This document shows, one piece after another, positions 1 through 64,000 of a DNA stretch of 64,000 nt. Source of the stretch: an uncultured Saprospiraceae bacterium. Lineage in GTDB: Bacteria; Bacteroidota; Bacteroidia; Chitinophagales; Saprospiraceae. Positions within the stretch are counted from its first letter, which is position 1. Each line of letters begins with the position of its first letter. The translations under genes and the position numbers were made by a program. Under the pieces are notes generated by a model. It was not told the origin of the DNA. It made no database searches and worked only from the letters and a program-made list of their open reading frames with translations. The DNA lies in assembly GCA_937928575.1 (NCBI GenBank), contig CALFWW010000072.1, forward strand, positions 1 to 64,000, given 5' to 3'.

Positions 1-2
1 CT

Positions 3-92
3 GATGAATTCAAACGAATTCCCCCTAAAGAGTCGAAAACAATTAAGGTTAAAGTAAATTTAGTTAATAAAGGTAGACCTTCAAGGATATAA
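3..92 (+). CDS. C-terminal fragment of an unknown protein (cut by window edge)
   Basis: An open frame enters from the left edge and ends at a TAA at 90-92. The visible tail is basic (KESKTIKVKVNLVNKGRPSR). The next gene's ATG lies one base after the stop (94), which is operon-like spacing and the main reason to treat this as real coding sequence. The family cannot be recognised from 29 residues. Confidence 0.45.
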   Translation, partial: DEFKRIPPKESKTIKVKVNLVNKGRPSRI

Positions 93-93
93 A

Positions 94-611
94 ATGGGAG
101 AGTGGTATAAACAAGTTGGAGCTTCTGAAATATTGCAACAAGGTGATTTACTATTTAATTGTCCATTGTAAAACCAAGTGATTCTAAAAACTGGGAAACT
201 ATTGACATAGAAAACTATGATGTGATAATTTTGAGTCAATCATGTGATCTTGAGAATAACAAAATAGATCTTGTTTTGGTGTGTCCATATTACACTATTT
301 CTGAATTTACGAAAATAAACAAATCATTTACCGATTACAAATTAAAAGAAGCGGCAAGACAAGGAAACCTACCTGGATATCATCTTTTAAATTCTTGTCC
401 ATTCTTGGATCATGAAGAAATTTTAATTGTGGATTTCAAAACGATTTTTAGTTTGAGTTTTGAATTTCTAAAGGCACATAAATTAGAACGAGAAAATCGA
501 ATTACCCTATTATCGCCATACAAAGAACATTTGTCTCAAGCTTTCGCAAGATTCTTTATGAGAGTTGGTTTACCTTCTGGTATTCCAAAGTTCGAAAAAG
601 TAAAAAAATAA
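94..611 (+). pseudogene. Frameshifted hypothetical gene (SQSCDLEN-type protein)
   Basis: The ATG at 94 opens a frame reading MGEWYKQVGASEILQQGDLL, which stops at 169-171. The -1 frame, open through 159-611, continues the same protein sense with IVKPSDSKNWE, VIILSQSCDLEN and the tail FARFFMRVGLPSGIPKF. One lost base near 163-165 (in tgtccattg) would join NCP to IVKP. The restored protein would be about 172 residues. It resembles conserved hypothetical proteins sometimes found in accessory loci, recalled from memory rather than searched. The only start codon for the second part alone is a TTG at 159, which is unlikely. A sequencing error is the main alternative to a real mutation. Confidence 0.7.
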
Positions 612-760
612 AGTCTATCAACATCCTTACAGACAAGAAGTTAGATATAATTTCAGTTGTAAAGGATTACTTTACAACTGCCGATGATGGGAAAATTATG
701 ATGAAAGCGATTTAAAAAATTTAGCAGATGAAATAAAAAAGTCAAAGAATAAAAAATAGC
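611..760 (+). pseudogene. Decayed coding remnant
   Basis: Two overlapping frames here look protein-like. One reads SINILTDKKLDIISVVKDYF and stops near 715. The other ends ESDLKNLADEIKKSKNKK at 758-760 and has an upstream in-frame TGA. Neither has a usable start. I read it as the tail of a broken gene behind the frameshifted ORF at 94-611. Family unknown. Confidence 0.3.
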
Positions 761-778
761 ACGCTTCACATACAGTTT

Positions 779-804
779 TAATTCCCTCGAATTCGATGGA
801 ATTA
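779..804. repeat. 26-bp near-perfect palindrome
   Basis: TAATTCC and GGAATTA arms flank a central CGAATTCG. The two 13-base halves match at 12 of 13 positions. It lies in non-coding sequence between the decayed genes and the hipB-like promoter. Function is unknown; it could be a protein-binding site or a relic of a mobile element. Confidence 0.5.
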
Positions 805-967
805 GAAATTAGGCTTGGATTAACCGTTTTTACCTTTAGGGGAATTCGACGAAATCCGCAAGATTTTGAAAAACAACTCCAACGCTCAATAGCGCTATCC
901 ACCAATCCTCATAGACACCCAGTATCTTATTTTCAACATTAATGTTTCTATTTGCAAACAAAAAGCG

Positions 968-990
968 TATATTTGTTTGTAAATACAAAC
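968..990 (+). promoter_or_regulatory. Promoter -7 box and overlapping operator of the hipB-like gene
   Basis: TATATTTG at 968-975 matches the Bacteroidota -7 consensus TAnnTTTG. It runs into the near-perfect palindrome GTTTGTAAATACAAAC (975-990) just upstream of the ATG at 994. A related half-site (TTTGCAAAC) lies at 951-959. This arrangement suggests autorepression by the encoded HTH protein, as is usual for HipB-type antitoxins (inference). Confidence 0.6.
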
Positions 991-993
991 GTA

Positions 994-1308
994 ATGAAAT
1001 CTAAAAAATCAGTATTACTACCTAAAGAACGACGAATTTTGGAGGAATTAGGTGAAAATGTAAAATTAGCAAGGCTCAGGAGGCGACTTACTACCGAGCA
1101 ATTGTCAGAGCGTGCAAATATTGGCAGAAGTACGTTGTGGCATGTTGAAAAAGGTAGTGATCACATCAGTATTGGAATTTATTTGCGGGTGCTTTCTGTA
1201 ATGGGGTTGTCGGATGATATGAAACAAATTGCGAAGGATGATGTGCTGGGAAGAAAACTACAGGATGCAAAATTGACAACCCCAAAACGAATTAAGAAAA
1301 AGGGATGA
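994..1308 (+). CDS. HipB-like XRE-family transcriptional regulator
   Basis: A 104-residue DNA-binding protein. The XRE/Cro-type helix-turn-helix lies at about residues 18-75, with the recognition region LTTEQLSERANIGRSTLWHV. The tail is lysine-rich (TPKRIKKKG). I chose the ATG at 994 over a TTG at 952, because the -7 box and operator palindrome lie between them. The stop codon overlaps the next ATG in an ATGA, the usual hipB-hipA junction. In the HipBA family HipB neutralises the HipA kinase and represses the operon. Here the partner is truncated, so this is an orphan antitoxin-like regulator. Family confidence is high; present function is uncertain. Confidence 0.8.
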   Translation: MKSKKSVLLPKERRILEELGENVKLARLRRRLTTEQLSERANIGRSTLWHVEKGSDHISIGIYLRVLSVMGLSDDMKQIAKDDVLGRKLQDAKLTTPKRIKKKG

Positions 1309-1440
1309 AAGAAATTTTCGTTTACGCAGATTGGAAAGAATTAAATGGCTGCAAGTTGTTAGGAAATTTGAAAGTGGAAACTACGTGGGAAAGAAACATT
1401 TTCTTTTGAGCAAGAAAAATAGGTGTCAAAAAAAATGATA
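1305..1440 (+). pseudogene. Truncated hipA remnant (HipA N-terminus)
   Basis: The ATG at 1305 overlaps the hipB stop. It reads MKEIFVYADWKELNG and stops after 34 residues at 1409. This is the start expected for HipA, a serine/threonine kinase toxin of over 400 residues. Just before the stop the other frame reads FSFEQEK, matching the SFEY-type continuation of HipA, and then meets a TAG. So at least one frameshift is followed by loss of the rest. No kinase motifs remain. The toxin is dead while the antitoxin-like gene is intact. Confidence 0.75.
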
Positions 1441-1502
1441 TTGAGCTAATTCGACCTGCTTTCGAAAATTAAAGTGACAACCCACCATCAATCCACCCAC
1501 CC

Positions 1503-1536
1503 AAAAAAATAACCTCACCCTAAAAAAGATGAGGTT
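1503..1536 (-). terminator. Rho-independent terminator of the T9SS protein gene
   Basis: On the minus strand a stem formed by AACCTCA (1511-1517) and TGAGGTT (1530-1536) is followed by a T run (the complement of the A run at 1503-1509). It lies about 85 bases past the minus-strand stop. A second small hairpin, GTCCC/GGGAC, is at 1545-1557. Confidence 0.75.
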
Positions 1537-1618
1537 ACCCAAAAGTCCCAAAGGGACGATATAAACACCAGAGAATGGAGCCATCCATTCGACCCCATCC
1601 CATTCGACATATTCAACG

Positions 1619-4600
1619 CTAATCCAAAACCTTACTAAACCGAACCGTCTCCATCCGCAACTCCCCAACAACCTGCAAGAAATAAATCCCAGCCTGCAAA
1701 TCACGCATCTCCATAGAAAGACTATTGATTCCATTCTCTAAATCAACATGCTGTGCACGGATCACACGTCCATCTAATGCACATACCCGAAGCTCAACAG
1801 CAGCATCCGTGGTCGCAGAAAGCTGAACGAAGAGCTCATCGTGAATAGGATTTGGAAATATATTCTCCAGTTGGTAGGTAACGGTAGGAGTGGTACCTAA
1901 CTTATTTGCATTCATAGAAATGAAAATCGGACTAGAAATGATGCGATTATTATTTTCAACAGATTCTGCAATAACGTCTCCATCATCCACTACTAAAACT
2001 AAAAAGAAAGTACCGACAATATTGGGTATTGATACAGAACCGGCAACACCAGGGATTGTTCCAACACCTGTGTTTCCAGTAACGATTTCACCGGCATCAA
2101 AATCAGTCCCATCCAAAGTAATATCTGAAGAGATGTATGCTTTAATCACATAATCACCCGATGCGGTCACATCTCCAAAGTTATTTAGATCAAAAGTAAA
2201 ATCCATCACTTGATTTGACAAAGCGTTGGTTGGGGTTTGCAAATTTGTTGGTGAAAGATCCGGTTTATTCTGAATGACGCCCCCATTGCCTCCATTAGTG
2301 AGTGTCAATGGAATCCATTCATTACAAAAATCAGAGTTAACAGAAACAAAATAGGTATCTAAAGCATTCAATCCAGAAACAATAGTTGTACCTGAACAAG
2401 GACTTCCATTCCAAGGATTGCATTCGAAAACGACTCCAAAACTTGTATCAAATACTTTTAGATTCATCTCAGCCGTTAATCCTGAAAGTTCGATACCACC
2501 ATTGGTCGCTTCTGCTGCTGAAAGGGTACAACCGTTCTGAGGTATAACAGTACCTGCACACGTACATGCATCCGCTTGGATAACATCGTTTTCCGTATTC
2601 GCATCTCCATCATCACAAGAGGTCCCGATAGTTGCAGGAAGATTTGGATTATTATCATCGCAATCAGTTGGTTGACAAACGCCGTCACCATCATTGTCTG
2701 TGCATCCACCACCACCAGAAGTTGTCGTCAATGGAAGCCAGATATCACAGTTGTCTGATTGAACAGAAAGATAGTAAGTAGCATTCGCATCCAAACCAGT
2801 AACCGTTGTACTGCCACTACAAGGATTGCCATTCCAAGGATTGCATGAATACGCAGATCCAAATGCTTGATCGAATAATTTTAAATTCATATCCGCAGTC
2901 ATTCCGCTTATTGTAATGGAAGTGCCATCAACCGTTCCTGTAATATTGCAACCACCAGCGATTGGTGTACCCGCACAAGTACATCCATCACTTTGGATGA
3001 TATCATTTGTTGTATTTGAATTGTTATCATTACAGCTTGATCCTGCTGTTGCTGGTACATTTGGATTGTTGTCATCACAATCATCTGGTTGGCAAACCCC
3101 ATCACCATCATTGTCCGTGCAGCCACCGCCGCCACTTCCGGTAGTGAGTGGGATCCATTCATCGCAATCATCCGATTGGACAGAAACATAATAAGTGGTA
3201 CTCGCCGACAACCCATTTATAGTAGCGGTTGGTCCACAAGGATTTCCATTCCAAGGATTACATTCATAAGCGACTCCAAATGAAGTGTCAAATATTTTTA
3301 GGTTCATATCAGGTGTCATGCCTGTAAGTAAGATGTTAGCACCATCTACTGTGGCAGCGATTGTGCATCCACCATTACCGATTGGTGTTCCGGCGCAGGA
3401 ACATCCATCATTTTGTATGACATCGTTTGTGGTATTTGAATTAAAGTCGTCGCAAGCAGCGCCAACAGGAGCGGGTAGGGTAGCATCATTGTCATTGCAA
3501 TCATCTGGTACACATATTCCATCACCGTCATTATCTGTGCAACCTCCGCCATCACTGGTTACAACCAATGTTCCTTCGAGCATACAACTTTCAGAAAAGT
3601 CAGGTAACCACATTGTTATAGTATATGGGTAGGCACCACTTGGTACATTATCCAAAATAATTTCTTCGGGACAATCAGCCGTTCCACAACTGTAGAAAAC
3701 TTCTCCTACACCGTAAATCAGTATAGAAGTTTTTTCTGCATAATTAGGGGTCATCGATATAGAATTGGCACCCGTCGACACTTGGATTGCATCACAAAAA
3801 GTATTCACTGCCATATCTGCTGTGATTTGCAAAAAGTTACTGGATAGATTGGCAGTACCATTTGAACTTTGAGCAGCACCACCATCTACTTGAATTTGAA
3901 AATTACCAGATGGACCAGGGGAGACTAAAAAGCTATAGAATTGTCCACTTCCTGTTAAGTTGGAAATGGTAAAATTTTCAGCATCAATATCATCTAAAGT
4001 AAATCCGGTAACTGGTTGACTGAAATTCACATTGACGGTAAAAGGTCCACCGATTGTTGAGTTTGGTGTACTCAGTGTTGTCAAAGGAGGATTGTAGTTG
4101 GAATCAAAACTAATTCTTTTAAGATGCAAGTCAGCACTTCCGTATGGACCTCCTGTATAATAAATATCCCCATTAAATTCTTGTAAAGATCTAATAGGTC
4201 CGGTTACAGGTGCAATTTCTACGGTACCGTTTATTGTCCCATCAGTTTTCCATAAAGTGTAGGTATTGTTTGAATCTGTTAGCGTGAAATAAACCGCACC
4301 GTCAACTGCTTGTGCTACGCTTACTCTATCATCTTGATAGTTGGCAATCAATGAGGTAGTCCCATTCTGAAAAGAGCTAATGCTGTTGCCAGAACCAAGT
4401 GCTCCGGTCTCAAACAACAGAATTTGATCTCCTATTTGTCTACTAGTATAAGGACCACCAGTAAGCGATGAGACTAATTGAAAATTATTATTAGCAAATT
4501 GATAAATGCCATAATTGTCATTAACCTCAGCAACCGTATATAAATTGTTGTTTAAATAAAACATGTCTCCACTGTAGTCAGTTGATACCTCAGTCTCGTT

Positions 4601-5335
4601 GATAAATAATCGATTTACAATTGAGCATTCTGAAAACGGATAAACGACATACTCATTATCAAAATCATCTAAAGCATTGAAACGACACGTGTTTAAGAAG
4701 GAGTGATAATCAGCGAAAACCAGGGTAGAGCCAGCGACGGTTCCATCTCCAACAAAGTATTGGTGGTCATCATAAATTCCTCTATAAAAATAAAGTTGAT
4801 CATTGGCTACTTTTAAATCATAAACTGATTCAAAACTATTCGCCAAAAGTTCAGGACTTTCCATGCTTTCATTGTATCGATGAATTTTGGTGTTGATCAA
4901 CAAATAAAGTTCACCATTATAGATAGCATGATTATTTGATTCAATATTGGCATAGCCGTAATAGCTGTCTAAATCTGGAACTTGATAAATGATTTCTGAT
5001 CCACCAACGGTTCCATCAGTTGCGTAAAGCGTTTTTAAATCGGGAGAAAAATAAAACCGATCATTGTAAAAAAAGGCTTGCGTATAAATAGGACCAAAAT
5101 AGCCAGCACCATCAAAATCAATTAAATCAAAAACGGCGTTGCCATCTGTCGCTTTAAGTTTATTGTCACTAACAAAAAGCATCCGACCATTGAGTTCGCC
5201 GAAAGTGTTGTCTATCGAAGAATTCGTGAGTGATGAATAGAACGTGAATTCAGTTTGCCCAAAAATTGAAAGTGGGAAACAAAATAAACTCAAAATGATC
5301 GCAAGGTTAATAGAGCTTAGGTGTAAATTATTCAT
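1619..5335 (-). CDS. Large secreted multidomain protein with T9SS sorting domain
   Basis: About 1238 residues, exported by Sec and then by the type IX system to the cell surface. A signal peptide (residues 1-27, hydrophobic IILSLFCFPLSIFG) supports the ATG at 5335 over one 23 codons upstream. The next ~390 residues carry repeated A-T-DGT motifs such as LYATDGTVGG and LWKTDGT, suggesting a propeller-like fold. A bacterial Ig-like domain follows (about 417-507). Then come three ~139-residue units, each with a Cys/Asp-rich CTDNDGDG calcium-loop stretch and a fibronectin-like half ending PLTT. A CARDB-like domain (about 1020-1140) and a T9SS type A sorting domain (about 1150-1238, with IFPNPIHDELFV) complete it. 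The role is probably adhesion or surface interaction; the ligand is unknown. Confidence 0.85.
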   Translation of the reverse strand: MNNLHLSSINLAIILSLFCFPLSIFGQTEFTFYSSLTNSSIDNTFGELNGRMLFVSDNKLKATDGNAVFDLIDFDGAGYFGPIYTQAFFYNDRFYFSPDLKTLYATDGTVGGSEIIYQVPDLDSYYGYANIESNNHAIYNGELYLLINTKIHRYNESMESPELLANSFESVYDLKVANDQLYFYRGIYDDHQYFVGDGTVAGSTLVFADYHSFLNTCRFNALDDFDNEYVVYPFSECSIVNRLFINETEVSTDYSGDMFYLNNNLYTVAEVNDNYGIYQFANNNFQLVSSLTGGPYTSRQIGDQILLFETGALGSGNSISSFQNGTTSLIANYQDDRVSVAQAVDGAVYFTLTDSNNTYTLWKTDGTINGTVEIAPVTGPIRSLQEFNGDIYYTGGPYGSADLHLKRISFDSNYNPPLTTLSTPNSTIGGPFTVNVNFSQPVTGFTLDDIDAENFTISNLTGSGQFYSFLVSPGPSGNFQIQVDGGAAQSSNGTANLSSNFLQITADMAVNTFCDAIQVSTGANSISMTPNYAEKTSILIYGVGEVFYSCGTADCPEEIILDNVPSGAYPYTITMWLPDFSESCMLEGTLVVTSDGGGCTDNDGDGICVPDDCNDNDATLPAPVGAACDDFNSNTTNDVIQNDGCSCAGTPIGNGGCTIAATVDGANILLTGMTPDMNLKIFDTSFGVAYECNPWNGNPCGPTATINGLSASTTYYVSVQSDDCDEWIPLTTGSGGGGCTDNDGDGVCQPDDCDDNNPNVPATAGSSCNDNNSNTTNDIIQSDGCTCAGTPIAGGCNITGTVDGTSITISGMTADMNLKLFDQAFGSAYSCNPWNGNPCSGSTTVTGLDANATYYLSVQSDNCDIWLPLTTTSGGGGCTDNDGDGVCQPTDCDDNNPNLPATIGTSCDDGDANTENDVIQADACTCAGTVIPQNGCTLSAAEATNGGIELSGLTAEMNLKVFDTSFGVVFECNPWNGSPCSGTTIVSGLNALDTYFVSVNSDFCNEWIPLTLTNGGNGGVIQNKPDLSPTNLQTPTNALSNQVMDFTFDLNNFGDVTASGDYVIKAYISSDITLDGTDFDAGEIVTGNTGVGTIPGVAGSVSIPNIVGTFFLVLVVDDGDVIAESVENNNRIISSPIFISMNANKLGTTPTVTYQLENIFPNPIHDELFVQLSATTDAAVELRVCALDGRVIRAQHVDLENGINSLSMEMRDLQAGIYFLQVVGELRMETVRFSKVLD
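2290..3545 (-). repeat. Three ~417-bp in-gene tandem repeats
   Basis: Three consecutive units of about 417 bp encode the CTDNDGDG...CAGTPI...NPWNGNPC...PLTT module. Equivalent points fall at about 3515, 3098 and 2682. The units have diverged but remain in frame. They are protein-level modular duplication, not a CRISPR or satellite. Confidence 0.85.
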
Positions 5336-5846
5336 GATGAAAATTAAGTGTTTGTAATGGACAATCTTAAAATTGATGGTAAGACAGTTAGTAAACCTTT
5401 TCAAATTTAAAAAATAAGGAAACTAAATTGACTGAATTGTACTATGAGAGGAGCTTCATCTAAGGTATGATTTTTTCTGGTAGTAGTAAAGAATTTTATG
5501 GATAGAAATACATAATGACGGTGATAATAGTTAAGCCTTAATTCATTGATCTGATTGCAGAATTGGGTTTCACTTGAGATTGATGATTAAACAACATTCT
5601 GGCTTAAACTTGTTTAGCTTAGCTCAAATTGGTCTTTTTTTAATTTTTTTGGGTGCCAATCTCAAAAATGACTCAGATAATCGAACAATAAGCAATTTTA
5701 AGCTTTATCTACTCAAAGCACATTTCCTCATGCAATGCTCATTCATTTAAATGAAATACTTTAAAAAAAGTCAGTTGTGACCAAACCAATCAACTCCGTC
5801 TTTATCGAGTTGAAGATGATTTTTACTAATCAAATATCACCTAAAA
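5336..5846. other. Divergent intergenic region
   Basis: This 511-base AT-rich spacer separates the minus-strand secreted-protein gene from the plus-strand Usp gene. It should hold both promoters, though I could not assign a convincing -33/-7 pair. A perfect 14-bp palindrome lies at 5742-5755, and a short AACTC/GAGTT hairpin sits within the last 60 bases before the Usp start. No gene or RNA is visible. Confidence 0.5.
5742..5755. promoter_or_regulatory. 14-bp perfect palindrome upstream of usp
   Basis: TTCATTTAAATGAA is a perfect inverted repeat ending 91 bases before the Usp start codon. It is a candidate binding site for a dimeric regulator. That role is inference from symmetry and position only. 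Confidence 0.35.
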
Positions 5847-6686
5847 ATGAAAAAAATACTTTTCGCAAATTCTTATGGCGCAAATTCAAAATCAGCATTC
5901 AGATATGCTCAGAGATTGGCATTGTATTTCGGAGCAGAGATTACCTTGGTCCATATTTATCAGATTGCAGCCCCAATATTAGCACGTACTTCCTCCTTGG
6001 CGTCCTCGATTACAAATCAAAAGTCAGTCAATGACAAATGGAAATCGGAATTGAATAAATTGGAGACATTTGCTGAAGATTTGATGACGGATGATTACAA
6101 AGATTTGCAGCTTAAATATATTGCTACGGATGGTGATGTTGTGGAGGAGCTGATTAGGATTCAAACGGACAATCAATACCAGCTGACGATTTTGGGAATG
6201 ACCAATCGATCTTTGAAAACAAGAATTTTTGGAAGTGTGGTACATCGAATTATTGATAAATTAAATAGCAACATCTTGTTGGTTCCTGCTAATGCTTATT
6301 ACATGGGCTTGGATCAAATTATCTATGGTACTGCTTTTAAATTTGCCGAAGAAAAATCAATTGATTATTTAGTGAAGTGGTGTCAGGCTTTTGATTCAAC
6401 CTTGCACATTTTGCATGTACACAAGAAAAATGAAAAGGAGGATGCTGAATACAAAATGAATTTGCTAAAAGAATACTATACCAAACACCACAAATCGGCT
6501 AAGATTTCTTTTCAGTTGCTAGAAGGAAACATCGCGGAATCTTTAGAAGCGTATGTTGAATTCACCAAAGCAGATATTCTCGCTGTGCATCCACGTAAGC
6601 AAGGTTTGTGGCAAAGAATTTCAGAAGGGAGTATCACGCATCTATTATCAGAAGAAGTCAAAGTACCCTTGTTGGTTTTGAAATAA
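5847..6686 (+). CDS. Universal stress protein, two UspA domains
   Basis: A 279-residue cytoplasmic protein with two tandem Usp domains (about 1-145 and 150-279). The first starts KKILFANSYGANSKSAFRYA and carries the nucleotide-loop-like ILGMTNRSLKTRIFGSVVHR. The second ends VPLLVLK, the typical final Usp strand. Bacteroidota Usp proteins of this tandem form are common and are induced by starvation or oxygen stress; the exact ligand is unknown. The gene lies upstream of the two small paralogues and may be transcribed with them. The ATG at 5847 is chosen over an out-of-frame upstream reading that lacks similarity. Confidence 0.9.
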   Translation: MKKILFANSYGANSKSAFRYAQRLALYFGAEITLVHIYQIAAPILARTSSLASSITNQKSVNDKWKSELNKLETFAEDLMTDDYKDLQLKYIATDGDVVEELIRIQTDNQYQLTILGMTNRSLKTRIFGSVVHRIIDKLNSNILLVPANAYYMGLDQIIYGTAFKFAEEKSIDYLVKWCQAFDSTLHILHVHKKNEKEDAEYKMNLLKEYYTKHHKSAKISFQLLEGNIAESLEAYVEFTKADILAVHPRKQGLWQRISEGSITHLLSEEVKVPLLVLK

Positions 6687-6761
6687 TTTAATTCCAAACC
6701 ACTTAATTTGATAAGGACAGAGTGTGATTGTTAATTTTGATTCAATTATAAAATAAAAAAA

Positions 6762-7015
6762 ATGAGTACACAATGTTTTAAAATTTCCGGTATCCACAAT
6801 TTGGATGATCTGAATAAAATCAACTCTTTTTTAAAATCAATCAGGTGATTAAAGTTAATATAAAAATGGACCCTTTATTGATTGAAATTACTTCTAAAGA
6901 GCGGATTGAAATCACCGCTTATAATAGTAGTTTGGCTCGTATTGGTAATTTCAAATTGTCAGAATTGATGGAGCCCGCTTTTAATGGTCTGCATATTAAG
7001 CAAAAACATTTTTAG
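6762..7015 (+). pseudogene. Frameshifted small ferredoxin-like protein, paralogue of next gene
   Basis: The ATG at 6762 reads FKISGIHNLDDLNKINSFLK and stops at 6846-6848. The -1 frame continues as NQVIKVNIKMDPLLIEITSK and ends at 7013-7015. Joined, the ~83-residue product aligns end to end with the intact downstream paralogue: GIHNLDD against GIHGIDD, and KVNIKMDP against KSIDMTWDP. The frame change falls at a T TTT TTA heptamer (6827-6833) followed by AAA. The pattern fits either a one-base loss in a homopolymer or -1 ribosomal slippage. It lacks the CxxC of metal-binding HMA domains. Confidence 0.65.
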
Positions 7016-7016
7016 T

Positions 7017-7277
7017 ATGGAAATGAAAAGATTTAAATACGAAATTACCGGCATCCACGGTATTGATGATGTGGTAAAAGTAAAAGGAATATTGAGAACA
7101 GCAGGAGATATCAAATCCATAGACATGACATGGGACCCTGTTAGTATTTCTCTGACGATGGCTAAGCGAATACCAACTAAACTACTAAATGAAAGGTTGG
7201 CTACGGTGGGTAAATATAAATTGTACGACCTCTACGTCATTGGAGGAGAAGAATATCATCCTGGTGATAAAGAATAA
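7017..7277 (+). CDS. Small HMA-like ferredoxin-fold protein without CxxC
   Basis: An 86-residue protein starting two bases after the frameshifted paralogue, so probably co-transcribed. I chose the ATG at 7017 (MEMKRFKYEITGIHGIDDVV). An upstream in-frame ATG would overlap the paralogue's coding sequence. The pattern of alternating strands and helix and the GIHGIDDVVKVKGIL opening recall heavy-metal-associated folds, but the metal-binding cysteines are absent. A conserved hypothetical; function unknown. A strong terminator follows. Confidence 0.75.
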   Translation: MEMKRFKYEITGIHGIDDVVKVKGILRTAGDIKSIDMTWDPVSISLTMAKRIPTKLLNERLATVGKYKLYDLYVIGGEEYHPGDKE

Positions 7278-7301
7278 ATCCACCATCATTCATTTTTCAG
7301 A

Positions 7302-7336
7302 AACTTGTCTTACTCAACAAGACGAGTTTTTTATTT
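7302..7336 (+). terminator. Rho-independent terminator
   Basis: AACTTGTCTT (7302-7311) pairs with AAGACGAGTT (7319-7328) across a 7-base loop, followed by TTTT. It closes the usp/small-paralogue transcription unit. Confidence 0.85.
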
Positions 7337-7397
7337 CAATTGAAAAAAAATAAAAAAAATGAGTGACCTTTTGAATCGTAAATAAACAATCTATTCG

Positions 7398-7432
7398 AAA
7401 TCCGCATTGTTCCCTCAGTGCGGATTTTTTTT
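7398..7432 (+). terminator. Second rho-independent terminator
   Basis: AAATCCGCA (7398-7406) and TGCGGATTT (7419-7427) form a perfect stem followed by a T run. It lies between the convergent small-protein gene and corA and acts mainly on plus-strand read-through. Confidence 0.8.
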
Positions 7433-7448
7433 GTAAATATTGGATGAT

Positions 7449-8507
7449 TTAAAACCAATCTTTCTTTTTAAAATAAATCAGGAGTCCGACAACCATACAA
7501 AACATGACTGATAATAACACAAAATAGCCGTATTTGAATTTTAACTCAGGAATGTATTCAAAATTCATCCCATAAAGTCCCGCCAAGAAAGATAACGGTA
7601 CAAAGATGGTTGTAATAAGTGTCAAAACTTGCATCACTTGATTCATTTTAAAACTGATTTCTGACAAGTATAATTCTTGCAAACTCGTCAGCATATCTCG
7701 ATAAGTATCGACCGTATCCATCAAATGTACATTATGATCGTACAGGTCTCGAATGTATTTTTTTGTATCGCTATCAATCAACGGATGATCTGATTTTGAG
7801 AAACGAGAGTTAGCTTCTCTTAAAGGGCCAATTGCTTTTCTTGCAATGAGTATCTCTTGTTTAAGCTGATGAATTTTTCCTTTGTTATTATTTCCTTTGG
7901 TCTCCAGGATATTACGCTCGATGACTTCAATTTGCTCTTCTATATTATCTAAAACCACAAAGTAATGATCCATCAAAGCATCTATAATAGCATAGGCCAA
8001 GTAGTCCGCTCCTTTTGTTCTTATTTGTCCTTTACCATTTACCAACCGAGTGCGGATGGCGACAAATAGGTCAGTAACATCTTCCTGAAAAGACAGAATA
8101 AATCCATTACCAATGTAAATGCTCACTTGTTCTGTTATTACTTTTGATAGATGGGCATCGAACTTCAAAGCTTTTAGGAGGATGGCAATCCCTGTCTCAT
8201 ACTCCTCATACTTTGGTCGTTGTGCAGGGTCTGCAATATCTTCTAAAACCAATGGGTGAATGGAAAAAGTTTGACCAATATTTTTAATCAATTCCGTATC
8301 ATGCAAACCACGTACATCATACCATTGTGTATATTCAGAAATCGGTTGGTGAAATGAACTGATTGTTTGATTAGATAGACTTGTTTCATCACAAATATCA
8401 GCATTGTATTCCAAGTAACTCAGGTGTACTGTTTCGACTTTCTGTTGACCAGTAAAGACAACGGAACCTGGTGGTAATCCTATTTTTTTTCTAAGTTTTC
8501 TAGGCAC
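7449..8507 (-). CDS. corA: CorA-family magnesium/cobalt transporter
   Basis: A 352-residue inner-membrane divalent-cation channel. The long N-terminal cytoplasmic domain is followed by two C-terminal transmembrane helices, with the family signature YGMNF at the end of the first (about residue 316-320) and a charged tail (FKKKDWF). Length and layout are standard for CorA. The start is GTG (8505-8507), since no ATG fits and the sequence PRKLRKKIGLPPGS is typical of the family's opening. It stands as a single gene between terminators and an inverted repeat. Confidence 0.93.
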   Translation of the reverse strand: MPRKLRKKIGLPPGSVVFTGQQKVETVHLSYLEYNADICDETSLSNQTISSFHQPISEYTQWYDVRGLHDTELIKNIGQTFSIHPLVLEDIADPAQRPKYEEYETGIAILLKALKFDAHLSKVITEQVSIYIGNGFILSFQEDVTDLFVAIRTRLVNGKGQIRTKGADYLAYAIIDALMDHYFVVLDNIEEQIEVIERNILETKGNNNKGKIHQLKQEILIARKAIGPLREANSRFSKSDHPLIDSDTKKYIRDLYDHNVHLMDTVDTYRDMLTSLQELYLSEISFKMNQVMQVLTLITTIFVPLSFLAGLYGMNFEYIPELKFKYGYFVLLSVMFCMVVGLLIYFKKKDWF

Positions 8508-8657
8508 TATAAATTATAAATATTGAATTGAAATAAGATTTAATTTAATCAATCTTTTGACAATATTTTTTGAAATTTTTTAAAATTGCTTGCCAACCAC
8601 TTTCTTGAAGTGCGAGACTATTTACTTATTTGGGCGTTGCCAACTGAAGTTTGGCAG

Positions 8658-8708
8658 TTACGATAACGGTTTTTTACTGGTTCATTGATTTTTACCGTTA
8701 CTGTAATG
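8658..8708. repeat. Imperfect long inverted repeat downstream of mscS
   Basis: GTTACGATAACGGT and ACCGTTACTGTAAT form imperfect arms around an AT-rich middle. Just upstream is a second hairpin, TGCCAA/TTTGGCA. It lies in the 230-base spacer between the mscS stop and the corA start. It may act as a weak terminator for mscS; no long T run supports that strongly. Confidence 0.4.
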
Positions 8709-8737
8709 GGCTGATTCATGATTATTATATTCGTAAT

Positions 8738-9583
8738 TTAATTGTTATAATTTTGTTGAATATTATAGATCGGATAGGGTAGGGAGATTCCTTCTTCTTG
8801 CAATCGTGATTTGATGGATTCCAATAGGTCGCAATTCATGTTGAATGAGTTTGGACTATTGATCGCCCACGCCCATCCTCGGATATTTACAAAGTAATCT
8901 CCAATCGCTATTACTTTGACCTCAACTCTTGGGACACCATTTTCAATATCTTGTTGACTTCTAGGATCAATGTTGAACCGATGTTTTTCAATTTCTTCTG
9001 CAATTATTTGCTTGGCCAATTTGAGGTTGCTATCAAACCCTATTTTGAATTCTATAAAGCGACAGATACGATCACCAGAAAAATCAGAATTGACAATCAC
9101 TTCATTGCTAATGACACTATTTGGAATTATGATTCTTTTATTTTCAAAATTTCGAATAACGGTATGTCGCAGCGTAATATCTTCGACAATTCCAGCCCAC
9201 GTTTCTTTTATTTGCAATCGATCATTAACTCTGAATGGCTTAAAAACCACTAAGAAAATACCACTCATGATGTTACTCAGTGCATGTTGCGCAGCGATAC
9301 CTACCGCAACTGCCAAGATCCCTGCACCTGTTAGTAAGGAGCCTGCAACAGCTTTGAAAGCGGGCAGCGTATACAATGCCCAGCCAAAACCAACTAAGTA
9401 AATAATTCCAACGATGGTGTGTTTTAAAAACTGATAATTAGTGGGGTCATTTTGAAGTACATCCGCATTATACTTAATGTACCTTCCAAAAATTTTCTTA
9501 AATATTGTGGCAAGAATAATCGTGGCAATACTGATCGCAATAAACGCACCGAGCCACTCCAAATTTTTTATTATTGCTTCCAT
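8738..9583 (-). CDS. MscS-family mechanosensitive channel
   Basis: A 281-residue inner-membrane channel that opens under membrane tension during osmotic downshift. There are three N-terminal hydrophobic helices. The pore-lining helix is Gly/Ala-rich (GAGILAVAVGIAAQHALSN), followed by the MscS beta domain (FKPFRVNDRLQI, VEDITLRHTVIRNFENKRII, PNSVISNEVIVN). Size and motif order match small MscS/YbdG-like channels. It starts at the ATG at 9583 and appears monocistronic. Confidence 0.93.
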   Translation of the reverse strand: MEAIIKNLEWLGAFIAISIATIILATIFKKIFGRYIKYNADVLQNDPTNYQFLKHTIVGIIYLVGFGWALYTLPAFKAVAGSLLTGAGILAVAVGIAAQHALSNIMSGIFLVVFKPFRVNDRLQIKETWAGIVEDITLRHTVIRNFENKRIIIPNSVISNEVIVNSDFSGDRICRFIEFKIGFDSNLKLAKQIIAEEIEKHRFNIDPRSQQDIENGVPRVEVKVIAIGDYFVNIRGWAWAINSPNSFNMNCDLLESIKSRLQEEGISLPYPIYNIQQNYNN

Positions 9584-9737
9584 TTTTTTTGCTGAAAGGT
9601 ATTAAATTTTCAACGATTTTGACTTTTAAATTAGAGGATTAAAATTCTTCCTCATTCTAACCCAGCCGCAACCATAAATTCAGATTGTTGAATTGGCAGG
9701 CCAAGGAACGCTACTTTCAATCCATTTTAGGTTGATT

Positions 9738-10406
9738 TCAAATAGGGAGGTAATTATTCAATAACACAGAAAGGTGTTCAATATTTTCTTGAATCTCTTT
9801 AGCAAAACGATCAGATTGAATATCTAAATTCGCAATGATGTATTCACAGTTTTTATACAAGTAAGAAACCTCATCAACTGCATTATTTTCTAAAACATAC
9901 AACACATTTCTTAGTTTGTTGATGGCGTATTCCAAATTTCCGTAGCCTCGTTCTGGTACTTCAATTGCATAATGTTTGCATAGTATTAAATATGCTTTTG
10001 CTGCCAATAATTCAGCAACTGCCACTGCTTCTTTAGCTTCTGTCGAATCTTCAATATTTCCATTTTTAAACAATTCAAATACGTTGTTAAAGTGTCCAAT
10101 GATTTCATTTATGTTTGCTTTCTTATTCGACGTTAATTCAATGCTTTCCTGTTTTAAATATTCTATTGAATTGATGATATAATTGGCAGCCATTTCATTT
10201 TCTCCAAGATTTAGACTTGTTAAAGTATGCATAAATTCAGCATCTTCATATGAAGTTGAGTTGATACTTTCATCAGTTTCTATTGATGAATAGGAGGCGG
10301 TCAAATTATGATATCTGTTTGGACTAATTTCGTTATTGCTTTTGGTTTTATTACAACTTGCATATGCAAATGAAAAGAGACAAAGAATAAGGATTAGATT
10401 TTTCAT
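9738..10406 (-). CDS. Putative lipoprotein of unknown function
   Basis: 222 residues. A short signal peptide ends in the lipobox-like YASC (Cys 18), so it is probably lipid-anchored in the envelope. The rest is largely helical and acidic, without cysteines in known metal patterns or catalytic motifs I recognise. No paralogue is in the window. It stands alone between mscS and the broken DUF1801-like gene. Confidence 0.7.
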   Translation of the reverse strand: MKNLILILCLFSFAYASCNKTKSNNEISPNRYHNLTASYSSIETDESINSTSYEDAEFMHTLTSLNLGENEMAANYIINSIEYLKQESIELTSNKKANINEIIGHFNNVFELFKNGNIEDSTEAKEAVAVAELLAAKAYLILCKHYAIEVPERGYGNLEYAINKLRNVLYVLENNAVDEVSYLYKNCEYIIANLDIQSDRFAKEIQENIEHLSVLLNNYLPI

Positions 10407-10647
10407 GTCTATTTAGTTTTGTTGTTGGAAAAATGTTCGGTTTGACTTATAGAGTACAATTTGTATTATCCGATTAATTGACGCTTTGATCCATTTAATG
10501 AAAATCTTCAGCTTCATTGGATCAGTACTTTGGATATTGGTAGAAAGACAAAAAGTTAAAATTAGGTCACCGATATTTTTTACTATTTGCTCTAAAACGG
10601 TTAACTACTGCAATTGTTTATGGGATCCATCACATTACGGTAGCTTT

Positions 10648-10990
10648 TTAGATAACCGCCATTTTGGGGTTCAATCTGTATAACTCATTGATAGCCTCGA
10701 TATTTGTGAATTGAAATTGGCGGGTCGATTGGCTATTTACACCAGGACTCACCAAAAGTTGATGGGGATCTTTTAATAAAACACCTTTAAAAAAACTGAG
10801 CACACAATATTTTTTGAATGCGCCAATAATGAGGATATTCTTTTCGTCAAAAGTATAACAAGGTTGTTTCCATTTGAATACTTCCTTTAGGACATTCAAG
10901 AATAATTGATCTTAATTGTTGCATTTCATGTTGCCAGCTTTTTGCATCAGACAAAAATTTGTTGACTGCTGGATTTTGTTTGCTTTTCAT
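10648..10990 (-). pseudogene. Broken DUF1801/YdeI-like gene
   Basis: The minus-strand ATG at 10988-10990 opens MKSKQNPAVNKFLSDAKSWQ, the typical start of DUF1801/YdeI proteins. This frame breaks near 10895. The next frame continues LKEVFKWKQPCYTFDEKNIL, GAFKKYCVLSFFKG and LLKDPHQLLV, the conserved core. It then stops at 10648 after NPKMAVI, before the usual C-terminal lysine-rich half. So the gene has one frameshift and probably a C-terminal loss. Family function is not established (the fold is related to iron-chaperone-like proteins). Confidence 0.7.
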
Positions 10991-11000
10991 AGCTTATCAT

Positions 11001-13292
11001 TTAGAATGGATACCCAATAGCAATATTCCAAACCAAGTTATCTTTGCGCCAAGTTTGATTGGAGAAATTCATTTCAGAAAACGTCCAATATTCACCATTC
11101 GTAACAAAAGGTTTACGGAGTGGAAAAGCAGTGTCCAATCGAATCACGACATAATCGAAATCCAGACGCAGTCCCAAGCCGGTACCCATTGCAATTTCTT
11201 TATAAAATCGATTAAATTTAAAAACGCCTTCCGGTCTGGTATTTTCTACATCTTTGATGAGCCAAATATTTCCAGCATCCATGAATACGGCACCTTTTAG
11301 GAAACTGAAAATTGGAAAACGGTATTCTAAATTGAGCGCCAATTTGATTTCTCCAGTTTGATCCAGAAAATCATTATTAGTAGCAAAATTAGGCTGATAA
11401 CTACCAGGACCCAATGCGCGGATTTGGAACGAACGGATGTCATTGGAACCTCCAGCAGAAAATTGTTCAACGAAAGGTAGGACACTGGAGTTTTTGTAAG
11501 GTACACCGATTCCACCAATAAATCGACTCGCAAAAAGCCCTTTTGGTCGAGGAATAAAATATCGATAATCTACATCAAAACGCACAAACTGCGAATATGG
11601 CGTCCCTAAGAATTGGTAAGGTCTGGTAGCCGATTTATCCACCAGTTTGGTGATCAAGGAAGGTAAATTTCCAGAGGTCTCCAAACCCATTCTGAAATAA
11701 GCATATGGAGTCAACTTATTGGTAGTGATAGTATTGAAAATAAAATTATAACTAAATCCTAAGATGAATACGTTTTCAAAACTTCGACTCAAACGAGGAT
11801 TTCCTAACAATAAATTTTCAAATTCTGGTGTTGTCTTAAAAACCGAAATCTGCCTGATACTAATTGGATAGACATTTTGTCTTCTTTCGGCCACCTCATT
11901 CCATTCATACCCAAATTTGCTGTTGAAATTATTACTGGAATAAAAGCCAATTCTTTGCTGAAAATTATTGTTGATACTAAAAACAGTCCTTGGTACAAAT
12001 CCCCTTGTACTTTTACGGGTTTTGAAAGGCAATAAAAAATCTGGGATGGTCAGAGAAGCCATGATTCCAACATCAGCAGTATTGATTATTCTTTGATCCT
12101 CTCCAAATTGTGTTTCAAGTCCACCTGACAAACTTAGATTCAAATGTTCTGCTCCTCGAAAGATATTTTTATGGGTGTAAGTAACCGAACTTCCTAAACC
12201 GAAAAAATTTCCAGATCGGGTGTTGACCTGAAATTCTGTTGCAATATCTTGCATGAGGGTGGGGGTCAAATAAAAATGGCGATCATACAAATAAGACGAA
12301 TCGGAAGCTAGCTTTTCAAATTTTAGATTCACGAATTTGTAAATTCCCAAATCAAGTAATCTGGCCAAAACATACTCCTGTCTTTTCTTGGAATAAAAAT
12401 CATCTTTCTTTCCTCCAATAATATCGGCTAAAACTTCTGGTCGAACAATGTCATTTTTTTGGATAATCAAAAAATTGTCAATCGTTGTCGTATCTCCTTT
12501 TTGAGGCTGGAAGGTGAGTGAGTAATTTCCAAAAACAACATCATTGTTCACTTTGTATTTTTTAAAAGTAGTATTGTCTACGGATTGTCTCACTTTCAAA
12601 TAAATGTCGACTTCTCTATTGCCCGCAGTCGTGTCTGCGAAGAAGTAAAATTGATCTTGATTGATATTGATGTAACCGGAGTTGTTAGCCAATGCTGCCA
12701 GTCGAATTCTTTCCTCTGTAATTGTCAGCTCTTTATAAGGATTCCCATTTTGCAAAAATGATTGACTGGAGTTTCCTCTCAGAGTACCTGCTAATCCAAC
12801 GGGTTCCATTGGGTACTCAATATTTCGCAACGTGTATTGTCCTTTGCTGGTTACGACATATTCGACCGTTAATTTTTGATATTTTTCTGTGATTTCTGTT
12901 TTAATGGTTGCTCCAAAATAGCCATTGTCCCACAAGTGTTTTTCCAAGACGCTTCGACTTCGTTCTACTTTTTTGGCATCATACAAGACAGGTGCTCTAC
13001 CATATTTTGAACGAAACTTGTTGATTGGTCCTTTCTTTTTTTTACTTTTTTGCAGCTTATTATACATTCTTGTTTGCCATTTTTTGATACCAACTGCTGG
13101 CTGTGGTTGAGCAAGTAGCAAAAGTTCGGTTTCTAAGTTTTTGTTTTTGTTGATTAATTCAGGGTTAGAAAAGGTAATATTAGTAGCTACGTGTACAACT
13201 TGTGATTCATTAAGGTGTTTTGTGACAGAACAACTTGATAAGCCTCCCATTAGGATAAGAAAACAGCCTATTTTGAAATAATGGAAGCTCAT
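11001..13292 (-). CDS. tamA: TamA-like Omp85-family outer-membrane protein
   Basis: 763 residues. The N-terminus looks like a lipoprotein signal (LSSC, Cys 21), which is common in Bacteroidota members of this family. A POTRA-containing periplasmic half follows (to about residue 380). The C-terminal half is a BamA/TamA-type 16-strand barrel, with GGSNDIRSFQIRALGPG (the RGF-like region), LALNLEYRFPI and a final aromatic strand NIAIGYPF. Its ATG directly follows the tamB stop, so the two genes are translated as a pair. In the known TAM system, TamA in the outer membrane works with TamB in envelope or phospholipid assembly. Confidence 0.88.
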   Translation of the reverse strand: MSFHYFKIGCFLILMGGLSSCSVTKHLNESQVVHVATNITFSNPELINKNKNLETELLLLAQPQPAVGIKKWQTRMYNKLQKSKKKKGPINKFRSKYGRAPVLYDAKKVERSRSVLEKHLWDNGYFGATIKTEITEKYQKLTVEYVVTSKGQYTLRNIEYPMEPVGLAGTLRGNSSQSFLQNGNPYKELTITEERIRLAALANNSGYININQDQFYFFADTTAGNREVDIYLKVRQSVDNTTFKKYKVNNDVVFGNYSLTFQPQKGDTTTIDNFLIIQKNDIVRPEVLADIIGGKKDDFYSKKRQEYVLARLLDLGIYKFVNLKFEKLASDSSYLYDRHFYLTPTLMQDIATEFQVNTRSGNFFGLGSSVTYTHKNIFRGAEHLNLSLSGGLETQFGEDQRIINTADVGIMASLTIPDFLLPFKTRKSTRGFVPRTVFSINNNFQQRIGFYSSNNFNSKFGYEWNEVAERRQNVYPISIRQISVFKTTPEFENLLLGNPRLSRSFENVFILGFSYNFIFNTITTNKLTPYAYFRMGLETSGNLPSLITKLVDKSATRPYQFLGTPYSQFVRFDVDYRYFIPRPKGLFASRFIGGIGVPYKNSSVLPFVEQFSAGGSNDIRSFQIRALGPGSYQPNFATNNDFLDQTGEIKLALNLEYRFPIFSFLKGAVFMDAGNIWLIKDVENTRPEGVFKFNRFYKEIAMGTGLGLRLDFDYVVIRLDTAFPLRKPFVTNGEYWTFSEMNFSNQTWRKDNLVWNIAIGYPF

Positions 13293-16200
13293 TTATTCTT
13301 TATATTTTTTGCTGTTAAAAGACTTTCTAAAGATGATACCGGCACCAGTTTTATTGGTATTGGCATCTTCCAGAATGTTGAAATCACTTTTATGAAAAAC
13401 TCGTACATAATAATTACCCTCCTCATTGATTTTGTATTCTAAAACAAAGTCACCGGCAATCGCTGAGAAATCTGAATTATTGCTGCCGCCACTTGAGTTG
13501 ACATTTACATTGGTACCCACTTTTACGGAAAGCCGATCATTGAATAATTGTTTGGATACATTCAGTTGTAATTGTGTCATGGTATTTTCTTGGAGTAGCC
13601 CAGACTTATAGGATTCTAAATCGAAATTGACTTCGACACCTTTGATGTATTTGTTCGCCAATTTATTCAACTGATTGCTTAACAATTTACTTACACTAGA
13701 TAGTGCAATGGATTCTCCTGCTCCTGTAATTGAAGTGTTAGATCGATCTGTTGCAATAAAGCTATTGAAAAACAGTAGCCCAAATACTTGTTTGTTGAGT
13801 TCATCAGGTGCTTGTCGAAGGTCGGCGAGTTTGTTGAGGACGGCACTATTTATAGCATTGCCTTCATTTTCTGGAATTTGAATATCAAAGGTGACAATTG
13901 GATCTTCTAAGTCGCCATCTAATTTTAAGGACACACTGATATCTTGTTTTAGTTGAGCTGCTTTTAGTTCTGCTTCCGTTGCTTGATTTTTTATCAAATC
14001 TAACAAAGTAGTCCGCACATTATACAATGCAGTAATATTAAATTTCGCCTTTAGTGGATCGCCCGTAAAAATGATATTACTTCCTTTCAGAATATCAAAG
14101 TCTCTTTTGATGAATTGTTGATAGACCATTGAGTATTTCCCATTATCGATGGTATAATTACCAACTGCAGAAACATCGCCCAATGCATCTACATTAATGG
14201 TGAAATTGGCATTACCAACACTGGTTAATTGATCTCCGGTTTCCGGGTCGATGATGATATTCAGGATGGCATCATTGGTGACTTCCAGATTCAAAGCCAA
14301 TGTAAAACCATTGTTATTTTTGGTGATATTCTGCTCAATGAATTTTAAACTATCGGGTGTATAAAATTCGGGATTGCTGAAAATAATGTAATCTGCCTGT
14401 GTCACTTCTAGTGATTGTACAAATGGTTGCACGAATAACTCAGATTTCGGTAGCGTCTTAGCGGCTACATTTAAAGCAGGTAACTCGAGTGGACCCTTAA
14501 TTTGTACAACTGCTTCCAAAAAGAGATTCCCATAATACAGTTCATTATTATCAATGGTCGTGTTCAACACTTGAAATGCATCAGTCTTGACATTCAAATC
14601 TAAGATTAGCTCTTGAAAGTAACGATGCCTTATTTTTCCACTTAATACAGCCGTGTTATCTTGAGGATCTTTTAAAGTGGTAGTACCGAGATCAAATGCT
14701 TTGTTGCTCACCTCAATAGTAAATAACTCTGTCCGATATCTTGTGTTGGAAAGGATGACCAGTGTATTCAAATTCTTCACTTGCAACAATCCATTTGCTT
14801 GTGGTTGGCTTGGTGTGCCAGTAAGTTTTATTTTCCCAGACAAGTCCCCTTTCGAATCTTGAATAATTTCTTTTACAAATGGGTCAATCAATGCAAAAGA
14901 AACTTTTTTGAGATCAAAATCCATGTCAAATTGATTCTCTTGAATCGCATAATTTCCAGATACCGACATGTCATTAGCTCCTCGTAACATTACATCGACA
15001 TTGATGATGTTCTCCCCAATTGCTTGGTTTGCCAAGAGATTTAAAACACCGAGTTGTTCTCCATTGTAACTGAAATTATCAACGACTAATTCTCCATTAT
15101 AATGTAAATTATTTTTAGGTTCTTTTAGCACAATCGCTCCATTCATGATACCATCTAAATAAAAATCGTTCAGTCCGAGAAGTTCCGAAACTTCTGCTAA
15201 TTTGAAGTTGGAAAAACGAAGATCCAACGGGGCAAAATCATTTTGGGGGGTTTCTCCATTTGAATTGATGACGATATTTTGATTGCCTTTTGAAAATCCT
15301 AATTCGTTGATTATGAGTTGCTTGAAGTCAAAAAATCCGTAGTTCTCCGAATCAATTTCCCAGTTTTCGTCGTTTAGGATAAGGGATGAATCTAATTTCA
15401 TCTGATATCCCTTGTCCTTATCAAAAACTTTTCCGCCTACGAGCAATATTTGATTAGGATTTAAATTTGAGGTGGTATCTGCGACCAGTGTATCTTTTGT
15501 TGTAACTTCTGCTTTATTATTCCAAATATCTAAAACATACCCTAAATTATCATCTCTGAAATTGGTAGCAAATTTGGCATTTGGAAAGTAAATGGTATTG
15601 CCGGACCTTGCTTCAGTCGCGATGATATCCGTTGCTAATAAGTCCGAAGAACCTGATGCGATAATTTGTAAGGTATCCGCAGATAAATTATTATAAGTCA
15701 AATTTGGAAATACGCCATTGAGTTCAAAGTCTTTGGTTTTATTAGAAAATTTTCCTTTAATGAATGCAGTATCTGTCTCTGAAAATTCTGGAACAAAGAC
15801 TTGAACAATGTCGGCAATATCTTTAAATCTAAAATCAAATTCAAAGTCTTGTGATGGTTTAGTGATAGTTGTAGTATTATTGAATTCAGCCGCTCTTTCT
15901 GATCGAATATTGTGGATAGGAAAAAAGTCATCAATGTATCTTAAAAAGGCATTTGGTAGGGTTCTAAAATTGTATTGACCCGCTATATCCACATCCATAA
16001 ATTTTGAACGTAATCTCATTGTTTTATTATTGGATTCATCCAGTTTTACCTTCAATGAAGTTTTTTGTTTGGAGGTGTACGAAGTCGAGTCTTTTTGAAT
16101 CGTAAAATAATAAAGCGATGCACTTCCCACTAGATCATCCAAATTATTTCCTTCTAAATCAGCTTTCACAAAACCATTGAAACCAATATCACTTTCTGAT

Positions 16201-18317
16201 AAATTCAATTGTTTCAAATTGAGGGTATCGACAATCATCGTCATGTCAATCACCGGAATTTCTTTGTTGAGATCTACATTTCCATAAAAGTCAAAAGCGA
16301 TGTGTTCGTCTTGAATATTCGCTTTTCCTTGAAACTGTTTTTTATCAAATGAACCATCAATTACTAGATCTTGGTAGTTGTATTTTTTATAAGTGAAGTT
16401 TGGAATTGTTGCGTTGATGTTGGTTGTGATTTCATCTAGCTTCATTCCCTTTCCATTCATATTGGCAATCATACTGACTTCTCCAAAATCTCCTCCGAGA
16501 ATGGTTCCTAAATCAAATTTTTCCATTTCTAAATTTCCGACATAAGTTGCCGTCGTAAAATCTTTTTGAAAAACCATTGTTACATCTGTTCCTAGATTTC
16601 CGGCAGAGGTTTCAAAATCGCCTTTCATTTTGAAGTCTGCAATTTTTCCAACAAAATCTCCTTTGAAATTCATCAAACCAAGACTGTCTAAAATAGGAGG
16701 TAGCCTTTTTTCCGAAAACCCTTTTAATTCCTCCGCTTGTGTCGTTAAGTTTTGGATGTTAGCTGTAAACAACGTGTTATTAATATCGGGCAATCCTTTC
16801 ATAGCCAAGTCTCCTTTGAATTGTGTTTGCCCAGATGTCGTCAATTCCAGTTGTTTTCCACGTAGATCATTGAGAGGTCCCAATATTTCTCCAGAGAAAA
16901 GAAAGGTCCCCCAATTTTGCAAACCTTTTGGTAGCGCAATATCTTTGGTCAATCGAGAAATAGCGGCATAATCCGTACTTGCTTTAGTGACGATGATATC
17001 AAAATTTGGATTGGTCGAAAGGCTTGCGATGCTTCCATTGGCTTCTAAAACGAGATCCTCTGCAATATGTGTAATGATATTTTGAAGGTTAAGTTTGTCT
17101 TTTGCAAAAGTTATTTTCCCTTGTAAATGGATGGTTTCAGAAAGGTCGGTTCTTACATTTGGGATGGTTCTGAATGCAGGAATCAGCTGATATAGATCTC
17201 GAAAGGAGGCATAGCTTTTGGCAAAATCACTTTCTATTTTTACTCGTTTTGCAAAGTCATTTAGGTCATTGAATGTTTGAAAATTAAAACTAAGGTTAGT
17301 GGTTAAATCGGATTTTGGTGTCAATAAATGTAGTTTCGTTGCTTTAATTTCCTGATTATTTAACAATATATTTCCTGTTAAATTTTTGAGTCGAAAACCA
17401 CTATGATCGTATAAAGATAATTTGGTGATTTGACCCTCAATATTATCTTCTTGGATCGCTAATTTGTCGATAGTCAATGAAAAATCTGTAAAATCTAAAT
17501 GACCAAAATCAATGACATTGGGTTGTCTTGACATATTCTGGTCATCGTAGCGGAGTTCATTAGTAGTCAATTCCAATTCGTTGACATTGACATTCCAGCC
17601 CAAGTTTGGAAACGACAACTCATTGGTCGCTTTAGGAATTACTTTGTTTTTCTTGAAAACGGTGTATGCCATTTTTGACTTTTTCAACAATATTTTTGAT
17701 AGATCGATTTCTTTTTGATCCAGATCGATTTTGCTGGCATTTAATTCCAACAATCCAATTTCGGTCATGACCTGAAAACCATTGCTTGCTTCATCCTTCA
17801 TTTCTAGCTGCACATCTTCTAGCAAGATATTTTTCAAATCGAATGACCATGCCGTATTCGTGGTGTCTTGAGGAGGGATGGTTTGGTTGGATGTGGTAGG
17901 AGCAGGTGTTGTGAAATGATCTACAATAAATTGGTAATTGAAAGCACGGTCCAGTGGATTCCTTTTCAATCGAACCTTTCCACCATGAAGTTGAATGCTG
18001 TTGATTACAATTTCTTTTTTGAAAAATGAAAAAACACCAACATCTACTTTTAGTTGTTTTGCAAAGAGCAACGTATCTGATTGATTGTCCTCAATATATA
18101 TTCCTTCTAACACTGCTTTTTTGAAAAACTCAATATTCACCGCATCTATGTCTACTTTGGTATACAGTCTCGCCGAAAGATTAGTGGTGACTTTATCGAC
18201 CAACCAAGTCTGCACTTTAGGAATTTGAATGAGAAAATAAGTTAATAGAAAAAGCAGCACCAACACAAGGAGCGTGATGACCAAAAATTTTAATCCTTTT
18301 TGGAAGTACTTTTTCAT
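13293..18317 (-). CDS. tamB: TamB-like translocation/assembly protein (DUF490)
   Basis: 1674 residues, anchored by one N-terminal transmembrane helix (about 10-33). A very long beta-rich AsmA/TamB-type body follows, of the sort thought to form a hydrophobic groove spanning the periplasm. The C-terminal DUF490 domain is at about 1250-1660 (NYTIDNGKYSMVYQQFIKRD, GDPLKAKFNITALYNV, VSKQLFNDRLSVKVGTNV). Length is in the usual range for Bacteroidota TamB. It is the first gene of a two-gene operon with no gap before tamA. Its promoter should lie in 18318-18500, but I could not fix it. Confidence 0.9.
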   Translation of the reverse strand: MKKYFQKGLKFLVITLLVLVLLFLLTYFLIQIPKVQTWLVDKVTTNLSARLYTKVDIDAVNIEFFKKAVLEGIYIEDNQSDTLLFAKQLKVDVGVFSFFKKEIVINSIQLHGGKVRLKRNPLDRAFNYQFIVDHFTTPAPTTSNQTIPPQDTTNTAWSFDLKNILLEDVQLEMKDEASNGFQVMTEIGLLELNASKIDLDQKEIDLSKILLKKSKMAYTVFKKNKVIPKATNELSFPNLGWNVNVNELELTTNELRYDDQNMSRQPNVIDFGHLDFTDFSLTIDKLAIQEDNIEGQITKLSLYDHSGFRLKNLTGNILLNNQEIKATKLHLLTPKSDLTTNLSFNFQTFNDLNDFAKRVKIESDFAKSYASFRDLYQLIPAFRTIPNVRTDLSETIHLQGKITFAKDKLNLQNIITHIAEDLVLEANGSIASLSTNPNFDIIVTKASTDYAAISRLTKDIALPKGLQNWGTFLFSGEILGPLNDLRGKQLELTTSGQTQFKGDLAMKGLPDINNTLFTANIQNLTTQAEELKGFSEKRLPPILDSLGLMNFKGDFVGKIADFKMKGDFETSAGNLGTDVTMVFQKDFTTATYVGNLEMEKFDLGTILGGDFGEVSMIANMNGKGMKLDEITTNINATIPNFTYKKYNYQDLVIDGSFDKKQFQGKANIQDEHIAFDFYGNVDLNKEIPVIDMTMIVDTLNLKQLNLSESDIGFNGFVKADLEGNNLDDLVGSASLYYFTIQKDSTSYTSKQKTSLKVKLDESNNKTMRLRSKFMDVDIAGQYNFRTLPNAFLRYIDDFFPIHNIRSERAAEFNNTTTITKPSQDFEFDFRFKDIADIVQVFVPEFSETDTAFIKGKFSNKTKDFELNGVFPNLTYNNLSADTLQIIASGSSDLLATDIIATEARSGNTIYFPNAKFATNFRDDNLGYVLDIWNNKAEVTTKDTLVADTTSNLNPNQILLVGGKVFDKDKGYQMKLDSSLILNDENWEIDSENYGFFDFKQLIINELGFSKGNQNIVINSNGETPQNDFAPLDLRFSNFKLAEVSELLGLNDFYLDGIMNGAIVLKEPKNNLHYNGELVVDNFSYNGEQLGVLNLLANQAIGENIINVDVMLRGANDMSVSGNYAIQENQFDMDFDLKKVSFALIDPFVKEIIQDSKGDLSGKIKLTGTPSQPQANGLLQVKNLNTLVILSNTRYRTELFTIEVSNKAFDLGTTTLKDPQDNTAVLSGKIRHRYFQELILDLNVKTDAFQVLNTTIDNNELYYGNLFLEAVVQIKGPLELPALNVAAKTLPKSELFVQPFVQSLEVTQADYIIFSNPEFYTPDSLKFIEQNITKNNNGFTLALNLEVTNDAILNIIIDPETGDQLTSVGNANFTINVDALGDVSAVGNYTIDNGKYSMVYQQFIKRDFDILKGSNIIFTGDPLKAKFNITALYNVRTTLLDLIKNQATEAELKAAQLKQDISVSLKLDGDLEDPIVTFDIQIPENEGNAINSAVLNKLADLRQAPDELNKQVFGLLFFNSFIATDRSNTSITGAGESIALSSVSKLLSNQLNKLANKYIKGVEVNFDLESYKSGLLQENTMTQLQLNVSKQLFNDRLSVKVGTNVNVNSSGGSNNSDFSAIAGDFVLEYKINEEGNYYVRVFHKSDFNILEDANTNKTGAGIIFRKSFNSKKYKE

Positions 18318-18827
18318 TGTCGTAAAACGTAGCTTGTAATTTATTCAATATTAATGGGACTTTCTTATTCTACTACAAACATTACGCTCATTAAAAATCT
18401 TAATTTTGTATAAGGTCTAAAAACATCGAAAAATGATGAATGAAATTCTTCCGCACTTACAAGTTTAATAGCATAATCTCATCTAAAAAGTTTAGTTTCA
18501 GGCTTTGTTCAAGCAGATTTAAATAAAAAGATTTTTTTCTGTCATTGTCGATTAAATCTGTTGTTTACTGGTTTTTGACAACATTTCAATACCATTATTA
18601 GCACTTTCATTGATATCTCAGCAGTGAATGCTGATACGCACTTTCAACTTGGTGAACAAAGTGCCATAACAATACTTTTTAGTCATTGTGGTGTACTCGG
18701 CTTAACATCGGAGCTACAACATTTGCAACTTAAAATAACAAGAAATAGGGTAGAGACAATACGAACAAAAATCAGTTTGTACTTTTCCCCTTTTTCGCAA
18801 ATTTAATTGATTAAAAAAACGATACGC
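18318..18827. other. Divergent intergenic region between tamB and an OMP gene
   Basis: 510 bases of AT-rich sequence that must hold the tamB promoter (minus) and the promoter of the beta-barrel gene (plus). A TCAGCA/TGCTGA hairpin is near 18616-18632. No convincing gene is seen. A 60-codon open frame at 18624 has no recognisable features and is rejected. Confidence 0.4.
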
Positions 18828-19439
18828 ATGAAAAATTTATTCATTTTACTATTCTGCTTTTCTACACAATTCTTGATTGGCCAAACACAATTTGGTGTCA
18901 AAGGAGGGTTGAATTTATCCGACTTTGTTGTTCAAAAGGACGAGATTGAAAATTCCAATTTAAAAGTTGGTGCGACCATTGGTGCCTTCGCTCGAATTCC
19001 AATAATCCCTTGGTTGCACTTACAGCCTGAAGTATTATTTACAACTAAGGGGTCAAAATATCAATTTGGGGAAACGACCGTCAACGCAAGTACCAACTAT
19101 ATAGACATTCCGGTAGTAGCAACTGTTAAAATTTTTGCAACGCCCATTAATATCCATGGTGGATTACAATACAGTATTTTGACAAACGCGAAGTACAAAT
19201 ATTCAGGTCCACTTTTTGGAAATGAAACCGTTGTTGATACAGATAATCAAAGTGTGAATGAGTGGGATTTTGGTTTGATCGGTGGTGTGGGTATTAATCT
19301 AACAAAAGTTCATATCGATCTCAGAATGATTAGAGGCACACGTAAAATAGAAAAAGACAGAACGATTTTGACCCAAACTTTTTTAGCTAAAGATACCAAG
19401 CATTTGAGTTTTCAATTGACTGCTGGAATTGCATTCTAA
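18828..19439 (+). CDS. Outer-membrane beta-barrel (porin-like) protein
   Basis: 203 residues with a signal peptide (MKNLFILLFCFSTQFLIGQ). Amphipathic beta strands follow, with the motif FGVKGGLNLSDF near the mature N-terminus, characteristic of the Bacteroidota outer-membrane beta-barrel family PF13568. It ends in LTAGIAF with a terminal phenylalanine, as outer-membrane strands do. The ATG at 18828 is preferred over a TTG seven codons upstream. The specific role is unknown. Confidence 0.82.
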   Translation: MKNLFILLFCFSTQFLIGQTQFGVKGGLNLSDFVVQKDEIENSNLKVGATIGAFARIPIIPWLHLQPEVLFTTKGSKYQFGETTVNASTNYIDIPVVATVKIFATPINIHGGLQYSILTNAKYKYSGPLFGNETVVDTDNQSVNEWDFGLIGGVGINLTKVHIDLRMIRGTRKIEKDRTILTQTFLAKDTKHLSFQLTAGIAF

Positions 19440-19462
19440 TGTAAATTCATTTACACATTTCT

Positions 19463-19513
19463 CAAAAAAATAAAAGCAAGCAATTCTATTGAAATGCTTG
19501 CTTTTGTTTTTTA
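19463..19513. terminator. Bidirectional terminator between convergent genes
   Basis: AAAAGCAAGCA (19472-19482) pairs with TGCTTGCTTTT (19495-19505). An A run on the left and a T run on the right mean it can end transcription of both the plus-strand barrel gene and the minus-strand operon that ends at 19536. Confidence 0.88.
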
Positions 19514-19535
19514 TTGATTGGCTAGATTTTAACAC

Positions 19536-20390
19536 CTAAAATGAGTAGGTAAATCCAGTGGTTACGGTCAGGAAATGTAACCAGTTTTTGACGTAGCCAT
19601 CTCCTGGACCTGTAAAATCAGGATCTGTTCCGACGGCACCTCCACCCAAATATCTTAAGTTGAGATAGGACGTAACTGAATTGTTGAGTTGATAACCAAC
19701 TCTTGTGCTTGCATCTAATATTACACCCACAATTTCATTATCAGACCCATTAAGATAGCTGACGGGTGCATAAATACCATCTGCTTCCAATTCTAGGAAT
19801 ACTTTCTCATTTAAGTTGGTTCTTGTTCGTAATTTTAGTGCTGGAACGATACCGATATCCGAATTTCTTCTAAATAATGTTCCATCAAGGGATTCGAAAG
19901 TGATGGTAGCGTTTCGTATTTGTACGGTTAGGCCTAATGCAAAATTGGTTTTTTCATTATCGGCCATGAATTCACGTAGATAACTTATTCTGTAGAAAGG
20001 AAAGCCGTATAAGAAGTTGACTCCAGATCCTGCAGGGTAGGTTAAATCATCAATCACAAGATCACGTTCGAGAAGTGTTTGCGTTTCGATACGAAGTGGT
20101 TGGTACAAAAGTATAATTGTATTTTTTCGATTGAGTTGACCTTCCAATGAAATTCTACTCACTGGAAATAAATTGTCTTGACCACCGTCGCTGGTATAAT
20201 CAATCTCAGTACCTGAATTACTGAACTGTATTTTATGGCTTAGGACAGCGAGGTATCCAATTTCCGCAACTGCTTTTAATTTGAAATTTGAATTGTTGGA
20301 ATTGAGATCACTGGTGGTGGTTTGGGCAGTGATGGCGCTACTGAAAAAAAGTAGTCCGATTGACGCCATCAGGCTAGCGAGTCTTTTCAT
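19536..20390 (-). CDS. Putative outer-membrane beta-barrel protein
   Basis: 284 residues. A signal peptide ends at ITAQ (about residue 23). The mature part is strand-rich with many aromatic girdle positions, and the last residues are TGFTYSF, typical of an outer-membrane C-terminal strand. No specific family is recognised. Only 28 bases separate it from the antiporter stop upstream, so it is probably the last gene of that transcript. A role in ion or solute passage is possible but is only inferred from this linkage. Confidence 0.7.
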   Translation of the reverse strand: MKRLASLMASIGLLFFSSAITAQTTTSDLNSNNSNFKLKAVAEIGYLAVLSHKIQFSNSGTEIDYTSDGGQDNLFPVSRISLEGQLNRKNTIILLYQPLRIETQTLLERDLVIDDLTYPAGSGVNFLYGFPFYRISYLREFMADNEKTNFALGLTVQIRNATITFESLDGTLFRRNSDIGIVPALKLRTRTNLNEKVFLELEADGIYAPVSYLNGSDNEIVGVILDASTRVGYQLNNSVTSYLNLRYLGGGAVGTDPDFTGPGDGYVKNWLHFLTVTTGFTYSF

Positions 20391-20418
20391 TTTATTTTTC
20401 CTTCAAGAACGCTTTACT

Positions 20419-21630
20419 TTAGTTTTTGTTCAAGGCATTTGAAATGGTAACAGCGTTATTTCTTTTAATTATTTTTTCCGTAATTAAAATATATAATGGA
20501 CTAATACATATGGTGAGGGAAATCAATGAGATTGTAAAATCATACCCGTAGTTGGTCAATATTTTTAGATTTAATGCAGTGAGGCAAATCAAAAAGCTTA
20601 ATTCTCCTATTTGAGCCAACAATGCACCACCGTATATTGCTTGTGACCAAGGATTACCATAGAATCGCAGGATAACGGAATTAATCAAGTGATTGGTCAA
20701 ATACACGGCTAGTAAAACAGATACCAGCTCTTTCCAATTTTCGTAAATAAAATGAAGATCAATTTGCGCTCCGATACTTATAAAAAAGATGGCGACGAAA
20801 ATAATTCTAAAGGAATGGATTGCTTCATGAATCCATTTGGTAGCTTTCCCAGCGTGCATCAATAGACCACCGACAAAAGCACCTAATGCTTCAGAAATTC
20901 CGAATAAGTTAGCTAACAGCGCACCCGAGAAACAAAAAAACAATGCTAAGAAAACTTGCAACTCATGGTCATTCTTAATTTCTTTTTTGAATGGTAACCA
21001 AGTTATTTCTTTCTTGATGGAGATGTAGAAAATGATACTCATGAAAAACAAACCACCAATTATTTTTAATAAAATAGAGTAGGTAGTAGTCTCTTGACCT
21101 CCTGCAATTGAAATAAATATTAGGATTGGAGCAATCAAAATATCTTGGGCCAACAATATACTGGTAACATTTTTACCAATTCTTTCTTTAGCCAATCCCT
21201 TCTCCTCAATTAGTTTAAAAATCACTGCTGAACTTGATAATGCAATGACAAAACCTAACACTAAGATACGTGTCATTGACCAACCAAACAAAATGCCGAT
21301 ACTATAAACACTTAAAACGCTTAGTAGTAGCTGAGCAGAAGTACCAAAAAATGCCAATTGCCATTCTTTCAGAAAAGAGGCTAAGTCGATCTCCATACCA
21401 ATGAAAAAGAACAACAGGATAATTCCCATTTCTCCTAAAAATTTTACGGATTCCTCATTTTCAATCAAATCAAGCCCATTGGAACCAATCAAAATTCCTA
21501 TTAAAATGTAGGCGACTAAAAGTGGTTGGTGAATTTTTTTTAAGATAAAACCTGCAATTACCGTGAGTATTCCAACAATGCAGATGAGACTGATGGTAGG
21601 ACCGAAACCAGAAAGTAAAAAAAATTTCAT
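20419..21630 (-). CDS. Kef/CPA2-type monovalent cation:proton antiporter
   Basis: 403 residues, about twelve transmembrane segments. It is the membrane module of the CPA2 (KefB/KefC) family, with FFIGMEIDLASFLKEW, SSSAVIFKLIEEKG and LGAFVGGLL. It lacks the C-terminal RCK/TrkA-N nucleotide-binding domain of full KefB/KefC, so it is a short form. It probably exchanges K+ or Na+ for H+. I chose the ATG at 21630; a GTG two codons upstream is possible. The gene is downstream of the Usp/ATP-grasp/M14 genes across a 240-base gap. KefC is controlled by glutathione, which makes the nearby GshB-like ligase notable, but the regulatory domain is absent here. Confidence 0.85.
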   Translation of the reverse strand: MKFFLLSGFGPTISLICIVGILTVIAGFILKKIHQPLLVAYILIGILIGSNGLDLIENEESVKFLGEMGIILLFFFIGMEIDLASFLKEWQLAFFGTSAQLLLSVLSVYSIGILFGWSMTRILVLGFVIALSSSAVIFKLIEEKGLAKERIGKNVTSILLAQDILIAPILIFISIAGGQETTTYSILLKIIGGLFFMSIIFYISIKKEITWLPFKKEIKNDHELQVFLALFFCFSGALLANLFGISEALGAFVGGLLMHAGKATKWIHEAIHSFRIIFVAIFFISIGAQIDLHFIYENWKELVSVLLAVYLTNHLINSVILRFYGNPWSQAIYGGALLAQIGELSFLICLTALNLKILTNYGYDFTISLISLTICISPLYILITEKIIKRNNAVTISNALNKN

Positions 21631-21737
21631 AAGCACTTTATTCTAATCGGTAAACAAGGTAGTGAAATAAAAAGTTTAGTTGGGTGTATTATTTATCGAT
21701 ATCTGCGTTGAAAATAAAGTCATGTACTTTTGCAATG

Positions 21738-21841
21738 CAAGCCAGCGCGGTAACTAAGGCTATGTTTACGTTTTTCGCCTTAATCTCAATAAATTTTTTT
21801 CCATATAATTTGCAAGCCCTTTTGTAGTACAAGCCAGCGCG
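21738..21841. repeat. 12-bp direct repeat CAAGCCAGCGCG, two copies
   Basis: Exact copies lie at 21738-21749 and 21830-21841 in the spacer between the antiporter gene and the Usp remnant. They are GC-rich in an AT-rich region. They could be regulator half-sites or the edges of an old insertion or deletion. Nothing else in the 234-base gap looks coding. Confidence 0.5.
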
Positions 21842-21870
21842 ATTTTAGAATACAATCTGTATTAAACATT

Positions 21871-22179
21871 TCATCTTTTGTTTATCTGAAAAACAAGCAA
21901 AGGTATTTGATGCTCGTTGATTATCTTTATCACACCACCTTTCATAAATTTTTCAAATGTATCTGAAGCGTGACTGACGATGATAATTAGGTCGATTTCC
22001 TCCGTGTTTTCGAAAATTGAATTTCTCATGCTATGAGCGGAAAACTCATCCTTATTTTTTTTATTTAGTGCCAATACATTCTTCCAAAAATTAGAAGTAA
22101 AACTTTGTTGCTTCAAGAATTTGACTTCGATTTTTGAGGGATCGATTCCAAGCTTTGGCAATTTGTGAACTGACTTACC
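21871..22179 (-). pseudogene. C-terminal remnant of a universal stress protein gene
   Basis: The open frame follows a TAG at 22180-22182, has no ATG, and offers only a TTG at 22159-22161. It encodes about 96-102 residues matching only the second half of a Usp domain protein. IDLIIIVSHASDTFEKFMKGG is the nucleotide-loop region, and IPLLVFQINKR is the last strand. The N-terminal half, including the first strand and ATP-binding start, is missing. It is either a truncated relic or a start-less gene read from TTG. It sits directly behind the M14 hydrolase gene. Confidence 0.6.
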
Positions 22180-22211
22180 CTAAATAAAAATAATATCGTT
22201 TATTTTAAAAG

Positions 22212-23174
22212 TTATTGGAGAATACCCAGGTGCAATATTCTTCCACCCGCTTGATTGACTGGACTTACGCTTTTTCCAATGACGACTCCTCTTTCTGGTG
22301 CGCTGTATTCTTCAATTTTATCTCCAAATATATTTCTTAAAGTAGCAATAATTTGATCTTTTTCGACAATATCGGTAACACTTGGATGGACTGTCAGAAG
22401 ACCACCTTTGTCGCAATAGAGCCAATATGATTTTTTGCAAATAAGTGTTTCATCGGAAATTTCTTCTACTTCAGAATCTGTCACACCAATATGTCCAAGC
22501 AAATTATGAATACCCGTTAATCCATCTCTGATCATCCCTTTTTGGAATAAGTTAGGATTGCCAACTTCTAATGTGATAGCAGGAATATCAAGTTCGCCCG
22601 CAGTTCCTCGAAGTGTGCCATCACTTGGAGGATTGTGTACAATGATTTGGGCATTCTGCAACAGTGCCATCTTTCGGACCATTTCATCACTCATATCTGC
22701 TCTGATGTAGTAGGAGTTAACTCTTCCATTGCTTGCAGTATGTAGGTCCAATAAGTAATTGAAATGTTTGATTACTTTGTTGACAATTCTCCATGCGTAG
22801 ACTTGGCTAACAGTCCCATGCTCTTTTCCTGGCATGATGTGATTTAAATCAACACCGTCTAAAAATCTTCTTTTTTTTCTAAGAAATGAAGGAGTATTTA
22901 ACACTGGAATTCCGACAATTGTCCCTTTAAGTTCATTGATATCTATCTCGTTGAATAATCTTTGAATAACAGGTATTCCATTGAGTTCATTCCCATGAAC
23001 AGCTGCAGTAATACCTACCACCTTACCAGTTTCTTTTCCTTTTGCAACAATGACTGGGATTTTTATGGGGACGCCCATACCATCTTCTACCAATTCCAAC
23101 CAATATCTGCTGATACAATTGTTGGGAATGACATCTAAATTTAGTTCGTGTATTACTTCAATATTCTTATTCAT
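22212..23174 (-). CDS. M14/aspartoacylase-succinylglutamate desuccinylase-like zinc hydrolase
   Basis: 320 residues. The zinc-carboxypeptidase-like fold shows the ligands HGNE (His60, Glu63) and DLHT (His145), with the catalytic-type glutamate in TLEVGNP (Glu203). A C-terminal barrel-like tail follows (about 235-320). Known family members remove acyl or amino-acid groups from amino acids (aspartoacylase, AstE); the substrate here is unknown. I chose the ATG at 23172-23174, which overlaps the stop of the upstream ATP-grasp gene (TAATG), so translation is coupled. Linkage to two ATP-grasp enzymes suggests it trims or recycles a peptide-like product (inference). Confidence 0.85.
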   Translation of the reverse strand: MNKNIEVIHELNLDVIPNNCISRYWLELVEDGMGVPIKIPVIVAKGKETGKVVGITAAVHGNELNGIPVIQRLFNEIDINELKGTIVGIPVLNTPSFLRKKRRFLDGVDLNHIMPGKEHGTVSQVYAWRIVNKVIKHFNYLLDLHTASNGRVNSYYIRADMSDEMVRKMALLQNAQIIVHNPPSDGTLRGTAGELDIPAITLEVGNPNLFQKGMIRDGLTGIHNLLGHIGVTDSEVEEISDETLICKKSYWLYCDKGGLLTVHPSVTDIVEKDQIIATLRNIFGDKIEEYSAPERGVVIGKSVSPVNQAGGRILHLGILQ

Positions 23175-24175
23175 TAATTTTCTTTCTTTTTGTGATAATA
23201 TTCCCAAATTAATTCTATCGCTTTTTCTACTAAAGGTTGTTTTTTTAATGCGGCAATTTGTGGAAGACCTCCGATGCTGGTTGTATTTATTTCTGATAAC
23301 ACTCTTTTCCCGTCATCTCCAACAAGCGTATCTACACCATACATTACAATACCAAGTTTAGTTAGTTTTGGATTGATCGTTTGAATGATTGCTGCTTCCT
23401 CTTTTGTAACATCTGTAATATTCGAACTTCCACCCATCGCAACATTACACAACCACGATCCTTTCGCTGGCAGTCTTAATGAAGCACCAAGAATTTCACC
23501 GTTAACTACTATAATTCTTTTATCACCTTGGCTCACATTTTTTAGATATTTGACAGCTAAGTATGGAATGGGGGCTTTTTCGTAAGTAGATTGAAAAGTC
23601 TCAAAAGAAATTTTTTCGTTACCTAAAAACACATCTGTTCCATCTATCCTAACAATGCCTTTACCTCCATATTCTCTAAATGGTTTCAACACTATGGGAA
23701 ACTTTTGTTTAAAAGAAAGTATATCCTCAAAGGTATTACAAATCTTGATTGGTGGACAAACATGTTCAAAGTTTACTAGAAATGCTTTACTCCCTGTTAA
23801 AAATATTGACTTCGGATTGTTAATAATTACTGCATTTGAAAATGTATTGTTTGCAAACTGGAGAAATGCTTTACTCAGTGGTGGTGGCATCCTTAACCAA
23901 ACCAAATCGTAATCTTGTACAGCTACTTCCTTGATTCCTTTCTCTAATGGATGATGTGTTTTATCAAAAGAAAAATCCATTGTGATAGAAGTTGCAAATA
24001 GTTTAGCGTCCTTTTTACCCGAAAAAAAATGCTGGTTTTCTACAATTGCACGCGAAGCAATATCAACACATTTTGTATTCGGATTGCTCAACATTTTTAC
24101 TGACAAATCATAGAGCGAATTTTCAGATGAATGATTGGTGTGGTCAGTTAGGATTAATACTTTTTTCTGTTTCAT
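23174..24175 (-). CDS. Glutathione synthetase/RimK-like ATP-grasp ligase
   Basis: 333 residues. The N-terminal substrate domain is followed by an ATP-grasp fold. VLKPFREYGGKG (ATP-binding lysine and glycine loop, about 155-170), VKYLKNVSQGDKRIIVV, and VLSEINTTSIGG (metal-binding Glu/Asn, about 295-306) match the GshB group. Such enzymes form amide bonds from a carboxylate and an amine using ATP. The start overlaps the stop of the upstream ATP-grasp gene by one base (TAATG), and its own stop overlaps the next gene the same way. No gshA is in the window, so classical glutathione synthesis cannot be assumed. Confidence 0.85.
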   Translation of the reverse strand: MKQKKVLILTDHTNHSSENSLYDLSVKMLSNPNTKCVDIASRAIVENQHFFSGKKDAKLFATSITMDFSFDKTHHPLEKGIKEVAVQDYDLVWLRMPPPLSKAFLQFANNTFSNAVIINNPKSIFLTGSKAFLVNFEHVCPPIKICNTFEDILSFKQKFPIVLKPFREYGGKGIVRIDGTDVFLGNEKISFETFQSTYEKAPIPYLAVKYLKNVSQGDKRIIVVNGEILGASLRLPAKGSWLCNVAMGGSSNITDVTKEEAAIIQTINPKLTKLGIVMYGVDTLVGDDGKRVLSEINTTSIGGLPQIAALKKQPLVEKAIELIWEYYHKKKEN

Positions 24176-25614
24176 TAGTTGATCAAAATTTCATCCAATA
24201 AACTTGCATCATCATTGAGGCTTTTAAATAATTTTAGTCTAAATTTTCCTTGTTTGTTGACAAGCGTTTGTGCCATTTTATCAATAGCTACCATCGATAA
24301 GACAGTCTGAATGTATGCTTCAATCAAGTCATCCAAACCAATTCCTAGTTTATTAAAATCTCTTCGGTCCATCAAGACTAATCTATTGGTATCGCTTCCC
24401 CAGGAACCATCCTGATTTTTTATGGATAGGTTGGTTCCGAGCATAGACCAACTACTCAATTCTGAGCCAACGATGTTGTCAATCAACGGTTTCTCTGCTC
24501 TTCTTGCATAGGTACATAACGGCTTGATCCCGTTTTCTGTAGAACTAACCATCATCCTGATATCCGCTACAAAAGTTTGATTTTTTTGGTTTGGAATGGT
24601 TCCAACATGATAAAGTTTTCCTGCAGAAGTGATACTACTCCAATTAGAATTACCAATTAAACTTTGGACAATAAATAGGTCATAATCAAATTCCAATGCC
24701 ATAAATTTTTCTAATTCTTCTTCAGAAACAATCGTGTAAACACCTTGTCCAGCATTACTGTAAGGAACTTTGATGACTGCATGGCCACCCATTTTTTTCA
24801 CCCACAATGGGATTTCATTTTTACTCACATCCCATATGGTCTCAGGTATATTTATCTTCAGACCAAACGCTTCCAATTCTGCATTGAAGATATCATAAGC
24901 TTTTGCTGCCACCATTTTATTGCGACCACCAGCAAGACAGGCGATGGATGGGTTCAAAATTTTTGTTTTCGAATTGATAGGAATTCTATTCCAAGGCTTT
25001 TGCGTGACGTATCTGAAAGCTGCCCGAATCGGTTTCCATTCTTCTTGATCTAAGACATGCAAAATTCCGTCAACAAATTTTGCTGCTGGATTTTCATCAT
25101 CTTCATGAAAAGAAACATAGTAAACTTGCTCTTGCATGACATCTGCAATTACTTTTGCATAACCAGACACTTCCATGGGGTTCTTATCATAGATAACAGC
25201 AAGTCCTCCTTTAATTTTGTTTCTCAGATTTTTCAGGCTTGGCTTGAAAGTTCTTTCTACCATCAACCGATAACTGCCTTGCTCTTGATTGTCATCTACA
25301 AGTGGCATCGACTTTTGACCAGACGGGCATGAATTGTTTTCTATAACAACCATTTGTCGTTTTCCTTCTGCGGATGTGACATTTAGTAAATCGGCACCAG
25401 CCCACAAAAAGTATTTTGCTCTATGATTAAGGATTTCTTTCAATTTCTCTTTGTTCACAGTCGGATGCATATGACAATAGCGTGTGACAATTCGGTCTTG
25501 GTCCAAACTTAAAAAGAAGCTAATCATCGGATGAATAGTTGCATTCAGAGCTTTTGGATACCAGTGCTCATGCGGCTCAAACTCGTTTGGAGAAAACAGT
25601 TTTAGTTTTTTCAT
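24175..25614 (-). CDS. Divergent ATP-grasp-like protein
   Basis: 479 residues. The middle carries GGHAVIKVPYSNAGQGVY (about 272-289), an ATP-grasp lysine followed by a glycine-rich loop, and later FIVQSLIGNSNW. An unusual conserved-looking patch, IENNSCPSGQKSMP (about 91-104), lies in the N-terminal half. It has no signal peptide and is probably cytosolic. The specific subfamily is not recognised. It is the first of two adjacent ATP-grasp genes, with a one-base overlap between them and 23 bases behind the small Usp gene. A two-ligase arrangement suggests sequential peptide or amide bond formation (inference). Confidence 0.7.
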   Translation of the reverse strand: MKKLKLFSPNEFEPHEHWYPKALNATIHPMISFFLSLDQDRIVTRYCHMHPTVNKEKLKEILNHRAKYFLWAGADLLNVTSAEGKRQMVVIENNSCPSGQKSMPLVDDNQEQGSYRLMVERTFKPSLKNLRNKIKGGLAVIYDKNPMEVSGYAKVIADVMQEQVYYVSFHEDDENPAAKFVDGILHVLDQEEWKPIRAAFRYVTQKPWNRIPINSKTKILNPSIACLAGGRNKMVAAKAYDIFNAELEAFGLKINIPETIWDVSKNEIPLWVKKMGGHAVIKVPYSNAGQGVYTIVSEEELEKFMALEFDYDLFIVQSLIGNSNWSSITSAGKLYHVGTIPNQKNQTFVADIRMMVSSTENGIKPLCTYARRAEKPLIDNIVGSELSSWSMLGTNLSIKNQDGSWGSDTNRLVLMDRRDFNKLGIGLDDLIEAYIQTVLSMVAIDKMAQTLVNKQGKFRLKLFKSLNDDASLLDEILIN

Positions 25615-25637
25615 TATTGGATATTGGTGGATTTGAA

Positions 25638-26021
25638 TTATTCGAACGAGATGACATTCGGCTCTCTGGCAATACCTGAAAGAAATTGTTTGAGAAAAGT
25701 TGTATTTAACTTTGGGGAAGCATCTTGAGAAATTACGTAATCAAAATTTTCATTTGAAATATAGTTTACTAAACTATCTTCTAAGTTGCCTACTTCAATT
25801 ATTTTGGAAAAGTTGATATCAGTTGCTTGCCAATTGTTCATTTTAATTTGATAACTGCCAAAAAGTTTAAGAAGTTGCAAATAGGCTTCGTCTAATGCGG
25901 ATACTTCTTCTACAGCAGTGAAGCAGGTCACTTCTGCTTGTTCTTTTTTTGCCAATTCCATGGTGGCTAAAAAGCTACTTTCATCATAGGAGTCAATAGA
26001 AAATGGGTAAAGTATCTTCAT
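25638..26021 (-). CDS. Single-domain universal stress protein-like protein
   Basis: 127 residues. It begins MKILYPFSIDSYDESSFLATM, the first strand and helix of a Usp domain, and ends with a short final strand (PNVISFE). The ATP-loop GxxG motif is not clear, so nucleotide binding is doubtful. It is the first gene of the minus-strand operon; 23 bases separate it from the ATP-grasp gene. The inverted repeat 40-65 bases upstream may control the unit. Function in detail is unknown. Confidence 0.7.
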   Translation of the reverse strand: MKILYPFSIDSYDESSFLATMELAKKEQAEVTCFTAVEEVSALDEAYLQLLKLFGSYQIKMNNWQATDINFSKIIEVGNLEDSLVNYISNENFDYVISQDASPKLNTTFLKQFLSGIAREPNVISFE

Positions 26022-26424
26022 TAAAATATGGTTGTGAGGAGTTTACTAATTTTTTTATCACATTATAGACATCATCGTCTATTGTGAGTCACTGGATTCA
26101 TTAAGATTTTTTGTGAATTTTTTATCGCTGTGATAGTGAGCGGTAATTGATTTAATAATATAGAGCATAAAAATGCAGTACTCTTTAACATCATTTTTTT
26201 AAAAATATATAATATAACTAACTTATAATCAATTGATTAAAATTACTATTTATTTTTATTACGTCCTATTCGGAACTTTAATAATCCTTATCTGTTATAG
26301 TTTCGCCCTGTAACGACCAATTATATCAATTCAAAGATTACCTTTAGATCCTTGAGTTAAAATAAATAAATCCACTTGGATCTATTTCCTCGTAAGTATA
26401 AGTAAATAAACTAAAATTTTAAAA
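26022..26424. other. Divergent intergenic region
   Basis: 403 AT-rich bases between the stress operon (minus) and the duplicated-domain lipoprotein (plus). Two inverted repeats stand out. One is near the operon start (26058-26087). The other is in the probable leader of the plus-strand gene: TAGATCC at 26345-26351 with GGATCTA at 26378-26384. No ORF of note. Confidence 0.5.
26058..26087 (-). promoter_or_regulatory. 30-bp inverted repeat upstream of the Usp/ATP-grasp operon
   Basis: TCACA (26058-26062) and ATAGAC (26065-26070) are mirrored by GTCTAT (26077-26082) and TGTGA (26083-26087), with a two-base asymmetry. It lies 37-66 bases before the operon's first ATG, where an operator or leader hairpin would sit. 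Confidence 0.45.
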
Positions 26425-27417
26425 ATGAAAGATTTTCAAAAACACGGAACTATTAATTTTACAACTACATTATTCGCACTATTTGTCCTTGTAGCTTGCT
26501 GTACGTCTTGCGGTGGTGATGATGATGTAGATCCAGTAGATTTACAATCAACCTCCTTTGCATACCAATTTCATAATGGTCAAACAGTTCCATCTGCACC
26601 ATATGCAGGAACACACAGTGATGATTTCAGTATCACAATGGATCTTGAAGAATTAGAGAATGGAAACACGATGATTACAATGAACTTGATGAATACAGTG
26701 GATGGTGCAACATACCGTTTACATGCACATGATGTAGATGATCCAGCAACCACACCGAATGGAACACCTTATGATGAGTCACCGAATGCAGATATTTTTG
26801 CTCAATCTGTACAAGGTAATGGTGGAAATGTAAGTATCAGTCAAGAAGCATCTATTTCGTACTTCGATTTGACCAATACGTATGATGGATTTTTTGTTGC
26901 ACACGATCCTTTGCAAGATATTAGTACAACTGATATTTCAACGTATTTGGTAGTTAGTACATTTGCAAGAGCGCAAACGGCGACTTCATATACTTCAAGT
27001 ACTTTTACATACGACTTCAATACTGGACAAATTGCTCCAAACTTTCTTTATGTTGGTTCACATCCAACTGATGTTTCTGCAACGATTAGAGTGGCAGAAT
27101 TAGCAGAAGGAAGTAGAATTACTGTTTCGATCATGAACACCTTAGATGGGGAAACTTATCCAACTCACGCGCATGATACTGCTGATCCAACAACAACTCC
27201 TAACAATACACCTTACAACGAGACACCAAATGGTGAAGTTTATGCGGGTGCTTTAGCAGGAAATGGTGGAACAGTAAGTTTGGCAAACATTTCTCCAATG
27301 TCTTATGATGAAATTACAACCACTTATTCTGGATTTTTCGTAGTCCATGATCCACTACAAGCTGTGAATACTACAGATCCAACGACGTATATTATTCTTG
27401 GATCATTTGCAAGATAA
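26425..27417 (+). CDS. Lipoprotein with two tandem CHRD-like domains
   Basis: 330 residues. A signal peptide has cysteines in LVACCTSCGG near residue 25-30, so it is probably lipid-anchored. Two ~140-residue repeats follow (about 42-182 and 190-330). Each holds a HAHD motif, a TTPN-TPY-E-PN stretch, GNGG and a GFFV-HDPLQ ending; the second copy ends at the stop. The strand-rich pattern with HAH resembles CHRD/Cu-Zn SOD-like folds, but copper ligands cannot be confirmed. Function unknown. It is divergent from the stress operon and closed by a hairpin. Confidence 0.75.
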   Translation: MKDFQKHGTINFTTTLFALFVLVACCTSCGGDDDVDPVDLQSTSFAYQFHNGQTVPSAPYAGTHSDDFSITMDLEELENGNTMITMNLMNTVDGATYRLHAHDVDDPATTPNGTPYDESPNADIFAQSVQGNGGNVSISQEASISYFDLTNTYDGFFVAHDPLQDISTTDISTYLVVSTFARAQTATSYTSSTFTYDFNTGQIAPNFLYVGSHPTDVSATIRVAELAEGSRITVSIMNTLDGETYPTHAHDTADPTTTPNNTPYNETPNGEVYAGALAGNGGTVSLANISPMSYDEITTTYSGFFVVHDPLQAVNTTDPTTYIILGSFAR

Positions 27418-27479
27418 TTATAAGAGTTTATAATATTTATCCGCAAAAACTGAAAGATAAATATTTAGTAGGTTTTAGT

Positions 27480-27511
27480 AAAGGTTGTTCCAAGAAGTTG
27501 GGACAACCTTT
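27480..27511 (+). terminator. Strong hairpin after the duplicated-domain lipoprotein
   Basis: AAAGGTTGTTCCAA (27480-27493) pairs with TTGGGACAACCTTT (27498-27511) over a 4-base loop. The T run after it is poor (TCTGTATAT), so it may act by stabilising the 3' end as much as by termination. Confidence 0.65.
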
Positions 27512-27638
27512 CTGTATATAAAGACGATCCTTATCAAATCGTTTGTATATTGTTATTTTTTATTTAGGGTAGGAATTTCGACAACGAATCTCTACCAAGT
27601 TTCAAAGAAGCGATAAAGCCACCATACTACTCAATACA

Positions 27639-28430
27639 TCAAGCGCCTTTCTTCAGTGTCTCTTCTCGATTTTTTTCCATAATCAGTTTTTTCTGATAAC
27701 GTCCTTGAACAATATCTACCACCACCATAATAAAGAGTATGAAATAAAATGTCGTCTTACTCATTGGGATAATTTCATTACCGAATAACTTTAGATGGGC
27801 AAGGTGACCTCCTTCTGTTACCAACATAATACCTACAACAAAAAGAACGAACAATCCAAGGACCTCATACATTCGATTTTTCTTCAGGAAATTAGAGACC
27901 ACTTCAGCAAGCGCAATCATCAAGATACCACTGACAACAATCGCCGCAGCCATTACCCAAAACACATCGGTCAGTGCAATCGCACTTAAAATCGAATCAA
28001 AAGAGAAAACCAAATTCATGATGATAATCATAAATAAAACGGAACCTGTTGATGCAGTTTTTTTATCCTCCAAGGCGTTATGTTCTTGCAATGACATCAT
28101 GTGCCAGATCTCTTTCATGGCAGTATAAATAATGAAAATTCCACCAGCTAAAACAATCAAGCTGTGTCCATTAAAGTGTCCTTCCACAAAATCTTTCATA
28201 CCATCGGGGAAATGAAAAAGAACACTTTGAAACTTTTCGATCAAATTGACCAAAATGAAAAGCAGCGCAATTCTTAAAAAGATAGCCAATCCAATTCCGA
28301 CTTGTCGTACCCATTTTTGTTTGTCTTCCGGAGCTCTCTTGGATTCAAGCGATATATACAATAGGTTGTCAAAACCAAGTACTGCTTGAAGTAAAATCAA
28401 TAATGCGAGTGTAATTAAATTTTCTACCAT
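27639..28430 (-). CDS. TerC-family integral membrane protein
   Basis: 263 residues with about seven transmembrane helices. The first helix contains QAVLGFDNLLYISLESKRAP and the fifth region contains NLVFSFDSILSAIALTDVF, the two acidic FDN/FDS motifs of the TerC family. TerC/Alx-type proteins are linked to manganese export and metal loading of secreted enzymes; some are tied to tellurite resistance. No ter operon is nearby, so a metal-homeostasis role is the more likely reading. Single gene, minus strand. Confidence 0.9.
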   Translation of the reverse strand: MVENLITLALLILLQAVLGFDNLLYISLESKRAPEDKQKWVRQVGIGLAIFLRIALLFILVNLIEKFQSVLFHFPDGMKDFVEGHFNGHSLIVLAGGIFIIYTAMKEIWHMMSLQEHNALEDKKTASTGSVLFMIIIMNLVFSFDSILSAIALTDVFWVMAAAIVVSGILMIALAEVVSNFLKKNRMYEVLGLFVLFVVGIMLVTEGGHLAHLKLFGNEIIPMSKTTFYFILFIMVVVDIVQGRYQKKLIMEKNREETLKKGA

Positions 28431-28817
28431 AATACTAGTGTCTGTAAAGAGCGCGAATATAATGGAATCCGAATTATTAGAAAAAGAAATACATTATTAT
28501 CATTTGAAATCTCTTGCTTCTTGAAGAAAGGACCACTAAATATTGTTGAAACAGGTAATTTACCAGTATCGGCTCTATTTTTAGTAGTCGGATTATCGGA
28601 TTGGGTACTTCATTATTTAATTCTCCTCTTATCAATACGCAGTTGAATTTGTGGAATTTAGCTATACAACACCATTCACCATGAAATTTAAAAACATTGA
28701 TACAGGAATCGGTTTGAAATATCGGATTAAAAAATTACTAGAAATGGGCTCTAACTTTACATTAAACGTTGCTAAATTTTTTTAGCAGGTTTTTCGGAAT
28801 TCAATTGTTTACGATTT
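28431..28817. other. Intergenic region, nothing clear
   Basis: 387 bases between the TerC gene and the haem-protein gene, both on the minus strand. A plus-strand ATG at 28681 opens about 34 codons without recognisable similarity and is not called. No hairpins of terminator strength and no repeats were noticed. It should contain the TerC promoter. Confidence 0.4.
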
Positions 28818-29399
28818 TTACTCTTTCAAACGAATACTCCACATACCACGTAATTCGCCACTTTTATAATTAACTGCTTGGTCTGTTGGATACAAATTTT
28901 TGATGTGCTCGTAATCTTTTTCTAACAATTGCTCTTCAATTTTTCCATGGCATTTCAAGCACAATGGCATCATGTGAATCGGTGCATGAAAGATAATTTG
29001 ATCATTAATTTTTTTGACAATAGGTTCTAATTTTTGACCAGAAGCTGCTTGTTTTTGATAAGCCATTAATTGCTTTTGTTCATAATTTGTAGGATTGTTG
29101 TTAGGGTTTCTGATTTTCAAAGAGGTTCTTTTAATGTCTACATTATATAATTGTTGTAAACTATCCACTAAAGGAGAAGCGTTGAGATTGCAATACGACA
29201 ATGCATTGGCAACACCACCTTCCTTCATTGCTTTTTGCAAATTTCCACCTAATGTAGAAAAAGTACTTGCAGCAATTTTTTTTCCTTCTTGTAGATATTT
29301 GGTTTTATCTGCATTCGATATGGATTCGTTTTTAGAGGTGTCATGGAAACAATTGGCCAAAAATAAAACGGAGAAAACAATACAAATAAAATATTTCAT
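28818..29399 (-). CDS. Tll0287-like c-type haem lipoprotein
   Basis: 193 residues. The signal peptide has a lipobox-like LANC (about Cys 17). The mature protein matches the Tll0287/DUF3365 pattern: GGNLQKAMKEGGVANALSYC, a middle region with R-SLKIRNPNNNPTNYE, a haem-attachment motif CLKCH near residue 148-152, and the end LRGMWSIRLKE. Proteins of this fold bind one c-type haem and serve as small redox or sensor proteins. The location is periplasmic or outer-membrane anchored. No electron partner is adjacent. Confidence 0.82.
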   Translation of the reverse strand: MKYFICIVFSVLFLANCFHDTSKNESISNADKTKYLQEGKKIAASTFSTLGGNLQKAMKEGGVANALSYCNLNASPLVDSLQQLYNVDIKRTSLKIRNPNNNPTNYEQKQLMAYQKQAASGQKLEPIVKKINDQIIFHAPIHMMPLCLKCHGKIEEQLLEKDYEHIKNLYPTDQAVNYKSGELRGMWSIRLKE

Positions 29400-29781
29400 A
29401 ATGCGATTTTAATACTGTGAAAATGATTGTGGTAAGATATAAAGAATCCTCATTTTTATTTTTCAAAATTGATGGATGCAATCACCTTCGAAATACAAAT
29501 CCAGTAATTTGTTTTTTTTAAAATGGGAACTATTATTAACAGCAGCGGGTTATAGTGTTGTATCAAGAGACCATTCAGGTCAGCAACCGAGCAACAAACG
29601 TCACGGTGCTAAAATCGATACGGGCTTGTCTGTCAAAAAAGTTTGAATAAAAATGATAAGTCTGGGTTTTGACGGTGGGCGGTTGACGGTGAATACGCGA
29701 GGAGCTCGCGATCTCACGTATTCCCTGTTCACCGTCAAACGTTCACCGTCTCACTATCCACCATCCTAAAAAAATAAAACT
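29400..29781. other. Intergenic region with a palindromic repeat cluster
   Basis: 382 bases. The right half (29668-29757) holds the first of three GACGGTGAAC-type repeat clusters, described separately. The left half is plain AT-rich DNA that should carry promoters of the flanking divergent genes. No ORF is supported. Confidence 0.5.
29668..29757. repeat. GACGGTGAAC-type palindromic repeat, cluster A
   Basis: GACGGTGGGCGG and GACGGTGAATACGCGAG on the left are mirrored by CTCACGTATTC, GTTCACCGTC and GTTCACCGTC on the right. They surround a core GAGCTCGCGA. Shared words (GACGGTGAA, ACGCGAGG) recur in clusters B and C. This resembles dispersed extragenic palindromes of Bacteroidota genomes. The function is unknown. 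Confidence 0.7.
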
Positions 29782-30219
29782 ATGATTCAAAAATGCGACA
29801 AATGCGGAAAGAGAATTGGTTTCAACGAAGCCTATATCTCAATTACTTACAACTTACAGACCGAGCAGTACGATATAGCCCAACAAGAAAATTACATAGA
29901 TATTCAACATTCAGAAGTGGTGATGATATTTTGCGGAAATTGTGGAAACCAACAAAATGCACACAAGATGAAAGAAGCAATTGATTTGCAAAAAGTCACT
30001 TATCAACGACAGCCTCCACAAGGAACAGAACATTTTGAATATGGTACAAAGGCGCACGCTGACTTTCTGAAAAAGGAGATGGCACTTCAACCAGAATTTG
30101 AATTTTTGCGTTATCCACGATGGTTGCAAAGTCGCCTGCGAAAGATGACTAAAGAGCAAAACTGCACTTACCGAGAAATATATGATGATCTCGAAGATCT
30201 GATAAAAGCATTTACCTAA
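29782..30219 (+). CDS. Zinc-ribbon-like protein, long paralogue
   Basis: 145 residues. An N-terminal CDKCGKRI and a second CGNCGNQ about 50 residues later form a four-cysteine zinc ribbon. Between them NEAYISITYNLQTEQYDIA is shared in outline with the next gene. The C-terminal part (about 85-145) is basic and helical (YPRWLQSRLRKMTKEQN) and could bind nucleic acid. The family is not recognised. It is 24 bases from its shorter paralogue and lies between repeat clusters A and B. Confidence 0.7.
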   Translation: MIQKCDKCGKRIGFNEAYISITYNLQTEQYDIAQQENYIDIQHSEVVMIFCGNCGNQQNAHKMKEAIDLQKVTYQRQPPQGTEHFEYGTKAHADFLKKEMALQPEFEFLRYPRWLQSRLRKMTKEQNCTYREIYDDLEDLIKAFT

Positions 30220-30243
30220 CATTTAAAATAAAATCAACTATTT

Positions 30244-30474
30244 ATGAATAATTGCCAATTGTGTAACAAAATAATTCCGATGGGAGAAAAATTCGCAACT
30301 TTAGATTATAACATCGAAACCATGAAACAGGACATAGATGGACTGTCGGTCGAAGTGATAAGTTCGGAGACCATTTACAAGCTATGCATATATTGTGCAG
30401 CTGAAAATAATCAGCATGAGACCAGACAATTTTTAAAGAGAATAATCTCACAATCCAATGGAAGGTCGAATTAG
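30244..30474 (+). CDS. Zinc-ribbon-like protein, short paralogue
   Basis: 76 residues. CQLCNKII at the start and CIYCAAEN about 45 residues later repeat the cysteine layout of the preceding gene, as does FATLDYNIETMKQDI. It lacks that gene's basic C-terminal part. It is almost certainly a tandem duplicate. Function unknown; a regulatory or adaptor role is possible. Repeat cluster B begins a few bases after the stop. Confidence 0.65.
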   Translation: MNNCQLCNKIIPMGEKFATLDYNIETMKQDIDGLSVEVISSETIYKLCIYCAAENNQHETRQFLKRIISQSNGRSN

Positions 30475-30476
30475 GA

Positions 30477-30525
30477 AGGGTTGGACGGTGAACGGAGAAC
30501 GCTTGACGGTGAACGGGGACTACGC
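30477..30525. repeat. GACGGTGAAC-type repeat, cluster B
   Basis: GGACGGTGAACGG occurs, then TTGACGGTGAACGGGG followed by ACTACGCGAGG. The word order matches the left arm of cluster A and the reverse complement of cluster C. Confidence 0.7.
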
Positions 30526-30604
30526 GAGGCAATGTCATGGAAATAAGGATTTTCGACAGTTAAAATTTAGAGTAATTAAATTTTTATCAGAACAATATTA
30601 AATT

Positions 30605-30672
30605 AACCTCTTGTCATTCTGAGTATAGGCGTCGTACTCGTCCAGATTATGGAATCGAAGAATCTAGAGGTT
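30605..30672. repeat. TCATTCTGAG...GAAGAATCT dispersed-type element
   Basis: Bounded by the inverted repeat AACCTCT (30605-30611) and AGAGGTT (30666-30672). Inside it reads TGTCATTCTGAG near the left and GGAATCGAAGAATCT at the right. This word pair is known from dispersed intergenic repeats in many bacterial genomes. The origin and function here are unknown. Confidence 0.6.
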
Positions 30673-30804
30673 GGTAGGATTTTAAACTTCGACCGTGTAT
30701 TGGCTTAAGTGAGTGAGCTGCGGAGAAATCTGAGAACTCTGAACATAGATTTTAGTGTAAAATTGATTCGACGAGTAAATAGATTTCTTCACTAGCTCAA
30801 GATC

Positions 30805-30903
30805 AATTACACGAGGATCTCGCGACTCCACGTACTCCTCGCGCATTACCCGTTCCCGGTCTACCGTCCAACCGTCACCGTCCACTGTCACCGTCAACGT
30901 TTC
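30805..30903. repeat. GACGGTGAAC-type repeat, cluster C (inverted)
   Basis: On the minus strand this reads repeated GACGGT words, a GGGAACGGGTAA stretch, then GCGCGAGGAGTACGTGGAG and TCGCGAGATCCTCGTG. It is the same element type as clusters A and B in opposite orientation, with its own GAGGATCTCGCG internal palindrome. Confidence 0.7.
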
Positions 30904-31002
30904 CCAAAATTTATTATCTTTAACAGCCTTACAATAACTACCTTATACAACAGATAAGTATCACCCGCTTACCTGATTAATTTTTATTGAAAAAAAACAA
31001 AT

Positions 31003-33702
31003 ATGCACATACATTTTGCAACCACTTTTGGTTTCGAAAATGTCTATCCTAAATTAGTAAATTCGAATAATGCTCAAGTACATGGTGAAATTCAGCAAGG
31101 TGCAAAAGGATTGTTGGAATACCTCGAATTACATCTGGGAAAACAACGATTGAATGCGGCCAATGCGATGCGTGTGAGCGCGTTTCGCAAAACCATCTTA
31201 AAAGTATTGTCTAGCCATCCCAATTTATATTTCGCAAAGTCTTTTAGTCAAGATGCTTGGGGCACTGCACAACAATTATTGGTATGGCGGGATGAATTAA
31301 AACTTGCTGGTTGGGAATTTAATTGTGATCGACAAGAAATGAAACGGCTTCATGCGCTTTCACTAATTGAAAAAGAGCTTAAAGATCTTCCCAAAGGAGT
31401 CAACGATCGGTGGAGATTGATGATAGAAGACATCCGTAATTGGAATGTTACTTTTCCAATAGATAAAATTACTGTTTATGAGGATCGTGATTTAATGAAT
31501 CCTTTTTATATCGAATTATTTGATTTGTTATCAACTAAAAATGTGGAAGTGAATTATCATCCATACAATTATGAGATAGCGGGTACAACCGACTTGGCGA
31601 ATTTTCAAAGAAAACTAAGTAGCAACTCGAAAGTCGAAAAAGTAAAATGTCAAAATGATGGTTCCTTAATTATCCTGAAAGCGGATAATGATAAATTGAT
31701 TGCAGATGCTTTAGGAGAATATTTTTCAACAAATGAAATCAATTCCAAACCTGTTTTGGTCATTCCGGATAGAGGAGCGATTTTGGAAGAAGCGATGGTG
31801 CAAAGAGGATTGCCTGCGATTGGATATACGGCTAGATTAACAGATGGTGCTTTCGATCAATTATTGAGTTTGATTCCATTATTTTTATGGAAGCCCATCG
31901 AAATCGAAAAACTGATGCAGTTTTTGACATTACCAAATGCACCGATCAAGAAAAGTCTTAGAAATAAATTATCTAGATATTATTCCAACCAGAAAATTGA
32001 CGATGTAGATGAATTGTTGGAAGAGGAGAAGATTAAATTATGGTTTGAAAAAAGCAAATACAGAATCGATGAAGGTGCACCGAGAGATGAAGTGGTTGCT
32101 GTTTATGCAGATTTGAAAAAATGGGCATTGGCTTATCTTTCCCATATCAAAAAACAGGAAAAAGCTCATAAAACAGAAGACAAACGTAGCCGCCCTCTGT
32201 CGAGTTTGGCAACTCATTGCTCAGAAATTATCTCATTGATTCAATCAGAAAAATCCGAAACGGAGCTTGTCAATATAATAGAATTACAAAGGTGGCTAAA
32301 TGCGTTGGAACAAGACGGTTTTATTCGCCAGTATGAAAATGAGAAAAATGCATTTGAATATACGATGCATCCTGCAAATTTAATAACGGCTTGCGACCAT
32401 ATTGTTTATTGGAATTTTATTGAGAATGGAAATCCGATTGCAACTGATCCAGCTTGGACTGCAGAAGAATTGGCATTTTTGAATATTCGGCTACATAATG
32501 TTGATAATAGGATTCAGTTGTGGTATCAACAACAATCAAATGCAGTATTGCAGACGAAACAACAGTTGATTTTATGTATACCTGATAACCAACAAGGTGT
32601 AGAAATTGAAAGCAATGCACTGTATTATGATTTGTTGGCGACCTTCCATTCCATTCTTCCTATGACCAATGTAATCGATGTTAATTCGAAGATTGAGATT
32701 AGTGGAAAGTCTATAGATACAATTCCATATTCGCCCAAAGAACTGCCGCAATCCAAAATTTCCTGGCAAATTGATAACACTGAAAAATTTGTCAAAAGAG
32801 AACAGGATTCTTATAGCAGCTTGTCAAAGTTATTTTTTCATCCAAGTGCTTATGTGTTGAATTACTTGCTTAAAATCCGACCTGAAGAAATTCCAGAAAT
32901 GGAAGTTACCACTAGATTAAAGGGAAACATTGCACATCATGTAGCTGAAGCATTATGGAAAATTGAGGATTTATTCCAACAATCTGATGACGAATTAAGA
33001 AAAACCATTCGTGAAGAAATTAAAACGAAAATTGAAAAAGAAGGAACTATTTTTCTTTCAAAAAAACACACTGTTGCAAAAATTACGTTTGAAAATGTAG
33101 TGCTCAATTCATTTGTTTATTTAATTCAAGCCATCAAAGAAAACAATTGGCGATTTTTAGAAGCAGAAGAAAAACATAATATTTACGGGCCGATTCCATT
33201 AAATGGATATATTGATTTGGTCTTAATTCGAGCAGATCACGAAATTGCAATTGTTGACTTAAAATGGGGCGGTTTTACCGCTAGAAAATCAGAATTACTT
33301 ATTGAGCAAGAATTACAATTACTCATTTATGATCGGCTTTTGAAAGAAAAATATCCAGACAAACAGATTCATTTACAATATTATATTATTACAGAACAAC
33401 AATTTGTTGCAAGAAATAACAATGCATTTTCAGCTGCTACAGTAATTGAGCTAGAAACTTCAATAGAGTCCAATCATCGAGCCCTATTGTGGGAAAAAAT
33501 GATCGCTACTTTTAATGAAAGGTGGAAACAAATTGAGGAAGGAAGGATTGAAGTAGGAGATGGGTTTTATGTAAATGCAATTGCCAATGAATTTCCCATG
33601 TGGCAGGATCAAGAGACTTATCTATCAATGCCTGTAGCCTCCAATAGGAAAGAGACGGACCGATATTCTGTTTACAAAAACTTAAATGGGCACAATCGAT
33701 GA
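31003..33702 (+). CDS. AddB-like PD-(D/E)XK nuclease family protein
   Basis: 899 residues. The long N-terminal part resembles the inactive helicase-like body of AddB (DRGAILEEAMVQRGLPAIGY, then LTDGAFDQLLSLIPLFLWKP). The C-terminal nuclease region holds YSSLSKLFFHPSAYVLNYLL, then GNIAHHVAEALW, GYIDLVLI (Asp near 736) and IVDLKWGG (Asp and Lys near 750-752), the PD-(D/E)XK core. I do not see the four-cysteine iron-sulfur arrangement of Bacillus AddB. The stop overlaps the next gene's ATG by four bases (ATGA), so the products are made as a pair. Expected role: double-strand-break end processing, or attack on foreign DNA. Confidence 0.8.
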   Translation: MHIHFATTFGFENVYPKLVNSNNAQVHGEIQQGAKGLLEYLELHLGKQRLNAANAMRVSAFRKTILKVLSSHPNLYFAKSFSQDAWGTAQQLLVWRDELKLAGWEFNCDRQEMKRLHALSLIEKELKDLPKGVNDRWRLMIEDIRNWNVTFPIDKITVYEDRDLMNPFYIELFDLLSTKNVEVNYHPYNYEIAGTTDLANFQRKLSSNSKVEKVKCQNDGSLIILKADNDKLIADALGEYFSTNEINSKPVLVIPDRGAILEEAMVQRGLPAIGYTARLTDGAFDQLLSLIPLFLWKPIEIEKLMQFLTLPNAPIKKSLRNKLSRYYSNQKIDDVDELLEEEKIKLWFEKSKYRIDEGAPRDEVVAVYADLKKWALAYLSHIKKQEKAHKTEDKRSRPLSSLATHCSEIISLIQSEKSETELVNIIELQRWLNALEQDGFIRQYENEKNAFEYTMHPANLITACDHIVYWNFIENGNPIATDPAWTAEELAFLNIRLHNVDNRIQLWYQQQSNAVLQTKQQLILCIPDNQQGVEIESNALYYDLLATFHSILPMTNVIDVNSKIEISGKSIDTIPYSPKELPQSKISWQIDNTEKFVKREQDSYSSLSKLFFHPSAYVLNYLLKIRPEEIPEMEVTTRLKGNIAHHVAEALWKIEDLFQQSDDELRKTIREEIKTKIEKEGTIFLSKKHTVAKITFENVVLNSFVYLIQAIKENNWRFLEAEEKHNIYGPIPLNGYIDLVLIRADHEIAIVDLKWGGFTARKSELLIEQELQLLIYDRLLKEKYPDKQIHLQYYIITEQQFVARNNNAFSAATVIELETSIESNHRALLWEKMIATFNERWKQIEEGRIEVGDGFYVNAIANEFPMWQDQETYLSMPVASNRKETDRYSVYKNLNGHNR

Positions 33703-36700
33703 ATTATCCTAACATTATAGCTGCGTCTGCGGGGTCAGGGAAGACCTACACAATTACAGAAGAGATATTTAAAAAAATTGACAACGGATCACTGTTGCCC
33801 AATCAATTGATTGCGACCACCTTCACGATTAAGTCTGCTACTGAACTAAAAGGAAGAATTCGCGAAAAATTAATTGAAGAGGGAAAAACAAAGGAAGCCA
33901 ACTTGATGAATGAAGCAATCATCGGGACGATCAATGCGGTGTCACTTCAATTACTGCAAAAGTATGCTTTCCAAGCCGGCATTTCTCCTGCGGTGCAGAC
34001 ACTCGATGAGAACGATCAGAAAGTAATTATCCGTGAGTTTTTGGGAATGTTTACCGACAATAAATTTTTGGAAATTGCTGATAAATTATATCAAGCATAC
34101 AACGGTTTCAATGTCACCATTCCAAAATACATAAATCATATTGAGTCTATTATTTTGAGATTGCGCGTAAATGATTTGGATCGTGCTGATCTGAAAAGTT
34201 ATGGAGAAAAATCGGTAGAAGAATTTTTTGAGTTATACAATGGTCCTATTGAAAAGCATGAAGATCAAAAAGCAAACCTACTTCGGTTGCTTAATGTTAT
34301 AATTGAACATCTCAACGCAGTAGAAATCACCGCAAAAGGCGTTCGTGAAGATTTCAATAAAGTAAAAGATACCTACAGAAAAATTGAATCAAATAGTTTT
34401 GCATGGAACGATTGGAGTGGATTATGTAAGTTCAAATTTTCAAAAAAATATCTCCCTCAACACTTGTTAGAGGAATTGAAAAATGCAGTTGGCAACTTCT
34501 TCAATAATGACCAATTTAGAGCAGATTATACCTATTATATCCAGCATTGCTTCAAGTATGCAGCACTAATTATTGAAGAATACGAAAAATATAAATCTGA
34601 AAGAGGATTGTTAGATTTTGCAGATCAAGAGGCTAAATTTTATGATTTATTGCAATATAATGAAGCAGTTAAAAAAGATATTCAACAACAATTTAAGTTG
34701 GTAGTGGTCGACGAGTTTCAAGATGTCAGTCCATTACAGCTGTCTATTTTTATGAAATTGACGGATATTATTAATGAAAATATTTGGGTCGGAGATCCTA
34801 AGCAAAGTATTTTTGCTTTTCGAGGTGCTGATCCTAGATTGATGAATGGTGTCATGAGCGAAATGCCTTCCACTAATATAAGTCAGTTAACAAAATCTTA
34901 CCGATCCAGAAAACAACTGGTTGATTTTGCCAATGTTATTTTTTCTCAAGCATTCAATTCAATGGAGGATGAAAAGGTAGTGTTGGAAACAGCTGAGGTA
35001 GCAACTACCAATCGTGATGAAAATGAAGATCATCAATTGAATATTGCAGTCAATTACTGGGAGTTGCAAGGTTCAGGAAATAGAGTTGATCAAAGGTTTG
35101 AAGTAATCGCAAATCAAATAAATCAACTAATTATCGATGAAGTTCAGGTTTTTGACAAAGAGGAAAAACAATATAGAGCCGCTAAATTTGGAGACATCGC
35201 CATTTTATGCCGTTTAAATAGTACTTGCAATAGTTTGGGAAAATATCTGTCAAAAAAAGGCATTCCCGTTGGTGTTTCTGGTTTTGGAGTCATGATCGAA
35301 CCTGAAATTATTTTGACCATGGCTTTATTGAAATTGATTATTTATCCAAAAGATACATTAGCTAAAGCAGAAGTGCTTTTGTTGACAAAATTCAATGGCG
35401 ATCAATCTGCAATGATAAATGATCGATTGACTGTGGAAAATAATCGACAATGGCAACAAGATAATTACTACCTAAAAGAACTTACAGCTATTCGTGAAAG
35501 GGTATTTGATTATTCGCCATCAAAGACATTGGAAACAATCCTATCTGATTTAAATTTGGAACAATTATTTGCAACATGGGGGAGTTTAAAACAACGTATT
35601 TCCAATACAGATGCATTGATTCGTCATGCAAATGAATATCAAGAAACTTGCAACCGATTACAAATGGCATCTTCCATTTCTGGTTTTTTGAATTGGATGT
35701 TGAAATTACAAGCATCAAATGAAGATACAATGGGTGTCCAATCAGGTAATGTCGTACAGATAATGACGTACCATTTGAGTAAAGGATTGGAATGGCCGAT
35801 TGTGTTGCTATGGAATTTAGACCATAAATTAATGGACAACTTCTATGGCGTTAATGTGGTAGGACCTGAAAAAATAAATATATGGAATCTACTAGATCAG
35901 CGTGAACTGCGTTTGTTCGTCAAGCCATTCTACGAAAAAAGCGCGCACGATGGATTTAATAACATTGTAAATACTAGTTCTATAAAGATTGCGGCAGTTC
36001 AAGATGCGATCGAAGAGGAAAAGCGATTGTATTATGTGGCAGTGACAAGAGCCAGGGATTACATTATATTTTGTACCTATCAAGCATCAAGTAGTATTGA
36101 AAAAGGGGAGCGAAAAGAATTTGAAATTCCCAATTTAGTCAACCCACAAATTCTCCAAAATGATATTGCAAATGACATAGATGGGACCTACACCACAAAT
36201 TTAACTTGGCATGAAAATGAATTGCGTGTAAGTATCCAACATTTTGTTTGCGAATCAAATCCTAGTCGAGAACAGGGTGATGATGCTATACACCAACATT
36301 ACTTTGACGAAAAAGCAGGTTTAAAGGAGTATGAAAAATTTAAGCTAAATCCATCAAATTCGGACCCACTCTTGGATGCCTCCGTATTGGCAATTCATCA
36401 GGTAAATACCAGAAATCCAATTCATAGAGATTATGATGAATCTGCTGAATTTGGGACGATGATCCACAACTTAATTTGCGCGTTTCATATTGAACGAGGC
36501 GAAGCGAATAATTGTCAAATGATTGAAAATTATTTTGAAGTTTTTGGATTTCAAAATGTGGTGGAAGTAGATTGGATGTACCATGCAATTCATCAATTCT
36601 ATTCGTTTTTAAAATCAGAATTTGACGGCATAAAAATTCATCGAGAGCTACCAATTCAAGCAATCACGGAAGAAGGGAATTATGTTAATGGAATTGTAGA

Positions 36701-37028
36701 TATGGTGTTGGAATTGGACAATGAAATTATAATCATTGACCACAAGACCTTCATAATGCCTGATTATCGAGAAAGTACTTATGCCTCCAAGGCCTTAAGC
36801 TATTCTGGTCAACTACATATGTATGAGACGATTTTGGCGAACTCGTTCAATAAAAAGATAAAAGGAAGTTTCATCTATTTCATTTTTGAAGGTATTATGT
36901 TGGAAATTGGAAAAAAATCAATTGCAACAACGCGCAAAAACATCGCTCAGAAAATATATTCAGATCAGCATAAAAAAAAGGACAACACTTTTCTTCAAAT
37001 GTTGATGAATCAAAAAGATAAAAAATAA
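33699..37028 (+). CDS. AddA-like UvrD-family helicase-nuclease
   Basis: 1109 residues. The superfamily 1 helicase motifs are clear: Walker A ASAGSGKT (about 9-16), Walker B VVVDEFQDVSPLQ (about 334-346), VGDPKQSIFAFRGADP (about 366-381), a QIMTYHLSKGLEWPIV motif V region and AVTRARDYIIF (about 781-791). The C-terminal nuclease domain has EFGTMIHNLICAF and GIVDMVLE...IIIIDHKTF. With the preceding gene it forms an AddAB/RecBCD-like complex that unwinds and digests DNA ends. The low similarity to textbook AddA and the flanking repeats leave open a specialised or defence role. A 25-base gap leads to the phosphoesterase gene. Confidence 0.85.
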   Translation: MNYPNIIAASAGSGKTYTITEEIFKKIDNGSLLPNQLIATTFTIKSATELKGRIREKLIEEGKTKEANLMNEAIIGTINAVSLQLLQKYAFQAGISPAVQTLDENDQKVIIREFLGMFTDNKFLEIADKLYQAYNGFNVTIPKYINHIESIILRLRVNDLDRADLKSYGEKSVEEFFELYNGPIEKHEDQKANLLRLLNVIIEHLNAVEITAKGVREDFNKVKDTYRKIESNSFAWNDWSGLCKFKFSKKYLPQHLLEELKNAVGNFFNNDQFRADYTYYIQHCFKYAALIIEEYEKYKSERGLLDFADQEAKFYDLLQYNEAVKKDIQQQFKLVVVDEFQDVSPLQLSIFMKLTDIINENIWVGDPKQSIFAFRGADPRLMNGVMSEMPSTNISQLTKSYRSRKQLVDFANVIFSQAFNSMEDEKVVLETAEVATTNRDENEDHQLNIAVNYWELQGSGNRVDQRFEVIANQINQLIIDEVQVFDKEEKQYRAAKFGDIAILCRLNSTCNSLGKYLSKKGIPVGVSGFGVMIEPEIILTMALLKLIIYPKDTLAKAEVLLLTKFNGDQSAMINDRLTVENNRQWQQDNYYLKELTAIRERVFDYSPSKTLETILSDLNLEQLFATWGSLKQRISNTDALIRHANEYQETCNRLQMASSISGFLNWMLKLQASNEDTMGVQSGNVVQIMTYHLSKGLEWPIVLLWNLDHKLMDNFYGVNVVGPEKINIWNLLDQRELRLFVKPFYEKSAHDGFNNIVNTSSIKIAAVQDAIEEEKRLYYVAVTRARDYIIFCTYQASSSIEKGERKEFEIPNLVNPQILQNDIANDIDGTYTTNLTWHENELRVSIQHFVCESNPSREQGDDAIHQHYFDEKAGLKEYEKFKLNPSNSDPLLDASVLAIHQVNTRNPIHRDYDESAEFGTMIHNLICAFHIERGEANNCQMIENYFEVFGFQNVVEVDWMYHAIHQFYSFLKSEFDGIKIHRELPIQAITEEGNYVNGIVDMVLELDNEIIIIDHKTFIMPDYRESTYASKALSYSGQLHMYETILANSFNKKIKGSFIYFIFEGIMLEIGKKSIATTRKNIAQKIYSDQHKKKDNTFLQMLMNQKDKK

Positions 37029-37053
37029 TTAACAAATCATTAGTACAACAGAC

Positions 37054-37962
37054 ATGACAACCAACCTTGACTTCATCGGTGACATCCACGGATATGCCGA
37101 CAAACTCAAACAATTACTAAAAAAATTAGGATATACAGTGCAAGGAAAAGGCTTCCAACATGATAGTCGCAAAGTAGTTTTCGTTGGTGATTTTATTGAC
37201 AGAGGCCCACATAATCCAGAGGTGGTAGAAATTGCTAGAGCGATGGTGGATGCAGAAAATGCTTATGCGGTTTGTGGCAATCACGAACATAATGCCATCT
37301 GTTTCAATACGCTTGCCAAAAATGGATATGTGCGCCCACATACTGTTAAAAATTTCAAGCAACATTCGACAACAATGCTGCAATATCATGGCAATCAAAA
37401 AGGCTATGAAGATGCGATTGCCTGGTTTAAAACCTTACCGCTCTATATTGAACACGATGCTTTTCGTGCAGTGCATGCGACTTATGATCATGCTTCGATT
37501 ACTACTTTAAAACGATTGACCAATAGTGGAATTTTGAGTGATGACCAGTATTTGGAGATGGCAAATAAAAATTCCGAGTTGTACAAAGCAGTTGAGATTA
37601 CTTGCAAAGGAAAAGAAATTGCCTTACCAGACGGACAAAGTTTTTTCGACAAAGATGGAACAGAACGATTTGATATTAGATTGAAGTGGTGGTTGGATAC
37701 GCAAAAGAATAGTATCAAAAATCTGAGTATCATTGAAGACATTGAAATTGCAGATGATCAATTTCTGGAAGTGCAATCAGATTATTATAAGGAAGATCAA
37801 AAACCTGTTTTCTTTGGACATTATTGGTTGAAAGGAGAACCTAATTTGTATCGAAATAATATCTGTTGTTTGGATTATTCAGTTGCCAAAGATGGATACA
37901 TTGTTGCTTATCGATTCAATGGTGAACAAGAATTGTCGAATGAGAATTTGGTTTTTGTTTAA
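37054..37962 (+). CDS. PPP-type metallophosphoesterase
   Basis: 302 residues with the metal-binding motifs of the calcineurin/PPP family in order: GDIHGY (about 9-14), GDFIDRGP (about 47-54), GNHEH (about 74-78) and, late, FFGHYWLKG (about 251-259). The closest functional groups are bis(5'-nucleosyl)-tetraphosphatase (ApaH/PrpE) and small protein phosphatases; the sequence alone does not decide. It is probably co-transcribed with the helicase-nuclease pair, and a terminator follows. It may remove signalling nucleotides or process nucleic-acid ends (inference). Confidence 0.85.
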   Translation: MTTNLDFIGDIHGYADKLKQLLKKLGYTVQGKGFQHDSRKVVFVGDFIDRGPHNPEVVEIARAMVDAENAYAVCGNHEHNAICFNTLAKNGYVRPHTVKNFKQHSTTMLQYHGNQKGYEDAIAWFKTLPLYIEHDAFRAVHATYDHASITTLKRLTNSGILSDDQYLEMANKNSELYKAVEITCKGKEIALPDGQSFFDKDGTERFDIRLKWWLDTQKNSIKNLSIIEDIEIADDQFLEVQSDYYKEDQKPVFFGHYWLKGEPNLYRNNICCLDYSVAKDGYIVAYRFNGEQELSNENLVFV

Positions 37963-37996
37963 CAGTTTATTTATTACTAAATGTTTAGAGACTATT

Positions 37997-38042
37997 AAAA
38001 TATCCATCAAATCAAGTATCAGTTTGGTGGATATTTTATTTC
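37997..38042 (+). terminator. Rho-independent terminator
   Basis: AAAATATCCATCAAA (37997-38011) pairs with TTTGGTGGATATTTT (38023-38037), followed by T-rich sequence. It closes the nuclease-helicase-phosphoesterase unit. Confidence 0.85.
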
Positions 38043-38148
38043 TAAAGGTTTTTCTTCAATAACAAATTCAATCTATATATTCCAAAATATTTGAAATCTT
38101 TCAATAGATATTTATGAATACACCCAAAAAATACAGCAATACTTGCAT

Positions 38149-38184
38149 GTATGTACATACTTTCATATATTCATGCTATGAAAG
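38149..38184 (+). promoter_or_regulatory. Two inverted repeats at the arsR-type gene start (operator candidates)
   Basis: GTATGTACATAC (38149-38160) is a perfect 12-bp palindrome. It is followed at once by CTTTCATA (38160-38167) mirrored by TATGAAAG (38177-38184), which covers the start codon at 38178. Dimeric ArsR-family repressors bind such sites, so autoregulation is likely (inference). Confidence 0.55.
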
Positions 38185-38501
38185 AAAAGCACGATTCAAA
38201 TATTCTTGATGACAGCTTAGTTGAAAAACTTGAACGCATCGCCTACATTCTCAAAACGGTCGCACATCCGATGCGATTGGGAATCATTCATTTATTAGAA
38301 ATTCATCCCAAATTATCAGTCACACAAATATGTGATATGCTAGGGACGGAGCAATCCTTAACCTCTCACCATTTACAAAATATGAGGTTGAAAGGGATTT
38401 TATCTGTAAAAAAGGATGGTCGAAGTAGGATGTACACGTTGAAAGAAAAAGATGTTTCCATGATCATTGAGTGTCTGGAAAATTGTCAATGTAATATGTA
38501 A
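38178..38501 (+). CDS. ArsR/SmtB-family transcriptional repressor
   Basis: 107 residues with a winged-helix fold: LKTVAHPMRLGIIHLL, ICDMLGTEQSLTSHHLQNMR (recognition helix) and KKDGRSRMYTL (wing). The ATG at 38178 is preferred over one nine codons earlier, because the upstream palindrome overlaps that segment. Cysteines at 52, 99, 103 and 105 could sense thiols or metals. Its neighbour is a persulfide dioxygenase fusion, as for BigR/SqrR-type sulfide-responsive repressors, but the cysteine spacing differs from theirs. Regulation of the downstream gene is inferred from position. Confidence 0.88.
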   Translation: MKEKHDSNILDDSLVEKLERIAYILKTVAHPMRLGIIHLLEIHPKLSVTQICDMLGTEQSLTSHHLQNMRLKGILSVKKDGRSRMYTLKEKDVSMIIECLENCQCNM

Positions 38502-38557
38502 ATTTAAAACTTTTTGGTAAATCTTCAAAAGGCTTTGATAATAACAATAATCGTACA

Positions 38558-39970
38558 ATGAAAGTAGAACAAATTTATACCGGATGTCTAGCGCAAGGTG
38601 CCTATTACATAGAGTGTAATGGTGAAGCTGCCATAATTGACCCGTTAAGAGAAACTGCGCCATATATAGAAAAGGCTAAATCAAATGGTGCAAAAATTAA
38701 ATACATTTTTGAGACTCATTTCCATGCAGATTTTGTATCCGGTCATTTAGATCTTGCCAAGAAGACTGGTGCAAGAATAGTGTATGGCCCAAATGCAGAG
38801 ACAAGCTATGAAAAGTATTTAGCCAAAGATGGGGAGGAGTTTGATTTGGGGGGTGCAACTTTTAAAGTTTTACATACACCAGGTCATACACCTGAGAGTA
38901 CCACTTATTTGTTGTTGGATGAAAAAGGAAAAGAACATGCTATTTTTTCTGGTGACACCTTATTTATTGGTGATGTAGGAAGACCTGACTTAGCTCAAAA
39001 AAAGGGAGATCTGACCAAAGAAGACTTAGCAGGATGGCTGTTTGACAGTTTACGTAACAAAATAATGCCGTTGCCAGATAATGTGATTGTTTATCCAGCT
39101 CATGGGGCAGGTTCCGCATGTGGAAAAAACATGAGTTCCGAAACTTGGGATACCTTAGGCAACCAAAAGAAGGTCAATTACGCATTACGTGCAGATATGA
39201 CTAAGGATGAATTTATAAAGGAAGTGACGGAAGGGTTGCTACCTCCACCAGATTACTTTTCCAAGAATGCAAAGCTCAATAAAATGGGCTATGAAAGTAT
39301 AGATGTTGTTATGGAAAGAGGATCTAAAGCATTATCTCCAGTAGAATTCGAAGTAGCTGCAAATGAAACAGATGCATTGATTTTGGATGTTCGAGATAAA
39401 AAAGTGTTTGTACAAGGCTTTATTCCTAATTCAATATTTATAGGATTGGATGGCACATTCGCTCCATGGGTAGGTGCTTTGATTCCTGATTTGATGCAAC
39501 CGATTTTGGTAGTCGCTCCAGAAGGCCGTGAAGAAGAAACAGTCAAACGACTAGCAAGAGTAGGGTATGACAACACCATTGGCTTTTTAAAAGGTGGCTT
39601 CGATGCTTGGCAAAAATCAAATAAAGAAGTCGATACGATTGATACCATCGATTTGGACAAATTTGTTTCAATTTATGGAGCTGACAACGAGATTAATATC
39701 TTGGATGTCAGAAAACCAGGCGAGTGGTCAAGCGAACATATTGATGGAGCACAACATTTCGCTTTGGATTATATCAATAAAAATATGAGTGAAATTGCTA
39801 AAAACAAAAGTTATTATTTGCACTGTAGAAGTGGTTTTCGATCAACAATTGCTGCCTCTATTTTAAAGGCACGAGGTTTTGAAAAATTAGTAAACGTACA
39901 TGGTGCTTATGCTGACATTTCTGCATCGGCAATACCAACTACTGATTTTGTGTGTCCGACTACATTGTGA
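38558..39970 (+). CDS. Persulfide dioxygenase-like MBL protein with two rhodanese domains
   Basis: 470 residues. The N-terminal metallo-beta-lactamase domain has THFHADFVSGH (His54, His56, Asp58, His63), HTPGHTPES and SGDTLFIGDVGRPDLA, the pattern of ETHE1-type persulfide dioxygenases. The first rhodanese domain (about 255-355) has no active-site cysteine (VVAPEGREEE). The second (about 365-465) has HCRSGFRS with the catalytic Cys. Such fusions oxidise glutathione persulfide or similar to sulfite and transfer sulfane sulfur. The gene follows an ArsR repressor by 56 bases, suggesting sulfide-responsive expression. Confidence 0.92.
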   Translation: MKVEQIYTGCLAQGAYYIECNGEAAIIDPLRETAPYIEKAKSNGAKIKYIFETHFHADFVSGHLDLAKKTGARIVYGPNAETSYEKYLAKDGEEFDLGGATFKVLHTPGHTPESTTYLLLDEKGKEHAIFSGDTLFIGDVGRPDLAQKKGDLTKEDLAGWLFDSLRNKIMPLPDNVIVYPAHGAGSACGKNMSSETWDTLGNQKKVNYALRADMTKDEFIKEVTEGLLPPPDYFSKNAKLNKMGYESIDVVMERGSKALSPVEFEVAANETDALILDVRDKKVFVQGFIPNSIFIGLDGTFAPWVGALIPDLMQPILVVAPEGREEETVKRLARVGYDNTIGFLKGGFDAWQKSNKEVDTIDTIDLDKFVSIYGADNEINILDVRKPGEWSSEHIDGAQHFALDYINKNMSEIAKNKSYYLHCRSGFRSTIAASILKARGFEKLVNVHGAYADISASAIPTTDFVCPTTL

Positions 39971-40171
39971 CCTGTGACCAGTAATCCGTATTTTATGACA
40001 CCACCTAAAACCTCCTTGGATCGAGTTTTAAAGAATAATTTTCGCGTAGCCTGTTGTATTCCAACTATGTGCTTACGTTACGTCGTTCAAAATACTGGTA
40101 ACTGACAATTACTCATGTTAAGGTAACAACACAAAAACAAAAACGAAATTTTAGAAAACTAAACCAACTCA

Positions 40172-41797
40172 ATGAAATACGGATTTGTAATCGACAACCG
40201 AAAATGTATTGGCTGCCACGCGTGCACAACTGCATGTAAATCTGAACACCAAGTTCCAGTAGGAGTCAATCGTACTTGGGTCAAGCAAGTAGAGAAAGGA
40301 GAGTTTCCAAATACCAGACGTCTATTTTCTGTAATGCGATGCAACCATTGTACCAATGCACCTTGTGTTGATATCTGTCCGGTTGAAGCACTATATTATC
40401 GTGATGATGGCATCGTTGATTTTGATAAAGACCGATGCATTGGTTGCAAATCATGTATGCAGGCCTGTCCGTACGATGCATTATATATCGATCCAGAATC
40501 ACATACTGCTGCTAAATGCAATTACTGTGCACACCGTGTTGATATTGGTTTAGAACCTGCTTGTGTCAATGTCTGTCCAGAGGAAGCTATCGTATCAGGA
40601 GATATGGATAATCCAACATCTAAAATTGCAACATTACTCGCACGACAACCTGTGAAAGCAAGAAAGACTGAAAAAGGAACAACTCCCAATCTTTTCTACA
40701 TAGATGCCGATGATGTTTCTTTAAATCCCACAGCCACAGAAAAAGCAGATGATTATTTCTGGAATAGTCAAGGATTGGGAGTAGGGCATTTTGCAAAAGA
40801 GGCTGAAAAAATGGCTTTCTCAAATGGAGATATTGTCCAAGCTGCCATGGAAATGAATAGTCCAAAAGTGTCTGTTGCCGAAGCGTCAGATAAAGGAATT
40901 GCCAAATCAATTGATGTAATGTTAGGTAAAGGACGTCGTGTCTACGATGCACCTGACAAAGGAATTTTATGGGGATGGGAAGTGTCAGCTTACGTATGGA
41001 CTAAGGCAATTGCAGCAGGTGCTTTTCTAGTTCCTTTTATTGCATGGGTTTTTGGATTCGCGGAAATCAATGCGACAAGTATGTGGAGTGGAATTGGAAT
41101 CGGTATGTTATTTCTAGCAATTACAGGTGGACTTTTAGTAATGGATTTGGATCGACCAGATCGTTTTTTAAGTGTATTATTTCGCCCTCAATGGAAGTCT
41201 TGGTTAGTAAAAGGAGGATATGCCATCACAATATATGGCGGATTACTAACATTACTCGCACTTTCAACTTGGATGGATTGGCCAATGGTCACTATGATCT
41301 CGATGTGGACTACTGCTGTGTTTGCGATTATAGTTGCAATTTACACTGCCTTTTTATTTGCACAAGCCAAAGGAAGAGATTTCTGGCAAAGTCCAACATT
41401 ATCCATACACATGTTAGTACATAGTGTCATGGCTGGTGCTGCCGTTTTTGGGATCATCTCCTTGTTTACACAGAATGCTTCCAATTGGCAATCCTATTTG
41501 AAGATAATTTTAATGGTAGGTATTGGAATTAATTTAGCGACGATGTTGATTGAGCTCACAACGACTCATCCAACCAATGATGCAAAGCGAACCGTTGACA
41601 TGATTACCAAAGGTGTCTTCAAAAATAAATTTTGGCTAGGCGCTTTGTTATTAGGGAATGTAATTCCATTTGTATTGTTGTTTTTTGTTGGTGCCAATTC
41701 GGTGGTGTTAGCGGTTGCGGGGCTTTTGATTTTGATTGGTATTTATATTACGGAGGATATTTGGGTGGAAGCTCCTCAGCGGTTGCCACTTAGTTAG
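40172..41797 (+). CDS. 4Fe-4S ferredoxin - NrfD membrane anchor fusion
   Basis: 541 residues. The N-terminal ~165 residues form a DmsB/PsrB-type four-cluster ferredoxin (CIGCHACTTAC, CNHCTNAPCVDIC, CIGCKSCMQAC, CNYC and ACVNVC). After a linker, eight or so transmembrane helices make an NrfD/PsrC quinone-binding domain (DLDRPDRFLSVLFRP). The two parts are normally separate subunits of molybdoenzymes such as polysulfide or thiosulfate reductase. No catalytic molybdopterin subunit is in the window. Placement after the persulfide dioxygenase suggests sulfur redox chemistry coupled to the quinone pool (inference). Confidence 0.85.
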   Translation: MKYGFVIDNRKCIGCHACTTACKSEHQVPVGVNRTWVKQVEKGEFPNTRRLFSVMRCNHCTNAPCVDICPVEALYYRDDGIVDFDKDRCIGCKSCMQACPYDALYIDPESHTAAKCNYCAHRVDIGLEPACVNVCPEEAIVSGDMDNPTSKIATLLARQPVKARKTEKGTTPNLFYIDADDVSLNPTATEKADDYFWNSQGLGVGHFAKEAEKMAFSNGDIVQAAMEMNSPKVSVAEASDKGIAKSIDVMLGKGRRVYDAPDKGILWGWEVSAYVWTKAIAAGAFLVPFIAWVFGFAEINATSMWSGIGIGMLFLAITGGLLVMDLDRPDRFLSVLFRPQWKSWLVKGGYAITIYGGLLTLLALSTWMDWPMVTMISMWTTAVFAIIVAIYTAFLFAQAKGRDFWQSPTLSIHMLVHSVMAGAAVFGIISLFTQNASNWQSYLKIILMVGIGINLATMLIELTTTHPTNDAKRTVDMITKGVFKNKFWLGALLLGNVIPFVLLFFVGANSVVLAVAGLLILIGIYITEDIWVEAPQRLPLS

Positions 41798-41977
41798 AGA
41801 AGTGGGCACTTGCTTGACCTATTGCAATTAGTTATTAAATCGCATAAAATGATATTTGTACTTAGTGAAGTAGTAGTAAATACAAAGCACTTGTTTCGTG
41901 AATTTTCGCACACAGATTGCAAAGATTTTCACTGAAGAGAACATATTGGGTTTCGTGCAGATGACGTTCAACCTGAT

Positions 41978-43819
41978 TCAGGCATCGTAAATCTTAAAGC
42001 GTTTTTTTATCCCCTCCCTCAAAAACAAAGCATCTACATTTGCATTCACCCGCTCATCCGTAATCAAAGGCGGCGCATGATGTCCCTTCACTCGAGCATC
42101 AATAATCAACGACCCATCACAACCCCAATGTTTATGCTTGATCCAACTCTTGACCCCGTAAACATCATGTGAAGGATTGGCGCGAGTAAACGTCGTCCAA
42201 AGAAAATTATTCAAAGTATCAGCAGCGAAAGGAGCATCATCCGTCAAGATAACCAACGGAATATTCGTCATGTCAAAACGTTCCAAGTGACTAGCAATCA
42301 CTTCCGCATCCTCTGCCGCTTTTTCTTGTGTTTCAAATTTCGGAGCAGTAATGGCCAAAACGCCTTTCTGACAAAAACTAGGTTGCGAATACCCTGTTGG
42401 TAAACTAAAATTATCAGGTAGTGTTGCCGTCAAATCGCGCAATTTATCACCACAACAAGCCATGATTACTTTAGACCCTTCATTCCAGCCTGAACCAGAA
42501 TAATCCAAAGTATCAATGGTAGTCCTGGTATGAAAATGCAAATCCCTTCTCCAATCAACTCGTTCCAAAACATGATTGAAAAAATGAGGTATATCATGAC
42601 AACTGATTTCACCATCACCAGTTGCTGCAATGATTAAAAATTTGGCCAAAGAAGTTTGACCACTACCCAAAATTCGATTCGCTTGCGTTAATATTTCTTC
42701 AGGTTTACGTTCACGGAACGGCATGTAACGTTCGCTACCGACTGCTAGTAACAATGGGTGCACACCAGCTGCATCTACGGCATTTATTTCTTTTACACCT
42801 GGAAATTCTTGTGGTGCCAACAATTTTACCAACTTAGAAATCAAGTACCCAAAATTAGAATCTTCCTGTGGTGGTCGACCAACAACGGTGAAATGCCAAA
42901 GTGGATCTTTCCGATGAAAAACCTTCTCCACCTTCATGACGGGAAAGTCATGTTGCAAACTGTAGTAACCTAAATGATCACCAAAAGGACCTTCCGGCTT
43001 CTTCTTGTTTTTTTGAATGGTCCCAACAATGCAAAAATCAGCTTCAGAAGAAATAAAGTGTTCTTGCCATTTGTGATATCGCACCCTTCTGCCACCGAGC
43101 ATACCCGCAAAAGTCCACTCTGACAATCCTTCCGGTAACGGCATAATTGCACAAAATGCATGCGAGGGAGGTCCTCCTACAAAAATCGAACAACGAAATG
43201 GTTCTTCCGATTCATTATAAGCAGTATGATGCACACCGATTCCACGATGCAATTGATAATGCAAACCAATTTCCTCATTCATCACATAATCATTTCCCGA
43301 CAGCTGAATTCGATACATTCCCATATTGGATTGCATGATATTTTTTTTCTTACCAGGAGGAAGTGTAAATACTTGTGGTAAAGTAACAAAAGCACCACCA
43401 TCATCTTTCCACGATTTGACTTGTGGTAGTTGATCAATGGTCGTCTCGTGCACACAAGGTTGTGAATACCGACTTCGTTTAGGAAGTGCATTCAAAGCTG
43501 TGAAGGGAGCAGAAAGATAACGGGTTGGATTTTTAAAGAAATTAGCAGGATCTGCTTTTAGTTCAATTACTTTCTGAACGTAAGGAATCGTTTTTCGAAA
43601 CAAAAACTCAGTCTGCTCTTTGGTTCCATAAATATTGGATACCGCTTGAAATGGACTCCCTTTTACTTTTTCAAACAAAATAGCAGGACCACCACTTTCA
43701 TGAATCCGTCGATGTATTTCTGCCATTTCCAAATCCGGATCAACTTCCGATTTGATACGCAATAAATATCCATTTTTTTCTAAATCATTGACACAAGCTC
43801 TGAGGCTTCGGTAGGCCAT
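41978..43819 (-). CDS. UbiD-family decarboxylase
   Basis: 613 residues, a prenylated-FMN-dependent (de)carboxylase. The opening MAYRSLRACVNDLEKNGYLL and the central EGPFGDHLGYYS (a UbiD signature with catalytic-type glutamate) fix the family. It is somewhat longer than E. coli UbiD (about 497). In an organism that relies on menaquinone, UbiD homologues are often tied to quinone synthesis by the futalosine route, but aromatic acid decarboxylation is also possible. No ubiX or mqn gene is in view. It is convergent with the FeS-NrfD gene. Confidence 0.9.
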   Translation of the reverse strand: MAYRSLRACVNDLEKNGYLLRIKSEVDPDLEMAEIHRRIHESGGPAILFEKVKGSPFQAVSNIYGTKEQTEFLFRKTIPYVQKVIELKADPANFFKNPTRYLSAPFTALNALPKRSRYSQPCVHETTIDQLPQVKSWKDDGGAFVTLPQVFTLPPGKKKNIMQSNMGMYRIQLSGNDYVMNEEIGLHYQLHRGIGVHHTAYNESEEPFRCSIFVGGPPSHAFCAIMPLPEGLSEWTFAGMLGGRRVRYHKWQEHFISSEADFCIVGTIQKNKKKPEGPFGDHLGYYSLQHDFPVMKVEKVFHRKDPLWHFTVVGRPPQEDSNFGYLISKLVKLLAPQEFPGVKEINAVDAAGVHPLLLAVGSERYMPFRERKPEEILTQANRILGSGQTSLAKFLIIAATGDGEISCHDIPHFFNHVLERVDWRRDLHFHTRTTIDTLDYSGSGWNEGSKVIMACCGDKLRDLTATLPDNFSLPTGYSQPSFCQKGVLAITAPKFETQEKAAEDAEVIASHLERFDMTNIPLVILTDDAPFAADTLNNFLWTTFTRANPSHDVYGVKSWIKHKHWGCDGSLIIDARVKGHHAPPLITDERVNANVDALFLREGIKKRFKIYDA

Positions 43820-43939
43820 ATTTGTTTTCTTTAGTTAGTTGTTCTAACAAATATAGTTGATAGTAGTTTAAAATTTTCATGAAGTTAATTTGAACGACGG
43901 CACTTTGAGAAAACAGTTACACTTTTTGCTTTAGCTGCA

Positions 43940-44740
43940 TTAATTTCCAAATAACGAAACAGAAATACCTGCACTCAATCCAGCCGAATTAAATGGAATA
44001 AAACTTCGAATATACTTTGAAGGTTCATCAGGATTTTGAATTTCGCTTTCATTTAAAGAATCCACATGATCAGCATAAATTTGAGATACGCTCAGAGAAG
44101 AGATTAGATCTTCACCGTTTATATTATATTCAAGAATTTCAGATTTTCGAGCACCATAGGATTGAGCATAAATATCTAGTTCAATAAAAAATTTGAAAGC
44201 TGAATTTGTTTGGAATTCTATACCTGTTGAATTAGACACACCAAATGACCAACCTCCAGAATATTCAGTAAGCCGATGGGTTGCCATAACAGTTCCATCT
44301 TGCCAAGTGGTTTCTTTATTAAATTCAATTTGATATTTTCCTATTGCAGCTATAGCACCTATAGTCGTATAAAGTTTGACTTTTTCACCTGTAATGTAAA
44401 ATTTAGCTTGTGGATTAAACCGAAGCAATTTATTTTGATATTCACGCCAAGAGGCTGTGTGAGTACTTCCTAACAAATAATTGACGCCTAGGCCTAATTC
44501 AAATTTTTCATTAACGTGATACATGGCAGTTGCAACAAATTGAGTGCCCTTTCCTAACGAATATTTTGCGATCCCAAAAGTTCTAGTACCAGGCTCACCT
44601 CCTAATAAATCTCCTTCCGAAATGGTGCCTGATGCTAATTTAAATTGATATCCGGTTTCTAACGAAAATGAGAATTTCTGTGCAATTAAGCAGTTGAAAA
44701 ATGATGAAGTAAATAAAAGAAATAGAATTGTTTTCTTCAT
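43940..44740 (-). CDS. Outer-membrane beta-barrel protein
   Basis: 266 residues. A signal peptide ends near LIAQ (residue 20). The mature protein begins FSFSLETGYQFKLASG and is strand-rich, with alternating polar and aromatic residues (GLGVNYLLGS, FFIELDIYAQSYG). It ends in SAGISVSLFGN. It fits the general outer-membrane beta-barrel families of Bacteroidota; the substrate or ligand is unknown. Single gene. Confidence 0.72.
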   Translation of the reverse strand: MKKTILFLLFTSSFFNCLIAQKFSFSLETGYQFKLASGTISEGDLLGGEPGTRTFGIAKYSLGKGTQFVATAMYHVNEKFELGLGVNYLLGSTHTASWREYQNKLLRFNPQAKFYITGEKVKLYTTIGAIAAIGKYQIEFNKETTWQDGTVMATHRLTEYSGGWSFGVSNSTGIEFQTNSAFKFFIELDIYAQSYGARKSEILEYNINGEDLISSLSVSQIYADHVDSLNESEIQNPDEPSKYIRSFIPFNSAGLSAGISVSLFGN

Positions 44741-45187
44741 AGTAATCTAATTTTTCCACAATTAAAATCGTTGAGGGGAGCAGTTATTTCCTATCTTCTT
44801 AAAAGTAGTAAAAAATACAATTATAATGTTGAAAAACTTCATTTACTTTGCGGTCTTGAAATAATGTTTTATAGGATACAACTAGATTCAGAAGATAATG
44901 ATCATTATTAGAACTCATTGAAGAAATATTTTGGATTAAAATATAGTTTGAATAAATTGAGATTATACTACTCATTCGTTATCAAATTGGTTTTGAGAAT
45001 TTAACTGAAACACACATTGTTCACTATTTAATTACTCGTTAAGCGTAGGCTGTGCCTGCGATTAATGTAATAGCGAAAATCTCTTTCGCATCGAACAAGT
45101 ATCATACTGAAGTTCAATTAAATAGCATTCAATACTTCCAATCAAAAACAGAACAAAGAAAACAAATCCATTCCCTATCTTTACACC
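44741..45187. other. Divergent intergenic region before thyA
   Basis: 447 bases. A perfect 14-bp palindrome, ATAATGATCATTAT, is at 44895-44908. Two small hairpins lie at about 45042-45061 (CGTAGGC/GCCTGCG) and 45073-45089 (GCGAAA/TTTCGC). A TATCTTTA box at 45175-45182 is very close to the thyA ATG and would imply a short or absent leader. No gene is seen. Confidence 0.45.
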
Positions 45188-45982
45188 ATGAAACAATACT
45201 TAGATCTCCTCCAACACATACTAGACAACGGAACCACAAAATCAGATCGAACCGGCACCGGAACCAAAAGCGTATTCGGTTACCAAATGAGATTCGACTT
45301 ATCAAAAGGCTTTCCATTAATCACCACAAAAAAATGTCACCTTAAATCTATCATCCATGAATTGCTCTGGTTTTTGGATGGCGACACCAATGTTAAGTAC
45401 CTTCAAGAAAACGGAGTGCGGATCTGGAATGAGTGGGCGGACGAAAATGGAGACCTTGGACCTGTCTATGGAAAACAATGGAGAAGTTGGGAAGGAGCCA
45501 ATGGAGTTGTGGTCGATCAAATTTCACAAGCAATTGAAACCATCAAAAACAATCCGGATTCTCGAAGAATCATCGTAAATGCATGGAATGTTGCTGATTT
45601 GCCTGATATGGCTTTGAGTCCTTGTCATTGTTTATTTCAATTTTATGTGGCGGATGGAAAATTAAGTTGTCAATTATATCAAAGATCTGCAGACACATTT
45701 TTAGGCGTACCTTTTAATATAGCTTCTTATGCATTGTTGACCATGATGATGGCGCAAGTATGTGATTTACAACCTGGAGTATTTGTTCACACATTTGGAG
45801 ATGTGCACCTATATACCAATCATTTAGAGCAAGCAAAACTACAATTGACAAGGACGCCAAAAGCACTCCCAACGATGCAAATCAACCCAAAAGTTGACTC
45901 CATTTTCGACTTCAAAATTGAGGATTTTCAACTGTTAAATTACGAACCTTTTCCACACATAAAAGCAACAGTATCTGTTTGA
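45188..45982 (+). CDS. thyA: Thymidylate synthase
   Basis: 264 residues, the same length as E. coli ThyA. The active-site [12 protein letters not shown] places the catalytic cysteine at residue 146. Other signatures include [64 protein letters not shown] and the C-terminal IKATVSV. It converts dUMP to dTMP with methylenetetrahydrofolate. folA, a common neighbour, is not beside it. It is a single gene before the respiratory cluster. Confidence 0.97.
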
Positions 45983-46094
45983 TTTCGTAGGAGTTATGTA
46001 TATTAGATTTTAGTAATTCAATTAACCAAGAAAAATGTTCCACTACCGTCCTTATTTAGACGAAATCTAAATAAATATGAGTGCCTATATTATA

Positions 46095-46125
46095 TTGGTT
46101 TAATTGGTACTGATTTGTACTTTTG
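46095..46125 (+). promoter_or_regulatory. Bacteroidota-type promoter of the ACIII-oxidase cluster
   Basis: TTGG at 46095-46098 and TACTTTTG at 46118-46125 are spaced by 19 bases, fitting the -33/-7 (TTTG / TAnnTTTG) consensus of Bacteroidota. Transcription would start near 46131. That supports the actA ATG at 46199 and rules out an upstream start at 46115. It is the likely main promoter for the 17-kb cluster. Confidence 0.6.
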
Positions 46126-46198
46126 CGCTGACAAAATCATGACACAACATAAGTGTCTGATTTTAGCGGAATTATACGATATACCAAAAAATTATCTG

Positions 46199-47605
46199 AT
46201 GATATATAAATCATTGAAGCTCTGTGTTTTATTTCTTTTCTTTTCTCTAATTCAGATCTCTACAGTATCTGCAGAAGCGGATCTTGCCAGCGGTAAAGCG
46301 CTTTTCAAAGCAAAATGTGCATCATGTCATAATAAGGACATGAGAAGCGATTTGACCGGTCCTGCATTAGGTGGAGTAGAAGAACGCTGGGAAGGTAGAG
46401 ACGAAGTTTTAGCAGCATGGATTAGAAACTCTCAAGCGGTCATCGCATCCGGTGACAAATACGCCAACGAATTATATGTAAAGTGGAATAAAAGTCAAAT
46501 GACTGCTTTCCCTGAATTGTCAGATGCTGACATTGAAAGTTTATTGGGGTATATCGATGGAAAATGGAAAGGAACTTATGATACACCTAAAAAGGAGGAA
46601 GGAGCAGCAGGAGGAACGACAGAAAAGAAAAATAACTTACCCTTATACGGCTTAATCGCATTTGTTTTAGCCGCTCTTGCAATCGTTCTTGCAAGAATTA
46701 TTTCCAACCTAAACCACATGATTGCGGTAAAAGGTGGAGCTTCTGATGCAGTTCGTCCTGGACTTTTCGAATCAATCGGTGGAAAGAGTTTTGTCAGTTT
46801 CCTTTTGTTTGGATTGGTCATTTGGGGAGGTTATACTACTGTAAACAACGCCATCGGCTTAGGTCGTCAACAAGGGTATGCTCCAGAACAACCCATTAAA
46901 TTCTCACACGCTACACACGCAGGCGCACAAAAGATAGATTGTCAATATTGCCACGATGGTGCAAGACGTAGTAAGCACTCTGTTATACCTGCTGCGAATA
47001 CCTGTATGAATTGTCACAAAGCTGTTAAAAACGGTAGCCAATATGGTACTGCTGAGATTTCAAAAATCTATGCATCTGTAGGTTATGATCCAACAAGTGA
47101 CACTTACATTGAGAACTACGATCAAATGCCACAAGATTCAATCAAAAGAGTTTATCAAGAGTGGTTCAAATCACAATATTTGAAAGAAAAGAGTTTGGAG
47201 AAATTGGATAGAGTGGGAGAAGATTTAGTGGAGACACAATGGTCTGATATAGTAACTTCATTGACGGGTCCACAAAAGAAAAAAATCGGTGGTCCAATCG
47301 AATGGGTACGTATCCACAACTTACCAGATCACGTTTATTTCAATCACGCACAACACGTTACTGTCGGAAAAGTAAATTGTGAAAACTGTCACGGAAAAGT
47401 GGAAGAGATGGAAGTAGTTGGACAATACTCTCCTTTATCAATGGGATGGTGTATCAATTGTCACAGAGAAACAGAAGTACAATTTCAAGACAACGAATAT
47501 TATAACTCATTTAAGATCTATCACGATGAAATCAAAAAAGGTGATCGAACGAAAGTGACCGTGGAAGAAATTGGTGGACTAGAATGTCAAAAATGTCATT
47601 ATTAA
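46199..47605 (+). CDS. actA: ACIII subunit ActA, multihaem cytochrome c with extra N-terminal cytochrome c domain
   Basis: 468 residues from the ATG at 46199, with a signal-like helix (LCVLFLFFSLIQ) at the start. An N-terminal class I cytochrome c domain (CASCH near 40) is followed by a transmembrane helix (about 150-170) and a second one. The C-terminal part has five further CxxCH haem sites: CQYCH, CMNCH, CENCH, CINCH and CQKCH at the very end. The six-haem total matches Bacteroidota ActA with a fused monohaem domain. It takes electrons from the quinol-oxidising core of the complex. A hairpin separates it from actB. Confidence 0.93.
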   Translation: MIYKSLKLCVLFLFFSLIQISTVSAEADLASGKALFKAKCASCHNKDMRSDLTGPALGGVEERWEGRDEVLAAWIRNSQAVIASGDKYANELYVKWNKSQMTAFPELSDADIESLLGYIDGKWKGTYDTPKKEEGAAGGTTEKKNNLPLYGLIAFVLAALAIVLARIISNLNHMIAVKGGASDAVRPGLFESIGGKSFVSFLLFGLVIWGGYTTVNNAIGLGRQQGYAPEQPIKFSHATHAGAQKIDCQYCHDGARRSKHSVIPAANTCMNCHKAVKNGSQYGTAEISKIYASVGYDPTSDTYIENYDQMPQDSIKRVYQEWFKSQYLKEKSLEKLDRVGEDLVETQWSDIVTSLTGPQKKKIGGPIEWVRIHNLPDHVYFNHAQHVTVGKVNCENCHGKVEEMEVVGQYSPLSMGWCINCHRETEVQFQDNEYYNSFKIYHDEIKKGDRTKVTVEEIGGLECQKCHY

Positions 47606-47607
47606 GT

Positions 47608-47631
47608 AGAGACGTTTTATACAACGTCTCT
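47608..47631 (+). repeat. Hairpin between actA and actB
   Basis: AGAGACGTT (47608-47616) pairs perfectly with AACGTCTCT (47623-47631). The T run is short, so it is more likely a transcript-processing or attenuation element than a full terminator. Similar GAGACGTT palindromes are dispersed in Bacteroidota genomes (from memory). Confidence 0.6.
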
Positions 47632-47659
47632 TTCGAAAAATTTTCATTCAAGAATATAT

Positions 47660-50600
47660 ATGAAAAACCAGAAAAACGAAGCTTGGGTAGGAATTAGTGA
47701 TAAGACCAACGATCCGGATTTGATTGCACAAATTGATAAGGAATTCGTTGAACTACCTATCGTTGATACGCTATCTGATGAAGCAGCTATCGAAACTCCA
47801 GCCAACAGAAGAGACTTTTTAAAGTATCTAGGTTTTGGCTTAGGGGCAGCTACTATGGCTGCCGGATGTGATGCACCAATCAGAAGAGCCATCCCGTACG
47901 TAACCAAACCAGATACCATCGTTCCAGGTGTCGCTAATTATTACGCATCTTCTTTTGTAGATGGTGGTGATTATTGTGCCGTTTTAGTGAAAACAAGAGA
48001 AGGTCGTCCTATCAAGATTGAAGGAAATTCTTTGTCAAGTGTTACTAAAGGTGGAACAAACACACGGACTCAAGCAGCAGTATTATCTTTATATGATACC
48101 AATCGTGTGAAAGGTTGCTACAGCCAGAATGGTGAAGAAATGACTGCCATGAATTGGGCAGAAGTAGATAAGGCGATGGGCGCTAAATTAAATGCGGGTA
48201 GCCGTATCTTAATTATTACCAACACCATTTTAAGTCCGACTGCAAAGAAAGCTTTAGGTGAATTCACTGCCGCTTATCCAAATGCAAAAGTGGTAACTTA
48301 TGATCCGATTTCTTCTTCTGCAATGTTGGAAGCGAACAAAGAATGTTTCGGCGATCAAGTGGTTCCTGCTTATCACTTCGATAAAGCAAAAGTAATCGTA
48401 AGTGTTGGTGCTGACTTTTTAGCTACTTGGATTTCACCAATCGAATATGCTGCTGATTATTCTAAAAACAGAAGAATCGCTGATTACACAAAAGCAAAAA
48501 TGTCTCGCCACATTCAAGTGGAAAGCATGATGTCTTTGACAGGTTCAAATGCGGATAACCGTATTTTAATCAAACCATCAGAACAAGGTGCTGCAATCGC
48601 TAATTTATATAATGAAGTAGCGGCACTAGCAGGTGGTTCAAGTATATCAGCTCCTGCTATCAATGCAGATGCAAAGAAAGGTCTGAAAGCAGCTGCTAAA
48701 GATTTAGTAAATGCTGGAAGTGCAGGTCTTGTGGTTTCTGGTTCCAATAATGTCGGAGAACAAGTATTGATCAACGCAATCAACAACATGATTGGCGCTT
48801 ACGGAAATACATTAAGTTTTTCTGGCGCTTCTTTACAACGTCAAGGTTTAGATTCAGCTATCCAAGGTGCCATTTCTGAAATGCAAAGTGGAAGTGTTGA
48901 TACTGCTATCGTTTGGGGTGCGAATCCTGCTTTTGATTTACCAAATGCGGATAAATTTGCAGCTGCTTTTGCAAAAGTGAAAAACAAGATTGCTTTAGCT
49001 TACACGATAGACGAAACGTCTGCACTTTGTGATCATATCATCGGTGTACACCATTTCTTGGAGTCTTGGGGAGATGCAGAACCAAAACGTGGATACTATA
49101 GTTTGATTCAACCAACGATTGCTCCTTTGTTTGAAACTAGACAAGCAGAAGAGATATTATTACGTTGGGCAAAATCTAACAATTTAAATACGAATTCTGA
49201 TCAACCATATTACGAGTATGTCAAGAATAGCTGGAAAGGTTTAGCAGGAGGTTTCGCTTCCTTCGGATCATTCTGGGACAATACTTTACATGATGGTATT
49301 TATGAAGCACCAAAAGGTTCTTCAGCAAGTGGTTTTTCAGGAAATGTTTCTGGAGCTGCTGCAAAAATCAACAAGCCAGTTAATAGCGAATTAGAAATCG
49401 AATTTTTCGAATCATTAAATATTGGTTCTGGAAAATATGCAAATAATCCTTGGTTACAAGAAGTACCAGATCCGGTTACTCGTTGTACTTGGGGAAATCA
49501 ATTGACAGTTCCAACGCACTGGAATGGTTCTAATGATTACGAAACTTTCCGTGGTATCGGTAGCAGAAATGCGAAGAGTCATGGTGACTATGTAAACATG
49601 GGAATCAAAGGTCGTGAAGAAAAAGTTTCTGCTGTTCCACAATTCGGAATGATGAGAGGAACTTTAGGAATGGGAATTGGATACGGTCGTGAAGTAGTAG
49701 GAGAATGTGGTGCTGGAATTGGAACCAACGTGTACCCATGGTTATCAATTGATGCGAATGGAAATACTCAATACTATGCTACTAACGTAGAAGTTTCACA
49801 AATCGTAGGTCGTGAAAAAGAATTAGCGTGCGTTCAGTACCACCACACGATGGGATTGACGGGTTCTAAAACTGGATCGGACGAAGTAATTAATGTGGAT
49901 GAAGAAATTTTGGCATTCCAAGGTTCATTGACAGATCGTTCGATTATTCGTACTTCGAATTTGGATGAGTTGAACAAAACAGTTCCTGCACTTGTAAAGG
50001 AAAGAGGTCATCACCAATACTTAAATGATCAAACACTTTATCCTTTTGATGAGTACTCTGAAAAACTGTATAGTCAAGGTCATCACTGGGGAATGCATGT
50101 AGACTTAAATGCTTGTACTGGTTGTGCAGCATGTACAGTTGCTTGTATGGCTGAGAACAATGTACCAGTTGTTGGTAAAACAGAAGTTCACAGACACCAT
50201 GAAATGTCCTGGTTGAGAATTGATCGTTATTTCTATGGCGATGCTAACAATCCAAATACGGTTTATCAACCAATGATGTGCCAACACTGTGATAACGCTC
50301 CTTGTGAGAATGTTTGTCCAGTGGCTGCAACCAACCATAGTTCTGAAGGATTGAATCAAATGACTTACAACAGATGTATCGGTACTAGATACTGTGCCAA
50401 CAACTGTCCTTATAAAGTTCGTCGTTTCAATTGGCTGGATTATACAACAGCGGATTTATTCCCTGGTAACCAACCACACATCAACGATGAGAAGATTCCT
50501 TTTGGTGCTGACAACTTAACCAGAATGGTATTGAACCCAGATGTAACAGTTCGTTCACGTGGTGTGATTGAGAAGTGTTCTTTCTGCGTACAAAGAATTC

Positions 50601-50845
50601 AAGAAGGTAAATTGACCGCAAAAGCAGAACGAAGAAACTTAGCGGATAATGACGTAAGAACGGCTTGCCAAACAGCTTGCCCAACTCAAGCGATCATTTT
50701 CGGTGATGTCAATAATCCAAATTCTGAAGTGAGCAAACGTATCGCGTCAGATATGACCTACCAAGTAATTGAAGAAGTGAATATTCAACCATCTGTGAAT
50801 TACTCGATGAAAGTAAACAACAGAAGTGAATTGATCGACGCATAA
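47660..50845 (+). CDS. actB: ACIII subunit ActB, molybdopterin-oxidoreductase-like plus iron-sulfur fusion
   Basis: 1061 residues. A twin-arginine signal (NRRDFLKYLGFGLG, about 50-63) sends it across the membrane folded. The body (about 75-760) resembles molybdopterin oxidoreductases but, as in known ACIII, is not expected to hold the cofactor. The C-terminal ferredoxin part (about 810-1035) carries CTGCAACTVACMAEN, CQHCDNAPCENVCP, CIGTRYCANNCPY and CSFCVQR with CQTACPTQ, enough for one 3Fe-4S and three 4Fe-4S clusters. It relays electrons from the quinol site to the haems of ActA. Confidence 0.94.
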   Translation: MKNQKNEAWVGISDKTNDPDLIAQIDKEFVELPIVDTLSDEAAIETPANRRDFLKYLGFGLGAATMAAGCDAPIRRAIPYVTKPDTIVPGVANYYASSFVDGGDYCAVLVKTREGRPIKIEGNSLSSVTKGGTNTRTQAAVLSLYDTNRVKGCYSQNGEEMTAMNWAEVDKAMGAKLNAGSRILIITNTILSPTAKKALGEFTAAYPNAKVVTYDPISSSAMLEANKECFGDQVVPAYHFDKAKVIVSVGADFLATWISPIEYAADYSKNRRIADYTKAKMSRHIQVESMMSLTGSNADNRILIKPSEQGAAIANLYNEVAALAGGSSISAPAINADAKKGLKAAAKDLVNAGSAGLVVSGSNNVGEQVLINAINNMIGAYGNTLSFSGASLQRQGLDSAIQGAISEMQSGSVDTAIVWGANPAFDLPNADKFAAAFAKVKNKIALAYTIDETSALCDHIIGVHHFLESWGDAEPKRGYYSLIQPTIAPLFETRQAEEILLRWAKSNNLNTNSDQPYYEYVKNSWKGLAGGFASFGSFWDNTLHDGIYEAPKGSSASGFSGNVSGAAAKINKPVNSELEIEFFESLNIGSGKYANNPWLQEVPDPVTRCTWGNQLTVPTHWNGSNDYETFRGIGSRNAKSHGDYVNMGIKGREEKVSAVPQFGMMRGTLGMGIGYGREVVGECGAGIGTNVYPWLSIDANGNTQYYATNVEVSQIVGREKELACVQYHHTMGLTGSKTGSDEVINVDEEILAFQGSLTDRSIIRTSNLDELNKTVPALVKERGHHQYLNDQTLYPFDEYSEKLYSQGHHWGMHVDLNACTGCAACTVACMAENNVPVVGKTEVHRHHEMSWLRIDRYFYGDANNPNTVYQPMMCQHCDNAPCENVCPVAATNHSSEGLNQMTYNRCIGTRYCANNCPYKVRRFNWLDYTTADLFPGNQPHINDEKIPFGADNLTRMVLNPDVTVRSRGVIEKCSFCVQRIQEGKLTAKAERRNLADNDVRTACQTACPTQAIIFGDVNNPNSEVSKRIASDMTYQVIEEVNIQPSVNYSMKVNNRSELIDA

Positions 50846-50851
50846 TAAACC

Positions 50852-50986
50852 CCAAAGGGGTAAAAGCAATAAACAAGGGCAACGCCCTTGTTTAAGTAAC
50901 AAGTCAGATTTCAAAGCTCTAAAGGAGCGGAAGCAGTCTGAAATATTAAAAAATAATAATCAAAGCGTCCGCATGAGGCGGATGCT
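50852..50986 (+). repeat. Series of hairpins between actB and actC
   Basis: In about 135 bases there are four stem-loops: CCCC/GGGG, AACAAGGGC/GCCCTTGTT, GCTC(T)/(G)GAGC within a larger ATTTCA-type pairing, and AGCGTCCGC (50964-50972) with GCGGATGCT (50978-50986). Such stacks may set relative subunit levels by RNA processing. None has a terminator T run, in keeping with read-through to actC. Confidence 0.6.
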
Positions 50987-51002
50987 AAAACCAAATAAGT
51001 TT

Positions 51003-52934
51003 ATGAGCGCACCTATCTCGAATATAAGGGAACCGCTAATAACCGGAAGTAAAACTTACCATCAAATCACAGAGGATTTGATCGGACCTACTGAGAAGGT
51101 CCCAGGTTTTGCGTGGATAGCCGGCGTAATGACTTCACTTGCTTTATTAGCATTTGGAGGAGTAGCCATCTTTTGGACCATCTGGTATGGGATCGGTTCA
51201 TGGGATTTGAATAGAACAATTGGATGGGGTTGGGATATTACCAACTTCGTATGGTGGATTGGTATTGGTCACGCGGGTACGCTGATCTCTGCGATCTTAC
51301 TTTTGTTCCGTCAAAAATGGAGAATGGGGGTAAACCGTTCTGCAGAGGCAATGACCATCTTCGCCGTAATGTGTGCAGCCTTGTTTCCAGGTATTCACAT
51401 GGGACGTATCTGGATGGCGATGTTCATTTTCCCTTATCCAAATACACGTGGACCATTATGGGTAAACTTTAACTCTCCACTTCTTTGGGATGTATTTGCA
51501 ATCTCGACTTATTTTACCGTATCCTTATTATTCTGGTATACCGGTTTGGTACCGGATTTTGCAACCGTAAGAGACCGTGCGAAAGGATTCCGTAAAAAAA
51601 TCTACAGCTTCTTAGCTTTTGGATGGACCGGAAAAGCAAAGCACTGGCAACGTTGGGAATCACTGTCATTGATCTTGGCAGGTATCGCAACACCACTGGT
51701 ACTTTCTGTACACACGATTGTATCTTTTGATTTCGCCACTTCTGTAATTCCAGGATGGCACACGACAATTTTCCCACCTTACTTCGTAGCAGGAGCGATC
51801 TTCTCAGGATTCGCGATGGTATTGACATTGATGTTGATTGTAAGAAAGGTATTGAAAATTGAAGACTACATTACGATTGGACATATTGAGTCGATGAATA
51901 AAGTAATCCTTTGTACAGGTTCCATTGTTGGGGTTGCGTACTTAACAGAGCTTTTCATTGCTTGGTATTCTGGATATGTATATGAGCAATTCGCATTTTA
52001 TAATAGAGCATTGGGACCCTACTGGTGGTCTTATTTCGGTATGATGTCTTGTAACGTAATTACACCGCAATTTTTCTGGATCAAAAAAATCAGAAGAAGT
52101 GTGGCTTGGACATTTGTATTATCAATCGTGGTAAATATCGGGATGTGGTTTGAGCGGTTTGTAATTATTGCAACAACACTAGCACGTGACTATTTGCCGT
52201 CATCATGGAGTTACTATGTACCTACATGGGTTGAGGTTGGTATCTATGTTGGAACCTTCGGATTATTCTTCACATTGTTCTTGTTATTCCTGAGAGTTGC
52301 ACCAGTGGTAGCAGCTGCCGAAATCAAGTCTATCTTGAAAACAGCTGGAGATCAATACACAGGTCCAAATGCAACACATCATGCACACCATGATGATCAC
52401 GGACATGATGACAAACATGAAGATTTGAAATTGCCTGCTGATTCCAACTCATTCATGGATAGCAATAGGAATGTTGCCACTGCTCCAATCGTTGAAAAAA
52501 CGAAACGAACAAATACCCAAGAAGAAACGACATCTTACCAAAAAATTGAAGACGATCCTGAGGTTTATAAAGGAAAAGAAATTGACACTAATTTAGATCC
52601 GGATGATCCAAATTATAAAAGTTCATTCGTAGCAGGTGCAGTAGGTGCTGGTGCAGGATTGACTTCATTAGGCACACACGAAGATGATTTGAAAAAAGTA
52701 GAAGGAATCGGACCAGCAGTTGAAAAATTGTTGAAAGAGGGTGGTGTTAAAAATTGGAAAACATTAGCAGCAGCGAATCCAGAGCAATTAAAAGAATTGT
52801 TGGTAGAAGCTGGTGGTACTTTCAAAACAATGGATCCAACAACATGGCCACTTCAAGCACAAATGGCGGATGAAGGTAGATGGGCAGAATTGGAAAAATG
52901 GCAAGATGATTTAGATGGTGGAAAGATTTCGTAA
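51003..52934 (+). CDS. actC: ACIII subunit ActC (NrfD-like) with C-terminal helix-hairpin-helix-like domain
   Basis: 643 residues. About ten transmembrane helices (residues 35-470) form the NrfD/PsrC-type quinol-binding subunit. Signatures include NFVWWIGIGHAGTLISAILL and GRIWMAMFIFPYPNTRGPLW. A His-rich loop (HHAHHDDHGHDDKHE) and an acidic linker follow. The last ~75 residues carry LKKVEGIGPAVEKLLKEGGV and DPTTWPLQAQMADEGRW, a helix-hairpin-helix-like module not part of canonical ActC. I chose the ATG at 51003 (MSAPISN) over one ten codons upstream that lies in a hairpin. This is the proton-translocating quinol oxidation core. Confidence 0.92.
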   Translation: MSAPISNIREPLITGSKTYHQITEDLIGPTEKVPGFAWIAGVMTSLALLAFGGVAIFWTIWYGIGSWDLNRTIGWGWDITNFVWWIGIGHAGTLISAILLLFRQKWRMGVNRSAEAMTIFAVMCAALFPGIHMGRIWMAMFIFPYPNTRGPLWVNFNSPLLWDVFAISTYFTVSLLFWYTGLVPDFATVRDRAKGFRKKIYSFLAFGWTGKAKHWQRWESLSLILAGIATPLVLSVHTIVSFDFATSVIPGWHTTIFPPYFVAGAIFSGFAMVLTLMLIVRKVLKIEDYITIGHIESMNKVILCTGSIVGVAYLTELFIAWYSGYVYEQFAFYNRALGPYWWSYFGMMSCNVITPQFFWIKKIRRSVAWTFVLSIVVNIGMWFERFVIIATTLARDYLPSSWSYYVPTWVEVGIYVGTFGLFFTLFLLFLRVAPVVAAAEIKSILKTAGDQYTGPNATHHAHHDDHGHDDKHEDLKLPADSNSFMDSNRNVATAPIVEKTKRTNTQEETTSYQKIEDDPEVYKGKEIDTNLDPDDPNYKSSFVAGAVGAGAGLTSLGTHEDDLKKVEGIGPAVEKLLKEGGVKNWKTLAAANPEQLKELLVEAGGTFKTMDPTTWPLQAQMADEGRWAELEKWQDDLDGGKIS

Positions 52935-53139
52935 ATGAAGTCATCACCCTGCAATTTAGTGTTTACAATCTCGCTTTAGATTTGAGGAAATCGGTGTGGA
53001 GTGCGAGGCAGAAAACGAAGGCATAGCGTGTTATAGCGAGTATTTCTAACGAAGTAATCCAAAGCGACTTGCCAAATATATGTGATGATTGTAATTATTA
53101 AATGGCATGATTTAAATAAACTCGATATCAATTATAAAA
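52935..53139. other. actC-actD spacer with short direct repeats
   Basis: 205 bases, longer than most gaps in this cluster. ATAGCG occurs twice within 16 bases (near 53024-53040), flanked by GGCAG and TTGCC words and AACGAA repeats. It resembles extragenic repeat DNA rather than coding sequence. No ORF is supported. Confidence 0.4.
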
Positions 53140-53697
53140 ATGGTAAATAAAAATAAAACAGTTTTATTCGGTCTTTATGACGATGAAACAGATTTGATTA
53201 GAGCAATCAGAAAAGCGAAAGCGGCTCACATTGAAATAGATGAAGTCTATACCCCTTTCCCTGTTCACGGATTGGACCCTGAATTGGACTTGAAAGAATC
53301 CAGATTGCACATAGCAGGATTCATCTATGGTGCCATGGGTACACTGACTGCCTTTCTTTTTATGTCGTGGGTATTTACCCGTGACTGGCCAATTATATTT
53401 GGAGGTAAGCCATATTGGTCAGTACCTGCTTTTATTCCGATTACATTTGAGTTAACGGTATTGTTCTCAGCAATTGGAATGGTCGTAACTTTTTATACCA
53501 TTTGTGGAATGGGGCCTGGAGCGAACAACCCAATTTTACATGATAGAATTACAGATGATAAATTCTGTATCGCATTTGATGTAGAAGGTGGAAGTCAAGA
53601 TCACCACGGTGACGATCATCACCCGGTTGATGTTGAGAAGCTGAAAGATTTTTTCAAAACAACTGGTGCGACAGAAGTACAAACCAAAGTAATTTAA
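53140..53697 (+). CDS. actD: ACIII subunit ActD (DUF3341)
   Basis: 185 residues. The N-terminal soluble domain (VLFGLYDDETDLIRAIRKAK) and two transmembrane helices (about 62-82 and 105-127) are typical of DUF3341 proteins, the ActD membrane subunit of ACIII. The tail has a His-rich run (DHHGDDHHPVDVEKL). It has no redox centre and probably helps assemble the quinol-side subunits. Its order between actC and actE is the standard one. Confidence 0.93.
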   Translation: MVNKNKTVLFGLYDDETDLIRAIRKAKAAHIEIDEVYTPFPVHGLDPELDLKESRLHIAGFIYGAMGTLTAFLFMSWVFTRDWPIIFGGKPYWSVPAFIPITFELTVLFSAIGMVVTFYTICGMGPGANNPILHDRITDDKFCIAFDVEGGSQDHHGDDHHPVDVEKLKDFFKTTGATEVQTKVI

Positions 53698-53719
53698 ATC
53701 ACGAGAATTAACTTTTAGA

Positions 53720-54877
53720 ATGAAAAATATTCAATTCATATTATTAGCAATTTGTGGCCTCGTTGTATTTGGTTGCTCACCTTCTGGAGATAATTTCCAA
53801 GGGAATGAATACATGCCGGATATGGGACACTCTGTTGCTTATGAAGCCAACTACTATGATTACTATCGATACAATCGTTGGGGATCAGAAGACGACTATC
53901 ATAAAATGGCACAACCTCGTAAACCAGTTCAAGGAACAATCCCTCGTGGATATGCAGGTGCAGGAGCATCCCTTTCCAAACTAGCGATGCTGAGAGGAAT
54001 GAATTCACTCAATGCTATTGCCGTTCCGCCAAATGGAAATGTCCCTTATTATTATGAGGACACAGAACCAGAGCGTACACGTGCAATGAATGAAATCATT
54101 GAAAACCCGTTTCCAATTACAAAAGCTGGATTAGCTGAAGGAAAAAACTTGTACGATATTTTTTGTGGAATTTGCCACGGTGCAAAAGGAGATGGTGGAG
54201 GACTAATTTATGATACGGATGCGAATCCATTAGCGAAATATCCTGCAGCTCCAGCAAACTTGATTTCTGAAGAATTTGTTTCTGCAACCAATGGTAGATA
54301 TTATCACGCAATCATGCACGGTAAGAATGTAATGGGTGGTTACGCAGATAAGATATCCTATGAAGAAAGATGGCAAGTGATTCACTACATCAGAGCACTC
54401 CAAGCAAAAGCAACGGATAAAGAATATAGCCAAACAGCCAACACACTAGGTGGGGGTGGTCAACCAGCTGGAGAAAATTATTCTCGGAATATATCAATGA
54501 ACGACAACCAAGGTTTCAATATGAGTCCGAGGGGAGGGCATTCATCAGGATCACACGGTGGAGGAAATCTTCACAATGGAAGTACACACAACGGATCTCA
54601 CAGTGCAACACATAGCGGAACACAAAGTATGCAAGGTCTACAACAAGGTACAACCATACAAGGAGGTGTTAATTCAACCATGCAAATGCAAGATGGGGTG
54701 ACAGTACCAGGAACTACGATTGATGGTGAGAAAAAAGGGAAAGTGAAGAACTTTTTGAAAAAGACGGGTGAGAAAATTAAAGAAGGTGGAAGTAAGGTAA
54801 AAGAAGGAACGAAAAAAGTAGGTGGCAAAATAAAAGGTGCACTTAAAAAGAAAGATGCTGGAAACGGCGGAAACTAA
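53720..54877 (+). CDS. actE: ACIII subunit ActE, monohaem cytochrome c lipoprotein
   Basis: 385 residues. The signal peptide has the lipobox VFGC (Cys 19). The region MPDMGHSVAYEANYYDYYRY is typical of ActE and is followed by a class I cytochrome c domain (about 130-225) with CGICHGAKGDGGG and a distal NVMGGYADK methionine. The tail is unusual: a Gly/Ser/His/Asn-rich stretch with HNGS-type repeats (about 265-300), then a Lys/Gly-rich end (KKTGEKIKEGGSKVKEGTKK). It passes electrons to the oxidase or to a soluble carrier on the outer face. Confidence 0.92.
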   Translation: MKNIQFILLAICGLVVFGCSPSGDNFQGNEYMPDMGHSVAYEANYYDYYRYNRWGSEDDYHKMAQPRKPVQGTIPRGYAGAGASLSKLAMLRGMNSLNAIAVPPNGNVPYYYEDTEPERTRAMNEIIENPFPITKAGLAEGKNLYDIFCGICHGAKGDGGGLIYDTDANPLAKYPAAPANLISEEFVSATNGRYYHAIMHGKNVMGGYADKISYEERWQVIHYIRALQAKATDKEYSQTANTLGGGGQPAGENYSRNISMNDNQGFNMSPRGGHSSGSHGGGNLHNGSTHNGSHSATHSGTQSMQGLQQGTTIQGGVNSTMQMQDGVTVPGTTIDGEKKGKVKNFLKKTGEKIKEGGSKVKEGTKKVGGKIKGALKKKDAGNGGN

Positions 54878-54925
54878 AAACTAAAACGAAAAAATTTCCC
54901 GCAAGGGTAAAAAATAAAATTAGCA

Positions 54926-56797
54926 ATGGCAGCAACATCACATAACGATCCATACAGACGTCATTATGAAAATGAAGAGTTCAAATTTGAAGGGTACCAA
55001 CGTACCGTCTTAATTGGCTTCATGGTTTTAGGTCTTGTCTGTTTAGGACTCACTTGGTTTGATGCAGAACCTTTTCATGCGAGATTCTGGAGTAACTTGT
55101 TACACAACACTGTTTACTTCACTGGTTTCGGATTCATCGCCATCTTTTGTATGTGTGCATTTATCACAGCCTATGCGGGTTGGTATGCCGTCATCAAAAG
55201 AGTGTGGGAAGCGTACTCCATGTTCTTGATATTTGGTCTCGGACTATTGATGATCATCGGAGCCGGAATGTGGATGGGATGGCACAATCTTTATCATTGG
55301 GCAGATCCTACTTTATTGGATCCTAACCATGAAAACTATGACAAGATTATGGTTGGAAAAGCGCCATTTTTAAATAAATCTTGGTGGACATTTGGAACCC
55401 TAATCATCGTTGGAATGTGGTATGCATTTTCTAGGAGATTGAGAAGCTTGTCATTGAGTGAAGATAGAAATGGGGATGATGACAAAAACAATAATTTTGT
55501 TCACCACCGTAAAATGCGTTTAGTTGCAGGTATCTTTTTGCCATTAGCGGCATTCTCAAGTGCTGCAATGATTTGGCAGTGGGTGATGTCTGTAGATTCT
55601 CACTGGTATTCAACCATGTTTGCTTGGTATGCAACAGCAAGTTGGTTTGTAGGTGCCATGTCATTGACGATATTGATTCTATTGTATTTGAAATCAAAGG
55701 GATATTATAAAAGTGTTACACCAGAACACATTCATGATTTAGGAAAATTCATTTTCGCATTCAGTATTTTCTGGGCGTATTTATGGTTCTCACAATTCAT
55801 GTTAATCTGGTATGCAAATGTAGGTGAGGAAACGATCTACTTCAGACATAGAATGGATAATTATCCTTTCCTCTTTTACGCGAACCTTGTGATGAATTTT
55901 GCGTTACCTTTTTTCATACTTATGCGTAATTCGACAAAAAGAAAATTTGGTACGGTAGGTTTTGCAGCAGCATTACTTTTATTCTCACACTGGTTTGATT
56001 TCTTTCAAATGATTAAACCAGGTGTTTTGCACACAACACATGTAATGGGTGGACATGGCAATCATGGTCATGACAATCATGACACACATAGTGGATTAAT
56101 TGAAGAAAAAAATGAACCAAAAGCTGTATTTACTTCTTTAAATAGTATGGAACAGAATCCACTAAAAAAAGTAGGAGACAAAGCTGAAAATATAGCAACT
56201 AAAGCTGGTGATGCAGTATCAGGTGCTGGTGATCAAGTTGGCGATGCTGCCAAAAAAGCACTTGAAAAAGCGAAGCAAATTGGAACCGATGCAAAAGATC
56301 ATGTAAAAGATGCAGCCCATAAAGCTGGTGATCATTTGGAAGGTGCGGCCCACAAAGCTGGAGCGCATATGAATAAAGCAGGTCAGAAAATAGAACACGC
56401 AGTTGATCATGGCAATGCTGCTCATGATGACCATGGAAAACAAGGACACCAGCATGATGCGCATAGTGGAGACCATAAGAGTCACGACAGTCACGGAGCT
56501 CATGATAAGGGTCATACTAATCACAAAGCACATACTTCAGGTGCTCACGATGCTCATGGACACGACGCTCACGCACACGATGCACATGGACATGACGCTC
56601 ACGGTGGTGATCACGGACATGGAGATCACGCAGTACCATACACCGCAGGATTTACAATGCCGGGCTTCTTAGAGCTTGGAACCTTTTTAGGATTTTTAGC
56701 AATGTTCCTATATGTTGTGTTCAGCTCCTTAGCGAGTGCAAAATTAGAACCGAAAAATGATCCTTATTTGGAAGAAAGTTATCACCACCATTCATAG
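54926..56797 (+). CDS. actF: ACIII subunit ActF with LEA-like and His-rich insertion
   Basis: 623 residues. About nine transmembrane helices (residues 25-365) form the ActF integral subunit (YRRHYENEEFKFEGYQRT, MIGAGMWMGWHNLYHWAD, HFDF-type SHWFDFFQM). Before the last helix (about 578-600) lies a ~200-residue insertion. It consists of alanine/lysine 11-residue-like repeats (KAGDAVSGAGDQVGDAAKKA) followed by a very His/Asp-rich stretch (GAHDAHGHDAHAHDAHG). Core ActF proteins end after the helical part, so the insertion is lineage-specific. It may bind metal or hold neighbouring subunits (inference). Confidence 0.9.
   Translation: MAATSHNDPYRRHYENEEFKFEGYQRTVLIGFMVLGLVCLGLTWFDAEPFHARFWSNLLHNTVYFTGFGFIAIFCMCAFITAYAGWYAVIKRVWEAYSMFLIFGLGLLMIIGAGMWMGWHNLYHWADPTLLDPNHENYDKIMVGKAPFLNKSWWTFGTLIIVGMWYAFSRRLRSLSLSEDRNGDDDKNNNFVHHRKMRLVAGIFLPLAAFSSAAMIWQWVMSVDSHWYSTMFAWYATASWFVGAMSLTILILLYLKSKGYYKSVTPEHIHDLGKFIFAFSIFWAYLWFSQFMLIWYANVGEETIYFRHRMDNYPFLFYANLVMNFALPFFILMRNSTKRKFGTVGFAAALLLFSHWFDFFQMIKPGVLHTTHVMGGHGNHGHDNHDTHSGLIEEKNEPKAVFTSLNSMEQNPLKKVGDKAENIATKAGDAVSGAGDQVGDAAKKALEKAKQIGTDAKDHVKDAAHKAGDHLEGAAHKAGAHMNKAGQKIEHAVDHGNAAHDDHGKQGHQHDAHSGDHKSHDSHGAHDKGHTNHKAHTSGAHDAHGHDAHAHDAHGHDAHGGDHGHGDHAVPYTAGFTMPGFLELGTFLGFLAMFLYVVFSSLASAKLEPKNDPYLEESYHHHS
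56400..56640 (+). repeat. In-gene low-complexity His/Asp repeats of actF
   Basis: Tandem variants of gctcatggacacgac and cacgatgcacatgga encode HDAHGHDAHAHDAHG and related words. The repeats give misleading open frames in other phases. They are prone to length change. Confidence 0.75.
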
Positions 56798-56856
56798 AGA
56801 TTGGTATATAGCTTGTTAGAATAAATTAAGAAGATACTTCAAAAGAAAAATAGATA

Positions 56857-58350
56857 ATGACAACATTAATCATCATTTTATGTCTGATATTAATTGGAAT
56901 CGTAATCGTCCAATTAGGTAGAGTCAATGAGTTGGCTGGAAAAATCAGAGGACAAGAAGCATCAGAAAATAGTGCGAATAATTTCCACGGAATTATGTGC
57001 ATTGTCTTTCTCATTGGCTTTATGATTATGGCAGTGTGGACAACGGCATATTACAAAAACTGGTGTTTGGGTTATGGACCTCATACTTCCGCATCAGAAC
57101 ATGGTGAACTGTTGGATGGCGTTTTCAATATTACCGTATTTTTTACGGCAATTGTTTTTGTCGCTACTCAAATTGCATTATTTGTATTTGGTTACATTTA
57201 CCGTTATAAAAAAGGACGTAAAACTTTATGGCTTCCTCACGATAACAAATTAGAGATTATCTGGACAGCGATTCCTGCATTTGTAATGACAATCTTGGTT
57301 GTTGGTGGATTAGATGCTTGGAACACCGTGATGGCGGATGTCGGACCCGATGAGGAATATATGGAAATTGAAGCCACAGGTTCACAATTCCTATGGTTTA
57401 TCAGATATCCTGGAGCAGATGGAAAACTAGGAACCAAAGACTACAAAAAAATTACTGGAATCAATCCACTAGGACAGGATTTTACAGACGCAAAGAACTG
57501 GGATGATTTCCAACCTTCTGAAATCGTATTGCCAGTAAATAAAAAAGTAAGAGTTCGTATTACGGCTCGTGATGTATTGCACAATTTTGATTTACCGCAT
57601 TTCCGTGTGAAAATGGATGCAATTCCTGGTCTACCAACCTACTTCGTTTTCAAACCAACAATCACTACTGAACAGTATCGTCAGAATTTAAAAGAATATC
57701 CAGAATATAATGTTTTGGCTGATCCGGAAGATCCTGAAAATAAAAAGAAGTTGTGGGAGGAATTTGACTACGAACTAGCTTGTGCAGAATTGTGTGGAAA
57801 AGGACACTTCTCCATGAGAAAGACTGTCAGAATTGTTACTCAAGAAGAATATGATCTATGGTTAGCTGAACAGCAATCCTTTTACATGTCTCAAATCAGA
57901 AATAGTGATGAGGATCCAATGAAAGGAAAAGCTTTGGACATGGAAATTCGACAAAGAAGAATGACTTTTAACAATGCAGTTGAAAAAGCAAGAGCTTCAG
58001 AAACAGATAAAGTGATTCGTTTGGATCATGTAAAATTCCAAACTGGTTCAGCTAATCTAACCGATGATTCACGTTACGAATTAGATAACTTAATTGGTGC
58101 ATTAAATAAATATCCAGAAATGGTAATTGAAGTAATGGGTCATACAGACAATGTAGGAAATCCAACAGGAAATCAGACTTTATCTAACTCAAGAGCAGCC
58201 TCTGTTGTCAACTATCTGTTGAATAAAGGTGTTAATAGTTCAAGAATGACTTCGAAAGGATATGGAGATAAAGTTCCTGTTGAAGATAATGCAACGGCAG
58301 AAGGGCGAGCGAAAAACAGAAGAACGGAGTTTAAAATTATTTCTCAATAA
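56857..58350 (+). CDS. coxB: Cytochrome c oxidase subunit II fused to an OmpA-like domain
   Basis: 497 residues. Three hydrophobic segments are visible in the first ~160 residues, including one at the very N-terminus. The CuA cupredoxin domain follows (HNFDLPHFRVKMDAIPG and CAELCGKGHFSM with the Cys, Cys, His and Met ligands near 306-317). A linker leads to a C-terminal OmpA/MotB-type peptidoglycan-binding domain (about 386-497): DHVKFQTGSANLTDDSRYEL, EVMGHTDNVGNPTGN, LSNSRAASVVNYLL and GRAKNRRTEFKI. It accepts electrons from ACIII. The fusion could tie the oxidase to the cell wall (inference). Confidence 0.94.
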   Translation: MTTLIIILCLILIGIVIVQLGRVNELAGKIRGQEASENSANNFHGIMCIVFLIGFMIMAVWTTAYYKNWCLGYGPHTSASEHGELLDGVFNITVFFTAIVFVATQIALFVFGYIYRYKKGRKTLWLPHDNKLEIIWTAIPAFVMTILVVGGLDAWNTVMADVGPDEEYMEIEATGSQFLWFIRYPGADGKLGTKDYKKITGINPLGQDFTDAKNWDDFQPSEIVLPVNKKVRVRITARDVLHNFDLPHFRVKMDAIPGLPTYFVFKPTITTEQYRQNLKEYPEYNVLADPEDPENKKKLWEEFDYELACAELCGKGHFSMRKTVRIVTQEEYDLWLAEQQSFYMSQIRNSDEDPMKGKALDMEIRQRRMTFNNAVEKARASETDKVIRLDHVKFQTGSANLTDDSRYELDNLIGALNKYPEMVIEVMGHTDNVGNPTGNQTLSNSRAASVVNYLLNKGVNSSRMTSKGYGDKVPVEDNATAEGRAKNRRTEFKIISQ

Positions 58351-58396
58351 GAAAAAAGCACATTCCTATTTTGGGATGAAAATATAAATTAGAGTT

Positions 58397-60250
58397 ATGT
58401 CAGTAGTAAATTACGACGAAGATGTATTGATAAAGGAACAAGGGTTCGATGACCATTTTCATGACCACCATCATGGAGACAAATATCAATCTAATTTTAT
58501 CACTACTTATATCTTCAGCCAAGATCACAAGATCATCGGTAAACAGTTTTTGATTACGGGAATGATTTGGGCGATCATCGGCGCCGGTATGTCAATCATC
58601 TTTAGATTGCAATTAGGTTTTCCAGATGATAGTTTGACATGGATTAAACCATTACTAGGAAAATGGATCACGGTCAACGAAACAACAGGTATTGGGACAC
58701 TGGCTCCAGAGTTTTATTATGCGCTGGTCACCATGCACGGAACCATACTGGTCTTTTTCGTATTGACGGCCGGGCTCTCGGGTACCTTTAGTAATTTATT
58801 AATACCCTTGCAAATTGGAGCCAGAGATATGGCATCACCGCTGTTGAACATGCTTTCATATTGGTTCTTCTTTATAGCAGGTGTCGTCATGTTCTGCTCA
58901 CTATTCTTAAGTACTGGACCTTTCGCAGGTGGATGGACTGCTTATCCTCCGCTGAGTGCATTGCCTCAAGCCTCCGATGGATCGGGTGCTGGGATGACAA
59001 TGTGGGTAGCGAGTTTAGTGTTATTTGTTGTTTCCGTTTTGCTTGGTGGAGTCAACTATATCACAACAGTACTAAACTTGAGAACAAAAGGAATGACCAT
59101 GTGGAGAATGCCACTAACGATTTGGGCATTTTTGATTACTGCAATCTTGGGATTATTATCATTCCCGGTTTTGGTTTCTGCATTGTTGTTGGTCATGTGT
59201 GATAGAGGATTAGGAACCAGTTTCTTTTTAAGTGAAATTTTCGTCGGTGGTGAAGCATTGAATCACGTGGGAGGTAGTCCGGTTTTATACCAACATCTTT
59301 TCTGGTTCTTAGGTCACCCTGAAGTATATATTATTATTCTTCCAGCGATGGGACTGACTTCAGAAGTATTATCTGTACACGCACGTAAGCCTATTTTTGG
59401 TTACAAAGCGATGGTCTTTTCGATCTTGGCAATTGCATTCTTATCATTCATCGTATGGGCACACCATATGTTTATGTCAGGAGTGAATCCATTTATCTCT
59501 AACTTCTTTGTAATCTTTACATTGATTATTGCGGTACCATCTGCGGTGAAAGTATTTAACTGGATTGCCACGCTCTATGGTGGAAATATTCGATTCGTAA
59601 GTGCCATGTTATTTGCAATGGGTTTTGTATCATTATTCATCTCTGGTGGGTTGACGGGTATTTTCCTTGGAAATGCAGCAATTGATATTCAGATGCACGA
59701 TACTTATTTTGTAGTTGCTCACTTCCATATTGTAATGGGAATTGCAGCCTTCTTCGGAATGTTCGCGGGTATCTATCATTGGTTCCCGAAAATGTATGGT
59801 CGTTTTATGAATGAAACACTTGGAAGAATTCACTTCTGGGGTACTATGATAGGAGCATACGCCATTTTCTGGCCAATGCATTATCTAGGAATGGCAGGAG
59901 TCCCTCGTAGATATTACCGTTTTGATAACTTCGAAACTTTCTCGCATTTCAGTCAGATGAATCAGTTCATCACGATAGCAGCAATCATCGTATTCTTCTT
60001 ACAGATTTTATTCGTAGTGAATTTCTTCGTAAGTATCTGGAAAGGAAAACGGGTTACTACAAAAAATCCTTGGGGTGCAACTACCTTAGAGTGGACGACT
60101 CCAATTGATGCAGGTCACGGAAACTGGCCTGGAAATATTCCTGCAGTTCACCGTTGGGCTTATGACTACGGAAAAGATGGGGTAGAATTTATTCCTCAGA
60201 TTGTTCCATTGACGGATGAGGAAAAAGAAAACGAAGCGGACTTGCATTAA
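58397..60250 (+). CDS. coxA: Cytochrome c oxidase subunit I
   Basis: 617 residues, twelve transmembrane helices of the haem-copper oxidase core. Key sites are TMHGTILVFF (low-spin haem ligand, about residue 115), GHPEVY (CuB His near 307 with the cross-linked Tyr), HHMFMSG (CuB His pair) and DTYFVVAHFHIVMG (haem a3 and haem a ligands). It reduces O2 to water and pumps protons. The presence of GHPEVY marks an A-type oxidase. The N-terminal extension is His/Asp-rich (FDDHFHDHHHGD). It follows coxB after 46 bases. Confidence 0.97.
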   Translation: MSVVNYDEDVLIKEQGFDDHFHDHHHGDKYQSNFITTYIFSQDHKIIGKQFLITGMIWAIIGAGMSIIFRLQLGFPDDSLTWIKPLLGKWITVNETTGIGTLAPEFYYALVTMHGTILVFFVLTAGLSGTFSNLLIPLQIGARDMASPLLNMLSYWFFFIAGVVMFCSLFLSTGPFAGGWTAYPPLSALPQASDGSGAGMTMWVASLVLFVVSVLLGGVNYITTVLNLRTKGMTMWRMPLTIWAFLITAILGLLSFPVLVSALLLVMCDRGLGTSFFLSEIFVGGEALNHVGGSPVLYQHLFWFLGHPEVYIIILPAMGLTSEVLSVHARKPIFGYKAMVFSILAIAFLSFIVWAHHMFMSGVNPFISNFFVIFTLIIAVPSAVKVFNWIATLYGGNIRFVSAMLFAMGFVSLFISGGLTGIFLGNAAIDIQMHDTYFVVAHFHIVMGIAAFFGMFAGIYHWFPKMYGRFMNETLGRIHFWGTMIGAYAIFWPMHYLGMAGVPRRYYRFDNFETFSHFSQMNQFITIAAIIVFFLQILFVVNFFVSIWKGKRVTTKNPWGATTLEWTTPIDAGHGNWPGNIPAVHRWAYDYGKDGVEFIPQIVPLTDEEKENEADLH

Positions 60251-60263
60251 CTCGAAGTAAGAT

Positions 60264-60353
60264 CCTTAAAAGGGCTCAGAAAAATTGCTTAAAACGCGAA
60301 GTAATATTTTTTGAAAGAGAAAGTATAAAAAATAAAGGACAGCCCTTTTAAGG
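60264..60353 (+). repeat. 13-bp long-range inverted repeat between coxA and ctaB
   Basis: CCTTAAAAGGGCT (60264-60276) and AGCCCTTTTAAGG (60341-60353) are perfect complements 64 bases apart. They form a potential stem in the leader just ahead of the ctaB start. Each arm is itself close to self-complementary (CCTTAAAAGG), so alternative local hairpins exist. Transcript processing or lowered ctaB expression is possible. Confidence 0.6.
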
Positions 60354-60373
60354 GTAGAATACACAAAGTAAAA

Positions 60374-61288
60374 TTGAAAACGACAAAAGTCATATCATCC
60401 AAAGTTGAGAAAAGAAACATCTCTGGTTTTCTTGGTCAAAAGATCAATGACTATAAGATGTTGGTGAAATTCAAATTGAATTTGCTAGTTGTCTTTTCTG
60501 CAATCATGGGATTTTTAATTGCATCGAATGGAGCGATTCATTGGACCGCGTTAGCGATATTGGCTTTAGGTGGATTCTTAGTAACAGGTGCAGCCAACAC
60601 ATTAAATCAAGTACTGGAAAGAGAATTTGACCAAAAAATGAAAAGAACTGCAGGTCGTCCGCTTGCTGCTGGAAGAATGCAAATTTCTGAAGCGGTGATG
60701 TTGGCAGGTCTGATGAGTATGGTTGGAATCATATTGTTAGCATTATTTAATCCGATGACCGCCTTATTAGGAATGTTGTCATTGATATGCTATTCATTTA
60801 TTTATACACCTTTAAAGAGAGTAGGGCCGATTGCTGTATTTGTAGGTGCGATTCCAGGAGCTTTACCAGCGATGATTGGAGTAGTAGCGTTGCAAGGTGG
60901 ATTGACTCCTTTGGCATTAGCATTATTTGGGATTCAATTCATGTGGCAGTTTCCACACTTTTGGGCAATTGCTTGGGTAGGTCACGAAGACTATACCAAT
61001 GCAGGTTTCAGATTATTGCCATCAAAAAATGGAGAGAAAGATGCTTCGGCAGGATTTCAAAGTATGATTTATGCTTTGTTGATTTTACCATGTATTTGGA
61101 CTCCTTTTTATTTAGGAATTACAGGAATTTTCTCCGCATCCTTTTTGACAGTATGTACGTTGATATATGCTTTCTTAGGATTCGAATTATATAAAAAATG
61201 TACAAGGGAAGCAGCAATGAAATTGATGTTTAGTTCATTCATTTATTTGCCGCTCGCTTTCATCGTTTTGTATTTGGATAAGATTTAG
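60374..61288 (+). CDS. ctaB: Protoheme IX farnesyltransferase (haem O synthase)
   Basis: 304 residues with about nine transmembrane helices, a UbiA-family prenyltransferase. The catalytic region NTLNQVLEREFDQKMKRTAGRPL contains the NxxN/DxxxD-like prenyl-diphosphate site, and the second acidic region is near GHEDYTNAGFRLLP. It adds farnesyl to haem b, the first step to haem A for CoxA. The start is a TTG at 60374, because no ATG fits before residue 29. A shorter form from the ATG at 60458 would lose the usual N-terminal KINDYK stretch. Confidence 0.92.
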   Translation: MKTTKVISSKVEKRNISGFLGQKINDYKMLVKFKLNLLVVFSAIMGFLIASNGAIHWTALAILALGGFLVTGAANTLNQVLEREFDQKMKRTAGRPLAAGRMQISEAVMLAGLMSMVGIILLALFNPMTALLGMLSLICYSFIYTPLKRVGPIAVFVGAIPGALPAMIGVVALQGGLTPLALALFGIQFMWQFPHFWAIAWVGHEDYTNAGFRLLPSKNGEKDASAGFQSMIYALLILPCIWTPFYLGITGIFSASFLTVCTLIYAFLGFELYKKCTREAAMKLMFSSFIYLPLAFIVLYLDKI

Positions 61289-61372
61289 ATAAGAAATTTA
61301 AATTAGGTTACGAAAGGTGTGTTCACGATTCTGATCAATTTTATATTTAGTTACTAATTTTTAAATTAAACA

Positions 61373-61951
61373 ATGGACTTGTCAGTCAAAAAAGAAAGAC
61401 GTTACCACAGTAAAATTCATCCGCAAAAATTTGCGTTATGGGCGGGTTGTGCGAGCATCGTGATGTTGTTTGCAGCGTTGACAAGTGCGTATATTGTGAG
61501 AAAAGCCGCTGGAAATTGGTTGGAATTTAAATTACCGGTTCAGTTTTTTTACAATACATTAGTGATCATCATCAGTAGTATTACTTTACAAGCATCCTAT
61601 TACTTTTTCAAGAAAGGGAATGCACAATTGTATCGTGGCTTATTGGTGGTTTCATTTTTGTTAGCTTTAGTGTTCCTCGGAATGCAATATTCAGGTTGGT
61701 TGTCAATGGAGTCGATAGGGGTAGAGTTGGCTGGAAATCCATCTGGATCTTTTGTTTATGTAATATCGGGTTTGCATGCTGCTCACTTATTGGGTGGAAT
61801 AGCGGCAATAATTGTCGCTTTAGTGCATGCCTTCATTTTAAAATATAAAGTCACGAACCAAAGAAAACTTCGTTTTGAATTGACCTTAACGTATTGGCAC
61901 TTCATGGGAATTCTTTGGATTTATCTTTTATTATTTTTTATACTACAGTAA
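61373..61951 (+). CDS. Cytochrome c oxidase subunit III (short form)
   Basis: 192 residues with five transmembrane helices. HPQKFALWAGCASIVMLFAA and LHAAHLLGGIAAIIVALVHA, then a final YWHFMGILWIYLLLFF, are typical of the subunit III family in Bacteroidota oxidase clusters. It likely supports the D-channel side of CoxA and contains no metal. It is the first of two subunit III genes in a row. Confidence 0.93.
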   Translation: MDLSVKKERRYHSKIHPQKFALWAGCASIVMLFAALTSAYIVRKAAGNWLEFKLPVQFFYNTLVIIISSITLQASYYFFKKGNAQLYRGLLVVSFLLALVFLGMQYSGWLSMESIGVELAGNPSGSFVYVISGLHAAHLLGGIAAIIVALVHAFILKYKVTNQRKLRFELTLTYWHFMGILWIYLLLFFILQ

Positions 61952-61994
61952 TATTTATCAGCAACAGTTGATATACTTAAACTAATTAATACTA

Positions 61995-63002
61995 ATGGCT
62001 CACGACACAGCGCATACAGATGTAATTCCTGAACAGGGGCATCTGGAACACAAAGACTATATGGATTCGCATGACGGACCAGCATGGGGAGGAGGTAAAC
62101 GTCCTTTCAAAGCTAGTTACGGAAAGTTGATGATGTGGTATTTCCTTTTATCAGATGCATTTACTTTTGCAGGTTTCTTGATTGCTTATGGTGCAATTCG
62201 TTTTAGTATGCCTACATGGCCAGTGCCAGATCATGTATTTTCTGCCTTCCCAGGTGGATTCCATGGATGGCCATTAATTTTTGTAACCGTAATGACTTTC
62301 GTGCTGATCTTAAGTTCTGTCACAATGGTGAGAGCAGTACAGGAAGGACATCGCAGAAACAAACGAGGGGTCATGTTCTGGATGGCACTTACCATTATTG
62401 GAGGTGCAGCGTTCCTTGGATGTCAAGCTTGGGAGTGGAATACGATGATCAATGAAGAAGGCGTCACCGTAACAAAGAACCCATTTTCTACTCATCTTCA
62501 AGGTGGAACTTATTTGACTGGTGCAGAAATTGAAGGTGCAGGATTTGAAAAAGTCATGACAGAAACGCACGGTAAAACTGCTACTTATTATTTAGAACCA
62601 GGCGCAGAAGATATTGAAGAAAACCGCTTGTTTGTAAAACAAAATCACCAGAAAGAAGTGCTGGCAGGGGAATCATTTAAGGAGGAAGATCCTTACTTGA
62701 TTACTTACAACCACGATACCCACTTGTATGAACCTTCAGCTTTCAAAACACCAGATGGTTCAATTCACAAAGAAGCATTTGGTCCAATTGCATTCGGTTC
62801 ACTATTCTTCTTTATTACTGGGTTCCATGGATTTCACGTATTTTCAGGAGTTGTATTTTTGCTAATCATTTTGATCAATGTAGCAAGTGGCTTATATCAC
62901 AATCGTTCCAACAATTATGAAATGGTTGAAAAAATCGGATTGTATTGGCACTTTGTCGATTTAGTATGGGTATTTGTATTCTTAGTTTTCTATTTGTTGT
63001 AG
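61995..63002 (+). CDS. Cytochrome c oxidase subunit III (long form with insertion)
   Basis: 335 residues. A His/Asp-rich soluble N-terminus (about 1-45) leads to the subunit III fold (MMWYFLLSDAFTFAGFLIAY, GFHGFHVFSGVVFLLIIL, final YWHFVDLVWVFVFLVFYLL). Between helices three and four there is an extra ~100-residue acidic soluble stretch (about 155-255), absent from ordinary subunit III. That loop would lie outside the membrane. Two subunit III genes side by side are usual in Bacteroidota. Confidence 0.92.
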   Translation: MAHDTAHTDVIPEQGHLEHKDYMDSHDGPAWGGGKRPFKASYGKLMMWYFLLSDAFTFAGFLIAYGAIRFSMPTWPVPDHVFSAFPGGFHGWPLIFVTVMTFVLILSSVTMVRAVQEGHRRNKRGVMFWMALTIIGGAAFLGCQAWEWNTMINEEGVTVTKNPFSTHLQGGTYLTGAEIEGAGFEKVMTETHGKTATYYLEPGAEDIEENRLFVKQNHQKEVLAGESFKEEDPYLITYNHDTHLYEPSAFKTPDGSIHKEAFGPIAFGSLFFFITGFHGFHVFSGVVFLLIILINVASGLYHNRSNNYEMVEKIGLYWHFVDLVWVFVFLVFYLL

Positions 63003-63068
63003 TACTTGAACACCAGACAATAGAAACTTAAGGTTAAAAAATTTTAAAAAAATTAATTCTCTTTTATA

Positions 63069-63485
63069 ATGGCAGATTTAAGTTACGAAGATTCGAAAAA
63101 ACTAGTATTCAAAGGAATGGCGTTGTTGGCAGTAGTGACGTTGATTGAAGTAGCGATTGCATTGGTCGGAAAAGGTTATGTGATCGAAGGTTTTCATTTA
63201 CCAGTTTGGTTAATGTACATTTCGATGATTGGATTGAGTCTATATAAAGCATATTTTATTGTTTATGAATTTATGCACATGAAATATGAAGTAAAAGGAT
63301 TGGCGATGAGTGTATTGTTACCAACGGGATTATTAGTATGGGCAGTTATTGCTTTTTTCAATGAGGGAAATTCATGGAATCAACGAAGAACCTTGATCAA
63401 GGAAAAAAATGCAGAAACAATTGATGATACGCGAAAAAGTACAGGAAGTATTATTGATCTAAAAGATGTCAAAAATTTGAACTAA
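63069..63485 (+). CDS. Cytochrome c oxidase subunit IV (caa3-type)
   Basis: 138 residues with three transmembrane helices (about 13-33, 45-65 and 78-98), matching the small caa3-type subunit IV (FKGMALLAVVTLIEVAIALV; YISMIGLSLYKAYFIVYEFMHMKYE). The tail is charged and soluble. It lacks redox residues and stabilises the oxidase. It is the last gene before a strong terminator. Confidence 0.93.
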   Translation: MADLSYEDSKKLVFKGMALLAVVTLIEVAIALVGKGYVIEGFHLPVWLMYISMIGLSLYKAYFIVYEFMHMKYEVKGLAMSVLLPTGLLVWAVIAFFNEGNSWNQRRTLIKEKNAETIDDTRKSTGSIIDLKDVKNLN

Positions 63486-63497
63486 GAAAGATATTGA

Positions 63498-63526
63498 AAA
63501 GCGTTCCTTTGGAACGCTTTTTTTTT
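63498..63526 (+). terminator. Rho-independent terminator of the ACIII-oxidase cluster
   Basis: AAAGCGTTCC (63498-63507) and GGAACGCTTT (63511-63520) form a perfect stem with a 3-base loop, followed by a long T run. It lies 13 bases after the subunit IV stop. Confidence 0.95.
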
Positions 63527-63592
63527 GGGGTTTTTTAGAAAGTAATTTAAAATTCGTATTCATTTCTCAATATTTCAAAACCAACCATTCCA

Positions 63593-63600
63593 TATCTTTG
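63593..63600 (+). promoter_or_regulatory. -7 promoter box of the Sco-like gene
   Basis: TATCTTTG matches TAnnTTTG exactly, 27 bases before the ATG at 63628 and after the cluster terminator. The -33 element is weak (TTTC with a short spacer). It suggests that the Sco-like gene has its own promoter. Confidence 0.5.
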
Positions 63601-63627
63601 TTACCATAAAGAACAACCAATTCAACA

Positions 63628-64000
63628 ATGACAGAACCACAAAACAGAAATTCGAATAAAATTATAAGAGGACTTGGACTACTTTTGTTTCTGGTAGTTT
63701 TACCGGGTGGTTCGTGGTACTATCTGCAAAAGGGGTTGGATTATCAAAAAGAATTACGTTCTGAATTGACTGAGTATGGCGAAGTTCCTTCATTTCAGTT
63801 GGCGGATACTGCTGGAAAATTACGAGACAGTTCTATTTTTAGTGGTAAGGTTGCGGTAGTTGGTTTTGTAACTCCTGATGAATCTGAGCAAGCAAAACAA
63901 ATGGAAGTGTTGGCAAAATTGTATGATCAATTTGATAAAAAAGATCAATCAAGAATTGTGGTTTATGGATTAAATTGGCCGCAAGATAAAAATGATTCGT
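63628..64000 (+). CDS. Sco/PrrC-like thioredoxin-fold protein lacking the metal-binding CxxxC (partial)
   Basis: The first 124 residues are in the window; the gene runs off the right edge. A basic start and one transmembrane helix (about 12-33, LGLLLFLVVLPGG) anchor a thioredoxin-like domain facing the periplasm. The order EVPSFQLADTAGKL, then SIFSGKVAVVGFVTP, matches Sco proteins, which deliver copper to the CuA site. The segment where CxxxC is expected reads TPDESEQAKQMEV, without cysteines. It follows the oxidase cluster, as sco genes do. It may have a structural or thiol-independent role. Confidence 0.75.
   Translation, partial: MTEPQNRNSNKIIRGLGLLLFLVVLPGGSWYYLQKGLDYQKELRSELTEYGEVPSFQLADTAGKLRDSSIFSGKVAVVGFVTPDESEQAKQMEVLAKLYDQFDKKDQSRIVVYGLNWPQDKNDS

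Follow-up and report, generated by a model that had tools for sequence, protein, structure and literature searches.

The window, a stretch of 64,000 nucleotides, carries on its - strand three overlapping genes that form a conserved unit, together with neighbours that lie outside it:

25638..26021, - strand: 127-aa ORF, called Usp in the earlier note; outside the conserved unit, with no Pfam match and no match in related loci
24175..25614, - strand: ATPg479, a 479-aa divergent ATP-grasp ligase and core of the unit, recognized by its predicted-structure fold and invariant residues
23174..24175, - strand: GshBL, a GshB-like ATP-grasp and accessory second ligase (GSH-S_ATP match)
22212..23174, - strand: M14, an AstE/AspA-type zinc hydrolase (AstE_AspA_cat match; ATG start at 23174)
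21871..22161, - strand: 96-aa ORF, previously called a Usp remnant; outside the conserved unit, with no Pfam match and no match in related loci
20419..21630, - strand: Kef-type CPA2 antiporter, a lineage-specific neighbour (Na_H_Exchanger, 3.9e-50)

All ORF coordinates given in the earlier note were borne out on the - strand, as were the 23-bp gap between the ORF at 25638-26021 and the ATP-grasp gene at 24175-25614, and the TAATG stop/start overlaps, which are located at 24175 (ATPg479/GshBL) and 23174 (GshBL/M14). ATPg479, GshBL, and M14 are translationally coupled, and the overlap at 23174 places the start of the hydrolase at that ATG and not at the TTG further upstream (23207). A scan for promoters and terminators returned no more sites than were found in shuffled sequences.

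The order of the three genes is conserved far above chance. ATPg479, GshBL, and M14 were all present in 66 of the 79 sampled relatives with at least 3 kb of downstream sequence, a single scan of public genomes recovered more than 500 loci, and the trio is widespread within one family (Saprospiraceae-type bacteria). The earlier note had named two observations that would count against it, namely a gene order conserved nowhere else and active-site residues missing from an alignment; neither was made, as the order recurs in these 66 of 79 relatives and the residues are present when homologs are aligned. What stands of its interpretation is a conserved ligase, ligase, and hydrolase unit for a peptide-like amide, whereas the proposed link to stress and ion efflux does not. 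No account of this gene set turned up in a literature search, and the pathway is apparently undescribed, although Iyer et al. 2009, the main catalog of ATP-grasp neighborhoods, lay outside that search and may mention it.

The link to stress would have Usp, the ligases, the hydrolase, and the Kef antiporter act as one system tying ion efflux to a stress metabolite. These genes do share a strand and are closely spaced in the window, and in other bacteria glutathione gates Kef systems. However, neither ORF called Usp had a Pfam match at E ≤ 10 or a usable PDB match, with a single-sequence model of the ORF at 25638-26021 being of low quality (pLDDT 47.6), and neither these two ORFs nor the outer-membrane ORF matched anything in 108 related loci beyond the window. 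The antiporter call itself is sound, but the gene lies outside the conserved unit, having a relative near only one other locus (L072), and its product falls below the KefB and KefC equivalog cut-offs (136 vs 804 bits and 134 vs 752 bits, respectively). Given neighbors that are not conserved and Usp calls without support, a Usp/Kef/outer-membrane stress operon was rejected, and the coupling to ion efflux is hardly credible.

Although ATPg479 had been described as a divergent ATP-grasp, it matched no Pfam family and no PDB sequence, and the fold assignment is instead confirmed by predicted structure. Twenty-two orthologs scanned against Pfam at E ≤ 1 yielded no family, GSP_synth included, and a PDB profile search was likewise empty, so assignment to a family at the sequence level was dropped. 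The AlphaFold model (pLDDT 86.5, pTM 0.91) was matched by ATP-grasp enzymes at Z scores of 12 to 17.5 in fold comparison. The top match was 3k1t, a putative gamma-glutamylcysteine synthetase that we take to be a member of PF08886 (Z 17.5, rmsd 4.2, 335 aligned, residues 44-452), which leads the next match by 3.6 Z units. The PF08886 profile nevertheless had no match in ATPg479 members and none above the cut-off across 296 genomes from this phylum, that of the window among them, and a profile-profile comparison with PF08886 across the phylum was abandoned for want of a usable member. Next-best were LysX/ArgX (Z 13.9-13.7, with ArgX at 13.9), followed by YgiC/YjfC (Z 13.5), to which the title of Pederick et al. 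2023, as cited in PMC12568646, ascribes peptide-spermidine ligase activity. GspS (2io8) also matched (Z 13.0, 275 aligned), at a level similar to other ATP-grasp enzymes and hence not specifically. Residues E92, N94, K282, N287, G289, G291, D351, R353, and N395 of ATPg479 are invariant in 109/109 homologous matches.

The other two proteins were recognizable by sequence. GshBL matches GSH-S_ATP (5.3e-31; 107.8 bits against a cut-off of 23) and scores below the NCBIfam glutathione synthase equivalog cut-offs (147.1 vs 272 bits and 133.5 vs 299 bits); a full-length copy was not found in 8 of 18 ATPg479-bearing genomes. M14 matches AstE_AspA_cat (PF24827; 1.9e-30, 106 bits), and its zinc ligands, previously claimed to be intact, are indeed present as H60, E63, and H145; these, together with R102, N111, and the catalytic residue E203, are kept in 94-95 of 95 homologous matches. 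M14 thus shares this domain, the zinc ligands, R102, N111, and E203 with AstE, AspA, and DoeB, but it lies far below every equivalog cut-off (aspartoacylase, AstE, and DoeB), the nearest NCBIfam model being DoeB, an N-acetyl-diaminobutanoate deacetylase (best score 66 bits vs 402.7). It also differs in the DLNR motif, of which the arginine in solved relatives is replaced by histidine (H112 in M14; 85/95 matches). The arginine of this motif binds the substrate carboxylate in aspartoacylase, and its loss in M14 fits an amine substrate without a carboxylate.

The unit is repeatedly linked to genes leading from arginine to polyamines. Recurring neighbors were arginine decarboxylase (SpeA), agmatinase (SpeB), and a deoxyhypusine-synthase homolog (DHS) of the homospermidine-synthase type; such homologs (SpeY) act as homospermidine synthases (PMC9992855). 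Of the 53 loci with sufficient flanking sequence, 22 had at least one of the three within ~10 kb (37/101 overall) and the other 31 had no spe genes nearby; random placement would put any of them within that distance in ~1.3% of cases per genome. No other gene family combined a similar frequency with a consistent position among the related loci, and no transporter recurred. The linkage takes five arrangements, the commonest being an insert between the two ligases, and spe genes separate ATPg479 from GshBL/M14 in 16 loci. On the ATPg479 tree, presence of spe genes requires 12 changes, at least five of them forced by well-supported branches, and the linkage therefore recurs rather than tracing back to a single chance inheritance. 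More distant members, from outside the family and at 60-61% identity, have no GshBL but keep ATPg479-M14, accompanied by SpeA-SpeB in L138 and by SpeA-SpeB-DHS in L139 and L140. SpeA, SpeB, and DHS are absent from the window, and the SpeA of this genome is located elsewhere. On the family tree, the window falls in a 19-member clade (support 99) of which 15 members carry the spe insert; its compact form is therefore probably secondary, the operon having probably lost its spe genes.

Gene content across genomes bears on the candidate amines. Among the 23 genomes of the relatives set that carry ATPg479, 22 have SpeA, and 16 of those lack both a SpeB ortholog and DHS, which suggests that the amine they share is agmatine. 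Nearly all of these bacteria have SpeA, and its co-occurrence with ATPg479 is weak (22/23 vs 29/37; Fisher p 0.13, or 0.03 within the family), while DHS shows none (6/23 vs 18/37). Homospermidine as an obligatory substrate was rejected based on the absence of DHS from 17 of the 23 ATPg479-bearing genomes, including that of the window (93.6% complete).

Our preferred reading, held tentatively and at a little under even chances, is that the unit reversibly conjugates an arginine-derived amine (agmatine or a polyamine) through an amide bond. It is also quite possible, if somewhat doubtful, that ATPg479 founds a new amine-capping ATP-grasp family whose members, working with a dedicated M14 zinc amidase and usually with an extender of GshB-like type, form and break down a new conjugate of a peptide with agmatine or homospermidine; Bacteroidota would then have an equivalent of glutathionylspermidine that relies on an unrelated hydrolase. 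We infer the substrates, the product, the order of the two ligations, and the physiological role of the unit as follows. SpeA would decarboxylate arginine to agmatine, which in many genomes SpeB and the DHS homolog would take on to putrescine and homospermidine. ATPg479 would then join an ATP-activated carboxylate to the amine, the simplest product being gamma-glutamyl- or peptidyl-agmatine (or -polyamine), and GshBL, where present, would add one more residue to give a pseudo-tripeptide. The M14 zinc hydrolase would cut the amide and free the amine, so the conjugate would be a store or masked form, as is glutathionylspermidine with its synthetase/amidase. Agmatine may still be en route to putrescine via agmatine deiminase, and the linkage to polyamine genes may stem from common regulation and not from a common substrate. 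Against a polyamine substrate, moreover, no polyamine ligase is matched by ATPg479 at the sequence level, and in fold the enzyme comes closest to a putative gamma-glutamylcysteine synthetase.

Of known systems, GspS and YgiC/YjfC share with the unit both the ATP-grasp fold of ATPg479 (Z 13.0-13.5) and an amide hydrolase partner. A further resemblance is the association with (homo)spermidine synthesis genes, as in hss-gss clusters, which have been interpreted as potential glutathionylhomospermidine synthesis (PMC9992855). Nonetheless, ATPg479 orthologs do not match GSP_synth, the GspS amidase is fused to the synthetase whereas here a single ligase is paired with a separate M14 zinc enzyme, and the unit usually includes another ligase, which is GshB-like. 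Few systems are known in which polyamines are covalently masked, the main ones being glutathionylspermidine and trypanothione. If our preferred reading is true, these bacteria would store or mask polyamines by a chemistry distinct from these, tied to polyamine synthesis from arginine. ATPg479, a protein lacking any family annotation, would become an assayable enzyme hypothesis with a short substrate list, in a pathway tractable in at least two named cultured strains, Flavilitoribacter nigricans DSM 23189 and Kordia jejudonensis.

A glutathione-like thiol pathway, in which ATPg479 makes gamma-glutamylcysteine, GshBL extends it with glycine or some other residue, M14 trims the product, and polyamine genes are nearby through shared stress regulation, is unlikely, though several observations fit it. 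ATP-grasp GshA (3k1t, PF08886 type) has the closest fold to ATPg479, clear of the next match, and a partner of GshB type in sequence lies adjacent. None of the 60 genomes in the relatives set has canonical GshA (PF04262), and only one that bears ATPg479 has a full GCS2 enzyme, so without ATPg479 the route would be lacking. However, the genome of the window has its own GCS2-CBS protein, PF08886 does not match, and GshBL is far under the glutathione synthase cut-off. The genomes without full-length GshBL include several that still pair ATPg479 with M14, three of them with polyamine genes, and an attached M14 amidase is unexpected in glutathione synthesis.

Modification of a protein (RimK-like) or of an acidic carrier (LysW-like), with the ligases adding residues and M14 removing them, is improbable. 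It would accord with LysX/ArgX as next-best folds, and a small acidic-tailed protein (S98, 98 aa), the candidate carrier, recurs next to spe genes in 18 loci. Yet S98 is missing from most loci with only the trio, including the window, and mostly accompanies the spe block instead of the trio; its C-terminal tail also varies in sequence and length, and S98 was rejected as a LysW-like carrier. Very unlikely, in turn, is a secondary metabolite of E-64 type, in which a carboxylate, an amino acid, and agmatine would form a pseudo-tripeptide serving as protease inhibitor or signal. The E-64 and dapdiamide pathways, independent of NRPS, likewise combine two stand-alone amide-forming enzymes with an amine from a clustered decarboxylase; the E-64 pathway comprises an ATP-grasp enzyme, an amide bond synthetase, and an amine (agmatine or putrescine), and the search for it used a clustered PLP decarboxylase (PMC12568646). 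Their second enzyme is an amide bond synthetase rather than an ATP-grasp, and the proteins are fungal or unrelated. To our knowledge, no hydrolase is a component of these pathways. No recurring warhead oxygenase or transporter was found in the neighborhood here, and the spread of the trio across one family resembles primary metabolism. GshBL, on the other hand, diverges faster than its partners (62% vs 88% identity in a same-genus locus), as if substrate choice varied.

The three enzyme genes at the centre of a stress unit proposed in the earlier note are real and more interesting than the context they were given there. All three were confirmed where the note placed them, and they run on the minus strand. 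One TAATG overlap joins ATPg479 to GshBL and another joins GshBL to M14, and a 23-bp gap separates ATPg479 from the ORF upstream:

24175-25614, minus strand: ATPg479, divergent ATP-grasp ligase of 479 aa, no Pfam family
23174-24175, minus strand: GshBL, GshB-like ATP-grasp ligase, Pfam GSH-S_ATP
22212-23174, minus strand: M14, aspartoacylase-like hydrolase, Pfam AstE_AspA_cat

The ATG at 23174 is the best start for M14; the ORF list begins it further upstream, at a TTG that lies within GshBL. The Kef-type antiporter on the same strand is a genuine CPA2 exchanger. The two ORFs labelled Usp matched no Pfam family, not even with the threshold relaxed to E ≤ 10, and gave no usable PDB match, and the single-sequence model of the first was too poor for use.

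ATPg479 has no sequence match in Pfam or PDB and is an ATP-grasp enzyme by predicted fold. A confident structure (pLDDT 86.5, pTM 0.91), modelled from an alignment of the window copy and 21 orthologues (48-88% identity to it), matched best in VIA-align to 3k1t (Z 17.5 over 335 aligned residues), which is a putative gamma-glutamylcysteine synthetase, followed by ArgX/LysX (Z 13.9-13.7), E. coli YgiC and YjfC (Z 13.5 and 13.4), and glutathionylspermidine synthetase (Z 13.0). The top Foldseek matches were glutathione synthase from yeast and a putative glutathionylspermidine synthase. YgiC and YjfC are peptide-spermidine ligases according to the title of a paper cited in PMC12568646. Nine residues (E92, N94, K282, N287, G289, G291, D351, R353, and N395) are invariant in 109/109 homologous matches. 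A fold shared with known ligases leaves the substrate of ATPg479 unfixed.

ATPg479 was detected in 23 of 60 genomes comprising the window's own and its relatives, and in just 9 of 395 genomes of a phylum-wide sample. A scan with one genome per species yielded 518 matching stretches, and the 80 best, which were retained, were nearly all from Saprospiraceae, plus Kordia. Seventy-nine distinct loci extend 3 kb or more downstream; 66 of them have both GshBL and M14, and the remainder have M14 only (5), GshBL only (2), or neither (6). GshBL diverges faster than its partners (62% versus 88% in a same-genus locus) and has no full-length match anywhere in 8 of 18 ATPg479-bearing genomes; it is the dispensable member of the trio. 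The two ligase-hydrolase pairs can also be separate, as in genome G024, where GshBL and an M14 paralogue are paired on contig 239 (L166, 7161-9129), away from an ATPg479 locus with its own M14 upstream.

Three further genes recur near ATPg479, encoding SpeA, an arginine-decarboxylase-like PLP enzyme; SpeB, an agmatinase over the NCBIfam cut-off; and a deoxyhypusine-synthase homologue (DHS) closest to the NCBIfam homospermidine biosynthesis protein, with a score under the cut-off. DHS homologues (SpeY) work as homospermidine synthases, and in beta-Proteobacteria the clustering of hss with glutathionylspermidine synthetase has been taken as a sign of potential glutathionylhomospermidine synthesis (PMC9992855). 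Among 53 well-flanked loci, 22 had one or more of SpeA, SpeB, and DHS within ~10 kb; across all 101 loci the count was 37, with placement between ATPg479 and GshBL/M14 (n = 16), upstream and divergent (n = 11), upstream on the same strand (n = 6), downstream on the same strand (n = 2), or downstream and convergent (n = 2). Chance placement predicts ~1.3% per genome, a raw binomial comparison with which overstates significance because the loci are related. On the ATPg479 tree, presence or absence requires 12 changes, at least five forced by well-supported branches, and six arrangement labels require 17; one inherited accident fails to account for this pattern. Neither a transporter nor an oxygenase recurs in ATPg479 neighbourhoods.

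The window falls in a 19-member clade (support 99), 15 members of which carry these genes between ATPg479 and GshBL; a genome of the window's own genus retains SpeA at this site. The simplest reading is that the insert was lost in the window's lineage, creating the present ATPg479/GshBL overlap. The window's genome (93.6% complete) keeps SpeA on contig 6, in a copy 85% identical to a linked one; DHS was not found in it, and in SpeB's place all that is left is a distant protein of the arginase family. In the set of 60 genomes, SpeA occurs in 22 of 23 with ATPg479, 16 of these 22 having neither a SpeB orthologue nor DHS, which weakly favours agmatine as the common amine, SpeA being common anyway (29 of 37 genomes without ATPg479).

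In the mechanism we propose, ATPg479 would phosphorylate a carboxylate and join it to an amine, either agmatine or a polyamine. In loci that have GshBL, this second ligase would lengthen the acyl part, and M14 would hydrolyse the amide. Substrates and product are all as we infer them, with moderate confidence in a polyamine or agmatine as one substrate. The M14 family keeps the zinc ligands and catalytic glutamate, and the DLNR arginine of solved relatives, which in aspartoacylase binds the carboxylate of the substrate, is histidine in most members, a change that fits an amine without a carboxylate. Among the rivals, a glutathione-like pathway has the most in its favour: the structure that scored highest in the fold comparison is a putative gamma-glutamylcysteine synthetase, and canonical GshA was absent from all 60 genomes of the relatives set. 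Its weakness is that ATPg479 can lack GshBL and yet keep M14 and polyamine genes beside it. In three genomes outside the window's family (G166, G368, and G145; 60-61% identity), ATPg479-M14 lacks GshBL and is accompanied by S98, a small protein, and by either SpeA-SpeB or SpeA-SpeB-DHS. The proposed amide chemistry resembles glutathionylspermidine metabolism, although membership of that family fails at the sequence level and the hydrolase is of a different type.

Several other features were observed. The window's genome encodes a 637-aa GCS2-like carboxylate-amine ligase that ends in two CBS domains (contig 23, L221:1532-3445), and in many relatives open frames of about this length match GCS2 weakly. 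S98 (~100 aa), with a conserved N-terminal half, a variable acidic C-terminal tail, and no Pfam or NCBIfam match, accompanies SpeA-SpeB-DHS genes at L027, L028, L048, L051, L053, and other loci. A ~200-aa protein, DksA/TraR-like by eye (no Pfam match for its first 70 residues), recurs upstream of ATPg479 at ~20 loci, mostly on the opposite strand (e.g., L107, relative position -1386). Within the window, two 23-bp direct repeats (21727-21749 and 21819-21841, core CAAGCCAGCGCG) lie between the Kef gene and a 96-aa ORF, and a 330-aa predicted lipoprotein-like ORF (26425-27417; no family above cut-off) consists of two tandem copies, ~50% identical. Palindromic repeats sharing the motif TGACGGTGAAC are dispersed at 29671-29750, 30478-30529, and 30835-30897 and form inverted pairs flanking small ORFs, possibly a mobile palindromic element.

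Follow-up and report, generated by a model that had tools for sequence, protein, structure and literature searches.

An OmpA domain at the C-terminus of cytochrome c oxidase subunit II suggests wall anchoring of the ACIII-aa3 supercomplex in Saprospiraceae

The 64,000-nucleotide stretch analysed here, which we call the window, comes from an uncultured Saprospiraceae bacterium and carries an act-cox operon on its plus strand. The genes actA, actB, actC, actD, actE and actF (46115-56797) are recognised by their open reading frames (ORFs), their domains and an order kept in relatives; as expected of an ACIII operon, a multiheme ActA, an iron-sulfur ActB, the NrfD-like ActC and ActF, ActD and the cytochrome ActE stand upstream of an oxidase. 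ActB, ActC and ActE have Pfam support and the act order in relatives is homologous, and ActD and ActF were assigned by position and size, ActF matching no Pfam family. The oxidase part consists of the coxB gene discussed below, followed by coxA, a ctaB-like gene, two subunit-III-like genes and one small subunit-IV-like gene (58397-63485), identified from ORFs and conserved order. The coxA gene (58397-60250; COX1 2.8e-145 in Pfam) adjoins the fused coxB in a gene order kept in relatives, and the smaller cox-side genes were named by similarity in order and sequence. From this operon, and from the placement of OmpA domains on CoxB or ActE described further below, we infer that ACIII and the oxidase form a supercomplex in this organism.

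Several further features were seen in and near the act genes. At its C-terminus ActC (50973-52934) is extended by about 150 residues, part of which resembles a helix-hairpin-helix (HHH_5 5.3e-05, below cut-off); the extension seems to be missing from the shorter frames (471-525 codons) of ten relatives. ActF (54926-56797) ends in a long, histidine-rich tail with amphipathic repeats and comprises 623 codons, against 413-567 in the relatives compared. By eye, the product of a 541-residue ORF at 40172-41797 appears to combine a 4Fe-4S protein with an NrfD-like membrane protein in one chain.

Between actF and coxA lies coxB-ompA (56857-58350, plus strand), a single uninterrupted ORF of 497 codons that encodes CoxB, then a helix-containing linker and, at the C-terminus, a complete OmpA domain. 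In the protein, Pfam recovers COX2_TM at residues 77-148 (1.4e-06) and COX2 at residues 171-259 (4.2e-11), both above cut-off, as well as OmpA (PF00691) at residues 394-488 (1.9e-21; 76.7 bits against a cut-off of 27.2), the last covering positions 2-98 of the 98 in the profile. NCBIfam models for CoxB (2.6e-34) and YiaD-type OmpA (2.9e-36) also match, both below their equivalog cut-offs. Hydropathy and the AlphaFold model predict four transmembrane helices. Two of these form an extra N-terminal pair (residues 3-21 and 46-64; 56863-57048), evident from hydropathy, model and alignment and found in unfused relatives too, and the other two form the canonical CoxB hairpin (residues 85-110 and 134-152; 57109-57312; Pfam COX2_TM and hydropathy). 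The periplasmic CuA domain follows (residues 169-338; 57361-57870; Pfam COX2 and model), with H242 encoded at 57580-57582 and, as read from sequence and alignment, C309, E311, C313, H317 and M320 in the loop CAELCGKGHFSM (57781-57816); all six CuA ligands are invariant across 87 fused sequences. The transmembrane hairpin together with the periplasmic cupredoxin domain, detected by Pfam and by structure matches, places the protein in the CoxB family. An earlier note on this DNA had described a CoxB with intact CuA ligands and an OmpA-like tail in the same frame, and on both points it was right.

The remainder of the protein is made up of a linker (residues 339-385; 57871-58011), with a helix predicted at residues 361-380 in the model, and the OmpA domain proper (residues 386-496; 58012-58344), which is delimited by Pfam, PDB sequence matches, Foldseek and dN/dS. 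Structure prediction, proposed in the earlier note, returned a confident fold with a mean pLDDT of 86.8 and about 89-95 in the OmpA blocks. For the front half, Foldseek's matches were oxidase subunits II, the best being that of a caa3 oxidase (2YEV, 8e-14); the back half matched OmpA domains, among them PA0833 (6JFW, 9e-12) and a Capnocytophaga OmpA.

Two residues of the tail are predicted to bind diaminopimelate: D431 (58147-58149), which lies in GHTDN and aligns with the GHTD motif of OmpA structures, and R446 (58192-58194), which lies in LSNSRA and belongs to an LSxxRA motif. Through these common motifs they correspond to D271 and R286 of Acinetobacter baumannii OmpA, both of which are reported to contact diaminopimelate (PMC6572160). 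GRAKNRRTEF, the stretch that had been put forward as an OmpA signature, does contain a conserved OmpA motif, N487-R488-R489 (58315-58323), invariant in the alignment save for one row cut at a contig edge, but the diaminopimelate pair lies elsewhere, in GHTDN and LSNSRA. In the same alignment G428, H429 and T430 vary little or not at all, and N439, L442 and S443 are invariant. Alignment-based counts for the aspartate and the arginine themselves are circular, since these sequences had been picked by motif, and we prefer the unbiased count from an HMM built solely from stand-alone OmpA paralogues. This HMM found 83 OmpA-positive sequences among 118 distinct CoxB tails, and the D431/R446 pair and the TD...R motif are kept in all 83; the loss of this pair, which had been named as evidence against the idea, was thus looked for and did not appear. 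The same two pocket residues also occur in OmpA domains whose binding has not been assayed. Compared with its nearest relative, G001, the window gene has a dN/dS of 0.052 in the CoxB core, 0.139 in the linker and 0.048 in the OmpA domain; the tail is under strong purifying selection and as constrained as the enzyme core. One lineage holds a decayed domain (L094:6892-7389 and L095:6892-7389), in which CoxB tails of OmpA length lack the aspartate, the arginine and the NRR motif. Pfam detected no OmpA in these two tails, and the AF2 model of the L094 tail is of medium confidence (pLDDT 70).

The fusion is the common state in the family. In a sample of 248 Saprospiraceae genomes, 225 have a CoxB at E<=1e-50; about 169 of these carry the full fusion, 51 a complete CoxB without OmpA, and 5 a cut or broken gene. 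The figure of about 169 combines the list of 225 with a targeted search of 75 weaker matches, and it counts as fused the 150 genomes with stronger matches, all of which reach at least residue 471 among the matches listed. Fused named isolates include Membranihabitans marinus, M. maritimus, Neolewinella antarctica and Lewinella sp. W8; Phaeodactylibacter xiamenensis has a CoxB without the OmpA domain. The earlier note had held that absence from close relatives would speak against the fusion, and the opposite was found. That a sequencing or assembly error joined two genes is next to impossible: nothing speaks for it except the state of the window genome's own assembly (G000, 5.35 Mb), which is fragmented into 284 contigs, and the same fusion in about 169 of 225 genomes, isolates and near-closed chromosomes included, rules it out. 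A search of viral contigs returned no relative. A contig titled Thermoanaerobaculia (L065, JAKLJF010000357.1) carries a Saprospiraceae-like coxB-ompA at 58% identity and is probably misbinned.

Where CoxB lacks the domain, a neighbouring subunit can carry it. The actE gene of the window (53720-54877, plus strand) encodes a monoheme cytochrome c with a lipobox-like N-terminus and without OmpA. When operon flanks were scanned, an OmpA domain turned up at L100-L103, four loci whose CoxB is unfused, in a separate gene that lies about 3 kb upstream of coxB; this gene is the ActE of ACIII, with OmpA at its C-terminus (Pfam 3e-23) and intact motifs. A family-wide search with an OmpA-bearing ActE as query identified ActE-OmpA in 18 genomes, and in 18 of 18 CoxB ends before the OmpA domain. 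In CoxB-fused genomes the ActE match stops near residue 242, before the OmpA part, among the matches listed, and this includes genomes with weak ActE matches, which were searched separately. No genome with OmpA on both CoxB and ActE was seen among the ActE matches listed. The family displays three states, with OmpA on CoxB (about 169 genomes), on ActE (18) or on neither (about 33). In the operons of seven neither-state genomes, some of them inspected over part of their length, no other subunit bears an OmpA domain, and the act-cox gene order is kept. The naive chance of zero overlap between the two placements is 2.5e-13, a figure that ignores kinship and a possible single switch and is therefore not a fair test. 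A single clade for the seven CoxB cores tested is not rejected (p 0.83), and the domain may have switched between CoxB and ActE once or a few times, so that the lack of overlap carries less weight than the number of genomes would imply.

The tails of the two subunits show a further likeness. The last part of the window's ActE is a stretch rich in Gly, Ser and Thr together with a basic helix, and the CoxB tail of L101, an ActE-OmpA locus, looks similar; the ActE and CoxB tails may have been exchanged. In three genomes of one genus (G094, G183 and G240) the ActE matches contain in-frame stops, pointing to a possible pseudogene or to a match that overruns the gene end.

CoxB-OmpA fusions also occur in three other families of the same order as Saprospiraceae (G293, G265, G269 and G281). 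In the CoxB tree, a quick tree with many unresolved forks, the cores of these four proteins fall outside the Saprospiraceae clade, in a starred group with unfused relatives. This separate, starred placement gives no support to a spread of the fused gene as a whole into the other families. Among the OmpA domains, those of G293 and G265 cluster with stand-alone paralogues (99/94), and a different paralogue is joined by those of G269 and G281 (83/90). A single origin for all CoxB-borne OmpA domains is not favoured (lnL 29 lower), nor is it rejected (AU p 0.156); a clade of the four out-of-family domains is rejected at the borderline (AU p 0.049). Taken together, the OmpA and CoxB trees and the AU tests make it likely that the fusion arose more than once. 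In family f4, two CoxB proteins without the domain (L151 and L152) have the C-terminal sequence HNIADNK(A)(M/T)EGKQ; it is similar to the end of the sister OmpA domain and is possibly what is left of such a domain. At the thresholds used, samples spanning the class and the phylum yielded no CoxB-OmpA or ActE-OmpA outside the order. Class-level CoxB frames such as those of G390, G568, G461 and G589 have 480-563 codons, with a match that stops near residue 344, and bear other C-terminal domains, possibly caa3-like cytochrome c.

Both CoxB and OmpA domains are well known, the fusion is readable by standard domain searches, and it resembles two known kinds of protein, the caa3-like fusion of a tail to CoxB and the MotB-like OmpA anchor. 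Subunit IIc of the caa3 oxidase (PDB 2YEV), the best structural match of the front half, likewise combines a CuA-bearing CoxB with an extra C-terminal periplasmic domain. In that subunit the extra domain is a cytochrome c with a CxxCH motif, whereas the window protein carries OmpA and no heme motif; with no cysteine beyond C313 and no Pfam cytochrome c domain, it is not a caa3 subunit IIc. OmpA, Pal and YiaD share the domain and its Asp/Arg pair, but they are outer-membrane proteins or lipoproteins, and here the domain sits on an inner-membrane respiratory subunit whose N-terminal half consists of transmembrane helices and a CuA domain, with neither a beta-barrel nor a lipidated N-terminus. 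Supercomplexes of ACIII with aa3 or caa3 oxidases are known from Flavobacterium johnsoniae (PMC8552683) and Rhodothermus marinus (PMC5928083), where the same act-cox cluster places the oxidase downstream of ACIII; in contrast to the present case, the sections of these two papers drawn on here describe no OmpA on any subunit. The nearest parallels are the MotB stator and the tail of a Gloeobacter PsaB. MotB and PomB, whose structures are among the PDB sequence matches of the tail, are inner-membrane subunits that end in an OmpA-type domain and belong to an ion-coupled complex. They offer a parallel in how they work, but they are homologous solely in the OmpA domain and form part of a motor stator, not of a redox enzyme. 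PsaB of photosystem I in Gloeobacter violaceus (PDB 7F4V) is an electron-transfer membrane subunit with an OmpA-like end (residues 757-863 of the 872 in chain aB, by PDB sequence match), although it belongs to a photosystem in an unrelated organism. The main text of the 7F4V structure paper mentions neither OmpA nor peptidoglycan.

We consider it probable, with some reserve, that the OmpA tail acts as a non-covalent peptidoglycan anchor for the ACIII-aa3 supercomplex. OmpA C-terminal domains bind peptidoglycan, and the CuA domain of CoxB lies outside the cytoplasmic membrane. With the CuA domain in the periplasm, the linker of about 47 residues would allow the OmpA domain to extend to the wall; there D431 and R446 would grip the diaminopimelate of a stem peptide, in the manner of OmpA, Pal and MotB. 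Such a tether would restrict the diffusion of the oxidase and, via the supercomplex, that of ACIII. Either periplasmic neighbour, CoxB or ActE, could bear the anchor and one copy would suffice, because the anchor would serve the whole assembly. Peptidoglycan binding, immobilisation and a benefit from it are what we infer, the binding from the conserved residues. In keeping with this, the ACIII-caa3 supercomplex of R. marinus, mapped at 20 angstrom, has ActE adjoining oxidase subunit II (PMC5928083), and ActE could, judging from the F. johnsoniae work (PMC8552683), have a structural role. A wall tether most simply accounts for an OmpA domain that keeps its pocket intact and can occupy either of two neighbouring subunits. 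The anchoring of ACIII and oxidase proposed in the earlier note gains from the conserved pocket, the strong selection, the probable repeated fusion and the 18 ActE-OmpA genomes; the roughly 33 genomes with neither fusion show, however, that the tether is not essential, and these genomes and the one decayed lineage mark the OmpA function as dispensable.

The main rival is a domain that clamps the supercomplex together: OmpA would dock on ActA, ActB or ActE, or dimerise, and stabilise ACIII-aa3 with no contact to the wall. CoxB and ActE are neighbours in the supercomplex, so that OmpA would lie at the interface either way, and in R. marinus additional periplasmic subunits of ACIII may make the complex more stable (PMC5928083). 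A clamp would have no need of the diaminopimelate pair, however, which is lost in none of the 83 tails, and the variable, faster-evolving linker fits a tether more than a docked domain; the unbroken conservation of the pair favours the tether, and stabilisation of this kind appears unlikely to us, though it deserves attention.

Immobility might also not be the point. The domain could be a tag that directs the oxidase to the septum, the poles or growth zones, or that couples respiration to the state of the envelope. Pal and similar OmpA-type domains work at the division site, which counts for such a role, and placement on CoxB or on ActE would fit it equally; but the operon showed neither a regulatory partner nor a signal for localisation, and we regard it as improbable. 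Less probable still is accretion, in which the fusion would have no function of its own. The genomes without OmpA on both subunits and the decayed copy in L094 and L095 accord with it, against which stand the dN/dS of 0.048, the full conservation of the motifs and the probable repeated gain of the fusion.

Returning to the wall tether, the presence of OmpA on CoxB, or in some relatives on the partner enzyme ACIII, suggests that the ACIII-aa3 supercomplex is wall-anchored in the family. In its fullest form the proposal describes a movable OmpA module that was gained more than once, changed its carrier between CoxB and ActE, was kept in a single copy and holds the ACIII-aa3 of Saprospiraceae and of some neighbouring families to the wall, with selection for a fixed position; for this whole chain of events we see the balance as even. 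In the open-licence literature we found no description of a CoxB-OmpA fusion or of a link between ACIII and peptidoglycan.

Respiratory complexes are usually pictured as diffusing freely in the membrane. If the tether is real, an anchored supercomplex would tie energy conversion to the cell wall, and the reason for respiration to need a fixed site would become a question in its own right. The alternative placement on CoxB or ActE also provides evidence from genomes, without recourse to structures, that in vivo ACIII and the aa3 oxidase act as one unit. Both the wall anchoring and the behaviour as one unit can be tested in cultured strains.
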